Notes under the pieces: generated by a model
The model's database searches: none
Told to the model about the DNA's origin: nothing
What the model saw: only the letters and a program-made list of their open reading frames with translations
NCBI RefSeq assembly: GCF_030936135.1
Contig: NC_082620.1
Coordinates: 1,798,001-1,862,000 of the forward strand
Origin: Gavia stellata
Taxonomy: Eukaryota > Chordata > Aves > Gaviiformes > Gaviidae
Reading direction: 5' to 3'
DNA length: 64,000 bases
In this document: piece after piece, positions 1 through 64,000 of the stretch
Position numbering within the stretch: the first letter of the stretch is position 1
How the letters are laid out: every line of letters starts with the position of its first letter
Made by a program: the position numbers and the translations under genes

Positions 1-731
1 CCATCAACTAACACCACCATGCCCATTAAACCATGTCCCAGATGATACTTACTGCAGCAGCCAAGGAAGTCCAGACAAGAACTTACCCACGCTATAAGCT
101 TTTTAAAAAGCTATTATCTCCCAGCTGTTCAAATGGTTCCTCAGACACCCTTCAGTTTTATGCAGAAACTTTAGATCAACAATGCTACGCTCCCAGAAAA
201 CCCCCTCAAAGTAACACAGTGCTCAAGACATACATCCGAAGACTTGCACTAACACATCATGCTTGTGTCTCCACATCCAAAAGGGTTTAGCTTTTGACAT
301 TAGTTTTTAGGGCTGTAAAACCCAGCAAGCAGCAACAAGAGAGCATTGCTTAGCATGCTGCAGCTAGACAAGACAGACAGCGCTGAGCCCGACAGCCTAC
401 ATGCCAGCATAAACTGCAGGGCCTTATCTCCACTGGAACATTACAAGCCTGTAGCCTTCACAATGTTTTTACAAACACACGTGGTTTCACAGTGCAGACA
501 GTGGAAATGAGATCAGAGTCCCCATCGCAACCGCAACTGCATTTCATTAGCAAACGTTACCCCTAGCAATGCAGGCATGCCATGACACTGCATTTCAGGG
601 AGCAGATTCCACCCACATCAGGTTTTGCACCAAACAGCTTTGTCATTAAAGGAACTAGAAGCTACTGCATGCTAGCGTTTAACCCTGGTCTTATCTGGAA
701 GGGATTTCAATGGTAGAAAAGAAGCAGTAAC
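1..731 (-). other. SDHB intron 5 (partial)
   Basis: Non-coding DNA between SDHB exon 5 and the left edge. I searched for the conserved exon 6 peptide (ECILCACC, SYWWNGD) on the minus strand and did not find it. No repeat or RNA was recognised. Confidence 0.7.
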
Positions 732-3700
732 CAGTTTCTGACGGTCTTCTATGGACTGCAGGTACTGCTCCTTGCCCTGTTTCGACTCATCCTTCTTCTT
801 CAGATAAGGCTCGATGGATTTGTATTGTGCATAGAAGTTACTCAAGTCCTAGGAGTCAAAAAGCAAAGAGGTCACATTTAGCAAGCTGAATTGATGCATG
901 AGAGATTGAACATCGGCTACCACTCCAACAGAAGAAGGCATTTTCTACCTCAACCTGCCACATTCCTCCAAACAAGGACAGATTTAGTCACTGCTGTGAA
1001 GCTCAGACCCACCCAAGCCAGAAAACACCAGCAGGAGTTAACATGTGAATTGAGACCTGATCTTGTTGGCACCTCCCAGCGTTATTCCTTCCAACCCAAT
1101 CTGAACACCACGCTGCCTGGAACAGCGTCACCCTTGGTCACAAGCTGAAGCAGATACTTACTGGAACAAGGTCCTTCACCACATACATGTGGGGGAGAGG
1201 GTAGATTTTAGTGATCTTATTGAGATCGGGGTCAATTCTTTTGATACAGGCCAGCGTGTTTCCGCCAGCAATGTTCATAGCACAGGAGCCGCAGATGCCT
1301 GAGTGGGAGAAAAAGAATAAAACATGAGATATTTACCCTCTTATCCTACTTGAGGAAGATCCTCTTGGCCCCAAACATGCCCCCGGCTTGTCTTCAAGAA
1401 ACTCTGTACGTGACAAGGAAAACGCCAGAAGTTGCCATTGGGCCAAACACGCTGCTATTTAAATAAAGAACAAACACAGGAGTCACTTTCATTAAAGCCT
1501 AAACACACTCTCAGCATTGAACTTCCTTCCACAGCAGAAAACAAGCGGCTTGGACACTTCATCCCTTTCGCATCATTCATTAGCTTTACATGCTACTTAG
1601 GGTGGGGAAAACATTCAGCTTTGCTTCGCAAGCTTGAAGCACAAGCTCATATTGATGCGAAGCAGGTAACGCTAAGATTATAAGATGGGAACCAGGCGCA
1701 TCCCCCATCAGCCCTACAGTAATGGTCAAAAGCATCCCTGAAGGTCAGGGACATAAAACAAAGTCCCTATGACAGAAGCTTCTTTCTGTGCCTTCTGCAG
1801 CAGGGTAGAGTGGTGCCGTAAACTGCATTAACTCCCAAAGGTGAGAGGACAGACACTCACCAGAACAAACAGCATATAAATAGCTTAATAAATGGATTAA
1901 ATGACACCACTAATCATCTCCCAGTAATAGAAGGATCAGATGAAGCCCAGGAAAGGCCAAGGTTTACAAGAAAAACCACCGCAGAACTGTCACAGATACT
2001 GCTCAGGTCAGGACCTCGGGTATCCAATTCAGACCAATGCCTAAAACATCATATTAGAAAGATGACAAATGTTGAAAGGGCAAAACTCTAATTTCAGAGG
2101 ATTTCACATATATCGATTGCTATGAGTCAGAGAAATGCCGCTGCTCCTCACGCCGACGAAGCTAGCCCTCCTCAGCGCCTGACGCACAGGCAATCCTTCC
2201 CCTCGCTGCCAGATAAAGTCTGGCACTTGAACAAAGTTATTCCTCCCACTCGAGAAACGGTTACAAGTATTTTCCAGTCAACTGGAGAGGGAACCAGGAC
2301 TGCAGACACAGGTCCACAAGTATGCAACAGGAATGCATGAGTGGATTTTTTCCCTGCATGGTAGAAAAGGGGCAAGATTGAACCAGCCCAGCTTGAAAAT
2401 CTGTCTTCAGGTTCTCAAAGAAAAGTATTCAGGGCAATTAATTCCAGCCACTCGGAACACGGTCAGCTATCTAAATATCAAACACTGAGAACAACCATAC
2501 GAAATTCCTCCACCTGCTACGTTGATTCTACAGGAAACGGCTGCATTAAAGCATGCTTTTCATTTAGATCCATGTCAAAACATCTTTAGGCATCAACTGC
2601 ACCTAAATTTCTCATACTTGCAAACCCACCTAATTAAATCAGAAGTCATTCCATAAAGACATCCTCCCTTCCTGCATTTCCACAACTATCATTTTAAGCT
2701 CAGCATCCCAACATTACCCATGAATTAGGACTTTTTTTACAGGGAAGTCACCTGGACGGGTAAGTTTTAACGCAGTTAAACAGACACGCTGTACCTGAGA
2801 AGCAGCCGGTAGCTCTGCAATGTAAAACCACCAGATGGCCTTTTCCTCAATCAATCATTTAGCTTAGTCAAAGGGCCAAAAAAAGATTCCTGAAGCTATT
2901 CCTAGAAGTCATAAGTACTCTTCCAGTTACACCCTTTCTCATTTCCACAGCAGCACTAGATAAAGCAGCCCCTACAATTCATTCCCACTCGCCACGTCTG
3001 CCCCCTCAATTTTGCTGTTGTAATCTCTCGTGCTAGATTTCCCTACGCAGTCCATCACTGGAGGGCAGCAAGATGAACAAGATTAGGACAGAAACAGGAA
3101 CGACTGGGGCTAAGCATATTGCTCATAGCTCAGTGTTGTTCTATTACGCCCTGTGAATATGAGCTTTAACTTTACTACTTGATTCATTGATGTGTTTCAT
3201 ATGCAGCAGCTGGAAGAGGAGAGTGGTACACTGCCATCTACCCCAACGTTTTCTAGTGGTTACACCTACACGGTCAGCAACACAGTCTTCAAGGACAATC
3301 TTCAGTTTGGCAGGCTGGAAAATCCTTCTTACCTTCCCTGCACGATCTCCGGAAGGTCAGAGTGGAGTCCAACTCATTTTTAATCTTGATCAGAGCATCA
3401 AGCACCATAGGCCCACATCTGTAACAGAAAACAAAGCCAGTGAACCTGTATAATTCCCTCCCCAGCCTTAGTGCTTGATCTCTGGCATCCCAACTAAGCA
3501 GCACCTAAAAGGGCTTTGATGAACCACAATTAAGAATACACTTTTTTTTGCCAATCCCAGGCAACAAGATAGAGATCTCTCGATCAGCAGCGTGACCCAT
3601 ATGCCTCAGCACACATCAGGGTGGGAGAGAAGCCCTTTCTTTTGCTGATGCGCAGAAGATCTGGCTTAGCTGGAGAGAGTTCAGACAGCACAACTGAAAA

Positions 3701-5826
3701 CCGAGTGCCTTGCTACCGGTCCTCTCCTTTTGGGTCAGGTTTTAACAAGTCTGCCTGTCCTCATTAGTCACAAGAGGCAGCACTGTACACAAAAACAAAC
3801 AGTCCTGGACGACTTACATAATTTTATATACAGCAAACAAGGCAACACCCAGAAATTATTAACTGGTGCAAGTCACACAAAAATAGAGTTCTCCGTCATG
3901 CGCTTCTTAAGTAGGGAGCTGCGTGGCTTTGTATCTGAAGCTTTCAGAAAGGGCTCAAGGTGAATTCCTCTGGCAAGAACACAGCAGCAACCGGAGCTCA
4001 GGGAAATCGAGGCACACATGCCCATGCAAAGGTTTCTACGCCACAGGGAAGACCGCACCCCTTCGCGGAATCACAGAGAAGTAAGAGCTTTCTTCGTGAT
4101 AGCTATACCAAAGTGTGCAGGTGGTTACTATAAGTTTAACATGACCTGTGAACTAGAAGTAACTAAGTGTGAAGAAAACTATGAAAAGAGTTGATAAAGC
4201 TTCCACTTTCTCTCCCAGGTCTGGGACTGCGAGCTATACATAAAACAGTTTCCTTTTGGAACATGCCCCAAAATTGTCCATATAAAGAAAAGCTTATTAA
4301 AGCCACAAACATGTTCAAGTCTTCCATACAACTCAGGGACACAGGTAAAACCTCATGGAAGTCACAAAACAAAGTGACCATTTTACTGCTGACAGCTATT
4401 GAGATACTGTCATTCAGAGTACAGTTTCATCTGTCACACTTAGCACCAACAGGTGAGGGAGGGGAAAATAATCCCACATGATCATAGTTAAGATTTATCA
4501 GGAAATAACATTGATCTCACCTGTGCTGAGGACAAGGTGCTCTGTAACACAGCTGAGGCACTGCCTCCCTGGCCACTCCAACAAGGTTTTAACAGTCCCT
4601 GAAACTTAATGAGACTGCTGACACTTTCAGCTGTCAGCTCAAGTGCTCCTCAACCACCCTCCATTATCACTTGTCAGATAACCCAGGTGCACATGCAGCA
4701 CCAATGCACCTGCCTGGCAGCAAAGCTTCTCCCTAATGGGGCATACTCACTTATTCAAATCCACTTCATATGTCTGCATGCGGGGCTTGTCCCCAGGCTT
4801 ATCGGGATCCCATCTGTAAATGGCAAACTTCTTGATACGGGGAGCCGCTGCAGCTGCTGTCTGCACTCCCCGGCATATCTGTATTCAAACAACAACAAAA
4901 CAGCCCTTAGGTCCCCTTGGGTGGCTCTTAGCAGGACAAAAAAAAAAAAGACTTGAGGCCACATGCTTCAGGGAGATTGCTGTAGGACCCATCACTGCTT
5001 TGTATTTGGGCACTCATACAGTTTTTGGAAAATCCTCCCAAGGATTTGCCAGAGCAGTGCACCTGGACCCAGGGAACCACCTCTGTCCTGGGGCTCCCTC
5101 CTCCTCCCCGAGGCAGAAGAGATAATCCTAAAACTAAGAAGCAACCCATGGGTGCTGCTGCAGTGCCTGCAGACACTCTTTCCTCCACAGCCCTGAAGAC
5201 TCTTCCTGCCCCAAAAGTGCCCTCAAAAGCTCCCAGTCATGTCTCTACCCCACTCCAGACAAAAAAATCTTTTCTGCACCACCCCTTCCTCCATCACTTT
5301 TCAATCTCTATCTCCCACTAAACTTTGCTCTAGACCCTTTCCTGCTCCTTTTTGACCCCCAGACCCTCCCCAGCATCCCCCTCACACATGCTCTTGCCCC
5401 CCAAGCCCACTCCTCTTTCTCCTACCCACTCCGAACTCTCTTACCAGCCTGCACTGCACCCTGGACCCCCTCCTGCCCCGCAGACCCTCTGCACCCCCCC
5501 AGCTTCCTCTCAGCCCTCTCTGCAGCCCCTCCTGCCCCCCAGCTCCCTCTTGCCCACCCCCAAATCTCACAGAGCCCCTCCCACCCACCAGAACCCTCCA
5601 CCTCAGCCCTCCTCAACCCCCAACTCCATTCGCACTCCTCCAGCCCCCCAAGGCCCCCCATCTCCCCCCAAACCCTCAGCCCCTCGCGCCACGCCTCCCC
5701 CGACAGCCCCCGGCCCAGCTGCCCGGAGCAAGGCGGCTCCAGACCCCTCACCGGCCGCGGGCCGGCCCGCAGGAGCCGCGCGGGGACGCCGCGCCTCAAG
5801 GAGACTCCCACCACGGCCGCCGCCAT
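732..5826 (-). CDS. SDHB: SDHB, succinate dehydrogenase iron-sulfur subunit (coding exons 1-5; 3' part off window)
   Basis: Iron-sulfur subunit of mitochondrial complex II, which passes electrons from the SDHA flavin to ubiquinone. Coding exons on the minus strand: 5752-5826, 4751-4878, 3333-3418, 1162-1298 and 732-848. Together they give 543 nt, or 181 codons, of a protein that is usually about 280-290 residues. The first residues ([19 protein letters not shown]) form an arginine-rich mitochondrial presequence. Next come the IYR tripeptide ([11 protein letters not shown]), an LYR-type motif used for iron-sulfur delivery, and then a plant-type ferredoxin domain. Its 2Fe-2S cysteines are present in SCREG|ICGSC and in NTLAC. 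The two C-terminal cysteine clusters belong to exons 6-8 and are not in the window. Exon sizes 128, 86, 137 and 117 nt match human exons 2-5. The start ATG has A at -3 and G at +4. The exon 5 donor (GTTACT) is weak. Identity is certain. Confidence 0.97.
849..4750 (-). other. SDHB introns 4, 3 and 2
   Basis: Introns at 849-1161, 1299-3332 and 3419-4750 surround exons 4 and 3. They are moderately AT-rich and contain only short open frames with no recognisable protein. No repeat family or structured RNA was recognised. Confidence 0.7.
5330..5700. repeat. Pyrimidine-rich low-complexity tract in SDHB intron 1
   Basis: The plus strand is almost entirely C and T with scattered A, built from irregular CCCC, CTCC and CAGC(C)CTC blocks. 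It lies inside SDHB intron 1 (4879-5751), so the transcribed RNA is purine-rich. No fixed unit length was found. Open frames across it are compositional. Confidence 0.6.
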
Positions 5827-5960
5827 CTTGGCGTTGCGCAGTTCCGACCCCGTTGCCCCCGGAAGCGGAAGTGAACCCCATGGAGCGCTGCTTTAATGGA
5901 AAGGAGGGGCGGGGCTCTGCCGGCAGCCATCTTAGGTGTGGCGGCGGCTGTAGAGGAGGC
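5640..5960 (-). promoter_or_regulatory. SDHB promoter and CpG-rich island with ETS, YY1 and Sp1-type motifs
   Basis: A CpG-dense segment around SDHB exon 1. A tandem ETS/GABP-type motif CCGGAAGCGGAAGTG lies at 5859-5873, about 35-45 bp upstream of the ATG. A YY1-type element (GCCGCCATCTT) at 5819-5829 overlaps the start codon, and a second YY1-like copy (GCAGCCATCTT) lies near 5923-5933. A GC box (GGGGCGGGGC) is at 5906-5915. There is no TATA box. GABP/NRF-2 and YY1 sites are typical of nuclear genes for respiratory-chain subunits. The motifs are seen directly; promoter function is inferred. Confidence 0.7.
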
Positions 5961-6266
5961 GCCATGTTGAGTGTGGCGCGCCCTGTGGCACAAGGAGGGA
6001 TGGTGGGGCCAGGTCGCCAGCGTCCCCCCTTTTTGGGGAGGGGGGAGACCAGTGCGGCCCCCCATTAATTCCCAGACGAATTCTTTCTGCAGAGGAGGTG
6101 CTCAGGCCCTCCCGCCTGCCCCAACACTGGTCAGGGCAAAATGGCAGGCACCAAGGGCTGAAATGGCATCCCCCACCCGCCTCACCCTCCCTGAGGGCTT
6201 CCATCCCTTTCTCTCACGATTATCGCCCATTATTATTTAATTTCCCGCCTCTTTCCTCACAGCAAA

Positions 6267-6276
6267 TTTATTTATT
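6267..6276 (-). terminator. PADI2 polyadenylation signal (two overlapping AATAAA)
   Basis: TTTATTTATT on the plus strand reads as two overlapping AATAAA hexamers on the PADI2 strand, 70-79 nt after the stop codon. This implies a 3' UTR of only about 100 nt and cleavage within about 0.4 kb of the SDHB start region. Confidence 0.7.
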
Positions 6277-6345
6277 AACTGAATCGCAAGCAACACATGC
6301 CAAAAAAGCCGCCGGGGGCGAGGGTGGAGGGGGAAGGAGGCTCCG

Positions 6346-9300
6346 CTATGGCGTTACGTGCCACCATTTGAAGGTGAAGGGCTGTCGCTGGACGTTGGTG
6401 CCGCAGCGGACCTCCCCAAGCCTGCCGTGGTAGGAGGCCACGTCCTCGAGGAAGCAGCAGTGTAGGCCCAGCGGCTCCAGGAGGGAGCTGGTCTGTCGCT
6501 CCAGGCAGCATTCGCCTCCCACCACGGGGCCGAAGGGTTTGGGGATGCCCAGATCCTTGGCCAGGACGATCATGGTGACCTGTGGGGTGACACAAGGGGA
6601 GCCCAGTAGCATCAGGACTGGCCTCTCCGATTGAGAAAGCCAAAGAATAGCCACTGGCCACCCTCCTCCATCAGCCTCCCCCCAAAATGGGGCATCAATG
6701 CCGCTTTTTGCAGCCGCCCTCCCCCAGGCCTCCAAATCCATCATCATTGTTCCCCTTTTTATCATTAAAACGCGCCCCACACCTTGCAATTTCACCACTT
6801 TGGAAGGTTTTCACCTCAAAACTACATAGTTTAACCCAACCGCAAGCGACACAAAGCCACGAAGTTGTGGCAGACCCAGGCTTATCCGAGCCTGGCTGGA
6901 GATATTTTCTTTTTCTGGGCAGCTGTAAATATTGTGCTTTTTTGGGACAAGTTTGGAGACTCATCCTGGCTGAATGAGCTGGTTTTTGGGGAGTACCCGA
7001 GGAGCGGGGACCCCCCTCACCATGTTGGGGAAGTATGGCACAGCTTTGCCCTGCTTGTCGAGCTTGAAGAGGGCCGGCAGGTCGACGATGTCCTCCTCCG
7101 TCAACCCCAGCTCCTTCTTGAGGACGTCCCTGTTCCAGTCGATGCAGCGCTGGAGGGGATGGAGAAGAGCAGGTCGAGGCGGGGGGACACAGGTGGGCAC
7201 GGTCCCCAAAACCATCTCATGCAGGAGGAGAGCCAAAATGCAACACCTCCCCTTAAGGGTTTGCACCACCCTGGGGTGGTTATTGCAAGAAATATGGATT
7301 ATTACGAGAAATATCGGCTATTACCTGGACATACTGATTCTGCTGCACCAGGATGTCGTTGGAAAGGACCTTGTTAATGGTGACCCGTTTTGTGTCTGTC
7401 CCCGAGTACCCTGCAAATGCAAACCCCCGTCAAAATGAAGCAGCGCTGGTAGAAGCCCATCTTAAAACAGGGCACAGAGATGGAAAAAAACCCCAAAATA
7501 CCGATTCCCTGAGCTTGGCATTCAGGCTGCCGGGAGTCACAGTTCTTAGTTTATTGGGAAACTAGGCGTGAGGAAAACCTCTGCTCATTGGAAAGAGCAT
7601 TGGAAAGGTCCTATCACCCATCTTCTTGCCCACAGGAGTTGTTAGCTCCTAAATGTCTCCACCCAGCTCCATCAAACCAGAGCTGCCACCTCCACCCCTT
7701 GTTTTGGGACAGCTAGGTCCCAGGCAGCTGGCAGTGACCCAGAGGGACCCGCAGAGGTATGGAGATCTTCCCCCGACCCCATTGCGGATGGATGATGTTC
7801 AAAACCACAATTAATGGATGCCCAAACTGGCAACCAAAATAATCATTGCCACAGGGAGGGAAGGGTGACATGAGAGCCCCGCTGTTGTCCCCATTCCATG
7901 CTGGAGCTCTGTTGGCATTTACAGAGAGGGTCCATCCCACCATGCAAGCATCCCCTCTATGCAGAGGGCTTTATCCCTCCCGTCCCACTCGCTTTCCCAA
8001 AATAGGGCTTGAGGAGGCTGGGTATGGTGGGCAGGCATCCCGCTTGCCAGCCGTGAAGGGCAACCGAGTGGGAAAAGGTCCCCATGTCCCCCCTGATACC
8101 CGCATGTCTGTCAGGCGCTGCCGCCCTCGGGCCGGCTGCTCTGCGGGCTGGCTCCGGCTGTCTCAGCCGACATCAAAGCTCGGCTGAAGTTGCCCGCTGT
8201 CCCCTTGCCTTTGAACATGGTGGCTTCGCCCTGGCCCTCCTTCTGCTTCTCCCGAAAGAGCTTGTAGCACGCTGCGGGGCTGGCCATCAGCATCCGAAAT
8301 CGCTGGGGCAAGATTTCGGGGAGAGAGAGCGGTCACCAAAAGTGCCTTATCCAAAGCCTTGGGGGACCTCAGGGGCTTATTTTTGCAAGGAACTTGAGAT
8401 GAAATTCTTAAAATTAGGCATTTTTGCTGTTATTTAGTGCCTTTTTTAATGTGGTGCTGAGGGGATATAGCTGAATGAGGGGCGGTGATTTACGCTGTTG
8501 GCAAATACCCACCAAACTGCCCTCGAGGGGTTAAACTGCTGCTGGGACAGGGAGGAAATCTGCAGCCTGGCTGCACCTGGGTCCAATCCTGCCCACCCCA
8601 GGTGGGGTATAAACCCCTGGCAGGGTGTTTGTTGAAGGTTTGGGTGAGCTGAGATGGTGAGTGAGGCTGCTGTTTAGGTTGGTGAGGTTTTTTTTTTGTT
8701 TCTTGGCTGGCACTGCAATGCAGGATGGGGGGAGGATGGAGCAAGTGAATAATCAGGCTCTTGACTTCCTCAGAAGAAGCCAAAAATCACTATTAAGCTA
8801 ATCCTGTGGGAATTGTGAATTTATTGGGTCTGAGCCCCATGTGTGTGTCCTGGCTTACTTTCCACCAGCAGAAATGGTCTCCTCAGTGGAGTGCAGGAGG
8901 CTGCTTGCTGCAGTCCTGATGGCATCTCTTATGGGGGCTTAGCACAGCCCTGGGGAGGGCAAAAGCACTGCACGGAGGGTTTGTGGGGGGTGTGTGTGCA
9001 TAAACAGTCTTTTTTCTGAACCATCCAGGTCAAGGCATGGTTTTGCCAGGGGGAAAAAAAGTCTTGTGTCAGAAGCAGTAAAAACCAGGACAGAGGAAAG
9101 AGCTAGCTTCTGAAAACACCTGGGAGATGCTGAGCAGCTGTGAGCCCTGGGCAGCCCATCTGAATACTGAGGTTTAAATTTCTTGGACTACCTTTACAGG
9201 CACCTTTTTTCTTCTATCTATGTTGATTATTAGCTCAGCAAGTCCCTTTTTGTGTTCAGAGCTCTCATTTTGGGGGCAGGGGTGAAAACCCAAGCAAATA

Positions 9301-12300
9301 CTGGCTGGGACTGTCAAAGAAATGAGCTCTGGGGTTTTCCCTAGGGGTGCCCCAAGGGGATTAGTATCTTGGAAGAGAAACCACAAAGTGGCTCGGGGTT
9401 TTGGGGTACCTTTGCGTCAGAGGTGGGCACAAAAGTGACGAACTCATTGACGTAGCCCACAGACAGCCAGTCGGAGTAGAGCTCCACGGGAGCCTGTACT
9501 TGCTGGGCATAGAGGAAATCCCGCACCACTCTGGTCATCCTCCGCCCTGCAGATCTGGGGGTGAAATACCCCCGAGAGAGGGAGTAAGTATTTATACATC
9601 AATATGTACATACACAAAAATTGCTCTCAAGACGGAGGAAAGAAAGAAGGGTGCAAATGTGAAGGCAGAGATTGGGTAGACCCACTCCATAGGGTACCAG
9701 ATTTGCAGCTGGTCAGGGAATGGCTAATTAAGGCCCTTAATATGATTTTTTTTTTAATGATATTTAGGGGAAATTATGGTTCCTTTGCTCCCAAACATGT
9801 GGGTTTCCCATCTCTTACGTGGGGAAGCTGCTGCCGATGAGGATCCTCCCCAGGGGATACTCCTTCCCTGCCACGGTCACGGGTGGGCTGACCTCCAGGT
9901 TGCCGAAGGAGTCGAGGCTGGCCTTGGCTTCAAAGAGGGGCTCTCTGCTCACGTAGCCAAAGTCAGGGCCCTGAGGAAAGAAAAATCACTGTGGGCTTTG
10001 CCCTGAGTCCCCCCTGCCTCCATGCCTTTGCTTTTATTCCTCCTGCTGGGCGCAGACCTGCTCCAGCGGGTAAAAATATCAAGAGTGAAACCTGCCCATG
10101 GATGGGGAGAGGCTAAAGGAAAGGCAAGAGGATAAAGGTCTCTGGGTCATCTGGGCTCAGTAATAAATGGCAGATGCCGGGGGTAGAGCTGGGGTGTTGA
10201 GCCGAGGAGAGATCTCTGCTATCCTGCAGCCAATGTTTAAGTGTCCACATTAAGATAATTGGGTGCTGGGGTAGCCCCGAAGCTGAGTTTCTGGATGGCT
10301 CTTGTCAATGTAGATGAACTTCGGCTCCTGAGGGTAAATCCACCCCAGGCATAAGAGCCATCTGAAGGGCTGTACTTCACTTAAATCCTAGTTAAGCCCT
10401 GATTTTCAGGACTTAACATATCTAGGATTTAAGGCATTGTGCATGCAGGGGTAATTAACCCTCAGTTGTGATGTGCCAGGGTCAAATGCCCAAGGGAGAG
10501 ATTGTAATGTTAAAAATAGGGCAAAAACGGTAGTGGTGGGACAAAAATCCTGCCTTGAACCTGTCCTTGCTCTCTGGTTCAAGTCAACAAGGGCTTGGTG
10601 CTCACGGCAGCCCCTGGGACAAGGTCAGGTATCTGTTGGGTTTGTATTAAATCCCAGTCACTTATTAGCGTTGGGTTTCTCTAGGGGTAAACCAAATATA
10701 CAGGTCAGTAAAAAGGAGCAGGGAGACCTGAGGGTGCATGGTTATGATCTAGAAGTTACTTTTTATTTTAATTGAGGGTGTTTGGAGAAGCAGGGAGCTG
10801 CTGCTGCTTTTCCCCAAGGCTCCCTGTGCATTTTTGGGGTGCATATCTGGAGGATGGCTGGGGGTCAGATCCTTTCCCTGGGTGCTGCGGGAGGGACTGA
10901 GCATGAAACACCTGCTCTCAGCTTATTTCAGTTTAATAAACCGCAGAGCTGGTATGGTTTCAACTGTCAAGGCGCTGGTTCATCCCAGGTTTGCGGGTCG
11001 CATCCAAGTCCTATCAGTTCCAGATTGATTTTGAGGGGCTAATTCCCTCTCGTCTCCTTTTTCCCTGGCGCGGGGTCCCAGGGGCTTAGGGCTTGGCCGG
11101 GGTGAGAGGAGGACCCGTGCGTGTTGTGTTTGGCTAAATAGTCCTAGCTGGAAAATGAGATTGGAAAGATAGGAGTGGGGATTAGGGGAGGCTTCAAAGC
11201 AGAAACTGGAGTATAATGTGTTAGCAGCTCCAAAGGGTGAAATTGCTTCTCTAAATATGAAGCAAAGCAATTCCTAAAGAGGGCAGATAGGAGCGGTTGC
11301 CCGGCTTATTTGCGAAGGAGCTGATCAGCGCGCTATTCCCATCCTGCCTGATGAATCCGGGACTGCATGTACTCATTTCAGGCATGAGAAACGATGTATT
11401 TCAGTGCTTTTGAAAGCGCTTAACCTTCCCCAAAGCGATGTGAGGCAAAAAAAAGTGAGCTGTCCTCTTCTCCCATTACTGTTGGAGAGAAGACCAGGGC
11501 TGAGGCTGCTGCCAGGGCCTGGCTGGGTGTATGGGCAGAGATTTGGTGGCTACTTGGGAATGTCCTGCCCTTTCTGCATGGTGATATCTCAAAGGGATCA
11601 TTCAAGCCATCTTTTTCCCATGCTTGTCTTCGCTGAGCTCTCCCAAAATGCCCTGGCTGAGGTCACAGCTCTCCCAGGCAGCTTTCTTTGCACACCCTAC
11701 CCGTGGCTGGCCCCTTGCCTTGGCAAAGAAGCCCCCCCGGGATGTTTTTGGCAGGTGGCTGCATCTTGCTCTCTTCCAAGCAAGTAAATTGACCCTCACA
11801 CTTTCCTTTCCTCTGCTTGGGAGCTGCTGCGTATTCACAGGCGCAGAGGAGGAAAGGGAAAACCAGCCCATTGCTTGGATATTCAGGGTGAAGAAATCCA
11901 CTCCTGTCCCAGAGCTTGGCAGGAGTCCTTTGTTCCTAGAGGCGTGAGCTCCTCCTTGCTCCTCTCATCCAGAACCTTCTGGATAAAAGGTTTTCCAGAT
12001 GGCTGGGATGTGGATTAGGCTCTGATCCTTGCTTTGAGGAGGGGTGAGGCTGTTGGTGTCCTCCCAGCTGGAAGTGGATGGGTGGTATCTCCATGCAGTA
12101 GCATGCAGAGGTGTTAAACTCTCATTTTTCAGGCAATTCATTGTACGGCCTCCAAGGAGCCAAATGCAAGTGGGATTTTTAGGAAAGGTTAAGCAGGTTA
12201 GGCATAAAAACCTTCAAGCTGCTCCTTGGGCAATGCAAGTGACTGTCCTGCTCTTACCAGCAGCTCCTTGATGGGGAATTCTTCCAGCCCTCCATCTCGA

Positions 12301-15300
12301 GGGGAGTCCAGCACCACCGGTAAGCTTTTGTGGGGAGCGTGGGTGTAGCCAAACTCAATCTCATCCTAAAAAAGGGAGGAAAACCTGCATGGGGCACATC
12401 AGCAGGGAGGGAAAGCTTTGCCCCCTCTCCAGTGCTCACTTACCTGCATCCAGCGGTCCCCACGGTTGATGTAGCCAAAGCAAACCTTCAGCTCACAGCC
12501 GGCCTTGTTCACCAGTTTTTTGATCTCCTTGATGAAGAGGTAGTTATCCTTCATGCTGGGAAAGTGGATGGCAGGAGGGAAGGGCATGAAGGGCTGCTGG
12601 AGGATGGATATTCCCCACAGGCAGCTGCCTTTCCCTCTGCCCATCACCTCCCCAGCCTGTCTTGGTGACCTCCAGGGAAACTGCAGGGCTGATGTTGATT
12701 TGGCTGGGAAGGCATCAACCCTTGGCCTTTACCTGCAGACGAAGACGTTCACCGGTGCCAAAGTGTTGGGGGTCATGATCCATGGTGCTACCCTGAACAC
12801 TACTGTGTCGGTGAAGACTGGTGTATGGGGGATACCCTGAGGGAGGCAAGCAGAAATCGGGGACTTTCCACACCCTGTTTACCACTATTCCCCCCAAATA
12901 CCCTACCCTTGAGGTCATTTTTGGGGTAAATTAATGGGGACATCTCTCCATTCAATCCCCATCCCCTTCTCCATGCCCCTCAGGCTGTGCACCCCTTCCG
13001 CGGAGCCCCCAGACCTCAGCCAGGGTCTCCAGGAGGCTGACATGGACGGAGACCAGCCCGGGGAAGGTATTGTCGGGAAAGCGGAGACCCTCGACGAAGA
13101 AGTCGAGCTCGGCGGCCCCACCAGTGTATTGCACAGTGTGGTACAGCTTCCTCCGGCCCAACACGTGGACGTAGCGCTGCCCGAAGAAGGGGTCTGCAAG
13201 AAGGGAAAGGTGGATGATTTCCAAAGTTTCAGTGGTGGTTTCCAACCTATTTTGCTTGTGTGCAAAGAAGTACCACAATCCCTCTGTGCTAGAGCTTCTC
13301 TGCCTCTGCAGGTGGATACAGCTTCATCTGGCAGAAGTACCTTAAAACAGGAGCTAAGGCAGTCGTGCCCAAGAAGGGTGGGGAAAAATGTCTCAGCGTG
13401 ATGGAGCAGTCAATGGGAAGACACTTTCATGGTGTTTCTGCCCTTGCAGCCCACTCTGACCTGCCATGGGATGGCAGTGCCACCAAACCCCCCACCAACA
13501 GACTGCCTCTGTATTGGAGGACAAGACCAAGCTACTTAATGGCAGGTTTCTGGGCTGGATGAGGGCTTTTGGTCCCAGGGAATAAATCACTCTGCCCACA
13601 ACAAGGAACAAGGAGGGGAAAATGTGTTGTAAAGCATGTTGCCATCATAGATCAAGCATCTGGGTGTCAGGACACATGGCTTTTTTTTGCTACTCCTTTG
13701 CTGGATGACCTTGGATAAATGACTTCATGGCCCTGTGCTTCTGGTTGTTAATCTCCAAAGTTTTCCAATTGAGAAGAGAGAATATTCAATGCCAGAAAAA
13801 CTTGGAGAAGGGATGCTGAGGGCATGATTTGCTTCAGAAGTGCCATTTGAAGAGCATGGAGAGGACAAGGTCAGAGATGGAAAGCAAAGAGCTTGCAGGG
13901 ATCTCAAAAGCACCACAGATGAGGAGGGAAGGAGGAGGTGAGGAAGGACTTACTCTGCATGTAAAAGACCCCAACTTTGTCAGCATCGGAGACAGGAATA
14001 TAGAGAACTATTTCATACCCCCGGGGCAGGCGCTGTGGCCCTTCGGTCCTCAAGACCATCCGAGACATGTCCAGCAAATCTGGGGTGCAAACAACAGAAA
14101 AAATTGGGTGATGGGTGATTGCACCATGCAGCTCTGGCCAGCTTGCATGCTCCCTCCTGGGGTTTGCATCTCCCATGCCAAGAAATCTGCTCTTTCCTTG
14201 CTACCAGCCTTTGCAAGCTGGAAAAACAACCTGCGGTCCTGCTAGCAAAGCTTGTGGCTTGTGCTTTGAAACAAATGCTTTTTTCCGCTCCTGCCCCCCG
14301 CCCCAGCCCTGGCACAGCCAGTCCGTGGCCTCAAAAAGCCAATGGGCACTGGCTCCGCGTGGTTTTAGTTTTCCAGGAACAGGCGGGTGTATTCCTGGCT
14401 GCCGGCCGTATGCCTCGCCCTAAGCTCCTTTCACCCGCATGAAGCATCCCTGGGCCAAGCTCTGCCGTCAGTGGCACCTCTGCTATTTTTCTGGCCGTGC
14501 TTCATGCCCCTGCTTGACCGCAATTAGTTTGCATGAGGTAAAAAAAAAAAAAATTCCCATGTGGGAAGCTTACTCAGCAGCTTGGTGGAGAGCAGGTCAT
14601 GGGCAGCCAGTTCCCAAGCAAAATTTCATCTCCAAAAAGGTTAAAGAGGGGGAATAATGGAGCATTTTTTGCTTTATATGATTTTTTTTTTTTGAAGCTG
14701 TGTTACCTTCTTTGCTGAATACCCTTCCATCATCGCAGTCTGATGCCGGAGTGAAGGGGGACTCCTTGTCACAGCTGACGAGCAGGATGGCCCCGTGTCC
14801 CTCGGGACCCCAGGTCCAGCTTGCCTAAAACACCCCGCTGGGGCTTAGCGAGCTCAGGCTCTTGCAAGCCCATGGACTTTCTGTGCAGTGGAAGAGGCTG
14901 TATTACCTTGTTGGGGTTGTTCTTTTCCACCACACCATCCCGATCCGCGTCGACGTCCAGAGAGATCCCTGGATGGGCAGATCCTGCCATCATCCCAAGG
15001 TATGGCAAGGTTGGGTGGGTGCAAAAGCCCCCCAGACCCAGCAAACCTGGGTCCATCTCTGCCCTCACATCAACCAAGGGACCGAAGGGTTGAAGAGGGA
15101 TTGCTGTGTTGCAGAAGCCTTTGTACTCACCGATGCCGGTGAGGAAGACCCCGGCTTGGTTGATGGGCTGCCCTCCCTCTGCGTAAAAGCTGACTGTTAC
15201 CTGCAAACCCCCAAATCCCTGGTTGGGGAAGGATGCTCTCCCTCTGTGGGGGTCCCACACCCCCAGTACCCCACTTCTTACCTTGTTATCGTTAACCTCA

Positions 15301-17040
15301 GCGCTGGCCCGGCTCATGCTGAACCTCAGGACTGTCCCCTCATCCAGTGGCCACCGTGTCCCGCTGCTGGGGGCTGACCCGACCTCTGCTTGGCCCCGGC
15401 ACACCACCTCCACGCTCACCCCCTCAGTGTGCTTCACGCCGAAGGAGGCTGCCCCGGCCGGGGCCGCCCTGCCAAAAGCATGCCATATTTTTAGAGGTTT
15501 GCACCGAAAACACCCGCTTCTCAATGCAATTAATTTCACTGCCCAAAACACAGCCAAGACTGGGCACGCTGGCGTCTCCACGCTCACCGCCGGCACCTTT
15601 CTGCCCTTTCCTCCCTGCCTGGGAACGCTAGAAGTGTCTTTTATTTTAGGGCAGAACACACTATTTTAGCAAAATGAGTCTATTTTGTAGCCTTCGGTGC
15701 AGATTACGATCTATAATTATCACAGCCAAAGCACTCAGCGCCGCTGGAACCAAACTTGGGTTTGCACTTCAATAGTGAAATCCCTGTTTATTTTCCAGCC
15801 GAGGCAAACCTGATATTTAACAGCTCATCGTAACAGCGTGGCAACCCAGCTGAGAGACTTTACCATGGGAAAGTCTAATTTTCAGGGTGATTTTATCCAA
15901 TCCCGAAGTAGCTGGTGTTGCACTGCTCCCAGTCTGATGTGCCCTTGCTTTTCTAAAGCTGTGCTGTGCATCCCCTTTTCCTCTCCTGGCTCCTTGTCCC
16001 TAATTTCCCCGTCTTTCCAGTGTTATTATTTTTGGGATCCTTACAGCTCCCGAGGTGTAGGCTCCCTTTGAGCATGTGTGCTTCTGACACCTGAGAGCTC
16101 GCACTGTATCACCATTACAGCATCATTTATTGGGTTTCGGGATGCCGGTGGCCCTGCCAAACCCACACCGGGAAGGGGGGTCGAGAGGAAATCTGAGTGC
16201 TTGTTTGCTGCTGCCCGGGCATTTCTTAAATTGTTAAATTACATTTAATTATGCATGGAAAAACTGGTTTTGTTTCCTTGTTTCTGGGTTTTGGGAATCC
16301 CACCGGGAGGAGATTTGACCTGGAGAGATGCCAAATGAGTTGTAACTGCGCTGCTTGGCTTGAATATTGAGGGTGAGATTTGCAAAAGCAGCAAAGACCA
16401 GAATTAACCATGAAATGAGCTTTTAAACTTTTTCCTTTGGGGAAATAATTATCTTGAAGTACAGCATTCGGTTTGTTTTAGGGGAGCGGGGTTGGTGTTG
16501 TGGGGACTTGCATGTTTTCCCAGGACACTGCTTGGTCAATTAGATCTTGTTTTCCTTCCCTCTCCCAGCTGCATCCCCTCCTTTGCAGTCCATCCCCGTG
16601 GTTCCTGCTCATCCCTCCGCTCTCCAGCAGCTTTCCGAGATGACACTGAATCTGCTGACTGCAAATGGATCAAAGCCATCGCCGTCGCAGACCTGCGGTA
16701 AATACCGTATCGTGCAAATGCGGATGCTTGAAGCTTTCCTGGGACTTCTGCAGATTTGCAAAGCCCAGGGAGGATTTTGCCCACAAATTGCATTAAATCA
16801 CAGAGTCAGGGCTGTGGGTTTTGGGGGAGTAGAAGGAAAAACGAGGAGGGGGGATTTGCAGAAGGATAAACAGGGGGGTAAAGGCAAGGAGAGAGGTGGA
16901 GGTGCAGAAATGGAGGGAGGAAAGGGAGCGTTGGGGCATCCCACTCACCTGTAGACGTCGGCGGAGATGTGGGTGCCCAGCACACACAGGGCCTCGATGC
17001 GGTTCCCGTGCTGTAGCCGGAGCGTGCGGTCCCCTGGCAT
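6346..17040 (-). CDS. PADI2: PADI2, peptidylarginine deiminase 2, complete; two catalytic residues replaced
   Basis: Type-2 peptidylarginine deiminase; the family uses calcium to convert protein arginine to citrulline. Sixteen coding exons (minus): 16949-17040, 15282-15468, 15131-15200, 14907-14968, 14707-14824, 13954-14079, 13015-13193, 12733-12836, 12444-12555, 12258-12365, 9819-9970, 9410-9554, 8209-8302, 7325-7410, 7021-7149 and 6346-6579. Total 1,998 nt, 665 residues, the same length as human PADI2, with no stop. Calcium-loop acids are kept ([17 protein letters not shown]), as are the active-site aspartate (DRWMQDE) and nucleophile (RCGTNV). However, GHVDEF, which carries the catalytic His and Asp, reads GYVNEF in exon 12, and the residue before the nucleophile is Arg instead of His. 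Exon 13 has a GC donor (AAAG|GCAAGG) and exon 7 a weak GTCTGG donor. It is probably catalytically dead though structurally intact. No TATA box is visible upstream. Confidence 0.95.
7411..12257 (-). other. PADI2 introns 10-13
   Basis: The larger PADI2 introns lie at 9971-12257 (intron 10), 9555-9818, 8303-9409 and 7411-8208, between exons 10 and 14. No array, RNA gene or recognisable coding sequence was found beyond the PADI2 exons themselves. Confidence 0.65.
15469..16948 (-). other. PADI2 intron 1
   Basis: A 1.48 kb intron between exons 1 and 2, AT-richer than the exons. I saw no recognisable coding sequence, tandem array or structured RNA. Confidence 0.65.
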
Positions 17041-19186
17041 CTCCCCACACAGCAGCCCGGATACCCCGATGATGGGTGTGCACACCCTTCCCCACCTGCT
17101 CCGGATGGCACTGAGCCCCCCGGCAGCACCCAGCTGCTTCTCCTTCCTCCCTGGCACACCTCCCTCCTCTTCCTCGACTGGCCCCAAAGCAAATCAGTCA
17201 GCTTTTGGAGCTTGCAAAGTTTGGGATGACAATTTTGCGGCCCCCACCCTGGTCCGAAGGGAGGGGGCGGTTGGATTGGACCCTCTAAAGCCCCATGAAA
17301 ATGATCTCCAAGGGGAGAGGTGGGATGGAGAGGGAGGGCGGCTGGCCAGAAGCCCGGCCGGCTCCCAGCCCTATGCGAGGAGCTCCCCCAGCTGTCCCCA
17401 ACTCCCCGTCCCTCCAGCATCTCCCTGACCCCAAATGGGGACGAGCAGCCCAATGGGGAGGTGATTTTGCAGCACTTTGGGTTTTGGCTGCCGTTTGCAT
17501 CCGTGGGGTATCCACTCTTTTTTGCTCTCTAGGGAAAAGCTCTGGCTGCTCTTGGGAGGAAGAAATACAATTTCCAGCCCTTAGGCTAGAGGAGGACGCT
17601 CTCTTTTTTTTCCTCCCCCCCTCCCCTGCTTATTGTCAGAGGGAAGCTGGGGAGTGAGTTGCCAATGAGGGGAAATCGGAGGTGTTTTTGCATGGTGAAC
17701 CTGCCGCTTGCCACCCAGCACCACAGTGGAGCATGTCAGGAGCAATTGCTGCCCACGCAGACGTTTGCATTATTTATTAACATCATGCTAAATATTCATT
17801 TTAAAAACCAAACTTCTGCCCCAGATTTTGGAAGCCACAAGCAATTAGTGAGGAGCAGAAATGTTCAGGTTGATGCTCCCTATTTATATCCCTTTCGGGC
17901 TTTTCTTTTTTTAGTGCTTTCTTCCCTCCATGGCTGGGGCATAGGAAATAAGCTCAAATCCAGTGTGCCATCTGAAGTAGATCCTGGGGTTTTTTTTTGC
18001 CATGACCCAAGCAAATGTGAGCGAGGACTTTGCATTGCGGAGCAAACACTTGGGAACACAAAAAAAAGGCCATTTCGCTGCTTTTCTGCACATGCAAAGA
18101 TGAAATTTGTGGCAATGGGGAGATTTTATTAAAGGCCATAGGTGTCCTCCCCGAGGAATATAAGAAAATATAAACCACTTTGCTCCCGGACCGTGCCTTT
18201 CGTAAAGCATCGTGGTCAGGGCGGCACAACTTCTTGTGCAAAACATGTTGGGGGTTTGGGTTAAATGACCCCTGGTTTAGACACCCTGACACAGGAGCTG
18301 ACCTGCTGGCAGCTGGAAAATATTCCTTCTTCTGAGAAGCATGATGATTTATCTCTTTAACCCCTGTCTATTTAAACCACCAGTAGTAAGAAACACTGGT
18401 GAAAGAAGAACCAGAAAGAGAAATAATATAAAAAGAGGAAAAAAAAAAAGAAACCAAAACTGCATCGTGTTTGCACAGGCCGGCTCTGTTTTCTAGCACT
18501 GTACGAGACTTATTTTCCCTCTTTTTACCCCAAAGCAGAGCCAGCGGCTGGTATTTCATGGGCCGGGGTGGCCTCATCTTGCTGCGCTCTCCTGGGACCT
18601 GTGGGCTGGGGAAATAGAGGTGTAAACCCATCACTTTGGAAGAAGACAAGCAAAAAGCAGCTTCTCTTTTACCATTTTCACTTCCCAGTTCCTGCGCCCG
18701 AGGATTTAGTATTTCAATTGTCAGTGAGGAAAACACATGCTATTTAAATCCTCCTTTTCTTCAAAAAAAAACCACCAACCCAACTGCAAATCCCTCCCAT
18801 CTTACAGAAAGACCCCAAGGTCACCACATCCTTGTGATTTTTTAAAATCAAACGGAGCGTTTCTAGCTGGTCACAGGGTTTGTTTTATACATCTCTATAT
18901 AAATATAAATGTATTTATATCCCCCGTGGTCCAGCTGGCGTGATGGTGCTGGCATGGGTAAAAGCCCCCAGCGTGTGCCAGGCAGAAGGAAACCTGTGGA
19001 TGCTTAGGAGCAAGTGTTAACTGCTAGCAAATATGGGATTGAAACCCTGATGGCTCTGGGGATTTTTGGGTGGTCCTGGGGTTTTTTAGGTTGCCTTGGC
19101 TGCCCAGGGCTTGCAGGGGGGGCAGAACCCATTTCCCTGCCACTGCCCAGGTCCCTTCTCTTCGAGGCATTGGCGTGAAAGGAGGA

Positions 19187-19460
19187 TGGGGTCTTTGCAA
19201 GCTTCCTGGGGTTTTTGGAAGCTAGGTTTGGTCTTTGCAAGCCATGCAGGGTCTTTGCAAGACTTCTGGGATCTTCCAAAGCTTCTGGGAGTCTTTGCAA
19301 GCCCTCTGGAGTCTTTGCAAGCTTCCTGAAGACTTTGCAAATCTTTGGAGTTCTTTGCAAGCCGTGCAAAGTCTTTGTAAGCTTCCTGGGTCCTTTGCCA
19401 GCCTTAGGGGTCTTTCAAAGCTTCTTGGGGCCTTTGCAAGGCTCTGGAGGTCTTCATGGA
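19187..19460. repeat. About 20-bp minisatellite, core TCTTTGCAAGC
   Basis: Roughly 12-14 imperfect copies of a unit resembling TCTTTGCAAGCTTCCTGGGG occur in tandem, with 18-22 bp spacing between TTTGCAAG cores. It lies between the divergent PADI2 and PADI1 genes. Overlapping open frames on both strands (repeated LCKLPG- or AKTP-type peptides) are a by-product of the repeat. Confidence 0.85.
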
Positions 19461-19784
19461 GCTGCTGCAGCTTCTTGCACAGGCTTTGGCAAAGCACCCA
19501 CCCGTTGCAATGTCTCATTTGGGGAGGAAGGAGAGGGGCAATCGAGCTGCGAAGAGGTGGCTGAGGCGTCCTGTCCATATCTGTGGTCGGTGCTGGGGAC
19601 AAGTGCGAGGACCTGCCTGTCCCCATCGCAGTGAAAGCCTGGGTGATTCCTCCAACGAGCTGCTAAATAAACCTTGGTTTATGCTGAAAGAAAGGGATTT
19701 TTCAGGAGGCAAAAGTGCTATTTGTGATGCAGGCTCTGCTCTGTGCTATCGGGTGCTAGATCAGACAGGGTAAACCATCACAGA

Positions 19785-19812
19785 ACGTAGAGAGAGAGAG
19801 ATATATACACAC
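19785..19812. repeat. GA/TA/CA compound microsatellite
   Basis: A short run of GAGAGAGA followed by TATATA and CACACA dinucleotides. Confidence 0.8.
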
Positions 19813-22800
19813 AGACATGCAGATGTCTGGAGGCTCGTGGTTTTGTGGCTATAGTCAATCTGGTCAGAGGAGTTCTCTGTTTTTTTTTAAAAATCAGATC
19901 TGCCAGATTAGGAGCTGCTCTGCATAAACTTCCCCACCACTGATGGATCTCTGCCTGCCCTAATTTCGAGGACCTGGGAACAGATCCCAGCGCTGGAGCT
20001 TGCAAACAACCCCGGCGAGTTGATTCCTGAGGGTTTCCACATGCGCATTGCCCGGCATCTCCTTCCTGAGGAGGACCGAGCCGGTAGGTGCAAGGGGGTT
20101 TTAAGCTCCTTGGGTGCTTGGTGAGGGGTTTTGAGGTGGTTTTGCTACTCCCTTCCTGCGGGCATGTGCCTTGTTGCAAAGAGTAGGAGGGAAATGTTCC
20201 CCCCACGGAGTCCTTTCAAGCTGACCTTTCGCGTTTAGGAGGTGCAAACAGGTGCCCATCCCAATCGAGCTACGAGGCGCTGCCCATTCCTGCCCATTCC
20301 TGCCCGCGCTGGCTTTATTTTGGACGAGGCAGGCAGCTTCAAGGAGGCGAAACCAACCCACCGGCGAGGATGAAGGAGCCTGGGCAAAGCTGAGCCCACC
20401 TGTGGCTTTATTGCTGTCCCTGGGGGAGGCAGCCAGCACGCCCCAGCGAGGGAGATATTTATAGGGCAGCAAACTTAATGCAAAGCTGGGGGAGAGCGTG
20501 GGCAGGGCGAGCGCGGGGTGCGTGCATGGCTCCAGCCCCAGGGGAAAAAGCAGTTTTATGGGGTGCTTTGCTCTTGGATTGCCAGGTATGAAGTCTCCCA
20601 GCAGGCAGACGTGTTTATTTTGGGGTGAAGAAAGGATGGAGAGGGATTTTGGGTGCTTTTTCACCCAGGACAAGGTGGTTGCAAAGCCAGCTGTGACAAG
20701 TCCTGGCCACGGATGTTTTACCAGGATGGGGGCTAACCTCTCTTGGGTTTTACTGGCTTTAAAAGCATTTTTTACTGGTCCAAACCAGCCTCCTGCCCTT
20801 CTTCCGTGGCTGCCAACTGGGATGGGGAAGGCAAGTCCGCAGGAGGGGACTTGGTGCCTGCCTGGGATGCTCCTGCTGTTCTGTTACAGCTACACACCTA
20901 AAGAAAATAAACCCTCATGCAAACCTGAGCGGGACTTGATAACTGGTTTGATGCCTTGCCCTGTTGCAAGTAATTAGGCTGACATGGGTCTTAAAAGTTC
21001 CTGCCTGCAATTATGCATGCAGAGTAATAAATAAGGTGTAATTATCGTCTTAGGGAGATTATCAAACTTTCCTTGACAGAGTGGCGGTGCAGGATGGGTG
21101 AGAAGAAACACTCCAAGGGAGTCCGGGCTATTAGTGGGGTTCCTGGGGGAGCACTGGGAGGGTCAGGTCTTGCTCCATCATGGCTAGAAACAGGCTGAAA
21201 TTGGGGAAAAAGATGAAGTGAGCCCCAAAAACTAAGGCTGACCAAGCTCACTCCATTTGATGGAGAGGCGGGATCCCATCCATCATGTACCAGGGATCTT
21301 AATAGCAACTTCTCAGGACAAGGTGTTATTAGGAAGAAACACTCAGCTCTGAATGGGCCAGATGACTTAAAATCGTCATTCTCCCGGTGCACAGGCATGT
21401 CGGTACTAATAGCAGGTGGAGGAGGAAGAAGAGGTGAGTGTAGGTACCACCCAACGAAGACGAGGTGTTCTGGGCTTGAGCGAGCATCCGCAGTGACCGT
21501 GGCAGCTCAAAATGTGCCGTGACTAAACTTGCTGAAAAAAAACCCAAACCCAAACTGAAGATGAGGTTTTGGTACCGTGACTCTTTCTGGTTAGGTGTGA
21601 TCCTGGGTGGGTTTTGAGAAGCACATGCTCTCAAACCCTCTCCTGAAGCCCTCACACTCGCTGGGAGCCTGAAACCACTGTCCTCCACCTCCCTCCAGAT
21701 TACAGACTGTACCAGCCTGACCCCGTGGGGATTAAGGTGTGTTCCCTGTCCAGCACAGGGCTCAAACCAGCCAAGCAGGATGCGATGCTAAAATCACAGC
21801 ATCCGGCAAGCTCAGCACCGTGCCCAGTCTAAACCAGTGCGACCAGCAGCCGCGAGTGGGAAATCCAACTTGCAGCTGTCTTCCGTAGAGATGCTGCCAT
21901 GGCCACACTCTTCCTCGGAGGATGCAACGAGCTCCTCGACCGCCATGCCAGCTCTGTTTCGCCCCAGCTTAAAGGGTTTTAGGAGTGCGTGAAGGCTTGT
22001 GCTCCCCCACGAGCACTTGAGAACCAACAAAATTCACAAGTCTATGAACATCAGGAGTTTGGCTCGTGCTGGGTTTCAGGAAACGGGATTTTATCTAAAA
22101 TCTCAAGCAAGGCGAGGTCCTGGAGAGCCTGGAAATGCCGCTAGCGTTCCCCACGCGAGCATCCTGGCCACCCCGGCAGGCTCCCACGATCTTATTACAG
22201 CCGTGCTCGCGTACGAGACATGGTGCTGCTGTTTTTTTTTTCTGCTGCAATTAAAGTCGGAAGGAGCCCTTTAATGTAGACTGGCTGGGAGATGTTTAAA
22301 GCAGCTGGTTTGATCTTGCAGGGGAAGGTGCGCACAGGTTGCTGCTCCTCCGGCTGAGGACGTGCAGCTTGGTGCAGTGATGGGGACCGGTCCTTCTAGA
22401 TCCACTGAGCTTGCTTTGACCTTTTTGGCTTGCAAGGGGTCCTGCCGCTCGCAAAACTGTGTTTCTCCTGGCTCCAGCCCTCTCCTGCCCATTGCATCGC
22501 TAACATGACCGCATCGCCCCATGTTCCCCTTGCTACGAGGATGAATCTTGTGGCAGTGGGGCTGTCAGCGCGTTCTCTGTCCCTGTGCTGCCTTTTTCCT
22601 CTATCTTAGCTGCTGCCTCCATCCCTGAGCGTGACGGAGACCTTCTGTCCAGCTTCAGCAGGATTAATCTCACCTGGTTTCCCTCTTTGCGGGCAGGCGA
22701 AGCCTCCTGGGATGGCCCGGAGAGAGATGGCTGTCTCTGGTAGATGACATCTTCCAACGATGGGGATGTTTCCCATGGGAGCTTTGCTGCATGCCCAAAA

Positions 22801-23477
22801 AAACCCAATTCCCCTGAAATGCAAGGTCCAAGCAAAACACCAAGAACTTTTAATTTCCACTGAAAGCCTCTTGTTGTTTTGTTGTTGTTTGTTTCTTTCC
22901 CCTTCCCTGCCTGCCAAATAACCAGTTTTCCCTGCACCCGTTTCTGCCCGTCGCGCTCCTCGGGAGTTGTTATGATGGGAAGGACCGACCTGAACAAACA
23001 TTTCCTTTTGTTAGGCTTTATTCGGGCATTGCCCTAATGGGGTAGCTGAGGCCGTGAGTCACCTGTAGAGAGGCTAGATGGAAAATTTGGGTTGTTTTAA
23101 AGAAAATGCTTTATTTTAATGATACCGTGTATTGTAATAACCCTAAACAACCACGTTGCACAACAGGAGGAGTTGAAATGTTTAATGCATTAAGCTTTGG
23201 AGTCCTTATATGGAGCTATAAGGGAATAAAAAGGTGAGAATAAGCCCCGAAAGAGCTCGCTGCCGAGCATCCCAGGGCAGGGCTGGGTGTCACCCACCTC
23301 GTCCTGCCCCTTTGCCTCGTGTCCCCTCCCCGGAGCCGCCCGTGCCCCCCGGGGGCTGCCTTATCACCTCCATCTCCCCGAGTGGGGGCGGCAGCTTGCT
23401 GGGTGGTGGAGGTGGAGACGGCAGGGTCCCCTGGCTAAACCCCGTCATCGAGGGAAGGAGGAGTTAAATTCCCCTGC

Positions 23478-23486
23478 CTTTTAATC
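23478..23486 (+). promoter_or_regulatory. Degenerate TATA-like element upstream of PADI1
   Basis: TTTTAATCC lies about 75 bp before the PADI1 ATG. It and the following bases (CGTGC) align with the PADI3 TATA region (TTTATAAATCC then CGTGC at 35,491-35,508). The two core promoters therefore appear to descend from one duplicated promoter, and the PADI1 copy has lost a clean TATA match. Function is inferred. Confidence 0.45.
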
Positions 23487-23557
23487 CAGTCGTGCTGGTT
23501 TACCTACAAAGCCAGGCAGCAGCTTCCTTCACATGCGGCCGCCATCCCCGGCACATC

Positions 23558-26500
23558 ATGCCCCAGCGTCACGTTGTGCAGATGTCCACCAGCCATGCCA
23601 GCTACAGCGTCTGCGTGTTGGGTACCGAGGTCTTCCTTGATACGCGCCGGTAAGGCTTGGAATCGGGGTATGCCCATCATTTTCCATAGGGCTGATGGGT
23701 TTTGTGGGAGCCCAATGGTGGTTTTGCTCTTCATTTGGAGGAGAAATGGGTGCTAGGGGGGAAATCAGAGCTCATTTTGAGCCCACATCATGAGTTCATC
23801 CAAGGATTTGGCAAGCTTTTTTTGGTGCACGGGGGACACGTCCTGCTGGGTCTGTTTTAGGGGACGATGTGCCACGGGGAGCTGCACCCAAAGGAGGGAT
23901 GTCGGCTCTGGCAAACGCGAGGCGTCAAAGCGTAGCCGAGCCATGACGATTTCAAGGCAAAGCCCATGCACACCCCGGCTGAGCGGGATCTATTTCTGGC
24001 TGTGAAAACATTAGGCAAGAGCAATTCAAGACGAGCAACTTGGCCAGAGCTAAAATGGAGTAAAGAATAAAATGTGTGGCTCAGGCAGAAAAAATCCACC
24101 AGCGGGATTGGCATGGGCGATTTCACAAAAAGAGATTCTTCTGGCATTAAATACAGGGGTTGCTTTATTGGCCAGATACGAGGCTGTATTTACCCTGCTG
24201 TTACGTTGTCGTTATTTAATAAATCACGTTTATAATGATAGAGACTACAGGACAAGCCGGTCAGCATCGCATCCGGGGCAATTATTGGGGTTGTGCATTG
24301 GAGCCGGGCCAGGATGTGCCGTCGTCCCCCTGAAGGGCTTCAGATTGAGCTAAAAAAGTATTATTTTTCCCCTCAGCCTGATGTCAATATATAAACCCTA
24401 TTATTTGCAATTTTTTTCTGTCTTTGGACTCAAAGCAAGCTCAGTCCCGTTTAAACATGGGGCCTGAGCCCCAAAATGGGCTGATTTGGCTCCTCAGTAG
24501 CAAAATCTGAGCTTTGGTCCAAAAAAGCAGATGGCTGATGTTCTTTCAAGTAAAAAAATGGGATCATTTTGTTCCTGGAGAGCACTGGCCGGGGGGAACT
24601 CGGTGATGGATGTGTCAAGCTTTGACTGTGGTTTGGGCTGTTTTGGGGCAGGAAATGGAGCACGGTGGGAAGCCGGTGGCGATGCTGAGGTGTGAAGGCT
24701 GTAAAATCAGAGCAAATAGACCCAAATTTGAGAAGTCACAGCGTGCAACAGCATGCAGGTGGATTTACGACACTGCATGATGTTAAATACGAGGGGTGAC
24801 AAGCGAGATGATGCTTTAATCTCCCCTTACAAGCTGCTGCAGGCACCAGGGATGCCATGCCAAGAGCAACACTGGGAATAAATCTCTTCTGTGTTGGTTT
24901 TTCTTTTTTGTTGCCTTCATTGTTAAAATTTACCACCCTGTCCCTTCTCGCGTGCGGCCGGGGAGGCTGGCTCCTGACGGCAGACAGGTCGGAGCACTGG
25001 TGCTCCTGGGATGGAGGTGCTGGGGCTGTAATGAGCAGGTAGGCAGCACTTCAAAGGCGAGGGATGTCATGCAGGTGGGGTGCGAGTTCTCCACACTCGG
25101 ATTCAGGCTCCGCTCCAGTTTGGGCATCTCCTGGGTCAGGGTATGGTCCTGTGATAACCATCTCCCCAGATGGTTGACATCAAAAATTGTCCTGGCTCTT
25201 TGTCGGGGTTTTGTTGTGGGATGCTGAAATTTTGGGGGTTTTCTTGCTGTTGTGGAGGGAGGTTGGATGCCCAAACTTCAGCTACTTGCAATCTAGGCTT
25301 AACCACAGACAGACGTGCCGAAGCTCCAGTGGGAGCTCTGCTTGCTCAACACCACCACAGAGATAATACATATAAAATTCAGACGACGCATTTCATCACC
25401 CGAAGATGGTTTCTGAGTCCTTTCCACCCAGTTAAGGCTGCATTTAAATTCCGGGTTCAAATATTTGGCTCCACAGAGGAGAACAGGAGGGACAGCTTGG
25501 TCTACAACCCAACGCTGCTCTCTGTTTCAGATCTACCCCCAAAGGTGCCACGTCATTCGATGTCCATGCCACCTCCGCGGTTACGGTCCACATCATCCAC
25601 AGCCCTATGACAAAACCCATGATTAACTCCAGATGGCCCCTGGATCCCGATATAGAGGTTGTAGTGACCATTGATGTCACCAGCAGAACCGTCAATGACA
25701 ATAAGGTTAGTTGCTTTTTATGCACTGAAACTGGAAAAATAAGTCAAATTTTCCAGGAAAGAAGGGAGGATTATGGGCAGGCTCAAGCATTTCTAGGTAG
25801 TGCTGACATCAGGCTCATTTCCATGGAGAAAACTCAAACTCAAAAAGAATTGTGTAATTATCGTGTACGAAAAATGAAACTAAGAAGGAGAAGGAGATCA
25901 CATTTTGTGCCCTAAATATGAGGTAGCGGTGGTTGCAAAAGCTGGTGTCAGAAACTCCATGCCAGGCGACAAAAATACTCCAACCTTAGCTTTTTCCATG
26001 CCTGTTTTTGTGCTGAAGTAGGCAGAAATGGTTCGGCTGAACTATGATTAATGGAGAATGGCTTGGATGAACCCTCCAAGAGCTTGTTGTGTAGCGTTGG
26101 TTGGTCAACCCAACGAGTAGAAAGACCTACTCAGCATGACGGGACATGGGACTTGGGTCATGATCTGGTGATGTCTTCGCAGGTTAAGATTTCGTACTAC
26201 GGACGGGAAGGCAATGAGCTTTCGGTGGCTTGGTTGTATCTCACCTGCGTAGGTAGGTATTACAGCAACACTTGTCCAAACCCGGCCAACCCTTTCTGAT
26301 GCCAAGATCTAGCTGGGTTCATGGGATGGGAGTTAAGTGGGGGGCGCGGGCTGCCCATCTGCAATGTGCAATGAAGATTTGGGTGTTGACTGATGCTGAC
26401 AAGCAAAAGGGAAATAATTAAAATGTTATTATGCTGCCTTATATGGTGCAAAAAAGACACAGGCTGGGCCGTGTCCCCACCCAACGCACGCACCGAGCAT

Positions 26501-29500
26501 CCTCCTCCGCTTGCCAAGACCATTGCGTTGGTGGAAGAGGATCCAAAGGAGACCATCTCACCCAACTTTGCCTAGCGTCCCCCTCCTCAACCTCCGTTGC
26601 AGCTAGTGGAGAGGAATAGGCACCAAAGTGTAGTTGTCTGACCTATTTTAGAAGTTTAGGATGAGATGAATCATTCCCTTGAAATGCCTATTTTCCTCTG
26701 CTGACTACAAAGGGAGTCTAGACAACCAGTCTGGATGCAGAGCCTTCCACTTGGATAGAATAATTACCCCAAATTTGGGATTTTCTAAAGTGTTCACATG
26801 ACAGACCTGTGTCCTTAAGTCATGCATATGCCTCCCAAAATTGCACCTGAAGAGGCTGATGGTTTCCCATGTCCCATGACTGATGGGCTCCGCTGGAGCC
26901 ATCCGGGGCCACCGCAGTCCGCAGGGCTTTCACCTTACAAATGCTCTTCGTTTGCTTAGATATAGGGCTTAATTTCCAGCTTCTCCATGTCCTCCTCTCT
27001 GCATCAAGGAGAAGGACGATCTCCACTTCAGTGCTTCTGTTTTCCACACGCCTTGTATCCCATTTGGAGGAGTATCTGTATTAAGACAGGCTTAATACAG
27101 ATTTAAGTAGGGTTTAGATGAGGTTGCTGGTAAACCTCTGCTTTGTTGCAGCAGAGGCAGAGATTTGGGACAAGAAGAGCTCTTTAAAGGAAAGCCCTTC
27201 TGAAACGTTGCATCGACCCTAGTAATTACTTAGGTGTCTGCTCACCCATGGTGAAAAGACTTTCATGCCTCCACCGTGTTTCAGCTTCACAAAAAACACT
27301 TGAAATTGGTGAAAGCAAAAAATATGCCATGAAGTGGGTACGTCCCTGCTGGGGGAACCAAGATGGGAGAAGATAGCTGGAGACCAAAGGGGGAAAGCCA
27401 TGAAAAAGCCATCGGGTTGGCTTTTCTATCAGCAGTTTGTTGGAGACGTTGGGTCTGGGGCAGCTTTGGGGTGTGAAGGTGGGGTTGGTGTTGGATGACT
27501 CATGGCTTGTGCCAAGGATGAGCCCAAAATGCCACCGAGAGCTCGTTCCCTGGCCAGTGGCTTCCTTCTCTCTTGATGTTTCAGATATATCCCTGGACGT
27601 GGACTTGAGCCGTAATGGCAGAGTGAAGAGCAAAGGGAAGGACAAGGTAATGAGAAGCTTTGCTGTAGGCAATGTACGGCGGGTCAACGCAGGGTGCAGC
27701 CGTTTGCAGACTCTTCCCCGAAAATCTCCAGGAGGGAGAGGGACTTGGGTGGTGTCGCTGGTGTCTGAATTAGAGAAAATAACATGGCAAATTCTCAACC
27801 TACTAATTGAGGAGGAAAAGAGTTTATTTTCTTATTCTGTGCCAAAATCTCCTGCCCCTCCAGTCCAGCCCCAAGGTTCATATCGGAGAAAATACTCTGC
27901 TTTCTTTTATTTTCTTTCTTTTTTTCCTTTTTGGACTTGAAACATGGCACTAAATGAGTCAGCTTCAAGTTTTGCAGACAGCAAGAGATTCACCCCTTTG
28001 GCAACAAATCTGCATATGCCCAAGCACTTACACCCGGGTAATTAGCTGCAGCCCAATCGGCAGCGCAAATTGTACATCGAGATGAGATGCACTTCTAGAA
28101 ATGGTGTAGTGTTGTCCAGATGAGGCCTGGCAGATACTTTCTGGCTTCTTAGAAGATAAGATCTTTTTGAAATAGTCTTTACTGGGCCTGCTAGAAGCTG
28201 AGGTTAGGAAATTTAGTGGCTTGAAAGCATCACTGCTTTCTCCCCACCAGCTTTGACAGCATGTTGTGGGTTGTCCTCCAAGTGTGGCCGTGGGATTTTC
28301 CCTGGTCCAGGAGGAGGCTGGGATGGGGGAAATCTTGCTCCCATCCCCTTTGGGTGCTTCTCCTCCAGGCCAAGTGGACGTGGGGTCCTGATGGGCAAGG
28401 CGCCGTGCTGCTTGTCAACTGCGACCGGGACAGCCCCGGCGCGGCGGGGACAGACAGCGGTCAGGTGGACATACGGACCTCTGCAGGTAAGGTGTCATCA
28501 GCAGCCTGAGGGGAACCAAAAGATCTCACCGGGGTGTTTCCCACTTGCGACACCTCCATCCCCTCTCTCTACGTCCCCTCTTTCCATCTTTTCCCCGCTG
28601 TAGACCTTCAGGACATGTCCGTCATGCTGCTGCGGACTCAAGGTCCCAGCGCTATCTTTGCTGAGTACCAGGTGGTCCTGCATGTCCCCGAATCGGACGC
28701 GGATAAAGTGCGGGTTTTCCACGCTATCCGTGAGTATTTCTTCCTTCTTTCCCAGATATCCATGCATGACCCCGAGGTGGGTGAACCCTAGTTTTTTTTG
28801 TTCATCGTGGCTAAGGGCTGGGTACCTCCAATTGCTGGAAACACTCATTTATCCCCAAAGATCCTCTGCTATTCTAGAAGATGGGAAAAATCAAGGGAAA
28901 AAGGATAAAAAAAGGCTTTTCTCAGCGGGGTCGCTGAAATGCTGACATTTCCACGGGGCAGATAACCCCTACATGGCTCCCGGCACCTTTTTGGCACGGG
29001 TGATGACCCAGCCACCAAAGCAGCCCATCTCGTCAGGCAGCGCGTTTTACCTTTGAACACCCCAGTAACTGGATCCCCAGCAGCTCCCTGCTGAAAATCA
29101 GGTCAGGGAACCCAAGTATATCATTAGATGCTTAACTCGAGCCACGCACCTTCAAAAGGGTTGGTCCTGAGGGTACAGAGTCCCCTTTGTACGAGGAAGA
29201 TGAAGTGTGTTCCCCAGAGAAGAGGAGGCACACCCGCTCCTCTGCAAACCACGCTGGCATCAGCCACCTCCTTGCTGGTGCCTCCTTCCAGCCCGGTGGA
29301 CAGGTTGGTCACGCCGTCTTGGGTTGGGTATTTCGGTGTTTCTCCAGGGAGTGACTCACACCCCCACTACAAACCCGTGTTGGGGCCGAACAAGCTCTCC
29401 TACGTGCTGGACCATGTTGGTGGTGGAGAAAACACCTTCTACGTTGAAGGGTTGGCTTTCCCCGATGTTGGCTTCTCCGGGTTGGTTTCCTTCAGTGCCA

Positions 29501-32500
29501 GCTTGCTGGAGGTCCCCCATAAGGTACGTGGGGTTTGCCCCGTCCCCTGCAAAGTCCCCCAGCGGTGGGGTTTTCAACTGCCGCTCCCTGACTTTTCACC
29601 CCTCGCAGAATTCGCCGGGCACCCCGATTTTCACGGATACGGTGGTTTTCCGTGTGGCGCCCTGGATAATGACGCCCAACACCCAGCAGCCTATGGAGGT
29701 TTTTGTCTGCAGGTAGGAGGGACGTCAACCCATGGCTCTGCTACCTTGGGGGACTCTCCAAGGAGGAGCTTTTCACCTTTCTTTGCTAAGTAGCAGCTAT
29801 AGGGCGAGCCAGGCTTTATGCATGCTATACTGGAGCCTAATATTTGGGTAGGGAGCCTGCTGGCACTGCTGCACTCACTGCAACTCCAAGGAGAAAGGCT
29901 GGAGCACCCTCTCCAGGAGCTAGCCGTGTGCAGGACTATTACCCAGCGCATTTAGGAATGAGGAATGCGCTGCACGGTTGGGGGTGCTTCTCGTGTTCCC
30001 CCCTTGCAGCCTTCGCTCCTTCCTCTCTCCCCAGCATCCAGCAGGGCTCAGACTCCAACGAAGTCTTTCTGGAAGGTATCCAGGTCCTGCTGAAGAAAGC
30101 CAACTGCAAGCTGACCATCTGCTCGGAGGTGGAAACCCGCAGTGACCGCTGGATCCAGGTCATCAATCGATGCTTGTAATATGCGGCTCTTCTGGCCCCT
30201 TACAGGCTCCTGGGACATGTAGGGTGTCACCGCCATTGCTGACACCCCTGGGAGGGACTAGCTGTGTTGCTTGGGGAAGCACCTAGATGCTGAGAGGTGA
30301 ACCAGGCAACCATGAACTAAAGCACGGGGAAATGCTGCTGGTGGTGGCAAGTAGCACAGACAGGGATGTTGTCCAGGATCCCCGTTACGAGAGGGTCCCC
30401 ATTGCAAGAGGCACCCCACAGTGCATCTCAAAGAGGACATGGCGTGTGCCAGGTGAACGTGCCGTGTGCTCCCCGCAGCGTGCCCAAGCCCTCCCGTCCC
30501 TTCCTCACTCCCCTGCCCGTGGTGGCCACGTGTTTCTTCCCCGGGGGTGACCTGTGCCAGGTTCCGCGGTGCCGGGTGGGGTGTCACCCCCTGGAAGAGC
30601 AAGGCAGTTGCCTCCCTTGGGGTTAAGGGCAACAGCCAGGCTTTGCCAGGTTTGCCCAATTTCCTGCTCCACCCTCACCACACACCTCGCCGAGATGGCT
30701 ATCACCCTTCCAGGAGCCTTCCTCCTCCTCTTCCTTCTCTTCTTCCCACAACAGGATGAGCTGGAGTTCGGCTATGTGGAAGCACCACATAAGACCTTCC
30801 CCGTCGTCTTTGACTCTCCCAGGAACAGAGGCTTGAAAGATTTTGCTTTTAAAAAGATCCTGGTGCGTCATTGCATTGCCAACCCCCTTTTTTGCCCCCA
30901 AAATCCCCCACCTGGGGGTCCCTGTCACCACTCCCCTCTTCCCTAGGGCCCCGATTTTGGCTACGTGACCCGTGAGCCCCCCGGGAATGACATCTCCAGC
31001 CTCGACTCCTTTGGCAACCTGGATGTCAGCCCACCAGTGACGGTGCGAGGGAAGGAGTATCCCCTGGGCCGGATCCTGATTGGCAGCCCCCTACCTTGGT
31101 GAGATGGGGGGGGGGGCTCGAGCCCTCCCTCTGGGATGCAGGGAAGCAACAAAAATCCTTGCATGAGAAAGCGTTGCACCCTTCAGAGTGGAAATTTGGG
31201 GCCAGTTCCCATCAAAGTGGAAGTTTGAGGCTAGTTCCCATCAAAGTGGAAATTTGTGGCCAGTTCCCATCAAATCCCAGCTTTAACGTGCATCATTATT
31301 CCCTTGTCCCTTACAAAATCCTGTCACTGTTCCGATTTTTACCCCCTCCCAAACCGCTGGTGCTTTTGCTCCGATCCTACAGTGCTGTAAGCATCCAGGC
31401 TTATTTAATCTTTTTTCCTTGTTAAAAGGAAAAGCAGGGGAATCCAGGAAAGGGTAAAATCCTGAATAACTGGAAATTGTTTTGCTCTGGGCAGGCAGTG
31501 CTAGGCAGCCCTGCAGGAACAACAGCGCCCTGCAAAATCCTCCACAAAGGAGGTTATTTTCCTGGAAAAATAACAACGGGGACGAATCCAGATGGGGTTT
31601 GGTCCAGGGTAAGAAACGGCATGCTCCGACCCCAGCCCTGCTGCAAGCTGGGGGTCTTGCTTTGGTTACAGCGGCGGGTAAATGGCATTTTCCCAGCCTC
31701 GCCGGGACCGTAATTATCCCTTATTACAAGAAGTTTAATTAATGTTTTCCCAGCCTGCTCCTGTCTGTCTAAGAAAACTTCACTCCCGCGCAAAGTGCTG
31801 CGTAAGGAGTGATTTAAGATTCACAGGGATGGGGGAAATTAAATCCAAAGGTGCCTGAGCAGAACAGGGAATGTAATGCACAGATGCCTATAGATATATA
31901 CAGCCTATATATAAATATATATTATATTAATATAAATATAGGTATAGTATATATAATATCGACATATTAACATAAAATATAGATGTATTAATATATTATA
32001 TTAATAGATAATATAAATATATTTTTATATTAATATACTATATTAATATGTAATGTACACACACAAGTATATTATATATTAATATATATAATATAGACAT
32101 ATATTACTCAGACTGTTTCCAGCCTCTTCCCGGTGTTTCCCATTAAAATGGGATGTGTGGACGCATCTTCTCCCCTTGGCATGATGTTCGGGGGAAGGAT
32201 GGGAGTACATCTTGCGGAGGGGTGTGATGGCCGCCCGCTTTCTCCTCCTGTCTCTGCTCCCCAGGGCCTCCGGCCGGCGGATGTCCAAGGCGGTCAGGGA
32301 TTTTCTTTACGCCCAGAAAGTGCAGGCGCCGGTGGAGATTTACTCGGAGTGGCTGAACGTGGGCCACGTGGATGAATTCCTCACTTTCGTCCCCGCTTAT
32401 GATAGGAAGGTACCGGTCCCTGGAGCAATCTCCGCTCCCGCATGGGGAGTCTTCTGAAAATGCAAAAAAACCCAAGCCCCTTTTTGCAATCGCTCATCCT

Positions 32501-33883
32501 CCCCGCGGGGGGCTGGATGATGCACCTTCTTCTGGGGTGGCTTCCTTGGAAAACAGCGAGTCCCTGGGTGGCATCCCATGCGTCCTGCGGTGGTGACATC
32601 CCTTGCACCCTGCAACACCTCGGGCTGGGTTTGGAGTCAGCGTGGTGTGTCTCGGCAGGATGCTGGGATAAAATATCCCGCCAACAGCAAAGCATGAACC
32701 CCTGGGCTGTCTCCCGCAGGGTTTCCGGCTCCTCTTGGCCAGCCCCAATGCCTGCTACAAGCTCTTCAAGGAGAAGCAGAGGCAGGGCCACGGGGAAGCC
32801 ACGCAGCTCGTCGGTAAGGGAGTGGGCGAGGGCATCCCTGCGGTGTGGTGGGGACCACGGGCATCCCTTGTCAGTGTCCCTTACCGCTCTGCTCCGGTCC
32901 CCACGCAGGGCTGAAGGGCACTGAGAGGAGGAGCATCGACGAGATCCTGGCGGATGAGTCTCTGAGGAATGACAACAAGCATGTGCAGGTGGGTCTTTGC
33001 ACCCATGGGTTTGGGTGGATTCGCTCTCCTCGCTTGTGCATCATTGCTGGGTAATTTTGGGGTGTGGGGAGCGTTTTTAGAGATCCTGGGAAAGAGGAAG
33101 AAACGTCAGCGTGGGTTGCACTGTGCAGTGTGAAAGCAGGTGGGCAAGAAGAGCAGCCATGAAGGAGCCAGGCACCTTTGGGTGCTGGGTCACCCCAGCC
33201 CGTTGTCCTGCTGGGAGATGACTGCAGAGGTGTCAAAACCAAAGGAAGGAGGTTCCTGAGGTTGGGGATGGGTTCGGGAGGTTGCTCAGGGCGATGGGAT
33301 GAGATGCAATGGAGTGGGTGAGGATCTCGGCAGGATGCAGTGGGGCACCCAGGGGTCCGTGCATGGGATGTGGGGGGTCGGGATGGCCTGGGGTGGCAAT
33401 TCCAGGTCCCCCCTCTCCGCAGCGCTGCATTGACTGGAACCGCGACCTCCTGAAGCAGGAGCTGGGCCTGAGCGAGCAGGACATCATCGACATTCCCCAG
33501 CTCTTCATCCTGAAGGGCTCCCGCGCGGATGCCCTCTTCCCAGACATGGTGAGACCCCCGGCACCTCCTCCCTTCCCACCCTTCCATCCACACCTGATGC
33601 AAACACACCTTTTGGGTGGAAAACACTGATTTTTTTGGTCCGGCTTCAGGTGAACATGCTGGTGCTGGGCAGGCACCTGGGCATCCCCAAGCCCTTTGGA
33701 CCGCTGGTGGGTGGGCAGTGCTGCCTGGAGGAGCGGGTGCGGGCGCTGCTGGAGCCCCTGGGCCTTACCTGCACCTTCATCGACGACTACTTCTCCTACC
33801 ACGTCCTCTCTGGTGATGTCCACTGTGGCACCAATGTCCGTCGTAAGCCCTTCGCCTTCAAATGGTGGCACATGGTGCCCTGA
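23558..33883 (+). CDS. PADI1: PADI1, peptidylarginine deiminase 1, complete
   Basis: Calcium-dependent protein-arginine deiminase, named PADI1 from its place directly after PADI2 on the opposite strand. Sixteen exons: 23558-23649, 25531-25705, 26183-26252, 27585-27646, 28369-28486, 28604-28729, 29348-29523, 29609-29712, 30035-30158, 30755-30862, 30947-31098, 32265-32409, 32720-32813, 32909-32988, 33423-33548 and 33650-33883. Total 1,986 nt, 661 residues. Exons 1-8 encode the two immunoglobulin-like N-terminal subdomains; exons 9-16 encode the catalytic alpha/beta propeller. The catalytic set is intact: DRWIQDE, GHVDEF and VHCGTNV; the substrate arginines lie in FDSPRNRG. The exon 4 calcium loop ([12 protein letters not shown]) has few acids, as in human PADI1. 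The exon 9 donor is weak (GTCATC). The last exon is almost identical to that of PADI3. Family identity is certain; the paralogue number rests on synteny. Confidence 0.94.
23650..27584 (+). other. PADI1 introns 1-3
   Basis: Introns at 23650-25530, 25706-26182 and 26253-27584 are AT-richer than the exons. I saw no repeat array, RNA gene or extra coding exon. Confidence 0.65.
31178..31275. repeat. Triplicated about 31-bp unit in PADI1 intron 11
   Basis: Three tandem copies of a unit containing GTGGAAATTTG and CCAGTTCCCATCAAA begin just after PADI1 exon 11. Confidence 0.85.
31870..32110. repeat. AT-rich microsatellite (TATATTAA type) in PADI1 intron 11
   Basis: About 240 bp of nearly pure A and T, with irregular TATATTAATATA and AAATATA units and one CACACA interruption. 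It is the only strongly AT-rich tract in the PADI cluster. Confidence 0.9.
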
Positions 33884-33956
33884 AGCCCCCAGGGACGGGC
33901 TGGGGTCCTGCAACCGGAGGATGAAGGTGCATTTGGTGCATCAGAAGATGCATCAA

Positions 33957-33978
33957 AATAAAGGGTTTTGCCAATAAA
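33957..33978 (+). terminator. PADI1 polyadenylation signals
   Basis: Two AATAAA hexamers at 33957-33962 and 33973-33978 lie 74-95 nt after the PADI1 stop, implying a short 3' UTR. Confidence 0.8.
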
Positions 33979-35490
33979 GCTGCATCAACACTGAGGGCGC
34001 AGCTCTTCCCCATCTCCCCTCCTTTCTTCCTCGGCTGTTGGGTTAAAAATGTTGTTTGAATCCTTTTTTTTTTTTTTAAGCGCATGGATTTGTTATGGGA
34101 ATGGTGGTTTTATGGGAAGGGGACAACTGTGATGGGTGGAGGATAGACACGGAGCTTCTTTGGGAGCGTGGTGCATGCAAGTCAGCCAGCAAGGAGGCTG
34201 CTTTGGGGGTTTGAGGCCCCATCCCACTGCTAAAGGGTCTTATAGTCCCTCATCCCAGGTTTGTAGCTAATAACCCCCCCCAAATTCTCTATATCAGCCA
34301 AAAAAACACCTTCCGCGGGGGAGACTGGCTCTTCGCCCCGGCACGGTGTGGAGGCAGAGGCCCATCCTCGTGCAAATCATTTTACACCTTCCCCAACGAG
34401 ACAATGTCCTTTTCCCTTTGCAGCCACCCCGGCCGCTCTTTCTCTCCCTCTTTTCATTGCAACTGAAGTGTGGCATTTCCCCGTACGGACCTGGCACCCT
34501 TGCCCGTCTCTCCTGCCTGCGCTGCCCTCACCCAGCAGGGACAGGCACCAGGAACTGAAACTGGTTCCCTGCCCCAGGCATCGCTTAGCCCTGTGCAACC
34601 CCGGGAGCTGTTACGGGGCTAAACCCACTTTTTTGGGGACAATTTGCTTTTCTAGCAATTCTTTTTGAGGTGTAAAAGCGTAGCTACGTGTCTACTCCAA
34701 GCTGTGCCACGTTTGCAAGCGGGGCTGGAGAATTAGGGGGTGATGCTCCCAAAAAGGGTCACGCATCCTGCCTGGCTCCCCCCCCCCCCCCTTTTTTTTT
34801 TTTACCAAAAGGATGATTTCTAACCCCAGAAACCCCCTTTCCCCCACGGTTACAGCTCTGCTGAGTTTCCCCGGCCCCGAGGAGCGATATTAAATTCCAG
34901 CGGCGCACGACCCCGCAAGGAGTTGGTGGGGGGACAGCTGCATCGGCAAAGGGCTCTCCCACGCCGAGACGAGGATTTAATTAAAACAAAGACAATTAAA
35001 GCCGCGACGGGGTCTGCTGTCCCCACCGCAGGTGACGTACCGACCCCCCAGCCCATGCAGCACCCAGGGGATGGGGCAAGCTCCCAGTTTGCACCTTCAA
35101 CCCCCCCTAAAATAAGAGTTAAAGCCAAGTTTTCCAGCTAGGCAAATAAAACCCTTTAGGAGGAGAAACAAAAACCCCTCCGAGCCCAGCGCTGGCACGT
35201 CCCCAGCTCGGCTCCAGTGTCACGCTGAATATTTTATGGCGTGGGTTTAAGGGTGGCCGGTCACATCACTGTCTCTTTGTGCTAAGAGGGGAGAAAAAAA
35301 CCACCCCCGAGCTTCTTAAAAAGAAAAAAACCACCCTCGTGGGTGTCTTGGGGTGCTTTTCCCCCCACCAGTGATTCATGCTCCATTGCTGGGAAGAACG
35401 GCTGGGCACCCTGCACACCCAGCCTGGAGACTGACAGCCCGGAGGTGGGATTAAGTTAGGCTTTGGTTAATCCCCTCCCAGCAGCCAGGC

Positions 35491-35499
35491 TTTATAAAT
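35491..35499 (+). promoter_or_regulatory. PADI3 TATA box
   Basis: TTTATAAAT lies 53 bp upstream of the PADI3 ATG, which would place transcription initiation near 35,520 and leave a 5' UTR of about 30 nt. It is the clearest core promoter element in the window. Confidence 0.75.
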
Positions 35500-35551
35500 C
35501 CCCTCGTGCCACCCGTCGCAGCACCCAAGGGTGCCCTGGGGGCCCGCCGGC

Positions 35552-38500
35552 ATGGCCCAGCAGCGCCGCGTCCAGCTCTCAACCCAGCGTCCCACCAGCA
35601 CCGTCTGCGTGCTGGGCACTGAGCTCTCCCTGGACGTCTGCGGGTAAGCGGCCGTGACGCAGGGGGGAAAAAAATAAAATCTGCTTTTTTATTATTTATT
35701 TATTTTATCCCCTTAATCAAGCTGATCAAAATAGCTCAGGGAGGGGTGGGGGCGATGCTGCTGCTTGGGGTGGTTTTACCGGGGGATGCCGAGCCCCGGG
35801 AGGAAGGGGATGCTCCAAATCACGATGCAGCGGCCGGGCGGTGACCTCTCCAAGGGGGATGTTGCAGTTTTTGGGGTGCCGAAAGTCACACCCCCACACC
35901 CCAGGAGCTTTAAGGGATGCCTCCGGCTGAGGTTCACATCCCAGCCAGGGGCTGCTGCGTCCTGCTGCAAAATGGAAATATTTCCCTGTTCCGGGGGAAT
36001 GTGGAGAGTGAAACCGCTGCGGCGCTGCTGGCCGGGGCGTCACCTCCCGGCACCGGGTGTTTTGGCTGCCTCCTTGGCCCCTGCCCAACTTCAAGTGCTT
36101 TTCGGCAGCAGGTTTTGCTTTTTGCTTCCTTAAAGCCCAGCTCAAGCAGCAGCTTAGTTGGGTTTTTTTCATTTTATCGCATGCATCCAAAGCCACACAC
36201 CATCCCATCGCTGCTGACAGCATCCTGTCCTCTCCAGCTGCCCCCGGGGGTGGGTTTTTCCCCTCCACCCTGGGGAGGGATCCGTGCTTCCCTCCTCGCA
36301 GGTCAGGAATTGTGCTCCTTGGCCCATCGCCCGTGGCCTCTTGCACCGGGGCGGAGCGATGCGAGCTGCAGCCTGCCCGATCGATCGTCGCAGCTTTGCT
36401 TTGCTCTTAAGGCGATGCGCTCAGTCAGGACTCGCTGCCGCGGGGCGAAACACGAGTATTTGGGCACCTCCATGCCACAACACCCTCCCAAACAGCTCCG
36501 GGATTCTGCTGCGATGGGATATTGCAGGCTTTGTCGCAATTGCATATTGTAGGACTTGTTGCACGTTGCAGGGTTCGTTGCAATTCAATATTTGGTGCAT
36601 GTTGCAGGGTTTATCACAATTAATATTGTGGGAATTGTTGCATTTTTCATCATTTGATGCAACCGAACGTTGCCAGATATGGTCTGTATCACAGGGTTTG
36701 TTGCAATTTATATTGCAAGATTTGTTTCTATTGCCTTTTGCAGGATTTGTTGCCTCTGGCGTGATTAGTTCTAATCGCCTTTTGCAGGATTTGTTGTAAT
36801 TGCCTTTTACAGGATTTGCTGTAATCGTGTTGTGCAGGATTTGCTGCGTATTGAAGGAATTGTTGCAACTGCAATTTGCAGGATTTATTGCATTTTGTGG
36901 GATTTATTGCAACTGCACGGTGCAGGATTTGTTGCGTATTGAAGAACTTGTTGCAACGGCGTATTGCAGGATTCGTTGCATTTTGCAGGACTTGATGCAA
37001 ATGCCTTTTGCAGGATTTGCTGCATATTGAAGGATTTATTGCAATTGCATTTTGTGGGATTAATTGCATTTTGCGGGATTAATTGCATTTTGCACGACTT
37101 GTTGCAATTGCACGTTGCGGGATGTCTTGCACGTTGCAGGATTTCTTGCATGTGGCAGGAGTTGCATCACCTGCAGATGTCCGCACATTATATTATTCTG
37201 GCAACGCCCCCCCACCTGAGGCTCTCGCCGGGCTTTCCCCCGCTCCAGGTCTGCACCCAAAGATGCCGTCGCCTTCCACGTGCAGGGGACGCCGGGCGTG
37301 AAGCTCTACGTGGTGCACGAGACGCAGAGCATCAAGTTGCCCTCCAGCGTGTGCCGCTGGCCCCTGGCCGCCGGCGCCGAGGTGCTGCTGGCCATGGATG
37401 CCCTCAGCAAGGATGTGGGTGATGAAAAGGTGGGTGCTGGTGCCCCAGCAGGATCCAGCCCTTCTTTGCATGGTGGCGAGCACCCGCTCCTTGTTGCAGG
37501 TCAGGATTTCTTATTTCGGGGAGGCCGGCGGGGTGCCTGTGGGCAGAGCCATGCTGTACCTCACCTGCGTGGGTAAGTGAGGGGGACACACACCCCCAAA
37601 TCGTGGCACCGGTGGGGATGCTCCCCCCCCAGCATCCCTCTCCCCGCAGAGGTCTCGCTGGACGCCGACACCAGCCGCAGCGGGGCAGCGAGCAGAACGC
37701 TGCTGGATAAGGTATAAAGGGGGAGTGGGACCCCCCCGGGACCACCGTGGGATGGAGGCGGTGATGGCCGGTGGCCCCCAGCCCCGTTTTACTCCCCATG
37801 CACACACACAGGCGACGTGGACGTGGGGTCCCGACGGGCACGGGGCCATCCTGCTGGTGAACTGTGACCGTGACGACCCCAAAGCCGAGACGCCGGATAA
37901 CCGCGACACCGCTATCCGCTCCTACGCTGGTACCGGCACATCCCATACAAGAACACTCTATTTTCCTATCTTTTTCCCCAAAATTTTCCTTTCTTACACC
38001 CCTTTTCCACCCCAGACCTGAAGGACATGTCGCAGATGGTGCTGTGGACCCGAGGTCCCCGCACCATCTTCACCGGCCACCGCCTCCTTCTCCACGTGGA
38101 CTTCAGCGACGCTGATAAAGTCGGCGTTTTCTACGGCGGCAGTGAGTGCCTGACGCTGGGGTTTTGGGGGGGACAGAGACCCCAAATTATAGGGGTTCAA
38201 GCAAAACGCAGCAGAGCGGGTACCGCTTCTGCAGCATCCGACCTACATCCCATGGGGGGGGTTTATCTGATGCACTGGGTGATTTTGCTCGCCGCCATGC
38301 TCTCTCCATGGGATCAAAAATGCCTTTTTTGCAAGATTTTAGCAAAAAAATGGAGCTGAAGCGGTGCAGCAAAGGGGTCGGCTGTTTAAGGGGGTTGCAC
38401 GGTGCTTGCACCCGTAGACAGCGTCGCGCTGGAGGAGTACAAACACGTGCTGGGGGGCTCGAAGCTTGCCTACACCGTCAAACCCAGCCGGCATCAAGAG

Positions 38501-41500
38501 GAGAGCATCTTCTACGTGGAGGGGCTCGCCTTCCCCGACGTCGGCTTTTCAGGGCTGGTGGCTTTCCACGTCACGCTGCTGGAGAGCCCCGAGAAGGTAC
38601 CGGCCATGGGGCAGGCGGGGAGGGGAGTCAGGGTGAGCCGTAACGGGGGGGCAGCGGAGCCCAAGTGCTGTTTCCCTCCCCGTCCCAGGGTTTGCTGGAG
38701 ACGCCGATTTTCACCGACACGGTGGTTTTCCGCGTGGCTCCGTGGATCATGACCCCCAACACGGCGGCACCGCTGGAGGTCTTTGTCTGCAGGTGGGTGC
38801 TGGGTGAGCGGCCGCATCCTGCCCGGTGCTGGGTCAGCCCCCATATCCCATTTTCTTCCCAGCGTGGATGATAATGAGGATTTCGTGGCGGCCGTGGGTG
38901 CCGTGGCCGAGAAAGCCAAGTGCCCGCTCACCGTCTGCCCGCTGCCGGAGAACCGCCAGGACCGCTGGATCCAGGTGGGTGCAGGATGATGCCCAGCCCC
39001 ATCCTCGCTGCAGCAGCTCCAGGGGGGTTCCCCCCATCTTCTTCATCCCTTCTCCAGGACGAGGTCGAATTCGGCTACGTACAAGCCCCCCACAAGACCT
39101 TCCCCGTCGTCTTCGACTCGCCCCGCGACTGGGGGCTGAAGGATTTCCCCGTCAAGAGCATCCTGGTACCCGACCCCTTCCTCCTCCCTTCCCCAGCAAG
39201 GCGTAAAAGCTTTGCAAACCCATAAAAAAATAGAATAAATCCATTTTTTTGCGTGCATTTTTGGGAAGGGAAGAGCCAGCACAGAGGGTGATTTGGGACT
39301 GCTGCATTTTGGGTGCCTACAGCTTTTTTTAACCATTATCGCTTTTTTTTTCCCTATCCAGGGCCCCGATTTCGGCTACGTGGCCCGGCAAGCGCCGGAG
39401 GGTGCCTCCAGCCTCGATTCCTTCGGTAATTTGGAGGTGAGCCCCCCCGTGACAGTGCGGGGCAAGGAATATCCCTTGGGCCGTATCCTGATCGGCAGCA
39501 GCTTCCCCAGGTGAGATGCAGGATGGAGGGATCAGAGCGTTGGGGAAAAAAAAAAAACAAAAAAGGATTTTTATGCACAATTTGAGGTTGGTTGCAAGCA
39601 GAGCATCACCTTGGGCACCCCAAAATGGCAGCCCCCCCCTTATGCCCCCCCCTAGATTTGGCGGCCGGCGGATGGCGAAAGCCGTCAAGGATTTTCTCGT
39701 TGCCCAACAAGTGCAGGCGCCGGTGGAGCTATTTTCGGACTGGCTCCATGTCGGCCACGTGGATGAGTTTCTCAGCTTTGTCCCCGCGCCCGATCGGAAG
39801 GTAACGAGTCCCACGGGTGGGGAAAAGTGGGGTGCAAGATTTATACCCCCACCCAAAAATCATCCCTTTCTCCCTCCCCAGGGTTTTCGGCTGCTCCTGG
39901 CCAGCCCCAGCGCCTGCTACCAGCTCCTGAAGGAGAAGCAAGAGGAGGGGTTCGGCGAGGCGGCCATGTTCAAGGGTAGGGGGGAGGATGAAAAATGGGG
40001 CTCGATGGCTTGTTTTTCCCTTTTTCCTGCAAAATGCAATGGGGTGGGTAATGCACAGCACCCCAAAACCCAGCTAATGGCTGGAAAGTGGTGCTGGCAG
40101 CAAGGGTGGGGGGCAGAAATAAGTGGAATTAATTAAAAAGCTGCATAGATTTGATATCCCGGGTTGGGATGGAGCTCGCTGCTGGTGACCCCTGAGACGG
40201 GGGAGCTCCTGGCTCCGACCCGGCAGTCTGGTCCCAGACGGGTTGGGGGAAGAATTCCTGCCCGGTTATTTGTGCTGCAGGACTGGGGGAGGTGCCCAAG
40301 CCGACGATAAACGAGATTCTGGCTAACGAAGGCCTCCGGAAATTCAATAATTACGTCCAGGTGAGGAAGGGGAGCAGGGGGCTGCTTTCCAGCCTGCCCT
40401 GTCCCTCCATCCGCCTGTCCAGCCCTCCAACCATCCACCCATCCGGTTGTCCCTCTGTCCATCCACCCACCCATCCCTCCTTGTATCTGCCCATCCCTCC
40501 GTCCATCCCTCCATCCATCCACCCATTCCTTCCTCCATCCCTCTGTCCATCCATCTCTCCATCCCTCTATCCTTCCTTCTGCCCATCCCTCCATCTCTCC
40601 ACCTCTCTGTCCGTTCCTCTGTCCATTCTTCTGTCCATACATCTCTCCATCCCTCTGTCCAGCCTTCTCTCCATCCATTCCTCCATCCATTCTTCTGTCC
40701 ATCCATCTCTCCATCCCTCTGTCCATCCCTCCACCCATCCCTCTGTCCATCCACCCACCCATTCCTCCTTGCGTCTGCCCATCCCTCCATCCATCCCTCC
40801 ATCCATCCACCCATTCCTTCCTCCATCCCTCTGTCCATTCATCCACCCATCCCTCCATCTCTCCACCTCTCTGTCCATCCCTCTGTCCATTCTTCTGTCC
40901 ATGCATCTCTCCATCCCTCTGTCCAGCCTTCTCTCCATCCATTCCTCTGTCCATCCATCTCTCCATCCCTCCCTCCACACATTCCTCCCTCTGTCCATCC
41001 ACCCATCCCTCTGTCCATCCCTCCATCCATCCACCCATTCCTTCCTCCATCCCTCTGTCCATCCACCCATCCCTCCCTCCATCTCTCCACCTGTCTGTCC
41101 ACCCCTCTGTCCATTCTTCTGTCCATGCATCTCTCCATCCCTCTGTCCATCCCTCCACCCATTCCTCCCTCTGTCCATCCACCCATCCCTCTGTCCCTCC
41201 CTCCCCGGCCCCACGGCTGACGCCTCTCCCCTCCCCTCAGAGCTGCATCAGCTGGAACAGGGACATCCTGAAGCGAGCGCTGGGTCTGGCCGAGCCGGAC
41301 ATCCTCGACATCCCCCAGCTCTTCCGAGGCGACGTGGCCACCGGTGCCGAAGCCTTCTTCCCCGACATGGTAACGCCCAGCATCCTCCCCCTGCCCCGAC
41401 CCCCGGGGCTCGATTTGGGGGGAGATTCGCGCTCTCACAGCACCCCGCGTGCTGCAGGTGAACATGCTGGTGCTGGGCAGGCACCTGGGCATCCCCAAGC

Positions 41501-41691
41501 CCTTTGGACCGCTGGTGGGTGGGCAGTGCTGCCTGGAGCAGCGGGTGCGGGCGCTGCTGGAGCCCCTGGGCCTCACCTGCACCTTCATCGACGACTACTT
41601 CTCCTACCACGTCCTCTCCGGGGAGGTCCACTGCGGCACCAACGTCCGTCGCAAGCCCTTCGCCTTCAAATGGTGGCACATGGTGCCCTGA
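35552..41691 (+). CDS. PADI3: PADI3, peptidylarginine deiminase 3, complete
   Basis: Calcium-dependent protein-arginine deiminase, tandem duplicate of PADI1 on the same strand; called PADI3 by position. Sixteen exons: 35552-35643, 37249-37429, 37500-37572, 37650-37711, 37812-37929, 38016-38141, 38418-38596, 38689-38792, 38863-38974, 39058-39165, 39362-39510, 39656-39800, 39882-39975, 40281-40360, 41241-41369 and 41458-41691. Total 1,986 nt, 661 residues. All catalytic motifs are intact (DRWIQDE, GHVDEF, VHCGTNV). The exon 4 loop ([15 protein letters not shown]) has lost most calcium-binding acids found in PADI2. Introns are very short except intron 1 (1.6 kb) and intron 14 (0.88 kb), both filled largely by tandem repeats. 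Codons are strongly G/C-ending. Exon 16 matches PADI1 exon 16 at 226 of 234 bases, far above the rest of the genes. Confidence 0.94.
36515..37165. repeat. About 30-bp minisatellite (TTGCAGGATTTGTTGCAATTGC type) in PADI3 intron 1
   Basis: Around 20 imperfect copies of a unit with the core TTGCAGGATT(T/G)GTTGCA, alternating with CAATTGCA and CATTTTGCA. The array ends about 80 bp before exon 2. The minus-strand frame gives repeated NKSCKMQ-like peptide, which is not a gene. Confidence 0.85.
40384..41215. repeat. CCATCC / CTCTGTCCATCC minisatellite in PADI3 intron 14
   Basis: About 830 bp made almost only of TCCATCC, CACCCATCC, CTCTGTCC and TTCTGTCC blocks, with higher-order duplications of about 160-280 bp. 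It fills the intron between exons 14 and 15. Long open frames on both strands (serine/proline-rich plus, DGW-rich minus) arise because the units are near multiples of four and twelve bases. Confidence 0.95.
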
Positions 41692-41787
41692 AGCGACCGC
41701 GGCACTGACGCGGTTCCTCCTCCCCAAATCCCTCTCCCCATCCCTGCCAAGTGCCTTCGGCGGCGCTGGCCCTCGGCTTGCGCTTGA

Positions 41788-41793
41788 AATAAA
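41788..41793 (+). terminator. PADI3 polyadenylation signal
   Basis: AATAAA lies 97 nt after the PADI3 stop codon, implying a short 3' UTR. Confidence 0.8.
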
Positions 41794-42014
41794 AGGGCTG
41801 CAGCTTTCTGCCGGCCTCCCTCTTGCTGGGTGCGAGGTTTGAAGCTTAATTTTAAACGGGAAGATGGTTTTATTTTTTTTGCGCTCGCTGGGTGACACTT
41901 CGTGGCGCTGGGGCGCAGGGGTATTGCTCTCCCAGCCCAGCACGTAAAATTAAAATGGTTAAACTGGGCGGGGGAAAAGTGCTGGGGGGGGGTTATACGG
42001 TTCTCTGTCTTGCT

Positions 42015-42530
42015 GCAGCGATGCATACGCAAAAATGCATGTGCAAAAATACACGTGCGTGCCCCAAAACACGCACACGCAAAGCTACCTGCGCACGGGT
42101 ACGTGTGCACACCCAAAACCACACACGTGCAAAAAAAAAATACAGGTGCGTGCACAAAACCACGCATCTGTGTGTGCACAAAAACACCCGCTGCACAAAA
42201 ATACATCCATGCACCAAAATACACCTGCAGGCGTGCACAGAAATGCCTGCAACCCCCCCCACCCGCACGCAAAACCACCCCACGCGCAGGAAAACGCACG
42301 TGCCCGCACAAAACCACGCATGCACGCGCAAAACCCCCCATGCACGCCCAAAAAGCCGCCCGCCCGCACAAAACCCAAGCGTGCACCTGCAAAACGGCGC
42401 CTGCACGCGCAAAACGCGCGTGTGCGCAGCGCCAGACACGCGCACGAACCCCCCGTGTGCGCGTGCAAAAAATGCACGGGCGCGCGCAAAACTGCGCGCG
42501 CGCGCACTCAAATGCAGGCACTGCCCTGCG
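42015..42530. repeat. Alternating purine-pyrimidine minisatellite (GCACGCAAAAC / CGCGCG type)
   Basis: About 500 bp of imperfect 15-18 bp units such as TGCACGCGCAAAAC and GTGCACAAAAACAC, drifting to pure CGCGCGCG at its right end. It lies in the tail-to-tail gap between PADI3 and RCC2. Long lysine/alanine/histidine-rich frames here are spurious. Confidence 0.9.
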
Positions 42531-42784
42531 TTTGCGCCCCACCTGCGAAATATTAGGGGGAAATATTGGGGGGGGGGATATTTTGGGATGGAGGGTGCTG
42601 TCGGCAGCAGGATGGTGCCCGCTAACGACGGGCGATTTGGTTTTGGGGCTGCTGGGCGTGCAGGGCGGGGAGGAAAAAGCACCCCCGCGCACCTCCCCTT
42701 GGGTCAATTAATTAAATTTACATGAAAACCCAAAAAAACGGGTGGATAGAGCGAGCGGCGCGAGGGGCGTACACAATGACGTCG

Positions 42785-42790
42785 TTTATT
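42785..42790 (-). terminator. Candidate RCC2 polyadenylation signal
   Basis: TTTATT on the plus strand reads AATAAA on the RCC2 strand, 1.3 kb after the stop codon. A 3' UTR of about 1.3 kb (42.77-44.09 kb) would fit this gene. The segment holds several A and T homopolymers but no open frame of note. Confidence 0.55.
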
Positions 42791-44093
42791 TAAACGTTTA
42801 CTCCAAGAAATATAAAAAAACCCCGTGAAGACGACAATTACAGCACTAACCCAGGACCCGCGCAGCTAAAGGACGAGTTGTTCCGAGAGTCTCGTGGTTT
42901 GGGGTTCTCCTCTTCCTCGAGCCTCCTCCTAAAAATATTCTTCTGGTGGGCAGATGACCCAAAATGATGCTTTTTTTTGGAGTAAAAGTGGGTTTGGGGT
43001 GATTTCTTCACCCCGTTTTAGTGGGGTTGCGGCATCCGCTCGTGCCGCAACCCCTCAAAAAACCCCAATATTGCTAAAAAAAGCGGAATATTTGCCTTTT
43101 CCGCCCAGCTGCTCTCCCTGTCCTGGGTATTTTCTAACACACACCCCCCAAAAAAATCCCCCAAAATAACCCCCAACCCCAAAGCGAATAAGAATAAAAA
43201 TAAAACCCCCAAAACCCCCTTTTTTTAACTGCGAAACTCCCCGAACGGGCGCCAACGCCGCCCTCCCCGAGCACCCAGCGCGACCCGGCGGGGAGAGCGG
43301 CAAAGCTTTCCGAAACCACCCGATAAAACGCATCGAAAAATTCGAAAGAAACCCGACGAATTGTTAAAAAAAAAAAAAAAAAAATTAAAAAAAAATTAAA
43401 AAACCTATAAAATAAACCCCAACACCACCCAAAGCCGAATCGCCCTGGGGTTGCGCGGAGGCAGAGCCGGGCTCTGCTCGCAAAGGCACCTCGTTTCTCC
43501 AGCACAGTGCACAGCGTCGCAGGAGGGACTCCGGGCCGATACCAGGCGGAAATAATTAATACTAATTAAAACAAATTAAGAAAAAATTCCGAGCAAAAGC
43601 TTTCGGGCTCCCCTCTTCATCCCTGAGATCTCCCTGGGGTGGGCGAGGGCTGCGACGGCGGGGAGGGGAGCCCCGAAATGCAATTATAGCGCTCAAAGCG
43701 AGGGGGGGTATTTGGGGAAAAAAGCCCCCCAAAAATAGGAATATTGGGGGGGGCGGGAGGGGGAAAAGGTGTTTTGCAGCTGCTTCAGGTCCCCAATTTT
43801 ACCCCCAGCCCACGGCCGGGGATGTTTGTAGCCGGGAAAAGGGGAAATAATAAAAAGCGATGGAGAAAAATACAAATAAAATTAAAATAATTATAAAAAG
43901 ACCCCCCCCAAACACTAAGCCTGGACGTGCCAAAAGGTCCTGCTACGGTCGGGAGCTCAAAAAAGCCGGGGGGGGAGGAAATAAACCCCCCCAAGGCTTT
44001 GGAAATGGGAGAACAGGTAGTTAAAACCGCGGCTGGCTTGGAAAAGCGGGGTTTTGGGGGGGACCCCGGGTCCCGGCGGAGGGGGGGAACCCC
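42791..44093 (-). other. Putative RCC2 3' UTR
   Basis: Non-coding DNA between the RCC2 stop and the candidate polyadenylation signal. It carries a long A run at about 43,365-43,384 (U-rich in the transcript) and several short G and C runs. No repeat array is seen. Confidence 0.5.
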
Positions 44094-47000
44094 TCAGAGG
44101 GTGCGGGGGTTGTATTCGGGCAGCTTGCGGAGCTTCTCTTTTTCGGCGTCGCTCTCGTCGCGGGCGATCACCAGCGAGTGGGCATAGCCCATGGCCACCT
44201 GGGATGGGGGCGGAGGGGGGAAACTGAGGCACGGGGTCACGTGCCTCGTTCCCCGCTGCTTCCCCCCCACCCCAGCTTTTATCCAGGACCGTGTTCGAGC
44301 AGCCCACGGGTGTGATGAGTTGTGTACAGCCTCAGCCATTGAAGGGGGGCGTTCACACACCCTCCCTCCAGCATCCCATGGGTGTGATGAGTTGCGTACA
44401 GCCTCAGCCATTGCAGGGGGGGCGTCCACACACCCTCCCTCCAGCATCCCATGGGTGTGATGAGTTGCGTACAGCCTCAGCCATTGCAGGGGGGCGTCCA
44501 CACACCCTCCCTCCAGCATCCCATGGGTGTGATGAGTTGTGTACGGCCTCAGCCACAATAATTATTTAAGGGGTGGGAGCCTGCATGCCCTCCCTCCAAC
44601 ATCCCATGGGTGTTATAAGTTGCGTACCGCCTCAACCACCGTATTTATTTCGGGGGGGCCCACGCGCCCTCCCTCCAGCATCCTCCGGCGGGGTCCCCCC
44701 CTCACCTGCTCCGTGTAGATCCCATCCAGGGTCTTCACCTCTTGGGCGGCCGTTGAGGATTTGGGCTTGTGGTCCCCGTAGCCCTGGCAAGTGCATCCCA
44801 TGGAGAGGGGGGGGAAAATCAACGTGGGAGGGGCGGGGGGAAGCAGCCGGTCCCTTCTGCTAGCGGCTGGGGGGGCGTTTTGGGGTGTCGAGGGGTTGGG
44901 GGTCCCCGGTAAATCCTTCTTACCAGTTCCCCGAAGGTGGGCGAGGGACCCCAGCTGATGGTGCTCTCATCCGCCGCCACGATGATGCTGCTCTTCCTGC
45001 AGCGGGGTGCAAGGCAGGGTGACCCCGCGCCCCGCCCCCCCGACATCCCCACTGGCAGCTGCACCCCAAAAATAATCCGGGAAATTGGAGGGGTTGCGGG
45101 GGGTGGGACTTACCCACAGGCCAGGCTGCGGATTTTCCAGCCGCAGAGGTCCTGCACGGCTTTGGGGTACATGGTGGACTCTCGGGAGGTGTTGGTGGCA
45201 CCCCAAAAAAACAAGCCGCCTGCAAACCCCGACATCGCCCGTCAAGCCACGCCACCCTCCCCGAGCATGCATTGTCCCCCCCCCAAAATACCGCCGCGTT
45301 CGCTTGGAAACGCCGCAATGCCGACCTGTCTCGCTGACGGCGAAGGAGCACGTGTAGCCGGCGTAGATCTGCGCCGCCCCGCGCCCCGGGAAGTCGAAGA
45401 GCTTCACCAGCCGAGGCACCATCTCGTCCTTCTGCTCGGCGTGGCCCAGCCGCCCGTAACCCCCAAATCCCCAGGAGAAAACGCGCTTCTGCGAGTCCAG
45501 GACCAGCTGGGGATGGAGAAACGGTTCCCCCACCCCGGCCCCAGCGCTGTCAGCAGCTGAGACCTGACCAACTCAGCGCAGGGAAAGCCGCAGCAGCCAC
45601 AATTAAACGGCATCGAATGGGGTGCGTATTGCGAACGCCAAACGCGCCCTGCAAATCTCTGTCCTTAAACGCACGTTGCCAATCTGTAGCCTTAAACTCA
45701 CCCTGCAAATCTCTATCCTCATACGCATGCTGCAAGATGAGTCCTTAAATGCACGTTGCAAATCTCTATCCTCATACGCACGCTGCAAGATGTGTCCTAA
45801 AATGCACGCTGCAAACCTCAATCCTTAAACGCACGCTGCAAATCTTAATCCTTAGCATGCATGCTGTAAATCTTTAGCCTTACATGCACCCTGCAAGTAT
45901 TCATCCTTAAATGCACGCTGCAAATACTTACCTTCACACGCACGCTGCAAGTATTTACCCTTAAATGCACGCTGCAAGTATTTACCCTTAAATGCACGCT
46001 GCAAACCTCAATCCTTAAATGCAGGCTGCAAATCTTCATCCTTAGCATGCACGCCGCAAAACTTTATCCTTAAAACCACATGCTGCAAATCTCTGTCCTT
46101 AAAGGCATACTGCAAATATTTATCCTCATACGCATGCTGCAAATCTTGACCCTTAACTGCACCCTGCAGATCTTGATCCTTACACGCACCCTGCAAAACT
46201 CTGTCCTTAAATGCACCCTGCAAGTATTTATCCTTAAACGCACCCTGCAAATCTCCACCCTTATATGCGTGCTGCGAGAATTCATCCTTAAATGCATGCT
46301 GCAAACCTCAATCCTTAAATGCAGCCTGCAAATCTTTAGCCTTACATGCACCCTGCGAGTATTCATCCTTAAACACACACTGCAGATCTTTATCCCGACA
46401 CGCACGCTGCAAGTCTCTATCCTAAAATGCACGCTGCAAATCTTTATCCTTATATGCACAATGCAAATCTCTACCAGTAAATGCACGCTGCAAATCTTAA
46501 ATGCACGCTGCAAATCTTTATCCTTATATGCACAATGCAAAGCTCTACCTGTAAATGCACGCTGCAAATCTCAAATGCACGCTGCACATCTCTACACATC
46601 TACGCATGCTGCAAAACTTTAGCCTTACACCCACACTGCTAATATTTATCATCATATGCACGCTGCAAATTTTAATCCTTAAACGCAGGCTGCAAATCTT
46701 CATCCTTAGCATGCACGCCGCAAAACTTTAGCCTTAAAACACGCGCTGCAAACCTCCGTCCTTAAAGGCGTACTGCGAATATTCATCCTCATATGCACGC
46801 TGTATTTATCCTCCAATGCATGCTACGACTCTCTAGCCTTAAATGCACACTGCAAACGTTTACCCTTACATGCACACTGCAAATCTTCAGCCTTAAATGC
46901 ACCGCGCAAATATTTATCCTTAAACGCACGCTGCAACCCTCTGGCCTGAAATGCGCCCTGCAGATTTTTACCCTTACGCTCACCCTGCAAATCTCTTCTC

Positions 47001-50000
47001 CTTAAACGCTCCTGCAAACGTTTCCCCCTACACGCACGCTGCAAATCCTTAGCAATCGCCGCAGGCTGCGGGGATTTACGGTTAAGCGCAAAACATTCAC
47101 GCCTACCGTGTGGTTGGCCCCGCACGCCACGTCCCGCACCACCACGTTGGGGACGGGCAGGATCTGCCCGTCTTTGGTCTTCTCGATGAAGATGGCCACG
47201 CGGCGCGGCACCAGCTCGCAGTCGTACTCTATCCGTTGCGCCCGGGCGATGAATTTCCCATCCGAATTGTGCCCTGCGGGCGAGCGGCGGGATGAAAACG
47301 GGGCGTCCCCCCCTCCAACACACCCCGTTATTTCCGAGCCAGCTGCAGAAATCCCCCCCTTCCTCCTGCAACCCCCTTTTTATTTGCAGCTCCCGCCCCG
47401 CTACTGTCGCTGGAGGTAAAGAGGAGGGATGCTTTGGTCACCCAAATGGGGGAAACTGAGGCAGGGACCCTTTTTCCTCTCCCCCAAGCCTGTCATAGCT
47501 CAAAATCCCAGCAAAGCGCCCCAAAAAAGCGGCGTACCCAGCTGCCCGTACTCGGGGCACCCGAAGGAGTAGAGGTTTCCTTTGCAATCCATGATCATGC
47601 TGAATTCGGCCCCGCAGGCCAGTTTGGTGATGGGCTGCCCGTTGTACATGATCTGCGGGAGAAGCGGAAAAGCGGGTTCGGAAAATAAAAGGAGGAAAAA
47701 AAAAGGCAAAACCCCGCGGTTCCCGCGGGGAACCCCCCCCAAATCCTCAAATCCGGGGTTTGGGGTTTAAATTCCTCTTTGCGTTTATTTGCGCGGCGGC
47801 TGCAAAGAATCCCTCCCCGAGAGCGATGCTCTCGCCTCCTAAAGGGGTTTGGGCTCTGCCAGGGTTGGGGTGGGTTTTTTTTTTCTTTTCGATGAGAAAC
47901 CCCCCAAATCTGCTGGGTTTTCACCCCCAAAACCAGGAGGGGAAGCGGGGAAAGGAGCGGCGATACCTGCGTAGGGCTGGGCACGGCGTCCGTCTGGTTC
48001 CCCAGCCCCAGTTGCCCCATTTTATTCTCCCCGAAGGCGAACACGGAGCCGCTCTCTACAACGCACCCCCGGGGGAAAAAAAAAAAAAAGAAAGAAAGAA
48101 AAAAAAAAAGTGGTGTTTTTGGGGCAAAACGGGCCGATTTCAGACAATTTGGGCAAAATGTGAGGTTTTTTTTCCCCCCCCCCCGTCCTCGAGACCTGTA
48201 AGCGCCAGCGTGTGGTTGCGGCCGCAGGCTGCCAGCACGATGGCTTCGCCCCCCAACACCTCGATGAGCTTCGGGGCTTCCACCCGCTTCGTGTCCCCGT
48301 GGCCCAGCTGCCCTTTTTCGTTGCGACCTAACCCAAAACCGCCCGGTTTGCCAGCAAAAAAAAAAAACCCGGGAGGACGAAGCCCGCCGGCGGCACGGCG
48401 GGCTGCAGCCAAGGGTGGGGGGGGGGCGTTTTTTTGGGGTGCCCCCCGCCGCTCACCCCAGCTCCAGAGCTTGCCCTCGGCGGTGATGAGCAGGCTGTGA
48501 GCGGCGCAGGGACCCGAGACGACGCTCCGCACCTGAATTCCTGAGAGACAGCCGTACCTGTGCGGCCCCCACAAGTTCTGGCCCAGATTCCGATAGGCAA
48601 CTGGAGGGGAGAAAAAAAAAAAGGGGGGGGAAAAAAACCCCAAAATAAATCCATGAGTTAGGAAAAAAATGAATTGACCGGCAAGGCGTGAAAAACAAGC
48701 GGAAAAAAAGTAATTCGATATAAAGGCGTAAAGAGCAAGAAGCGCTGTTTATTTTGCTATGCAGGGGACCCGGCGCACCCCAAGTTGTGGCCCAGATTAC
48801 GCTCTGCGATGGAAAAAAAAGCCTCCAACATATTAATTAATAAAATTAGTAATTAAATATATATGCAGATAAATAAGCAGAAGAATTAATCAACTATAAA
48901 TGCATCAAAAGCAAGCAGCGCGCTTATTTTGCTTTTCAGGGGACCCTGTGCACCCCAAGTTCTGGCCCAGATTACGCTCTGCGATGGGAATAAAAAGCCT
49001 CCAACATATTAATTAATAAAATTAGTAATTAAATATATATGCAGATAAATAAGCAGAAGAATTAATCAACTATAAATGCATCAAAAGCAAGCAGCGCGCT
49101 TATTTTGCTTTTCAGGGGACCCTGTGCACCCCAAGTTCTGGCCCAGATTACGCTCTGCGATGGGAATAAAAAGCCTCCAACATATTAATTAATAAAATTA
49201 GTAATTAAATATATATGCAGATAAATAAGCAGAAGAATTAATCAACTATAAATGCATCAAAAGCAAGCAGCGCGCTTATTTTGCTATGCAGGGGACCCTG
49301 TGCACCCCAAGTTGTGGCCCAGATTACGCTCTGCGATGGGTATAAAAAGCCTCCAACATATTAATTAATAAAATTAGTAATTAAATATATATGCAGATAA
49401 ATAAGCAGAAGAATTAATCAACTATAAATGCATCAAAAGCAAGCAGCGCGCTTATTTTGCTATGCAGGGGACCCTGTGCACCCCAAGTTCTGGCCCAGAT
49501 TACGCTCTGCGATGGGAATAAAAAGCCTCCAACATATTAATTAATAAAATTAGTAATTAAATATATATGCAGATAAATAAGCAGAAGAATTAATCAACTA
49601 TAAATGCATCAAAAGCAAGCAGTGCGCTTATTTTGCTATGCAGGGGACCCTGTGCACCCCAAGTTCTGGCCCAGATTACGCTCTGTGACCAGGAAAAAAA
49701 AGCCTCCAAACATATTAATTAATAAAATTAGCAATTAAATATAAACGCCGATAAATAAGGAGAAAAATTAGTGGAATAAAAATGCATCAAAAGCAAGCAG
49801 TGCGCTTATTTTGCTATGCAGGAGACCCAGCGCACCCCAAGTTCTGGCCCAGATTACGCTCTGCGACTGGGAAAAAAAGCCTCCAAACATATTAGTTAAT
49901 AAAAATAACAATTAAACATAAATGCAGAAAAATTCAAAGAAAAAATAATTAAAATATAAATGCATAAAAAACGAGGAACGTTGCTTTGCAGGAGATCCGG

Positions 50001-53000
50001 TGCTCCCTGCACCCCAAGCTCGGGCCCAGATTACAATATGCAACTGTAAAAAAACCCCCACCCTCCAAAAAGATTAATTAATTAAAACTTAATTACATGT
50101 TTATGCATTAAGAATAAGCAGAAAAAATGAATTAAATATAAAGGCACAAAACCCAAGCAGCGCCTTATTTTGCTCTGCGGGACACCCAGCGCACCCCGCA
50201 TCCCAGATGACGACATGCAACTGGTTTAAAAAAAACCCCAAAAATAGTAATTAAAAAAAAATTAAGTATAAAAGCATAAAAAGACATTAATTAAAAGGCG
50301 GCGGGGGCTGGGCTCCGCTGGAGCCCCTCACCTTGCTGCTTAGGCACTTCTTTGCGGCCGATCAGGTCCCAGTTGGTGGCTCCGAAGATGAGGAGCTGCC
50401 CCCGGCACCTGGAGCCCTCCAGCCTCTGCGGGGAGCGGGGAGAGCACCAGTGACCGGGGGGCACGGGGGACACGGGGACATCAGTGACCCAGGGGGCACG
50501 GGGGACATCGGGGACACGGGGGACATCAGTGACCCGTAGGGCATGGGGACACGGGGGACATCAGTGACCCGTGGGGCACAGGGGACATGGGGACACGGGG
50601 GGCATGGGGACACAGGGGGCATGGGGGACATGGGGACACGGGGGACATCAGTGACCCAGGGGGCACGGGGGACACGGGGACACGGGGGACATCAGTGACC
50701 CAGGGGGCACAGGGGACATGGGGACATGGGGACATGGGGGACATCAGTGACCCGGGGGGCACGGGGGACATGGGGACACGGGGACATGGGGGACATCAGT
50801 GACCCGGGGGGCACGGGGGACATGGGGACACGGGGGACATGAGTGACCCAGGGGGCACAGGGGACATGGGGACACGGGGGGCATGGGGACATCAGTGACC
50901 CAGGGGGCACGGGGGACATCGGGACACAGCGGGCACAGGGGACATCAGGACATAGGGGACATCGGGAAATGGGGGACATTGGGGACATGGGGAATGTGGG
51001 GGACATCAGTGACCCAGGGGGCACTGGGGACATGGGGACACGGGGGACATCAGTGACCCGGGGGGCATGGGGGACATGGGGACACGGGGGACATCAGTGA
51101 CCCAGGGGGCACGGGGGACATGGGGACACGGGGGGCACGGGGGACATCGGGGACATGGGGGGCACGGGGGACATCGGGACACAGCGGGCACAGGGGACAT
51201 CAGGACATAGGGGACATCGGGAAATGGGGGACATTGGGGACATGGGGAATGTGGGGGACATCAGTGACCCAGGGGGCACTGGGGACATGGGGACACGGGG
51301 GACATCAGTGACCCGGGGGGCATGGGGGACATGGGGACACGGGGGACATCAGTGACCCAGGGGGCACAGGGGACATGGGGACACGGGGGACATCAGTGAC
51401 CCAGGGGGCACGGGGGACATGGGGACCCGGGGGGCACGGGGGACATCGGGGACATGGGGGGCACGGGGGACATCGGGACACAGCGGGCACAGGGGACATC
51501 AGGACATAGGGGACATCGGGAAATGGGGGACATTGGGGACATGGGGAATGTGGGGGACATCAGTGACCCAGGGGGCACTGGGGACATGGGGACACGGGGG
51601 ACATCAGTGACCCGGGGGGCATGGGGGACATGGGGACACGGGGGACATCAGTGACCCAGGGGGTACGGGGGACATCAGGGACACGGGGGGCATCGGGGAC
51701 ATCGGGGACACAGGGGGCATCGGGTACACGGGGAATGTGGGGGACATCAGTGACCGGGGGGGGCACGGGGGACATCGGGGACACGGGGAATGTGGGGGAC
51801 ATCAGTGACCTGGGGGACACAGGGGGCACGGGGAACATCAGTGACCCAGGGGGCACGGGGGACATCGGGACACAGGGGGCATGGGGGACATGGGGAATGT
51901 GGGGGACATCAGTGACCCGAGGGTGTGGGGGACATCAGTGACCCGGGGGACACAGGGCTGTGGGGGACACAGGGGACATGAGGGACATAGGGGACATGGG
52001 GGGCACAGGGAATGTGGGGGACATCAATGACCCGAGGGACATTGGGGATACAGGGGCATGGGGGACATCAGTGACCTGGGGGATGTGGGGGACATCGGGG
52101 GCATGGGGGACATCGGGGACAGAGGCAATGTGGGGGACATCAGTGACCTGCGGGATGTGGGGGACATCGGGGGCATGGGGGACATTGGAGACACAGGGGG
52201 CGTAGGGGACATCAGTGACCCAGGAGATGTGGGGGACATTGGGGTATGGGGGACATCGGGGACAGAGGGAATGTGGGGGACATCAGTGACCTGGGGGGTG
52301 TGGGGGACGTGGGGGACATGGGGGATGTGGGGGACATTGGGAGTTGGGGGGGGACATCACTGACTCGGGGGACATTGGGGACATGCGGAATGTGGGGGAC
52401 ATCGGGGACACGGGGAATGTGGGGGATACCGGGGACATGGGGGACACCTGGGACAGCGGATGTGGGGGACGGGGGGGACACAGGGGACGGGGGGGACATC
52501 AGGAATGGGGGGGACACGGGGGATGGGGGGGACACAGGGGACATCAGGAATGGGGGGGACATGGGGGGGTGCCCCCCAAAAAAGGGGGAAAACGGGAGCG
52601 ATGCAAAGGGGGTGCAGGCTGGAGTGGGGCGGGGGGTCCCCCCGCTTGTGCACCCCGATATTGTACCTGGGTGTTTCTTCCGCACCCCACCCCCCCAAAA
52701 AAAAAAAGCCCCAAATGGGTCAATTCCCCAAAATCAACCCAAAAGGGGGGGGGGATTTCCCCTCGGCAGGAATTAGGACAAAAGGGGGGGGCTAGCGGCT
52801 GGAAAAGGGGGTACCCCCCCCAATTTGGGGGTACCCACTATGGGGATGGAGTTGGGGGAGTGATTTAGGGGGTGCAAATGGGGTGAAACTCTTGGGGGGG
52901 GCAACGCGGGAGCGCCCCGATGGGGGGCGGTGAAGGGGGTGTGCCTTTTTGGGGGTACATCGGGGGGGGCAATGAAGGGGCAAATATAAGGGGGTGCACT

Positions 53001-54959
53001 GGGGGGTGTTGGGGTGCGTGGGGGTGTAATAAAGGGGTGCAATGAAGGGGAGCGGTGGGGGTGCATTAAGGGGGTGTGCTGGGGTGCAATGGGGGGCAAT
53101 GATGGGGTGTATTGGGGGGCATTAATGGGGTACAATAAGGGGGGGCATTAAGGGGGGCATTATTGGGGTGCAATGGGGGTGCTTTAAGGGGTGCAATGGG
53201 GGGGTGCAATAAGGGGGCGTGATGGGGGGTTCACTGAGGGATGGAATTGGGGGGACACGGGGGTTGCAAAGTGGGGGTGTAACGGGGGTGCATTAGGGGG
53301 TGCGATGGGGGGGTGCAACGGGGGTACAATGTGGGGGTGCAACGGGGGGGACGTTAGGGGAGTGCAATAAGGGGGTGCAATGGGGGGCAATGGGGGGCGC
53401 AATGGGGGTGCATTGGGGGTGCAACAGGGGTTGAATTAGGGGGTGCAGTGGGGGGGCAAGGGGGGGTGCAATGGGGGAGCGCAATGGGGGAAGCACAAGG
53501 GGGGGGCGCAATGGGGGGTTCAATGGGGGACCGCAAAGGGGGGCGCAATGGGGGGGCGCGCAAAGGGGGGGACGCAATTGCAAAGGGGGGGGCAAAGGGG
53601 GGTTCAAAGGGGAGTGCAAAGGGGGGGGTGCAATGGGGGGGGCGCAATCGGGGGAGCGCAAGGTTGGGGGGGTGCAAAAGGGGGGGCGCAAAAGGGGGGG
53701 CGGAAGGGGGGGTGTCCAATGTGGGGTGCAAAGGGGGGGGTTCAATGGGGGGGTGCAAAGGGGGGGCGTTCAATGGGGGGGCACAAGGGGGGGTGCAAAG
53801 GGGGGGTGCTAAGGGGGGGATGCAAAGGGGAGGGGGTGCAATGGGGGGGTGCAAGGGGGGGTCGTTCAATGGGGGGGTGGAAAGGGGGGGCGCAAAGGGG
53901 GGGGTTCAATGGGGGGGCGCAATGGGGGGGTGTTCAATGGGGGGGTGCAATGGGGGGGTGCAAAGGGGGGGGGTGCAAGGGGGGGGCCGCAACGGGGGGG
54001 GCACAGTGGGGGGTCGTTCAATGGGGGGGTGGAAAGGGGGGGTGCAAAGGGGGGGGTTCAATGGGGGGGGCGCAAAGGGGGGTCGTTCAATGGTGGGTGC
54101 AAAGGGGGGTCGCAAAGAGGGGGGGTGCAAAGAGGGGTCGTTCAATGGGGGGGTGGAAAGGGGGGGCGCAAAGGGGGGGCGCAAAGGGGGGTCGTTCAAT
54201 GGGGGGCGCAATGGGGGGGCGCAATGGGGAGTCGTTCAATGGTGGGGTGGAAAGGGGGGGGCGCAAAGGGGGGGGCTCAAAGGGGGAGCACAATGGGGGG
54301 TCGTTCAAAGGGGGGTCGCAAAGAGGGGGGCGCAAAGAGGGGCCGTTCAATGGGGGGGTGGAAAGGGGGGGCGCAAAGGGGGGGCGCAAAGGGGGGTCGT
54401 TCAATGGGGGGCGCAATGGGGGGGCGCAAAGGGGGGTCGTTCAATGGGGGGGTGGAAAGGGGGGGGCGCAAAGGGGGGGGCTCAAAGGGGGAGCACAACG
54501 GGGGTCGTTCAAAGGGGGGTCGCAAAGAGGGGGTCGCAAAGAGGGGCCGTTCAATGGGGGGGCACAAGGGGGGGGCACAAGGGGGGGGGGGCGCTCAACA
54601 GTGGGGCGCAAAGGGGGGGTCCCTCCCGCCGCCCCGCTCACGATGCGCTCCTTGCTGTGCTCGGGCTCGCAGATAACGACGCTCTGTCCCCGGCCCGCGC
54701 CGCCTCCGCCGCCGGCCCCGGCCCCCGCTCCGCCGCCGGCCCCGCCGGGCCTGCCCTGCCGCCTCCCGCCGGGGCTGCCGGCCCGCGCCCGCCGCTCCCG
54801 CGGCGCCTCCTCCTCGCTGCTGCCGCCGCTGCTGCCGCCGCCGCGCTCCGGCCTCGGCCTCCGCCGCCCTCCCGCCGCCGCCGGGCCGGGCCTCCGCCTC
54901 GCCGCCCCGTTGCCCGGGCCCGCGTCCCAGGGCGGCCCCGCCGCCTTCCTCCGGGGCAT
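44094..54959 (-). CDS. RCC2: RCC2 (TD-60), RCC1-like beta-propeller protein, complete
   Basis: Regulator of chromosome condensation 2, a seven-bladed propeller protein of centromeres and midzone that binds small GTPases such as RAC1. Twelve coding exons (minus): 54642-54959, 50332-50425, 48457-48600, 48196-48327, 47967-48055, 47538-47652, 47107-47273, 45326-45506, 45114-45219, 44924-44996, 44706-44783 and 44094-44198. Total 1,602 nt, 533 residues (human 522). Exon 1 encodes a basic, Gly/Ala/Arg-rich disordered tail ending EPEHSKERI. RCC1 repeats follow, with signatures GQLGHGDTKRVEAP, ACGRNHTLAL, FAFGENKMGQLGLGNQ and YGRLGHAEQKDEMVP. The C terminus is KLPEYNPRTL. Exon 4 (GTCTCG) and exon 8 (GTCGGC) have weak donors, but the frames join correctly to highly conserved peptides. 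Introns 1, 2, 7 and 11 are filled by four unrelated tandem arrays. Identity is certain. Confidence 0.96.
44290..44690. repeat. About 72-bp tandem repeat, five copies, in RCC2 intron 11
   Basis: The word GGTGTGATGAGTTG recurs at about 44,310, 44,382, 44,455 and 44,527, with a more diverged copy near 44,610. Each unit carries CCTCAGCCA, a G run and CACCCTCCCTCCAGCATCCC. Spacing is 72-73 bp, then about 82 bp to the last copy. Confidence 0.9.
45625..47050. repeat. About 27-bp minisatellite in RCC2 intron 7
   Basis: About 50 copies of a unit like TCCTTAAATGCACGCTGCAA plus ATCTTTA, length near 27 bp, cover most of the 1.6 kb intron between exons 7 and 8. Because 27 is a multiple of three, long peptides of nine-residue repeats (LQISVLKCT- and KDLQHAF-type) are open on both strands. 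They have no conserved start and are not genes. Confidence 0.93.
48739..50285. repeat. About 176-bp satellite, nine copies, in RCC2 intron 2; carries fragments of RCC2 exon 3
   Basis: CCCAGATTAC (or a close variant) recurs at 48791, 48966, 49142, 49318, 49494, 49670, 49848, 50025 and 50202, a period of 175-178 bp. Each unit has an AT-rich half (ATTAATTAATAAAATTAG, ATGCATCAAAAGC) and a GC-richer half. Read on the RCC2 strand, the GC-richer half contains a polypyrimidine stretch, CAG, and AATCTGGGCCAGAACTTG. This last motif is the start of RCC2 exon 3 (true exon copy at about 48,573-48,590). The middle copies are almost identical; those next to exon 2 are the most diverged overall. Confidence 0.95.
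50453..52600. repeat. GGGGGACATCAGTGACCC minisatellite with higher-order blocks, RCC2 intron 1
   Basis: About 2.1 kb of units such as GGGGGACATCAGTGACCC, GGGGGCAC and GGGGACATGGGGACAC. A larger block containing CATCGGGAAATGGGGG recurs at about 50,961, 51,216 and 51,515 (255- and 299-bp spacing), which shows a higher-order structure. The plus strand is G-rich throughout, so the RCC2 transcript is C-rich. Proline-rich or glycine-rich frames are repeat artefacts. Confidence 0.95.
52601..52840. other. Transition between two G-rich arrays in RCC2 intron 1
   Basis: Poorly repetitive G-rich and A-rich sequence joining the GACATC array to the TGCAATGGGG array. No function seen. Confidence 0.5.
52841..54630. 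repeat. GGGGGGTGCAATGGGG / GGGGGCGCAAAGGGG array, RCC2 intron 1
   Basis: About 1.8 kb of 10-16 bp units made of five to eight G bases separated by TGCAA(A/T), CGCAA(A/T), GTCGTTCAATG or GTGGAAA. It reaches to within about 15 bp of the RCC2 exon 1 donor. Blocks around 54,121-54,560 are duplicated in longer segments. The G strand is the template strand of RCC2. Runs of this kind are strong candidates for G-quadruplex structure. Confidence 0.95.
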
Positions 54960-55080
54960 GGCGCCTGCCCGCGGGCCGCGACGCCGTCACCCGCCCGCCA
55001 CGGCCCGGCCCGGCCCGGCCCGGCCCCCCCCCCCCCGCCCGCCCTCCGCGCCCGGGGCCGGGGGAGAGGGAACGGGGAGG
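54635..55080 (-). promoter_or_regulatory. RCC2 CpG island and promoter region
   Basis: About 450 bp of CpG-dense, GCC-rich sequence covers RCC2 exon 1 and about 120 bp upstream, with CGGCCCGGCCC runs at about 55,003-55,024. The start context is GCGCCATGC. No TATA box is visible, as expected for a housekeeping gene. The transcription start was not located. Confidence 0.65.
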
Positions 55081-57050
55081 GGGGGGGAGCGAGGGGGGAC
55101 CCCCCAAGAGCGCTTGGAGAGAGATGGGGGGGGAGAGGGGGGGCAATGGGGGGGGGAAGGGGGGGGGCAATGGGGGGGGGAAGGGGGGGGCAATGGGGGG
55201 GGCAATGGGGGTTGAGAAAGAGGGGCAAGGGGGGGGAATGGGGGCAATGGGGGGGGGAAAGGGGGGGGAAGGGGGGAGCAATGGGGGGGGCAATGGGGGG
55301 GGAAGGGGGGGCAAAGGGGGGGGCAAAGGGGGGATTGGAAAGGGGGGGCAATGGGCGTTGGGAAGGGGGGCAATGGGGGTTGGGAAGGGGGGGCAATGGG
55401 GGGGAAAGGGGGGGGCAATGGGGGGGGCAATGGGGCAATGGGGGTTGGGAAGGGGGGGCAATGGGGGGGAAAGGGGGGGGCAATGGGGGGGGCAATGGGG
55501 CAATGGGGGTTGGGAAGGGGGGCAATGGGGGGGCAATGGGGGGGGCAATGGGGGGGAAAGGGGGGGGCAAAGGGGGGGGCAATGGGGGGGAAGGGGGGGC
55601 AATGGGGGGGGCAATGGGGGGGTTGGAAAGGGGGGGTAATGGGGGGTGCAAAGGGGGGGGCATGGGGGGTTTGGAAAGGGGGGGGCATTGGGGGGGGCAA
55701 GGGGGGGGCAAAGGGGGGGTTGGAAAGGGGGGCAATGGGGGGGTGGAAAGGGGGGGGCAATGGGGGTCAAAGGGGGGGCAATGGGGGGGTTGGAAAGGGG
55801 GCGCAATGGGGGGCTTTGGAAAGGGGGGGCACTGGGGGGGTGCAAAGAGGGGGGGCAAAGGGGGGGCAATGGGGGGGCAATAGGAGGTTTGGAAAGGGGG
55901 GCAAAGGGGGGGTGCAAAGGGGGGGCAATAGGGGGTCTGGAAAGGGGGGGCAAAAGGGGGGGTTAGAAAGGGGGAGTTGGAAAGGGGGGGTTTGAAAGGG
56001 GGCATTGGGGGGTGCAGGGGGGCAAAGGGGGGGTTTGGAAAGGGGGGGCAATGGGGGGGTGCAAAGGGGGGGGTGCAAACGGGGGACAAAGAGGGGTTGG
56101 AAAGGGGGGGCATTGGGGGGTGCAAAGGGGGGGCAAAGAGGGGGCTGGCAAAGTGGGGGTGCAAGGAGTGGTTGGAAAGGGGGGGCAATGGGGGGTTTGG
56201 AAAGGGGGGGCACTGGCGGGGTGCAATGGGGGGTGAAAAGGGGGGCAATGGGGGTTTTGGAAAGGGGGGTTGGAAAGGGGGGGCACTGGGGGGGGTGCAA
56301 AGGGGAGGGCAATGGGGGGATTTTCACGGGGGGTGCAAAGGGGGGTGAAAAGTGGGGGGGCAAAGGGGGGGGTGCAAAGGGGAGGTTGGAAAGGGGGGGC
56401 AAAGGGGGGGATTTGCACAGGGGGGCGGGCGCAAAGGGGGGGTTAGAAAGTGGGGGGGCAGTGGGGGTTGGAAAGAGGGGGTGCAAAGGGGGGTTGCAAT
56501 GGGGTGATTTGCGGGGGGGTTGCAAAGTGGGGGTGCAAGGGGGTTTTGGGGGGGCAAAGGGGGGATTTGCACGGGGGGGTGCCAGGGGGGTTGGAAAGTG
56601 GGGGGCAACGGGGGGTTGCAATGGGACGATTTGTGGCGGGGGGTTGGAAAAGGGGGTGCAAAGGGGGGGTTGAAAGTGGGGGGGGCAATGGGGGGGTTGC
56701 AATGGGCGATTTGCTAAGGGGGGGGCGCAAAGTGGGGGGGCAATCAGTGGGGCGATTTGCCAAGGGGGGGGGTGCAAAGAGGGGGTTGCAATGGGGCGAG
56801 TTGCCAAGGGGGGGGTGCAAAGAGGGGGGTGCAAGGGGGGGTGCAATGGGGGGGGTGCAAAGGGGGGGTTTGCGGGGGGGGGGTGAAAACCGGGGGGTTG
56901 CAAAGGGCCGGTCCGCGGAGGGGGGGCTGCAGAGGGGAGTTTGCAAACGGGGGGGGGGGGTAAAGGGGGCTTCGGGGGGGGGGGGGGGGGGCTGCAAAGG
57001 GACGCTTCACCGGGGGGGGGGGAATTCACAACCCGGGGGGGGGTGCACGG
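55081..57050. repeat. GGGGGGCAATGGGGGG array immediately upstream of RCC2
   Basis: About 2 kb of G5-G9 runs separated by CAA, CAAT, AA, TTGGAAA or TGCAAA. It starts about 120 bp upstream of the RCC2 ATG. From about 55.6 kb the units lengthen to GGGGGGTTTGGAAAGGGGGGGCA, then to TGCAAAGGGG and GGGATTTGC(A/C) types. Open frames up to several hundred codons on both strands (Gly-rich plus, Pro-rich minus) are compositional. Confidence 0.95.
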
Positions 57051-57500
57051 CAGAAAACCGTCCCGGAGACAAAAAGGCCGCCCCCCCTCCCCCCCCCCCG
57101 GGAAGTGGACGGGAGCTGTGCACGGGGGGGGGGGGAGGGGCACAGGATCCCTTCCCCCCCCCCCCGCACCCCCCACCTGCTCTCGGGGGGGGGACACGCT
57201 TCTCCTCCCTCTGCCCCTTTTTATTTACCCGGGGGGGGGGGGTGTGCTTTTTTGGGGGGGGCGCACAAACCCCCCCGCGCAGCGCCCCCCCCATCCCTCT
57301 CCCCCCATTTGCCCCCCCCCCTTTTTTTTTTAACCCCCCCCCGGGTGGCTGCGGGGAACAATGGGCCCCCACTGCCCCGCGTGGAGCCGCTGCCGGCTCC
57401 CCTCCCCCCACGCTTTTTAAGCCCCCCCCCCCCCCCCTCCTCCTCCCCCCCCCTCCCCGCGCCCCCCCCCCCCCCCCCCCCCCCAATTGCAAACCTGCTT
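57051..57500. repeat. Mixed poly-G / poly-C homopolymer region
   Basis: Long runs of G (to about 57,250) alternate with and then give way to long runs of C (57,260-57,484), so the G-rich strand switches. A TTTTTTTTT run lies near 57,322. Exact run lengths should not be trusted. Confidence 0.8.
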
Positions 57501-57730
57501 TTAGGGCGAAGGGTGCAGCATAAAGAAAGCAACAACTCGGGGCCTTTGCAATATTTTTGGTGGTGTTTCCTGTTGCAGGGGGGAAAAAAAAAAAAAGGTA
57601 ATTTTTTTTTTTTGGCCTTTTTCCCTTTTTTTTGCCTTTTTTTTTCCGCCCCCCCCCCCCCCCCCCGCGCCCACCCACCAGATGCACTTAAAATGTAAAT
57701 AGGAGCCGCCAGAACAAACGCTGCGATACA
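57501..57730. other. Short non-repetitive island between homopolymer blocks
   Basis: About 230 bp, including T and C homopolymers at 57,600-57,667, with unique-looking sequence on either side (57,485-57,575 and 57,670-57,745). No open frame resembles a protein, and I cannot assign a function. Confidence 0.4.
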
Positions 57731-57754
57731 AAACAGAAACACATGGATGGGCGG

Positions 57755-57812
57755 GGGGGGGGCAAAAAAAAAAAAAAAAAAAAAAAGAAAAGGAAAAAAA
57801 AAAAAAAAAGCA
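57755..57812. repeat. Poly-G then poly-A tract
   Basis: A run of nine G bases followed by about 50 nearly uninterrupted A bases. Confidence 0.9.
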
Positions 57813-57883
57813 AAGCGCTTCATCCTGCGGCTGCCCAGGGCGGCGCGGCGGCCCGCACAGCGCCATCTCCAGGCCGGGAAGAC

Positions 57884-59040
57884 TCAGGGGGAGCGGAGCA
57901 GCAGCGCGAAGGGTCCCCTTCTTCTCAGCCAGCAAAGGGGTCTCCTTCCGCAGTGCAAGGGGGTCCCCTTCTTCTGAGCAGCAAAGGGGCTCCTCTTCTT
58001 CGGCATAAAGGGGGTCCCCTTCTTCTGCAGCACAATGGGGTCCCCTTCTTTTGCAGCAAAGGGGTCCCCTTCTGCAGCAGCAAAGGGGGTCCCCTTCTTC
58101 TGCACAAAGGGGTCCCCTTCTTCTGAGCAGCAAAGGGGCTCCTCTTCTTTGGCATAAAGGGGTTCCCCTTCTTCTGCAGCACAATGGGGTCCCCTTCTTT
58201 TGAAGCAAAGGGGTCCCCTACTCTGCAGCAGCAAAGGGGGTCCCCTTCTTCTGCACAAAGGGGTCCCCTTCTTCTGAGCAGCAAAGGGGCTCCTCTTCTT
58301 TGGCATAAAGGGGTTCCCCTTCTTCTGCAGCACAATGGGGTCCCCTTCTTTTGAAGCAAAGGGGTCCCCTTCTGCAGCAGCAAAGGGGGTCCCCTTCTTC
58401 TGCACAAAGGGGTCCCCTTCTTCTGAGCAGCAAAGGGGCTCCTCTTCTTTGGCATAAAGGGGTTCCCTTCTTCTGCAGCACAATGGGGTCCCCTTCTTTT
58501 GAAGCAAAGGGGTCCCCTACTCTGCAGCAGCAAAGGGGGTCCCCTTCTTCTGCACAAAGGGGTCCCCTTCTTCTCAGCAGCAAAGGGGCTCCCCTTCTGC
58601 AACGCAAAGGGGTCCCCTTCTTCTGCAGCAGGAAGGGGTCCCCTTCTTTTGCGCAAAGGGGTCCCCTTCTTCTGCACAAAGGGGTCCCCTTCTCCTGCAG
58701 CACCAAAGGGGGTCCCCTTCTGCAACACAAAGGGGTTCCCCTTCTTCTGCAGCGCAAAGGGGGTCCCCTTCTTCTGCAGCAAAGGGCTCCCCTGCTTCTG
58801 CAGCACCAAAGGGTTTCCCTTCTTCTGCAGTGTAAGGGGTCCCCTTCTTCTGCAGCATCAAAGGGGCTCCCCTTCTGCAACGCAAAGGGGTCCCCTTCTT
58901 CTGCAGCACAAAGGGGTTCCCCTTCTGCAGCGCAAAGGGGTTCCCCTTCTTCTGCAGCAAAGGGACTCCCCTTCTTCTGCAGCTTAAAGGGGTTCCCCTT
59001 CTTCTGCAGCATCAAAGGGGTCCCCCTTCTGCAGCAGCAA
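57884..59040. repeat. About 25-bp palindromic minisatellite, core AAGGGGTCCCCTT
   Basis: About 45 copies of a unit like GCAAAGGGGTCCCCTTCTTC plus TGCA. Nearly every copy contains AAGGGG(T)CCCCTT, a self-complementary 12-13 bp palindrome. A higher-order block of about 150 bp is visible: GGCATAAAG recurs at 58,002, 58,151, 58,302 and 58,451. Open frames of about 300 codons on both strands are repeat artefacts. Confidence 0.95.
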
Positions 59041-59690
59041 AGGTGCCCGTACTCCCCTTCTTGCCAAGGGCTTTGGGGTTTTGCAAAGGAAAATGGGCGC
59101 CTCGTTGCGAGGGAGAAGGGTTTGGGGGTTTTTTTTTGCAAGAGCAAACGTGAGCTTGCGCCCCTGGTTGCAAAGGGGTTTTTTTCCCCAAGAAATGAAT
59201 GTGCATCTCCCCTTCATTGCACAGAGATTTTTTCCCCAGAAAAAACGCACGTATTGCTTTTATTGCCAGTGGGTTTTTCCCCCAGAAATAATGCACGTAT
59301 TCCCTTCATTGCACAGGGGTTTTTTCTCCAAGAAATGAATGCACGTCTCCCCTTCATTGCAAAGAGATTTTTTCCAAAGAAAAAATACACGTGTTGCCTT
59401 TATTGCAAAGTGGTTTTGCACTGGAAGGGTGCACTCCTCCCCTCACTGCAAAGCGAGATTTTTGCGGGGGCAAAGATGCGCTCCCCTTCTTGCAAAGCAA
59501 GTTTTATCGCCGAGGGAAGACGCGCTCCATCCCAAAAAAAAGAGATTTTTTTCTTTATTGTGGGAGGAAAGACGCGCTCACTCTCCTTATTGCAGAATTT
59601 TTTACCAGGGGAAGATTCCCTTTCTTGCAAGGCGAGATTTGCAGGAGGGGAAGACGCGTGCATTTGCCTCGGCCCTCCTTAGCGGCTTCA
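59041..59690. repeat. Diverged TTGCAAAG-GATTTTTTCC repeat array
   Basis: About 12-14 units of roughly 45-55 bp containing CATTGCAAAG(A/G)GATTTTTT, AAGAAA and a CGC(G/A)C(T/G)(C/T)CC segment. It continues directly from the palindromic array, and the units share the GCAAAG core, so the two may be related. Confidence 0.75.
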
Positions 59691-59699
59691 TTTTTGCTG

Positions 59700-60190
59700 T
59701 CCCTGGGATGTGATGCATTTGCAACATGTGATGCATTTCCAATATGGGATGATGCATTTCCAATATGGGATGCATTTCCAATATGGGATGCATTTGCAAA
59801 ATGTGATGCATTTGCAACATGTGATGCAATTGCAATTTGTGATGCATTTCCTATATGTGATGCATTTGCAATTTGTGAGGCATTCGCAATATGGGATGCA
59901 TTTCCTATATGTGAAGCATTTCCTATATGTGATCCAATTGCAATTTGTGAGGCATTTACAATATGGGATGCATTTGCAATATGTGATGCATATGCATTTC
60001 CAATATGGGATGCATTTCCAATATGGGATGCACTTGGATTTTGTGATGCAATTGCAAGATGCAATGCATTTGCAATATGCGATGCATTTCCTAGATGTGA
60101 TGCATTTGCAATTTGCGATGCAATTGCAATATAGGATGCATTTGCAATATGGGATGCAATTGCAATTTGTGAGGCATTTGCAGTTTGGCG
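59700..60190. repeat. About 18-bp minisatellite, TGATGCATTTGCAATATGGG
   Basis: About 27 copies of a unit alternating ATGCATTTGCAATATG, GATGCATTTCC(T/A)ATATG and GATGCAATTGCAATTTG. Spacing is 16-18 bp. It holds many overlapping ATGCAT palindromes. Confidence 0.93.
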
Positions 60191-63100
60191 ACCTGGGCCC
60201 ATGGGATGCCGGTGGGCACCGTTTGCGAGAAACACCGTAAAACACCAAACCGCTGGCAACCCCTGGCATTATTTAAGGAAAACATCCTTGGGGGTGGTTT
60301 CAAGCGGGGAGAAAAATGAACGTATTACTTACCAACTCCTCCACGCTGCATCTCAGCGCGGCGACCTCCCGGCCCGCCGGCGCTCGGCGGGGGATTTGGG
60401 AGATCAAAGGTTGGATGGAGAAAAACGGGGCGGCGCGATGCGGCGAGGCAGGGGCAGGGCCACGGCGGCCTCAAACCGCCGGCGCCCAAAAAAACCCGCC
60501 GGTGCCACGCCGGGGGTCGGAACGGGCTTTTGCTGAGGACGGATTTGGCGGTGATGATTCCCCTGCGCTGCCGGGGATGGGTTTTGGGGGTGCAGCCCCA
60601 GCACCCGAGCCAAATTCCCCTCCCGTTTACTGGCTTGCCCCTCTCAACGGCAGATTTTTGCCTTAAAATCAGATATTTTGGGGACTATTTTGCAGTTTTT
60701 TGTCCTGATTCTGCTTAAAATGCAAGCAAAAAGCGTCGCTTCCAGGAGCGGGGCGGGGGGACACTCCATTTATTTAGGGGTTTTCCATGAAACCCGTAGC
60801 GACCTGATGGAATTAAAACCCTGCCGGCGCTGGGAACCCCGGCCCGTTATCCCTAAAAATATATTTTTTCCCCCCAAAATGCCGGCTGGGTTACACGGGA
60901 TGGATGGGAAGATTTGGAGGCGACTTTGGCAGGTTGCGTCAGGCCGTGGGTTAAACTGGTTTTTCCTGGGATAAGGAAAAACTGGTCTTACCTGTTCATT
61001 CCCAAGGGGCGTGTGGGGATGGGGAGCGACTCACCTGGGATAACCTTGGCTTTGCTTCGCCTTCCCCAATCCTGGATCCGCCGCGGGGGTTCGCATCCCC
61101 GGCCGATGATATTTGGGGTATCCCTAGGGACGGCGATATTTGGGATGCACCCGCAGCAATTGGAAAAGGGGATTCGCAGCAAGACCCCTCTGCAAAAATC
61201 ACCCCGGCCCCCGGGGCGGGGGAAGAGGGCGGCTTTGGGTGCGGCGTGGGAATGGGTGCAGGGGGATTTGCATGCTCTGCCTGCAGCGAGGGAGCAAAAA
61301 TCCGGCTGGTGCTTCCAGCGGGAGATTTGCCGCCGTAAATGCAAGTCCCGTTTCATGCTGCTTTTGCAGCCCGGCTGCACCGCCGGAGTTTTTAAGCAAG
61401 TTGCTGATGCCCTGGGAGGTGATTTATCCTCCGGGCGAAGTGTCCGTCGTATTTTCCCAAGCATTTAGTGCAAGTGAGAGGGGAATTTAAGCTCCGGCTT
61501 GCTTCCGACCGACTGGCAGATGGAGTCTCGGGAGGGTTTTGCTGCCAAGAACCCTGTTTTGCTGGGAATTGCACGGCCGGGAGATGCGGAGGAAACAAGG
61601 GATGAGCTAAAAAAGGGAATGTGCGCCTCGCAAGCGTGCATCCGCGTGCCTCCGAGGGGTTTCCGCTTGGGACACCGGAGAGCAAACCCAGCCCAGCCGC
61701 TCCCTCGCACCCTTGCACCACGCGCCAAGAGGTCCGGCGGCTTTGCCCGGGGTTTCTAGCAACGCCGTGACGCCGCGGCCGTTGGCTTTTGGTGCTTCCC
61801 TGCAAGGTCTTTCCAAAAAAACCTTGGGAGAAGTTGGGACACCGCTTGGAGAAGGCGTCCCAAAGCCTTCCCCGGGGAGGATGCCGGCAGAGGGCATCCC
61901 CGGGCCGCCTCCGTCACCCCAATCACAGCGATCGCGCGGAATATATCTCTCTATTCTCACACGGAATGGATATATTCAAACAAACACCCTCCCTCCATGC
62001 ACCCCACTCCTACCCCGTATGGCATACAAGCGCACGGCGCGCTTAAATGCCAAATATTTCGAGTTCCTCAGAAAAAGTCCCCGTTCACGCCCATAAAACC
62101 GGTTTATTGAGTTGCTGGTGCGTTATATATTGTAAAGCTTTATGGGGAGGCTGTAAATCTGCCCAGGGAGGGGGGTTAATTTTTTGCTGGGGCGGGTTTT
62201 TGCTTGGGGGTTGCATTTTAAACCGGGTGTCGGTGGCTCTCGCAGGGGGTGGTGCAGGATGAGGCCAGCTGGGCTCCATCAGCAGCTTATTTAAGGGCTG
62301 AGCAGAGGTGCAAGCCGTTTGCTTGCCCAAATATCCCGTGGGTGCTTTGCTGGAGGGGTGAAGGTCTGGATCCTCGATGCAAAACCAAAATATCGTCCCT
62401 CTGGCAGGCGGGATTCAAGCGCCGTGTCCACGGGTGGGTGACCCCCATCCCGCAAGATGCATCCCCGCTCTTTCGCGGGTCAATAAAAACCACGTCGCTG
62501 GAGGTGACGGGCGGGTGTTGGCCCGACGGAGAGTTGCCCTGTGTGCAAGCAGGAGGTGCGTGGGATTGCTTCCGAGCGAGGAGCTGGAAAAGCATCCTTA
62601 GCCCTTGTAGGTGTTGGCAGTCCTGCTGCAAAAATGCAACCCTGCGCCTTGCGAGGGGGGTTTGGGGGGGGCTCTTGGCTGGTTGCTGCAGCCAGCACCC
62701 TCCCGTGCTTTGCAGAGGAGATGATCTGCAGGGTGATAGTTTATTTTTATTTTTAATTTATTTATTTCTGGGGGTTGTTTCAGCTCCCAGCACCCCAGGG
62801 TGGCCCAGCCCTGCTGACGCCGGCACCCAGCCCCGGCTGAGTCAGTGCCGCCGGCACGCTGGGCACCGCGCCGGTGCCAACACGCGAGCGAATCTCTCAT
62901 TGCTCTTATTTTTGGCTGAGCCCAGGGTGAGTTTTTGGGGGCTGGGGGCACCCTGTGGGTGCTAGGGAGGTTAATACTCCAGGGTGCATCGGTGCACCCC
63001 TGCAAGGGGGGTTGCAAATCGCTGCTGGGTGCATTGGGCGCCCAGGGAGGGGTTGCGCGAGTGTAATTCGGGGTGCGCACAACGTCACCCCCCTTTGCCA

Positions 63101-64000
63101 ACGCAACCGTGCCGGCAAACCGGGTAATTACCCGCCAGCACTGACTCACCAGGAGGGATAGTCCCTATATATCCGCGTGGATGTATGGCGGCACTATATA
63201 GGGCCGGCTGCGGGTGCAAAGTCCCCCACCGCGGGTGCAGCGGGACCGTTCTGCTCGGTGCTGCCTGCGCCCCGCGGATGCATTTCTGCGTGGCTGGTGG
63301 AAAGAAAAATGCACTTTGGGGTGCGCTTTGCTCCCGTCTCTCTTCGCTGCGGCCTTTGCGGAGCTGGTTTTGGGGTGCGATAGCCCCTCGCTCCTTCGGG
63401 AGGGCTTTAAGTCCTTGCGGCGAGGTTTCCGGGGTGGGGAAGGGAGGCTTGATTCGGGATCGAAATCCAATCTGCAAGGTTGGAAAAATAACTTTAATTT
63501 CTGTGATTGGCGCTAGGATGCTTTTGCTGCTACACAGCCCCCCCAAAACCAGGCTGTGGTGGGTCTCCTACCTCCAAAGATTGGGACAGCGAGGATAAAG
63601 TCCTCTCCACCACGATGCTCAGCGCTTGGATCCTGTTCCCACTTGCAGGGAGGTTTTCCTGGCAGGGCTCGGCAGCAATACCTGGCAGGGCAGCGATGCC
63701 ATTACCTAAAGGAAAAGGTGGAATTTTTTTTTTTCCAGCTGCCTGCGAGTCATCCGAAGGGCACTGGGATTATTTTTTTTTAATTTTTTTTCTTTTTGCC
63801 GGGCTTGTTGGGCTGGTTTCGAGCTGGGATAAACCTGCCGGCTGTTCGGTTTGTTTGCAAGGGGAGTTTTCCAGCAGGGCTGGGCGGCAGCAGCCGGGGT
63901 GTGCCGGCGGGTAACGCCGTGACAGGGACAGAAAACTCCTTCCCAGCAAGAAAAACACATCCCCGAACCCTGATGAAATAGGTAAGACGGGTGCACTTTG
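60191..64000. other. Right-hand region without a recognisable gene
   Basis: Moderately GC-rich, mostly non-repetitive sequence. Open frames are short or lack any family resemblance. By human synteny the next gene would be ARHGEF10L on the plus strand, but none of its known N-terminal peptides was found here. The only suggestive element is an AP-1/TATA-like cluster near 63.15-63.2 kb. Confidence 0.6.
63142..63201 (+). promoter_or_regulatory. Candidate promoter-like cluster (AP-1 and TATA-like)
   Basis: TGACTCA at 63142-63148 is followed by CCTATATATCC at 63164-63174 and ACTATATAGGG at 63193-63203. A second AP-1-type site, TGAGTCA, lies at 62838-62844. This could be a core promoter or enhancer for a gene to the right. 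No supported exon follows inside the window, so function is speculative. Confidence 0.3.

Follow-up and report, generated by a model that had tools for sequence, protein, structure and literature searches.

The window, by which the whole analysed stretch of 64,000 nucleotides from Gavia stellata is meant, carries PADI1, PADI2 and PADI3. PADI2 lies on the minus strand, opposite in orientation to PADI1 and PADI3 on the plus strand, and in a splice model it extends from 17040 to 6349 with 16 exons that encode 665 amino acids in frame and without a stop. The neighbouring gene is probably SDHB, and in the human order PADI2 is placed between SDHB and PADI1 and head to head with the latter. The features are the following, with the PADI2 exons according to the splice model:

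16949..17040, minus strand: PADI2 exon 1, start codon, residues 1-30
15282..15468, minus strand: PADI2 exon 2
15131..15200, minus strand: PADI2 exon 3
14907..14968, minus strand: PADI2 exon 4, loop with the presumed Ca6 ligands D123, D125, D127 and E131
14707..14824, minus strand: PADI2 exon 5, Ca3-5 ligands including D156, E158, D166 and D169; N154 replaced by Ser
13954..14079, minus strand: PADI2 exon 6, D177 and D180
13015..13193, minus strand: PADI2 exon 7, donor GTCTGG
12733..12836, minus strand: PADI2 exon 8
12444..12555, minus strand: PADI2 exon 9, W348 and Q350
12258..12365, minus strand: PADI2 exon 10, catalytic D351, and E352, E354, D370, R373 and D374, all retained
9819..9970, minus strand: PADI2 exon 11, D389 and E412
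9410..9554, minus strand: PADI2 exon 12, GYVNEF in place of GHVDEF
9454-9452, minus strand: PADI2 codon 471, TAC (Tyr), the catalytic His in active PADs
9448-9446, minus strand: PADI2 codon 473, AAT (Asn), the substrate-binding Asp in active PADs
8209..8302, minus strand: PADI2 exon 13, GC donor (AAAG|GCAAGG) of a GC-AG intron
7325..7410, minus strand: PADI2 exon 14
7021..7149, minus strand: PADI2 exon 15
6349..6579, minus strand: PADI2 exon 16, nucleophile C647 retained, H646 replaced by Arg, followed by the stop TAG at 6348-6346
23558..33883, plus strand: PADI1, 16 exons, catalytic residues intact, control paralogue
35552..41691, plus strand: PADI3, 16 exons, catalytic residues intact, control paralogue

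The window PADI2 matches PF08526, PF08527 and PF03068 far over the Pfam cut-offs, its best PDB matches are PADI2 with 1118 bits (741 bits for the next paralogue), and it is 94% identical to the PADI2 of Pluvialis. The alignment with human PADI2 is nearly end to end, and the numbering (471, 473) is the same. Like the active mammalian PADI2 (PDB 4n20 series), the protein has 665 amino acids, three PAD domains, D351 and C647, but it differs from it by H471Y, D473N, N154S and H646R. As described in a review, PADs employ a Cys and a His for catalysis and two Asp that stabilize the substrate (PMC8788905); Cys647 and Asp351 are found in the window PADI2, and His471 and Asp473 are not. The preliminary description had already pointed to GYVNEF in exon 12 and to GHVDEF in the neighbouring PADI1 and PADI3, and both the splice model and the codons bear this out, with an AG acceptor and a GT donor flanking exon 12 (9554-9410 on the minus strand). 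Its further statement that frame, splice sites, calcium loop and nucleophile are intact stands for the frame, for C647 and for most ligands, but not for N154, a Ca3 ligand that corresponds to N153 of PAD4 and is Ser here, nor for His646, which adjoins the nucleophile and is Arg. Besides D351 and C647, the residues W348, Q350, E352, E354, D370, R373, D374 and V469 are retained, and 17 of the 18 side-chain calcium ligand positions examined (Ca1-Ca6; in part mapped from PAD4 in PMC3559651) agree with the family, N154S being the exception. Splice sites are GT-AG throughout, save the GC donor after exon 13, and the donors of exons 7 (GTCTGG) and 12 (GTACCC) are weak-looking by eye.

A second intact PADI2 elsewhere in the genome, which had been named as speaking against an inactive gene, was searched for in the 1.32-Gb assembly with its 1185 contigs and not found. 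All 20 matches to PF03068 fall in the window, and with the plover PADI2 protein as query all 35 scored matches lie in PADI1, PADI2 and PADI3 of the window, the scoring having covered the best candidates of an assembly that may be incomplete. A second functional copy was rejected, as every scored match is at the window locus. With two of four catalytic residues altered, an intact gene and no second copy found in the assembly, the earlier suggestion of a preserved yet probably inactive PADI2 is supported.

The same residues have been altered in other birds. Among the best 120 of 1766 homologues found with the spliced window PADI2, 67 are not from birds (two without organism name), and all 66 of these that cover the motif have His471 and Asp473, the remaining one being an isoform that lacks the exon. 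Both residues are also retained in all four palaeognaths listed (ostrich, cassowary, two tinamous). The neognaths among the listed matches, counted with the window and reduced to a single row per species, comprise 37 species, of which 27 have lost Asp473 and 16 His471. The motif reads GHVNEF in fowl, ducks and hummingbird, GHVSEF with Ser473 in Penelope, GQVNEF in the swift, GYINEF in the rifleman, GNVNEF in manakin and songbirds, and GKVNEF in Catharus, so that Tyr, Asn, Gln and Lys all occur at residue 471 in place of the His. Chicken (P0018), zebra finch (P0026) and crow (P0012) share D473N with the window, and the songbirds have also changed H471; the window loss is counted as independent of theirs, and its Tyr471 is as in the rifleman. 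GHVDEF is retained in 10 of the 37 neognaths, which represent eight lineages (plover, seriema, sandgrouse, barbet, woodpecker, hornbill, two owls, crane and parrot), and the loss is therefore not universal. The comparison of the exon 12 region over birds and reptiles that the preliminary description had proposed thus reveals a recurrent loss in neognaths and an intact motif in palaeognaths and non-birds. A bird model from Geospiza fortis (P0089), whose 1122 amino acids join two PADI genes, both with GHVDEF, is probably an annotation fusion and was left out of the PADI2 alignment.

On the PADI2 gene tree of 52 rows, parsimony requires a minimum of four losses of D473 and three of H471, and the same minima are obtained on a gene tree rebuilt without residues 466-476 and on an assumed species tree. 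The lineages of D473 loss are the Galloanserae, the swifts and hummingbirds, the passerines and the lineage of the window; three losses are still needed when the window lineage is forced beside swifts and hummingbirds. An ancestral Asn473 with reversions to Asp was rejected, since on our reading of the counts it is absent from the histories with the fewest changes. The homologues were clustered at 90% identity, and the plover cluster of 113 sequences hides most waterbird PADI2, which leaves a range of ages for the window's own loss. As judged from these alignments, the window PADI2 is one sample of a repeated loss of catalytic residues in neognaths with retention of the gene. The codon before 473 ends in C in the window PADI2 (GTC AAT), whereas PADI1 and PADI3 have GTG GAT, and with this C a CpG would have been present in an ancestor with GTC GAT. 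Mutability could thus explain a recurrent Asn473 once constraint had weakened, which would temper claims of adaptive convergence.

Catalytic loss as a general trait of bird PADIs was rejected, as PADI1 and PADI3 retain His and Asp. In the window, PADI1 (plus strand, GGCCACGTGGATGAA) and PADI3 (plus strand, GGCCACGTGGATGAG) have GHVDEF. From the best 120 matches listed for each, 56 full-length rows of PADI1 and 53 of PADI3 were obtained in addition to the window's own; among these, His471 and Asp473 are present in 57/57 PADI1, and in PADI3 His471 in 54/54 and Asp473 in 53/54. Restricted to full-length bird rows, again listed rows plus window, His and Asp are found in 38/38 PADI1 and Cys647 in 37/38 (odd row P0203), and for PADI3 the counts are 46/46 for His, 45/46 for Asp and 44/46 for Cys647 (odd rows P0349 and P0355). 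When rows of all lengths are included (112 and 127), P0149, P0152, P0174, P0193, P0236, P0349 and P0355 are off-pattern. Six of these look like misaligned or mis-spliced exons, and P0349, a PADI3-like protein of Rhea pennata with GHVNEF and without the catalytic Cys, may be real and possibly represents a decayed palaeognath PADI3. The best protein matches of the window are avian; its PADI1 is 96% identical to the stork and hamerkop proteins and PADI3 97% to that of a shearwater (listed rows), and the window branches of both are short, so that a position among the core waterbirds is likely.

The two control genes have peculiarities of their own. Their last coding exons, which carry the catalytic Cys (33650-33883 in PADI1, 41458-41691 in PADI3), are 97% identical in DNA, and the other 15 exon pairs 55-78%. 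Of ten other birds in which the last 77 amino acids of the two proteins were compared, six (Heliangelus, Upupa, Calypte, Taeniopygia, Dromaius and Hemiprocne) have 99-100% identity between PADI1 and PADI3 within the species and 87-96% to the window copies; in the remaining four birds PADI1 and PADI3 share 82-94% in this part, and in the alligator 79%. This pattern suggests a concerted evolution of the last exons by gene conversion. In and after PADI3 there are dense tandem repeats (40491-41204, 45649-47047, 48719-49970, 50456-52567, 53188-54588, 55126-56955, 57911-59043 and 59708-60182), a density that would fit a GC-rich bird microchromosome.

Damage to neognath PADI2 is not confined to the motif. 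R373Q occurs in all nine readable Galloanserae as well as in hummingbird, parrot and both owls. Several of these birds also have Thr, Met, Leu or Ala for V469, as do swift, crane and some songbirds, and N154 is altered in nearly all neognath rows listed, the sandgrouse excepted. Where neognath rows can be read at Lys640 they have Gly or another residue, against Lys in 25 of 27 outgroup rows; His646 has become Arg in many neognaths and is His in all 27 outgroup rows. The crane has D351E and V469A, and in the hornbill (Buceros) several calcium ligands are altered, with one gene model each; some other models have further ligand changes as well. In human PAD4, the kcat is 0.12 per second for R372Q and 0.8, 0.1 and 0.04 for V469A, V469L and V469T, against 11.7 per second in the wild type (PMC5314407, Table 1), and N153A has 0.3 versus 13.3 (PMC3559651). 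In the light of these kinetics, the PADI2 of owls and parrots may be impaired although GHVDEF is retained. Changed family-invariant sites are more frequent in the active-site segments than elsewhere in all neognaths (12/34 versus 21/147, Fisher p 0.012) and in songbirds (6/34 versus 7/147, p 0.018), with 3/34 versus 4/147 in the window alone (p 0.12), 5/34 versus 10/147 in Galloanserae (p 0.16) and 2/34 versus 7/147 in four motif-intact Neoaves (p 0.68); the segments were picked by us around known catalytic residues, and the test is thus supportive only. An AlphaFold2 model of crow PADI2 was too poor (pLDDT 56) and was set aside.

It is fairly likely that the window PADI2 is an intact gene for a protein incapable of deimination, that such a loss is recurrent in neognaths, and that the protein is kept for a non-catalytic use. 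The window gene, the sole PADI2 found in the assembly, is presumably translated; its Tyr471 would be unable to serve as the catalytic His, and Asn473 would be unable to form the carboxylate pair that grips the substrate guanidinium. Constraint on PADI2 catalysis may have weakened early in Neognathae, with PADI1 and PADI3 retaining their catalytic residues, and neognath lineages would then have altered His471, Asp473, Arg373 or Val469 separately. The protein would have been kept since its fold, with most calcium sites, has a non-catalytic use, the most likely one being a calcium-responsive binding or partner role (binding of substrate or chromatin, or pairing with another PADI). We infer a loss of PADI2 activity from the residues and, for the window species, a retained function, while the nature of the replacement function, a calcium-responsive binding or partner role, is a guess. 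In fowl, ducks and hummingbird, where Asn473 occurs without a change of the His, weak activity might be left.

As the main alternative, PADI2 may be redundant with PADI1 and PADI3 and in early pseudogene decay, the active-site changes being the first visible damage, and evolutionary rates bear on this. They were expressed as the ratio of the PADI2 protein distance to the mean of PADI1 and PADI3 (PADI1 alone for the lizard and echidna pairs), with poorly aligned stretches masked and some species represented by a relative for one gene. The ratio is 0.42-0.60 in eight pairs of turtles, crocodilian, lizard, echidna, ostrich and emu/cassowary, 0.72-0.92 between crocodilian and neognaths, 0.95-1.08 between ostrich and neognaths, 1.1-1.9 between the window and other Neoaves, 1.64 for hummingbird versus swift, and 0.95-1.23 among crow, manakin and rifleman. 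Tinamou pairs reach 1.20-1.46 despite an intact motif, and speed alone therefore does not mark catalytic loss. The end branches of the window are 0.033 for PADI2, 0.015 for PADI1 and 0.011 for PADI3 (separate trees with different taxa), so that its PADI2 has been two to three times as fast as its paralogues, which, like the GC donor, the two weak-looking donors and the ligand changes in Buceros and some other models, is compatible with decay. All 16 exons are free of frame breaks, which speaks against it, but the intact frame is weak evidence because in a neutral simulation (substitutions only, no indels) about 18% of 665-codon frames are still without a stop at the divergence of the window branch (about 6% amino-acid change), and 0.7% at 0.10 changes per site (81% identity).

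More weight is carried by songbirds, in which both residues are gone. Ten pairs from five songbird lineages have a ratio of 0.38-0.71, with mean protein distances of 0.047 for PADI2, 0.057 for PADI1 and 0.130 for PADI3, and the crow PADI2 shares 94-95% identity with those of four other songbirds. Because PADI2 is here about as slow as PADI1 and slower than PADI3 in spite of the double loss, songbird PADI2 argues for a retained non-catalytic function, and the concentration of its changed invariant sites in the active-site segments likewise speaks against decay. Within fowl, the altered PADI2 differs a little less than PADI1 between quail, grouse and pheasant, but between fowl and ducks it differs more (0.133-0.139 for PADI2, 0.072-0.084 for PADI1), and between rifleman, manakin and crow the distances are 0.155-0.174 for PADI2 and 0.060-0.107 for PADI1. 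We read this as an early burst in PADI2, apparently followed by strong constraint in songbirds and within fowl. Between the pseudoenzyme and the early decay that the preliminary description had left side by side, the strongly conserved altered protein of songbirds leans to retained function, and the window branch fits both; a loss of catalytic residues in a conserved protein holds by protein distances for songbirds. Early decay is on the whole unlikely, and in many birds PADI2 probably has a function other than catalysis.

It is much less likely still that Tyr/Asn or Asn/Asn at 471/473 supports a slow or changed catalysis. The conserved D351, C647 and most calcium ligands could let binding and the nucleophile persist, and some lineages change D473 and not H471, but the review cited above (PMC8788905) assigns catalysis to the Cys and this His, residue 471 has become Tyr, Asn, Gln or Lys and no single new residue, and changes of Arg372 or Val469 each severely lower PAD4 activity (PMC5314407). 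An error in sequencing or assembly, or the mismapping of a paralogue, is highly improbable with a single locus, an intact frame and the same two residues altered in unrelated bird assemblies, and GYVNEF, as far as can be checked in the sequences, does not appear to be an artefact. A-to-I editing, by which the first base of AAT would be read as G and Asp473 restored in transcripts, would be compatible with the recurring Asn but can practically be dismissed, as ADAR does not convert TAC into CAC, so that His471 is beyond such restoring, and as Penelope has Ser473.

PADI2 is generally regarded as a broadly expressed and as the most conserved deiminase. In a seabird study, PAD2-like bands were detected by antibody, and PAD2 is called the phylogenetically most conserved form (PMC7168935). 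In a 2021 paper, the PADI catalytic residues are described as fully conserved, with a figure built on six metazoan sequences; this fails for chicken PADI2 (P0018) because it has Gln373, Thr469 and Asn473. The literature searched, mostly outside subscription journals, yielded no account of a PADI2 that has lost catalysis in birds. The family has an inactive member in PADI6, which, according to two papers (PMC11402830, PMC10542454), is inactive in vitro, has been suggested to have a structural role in oocytes and embryos, and is essential without known catalysis. The window PADI2 would resemble it as a catalytically inactive member of the same family, but in the reverse way: PADI6 lacks the nucleophilic Cys position, no longer binds calcium and retains His and Asps, whereas Cys647 and most calcium ligands are present in the window PADI2, which thus is not a pseudo-deiminase of the PADI6 type.

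A stronger version can be put forward only tentatively, namely that on at least four independent occasions neognath PADI2 became a pseudoenzyme that is conserved, calcium-responsive and essential in a new role, that the loss of catalysis was favoured and not merely tolerated, and that chicken and songbirds citrullinate by PADI1 and PADI3 only. If PADI2 has no catalytic activity in birds such as chicken, ducks and songbirds, a PAD2 antibody signal in birds does not report citrullinating activity, and PAD inhibitors in chick work would hit other isozymes. Birds would then offer a natural experiment in which the catalytic and the non-catalytic roles of PADI2 can be told apart, and the repeated loss of one active site with retention of the gene would be a replicated test of how pseudoenzymes originate.
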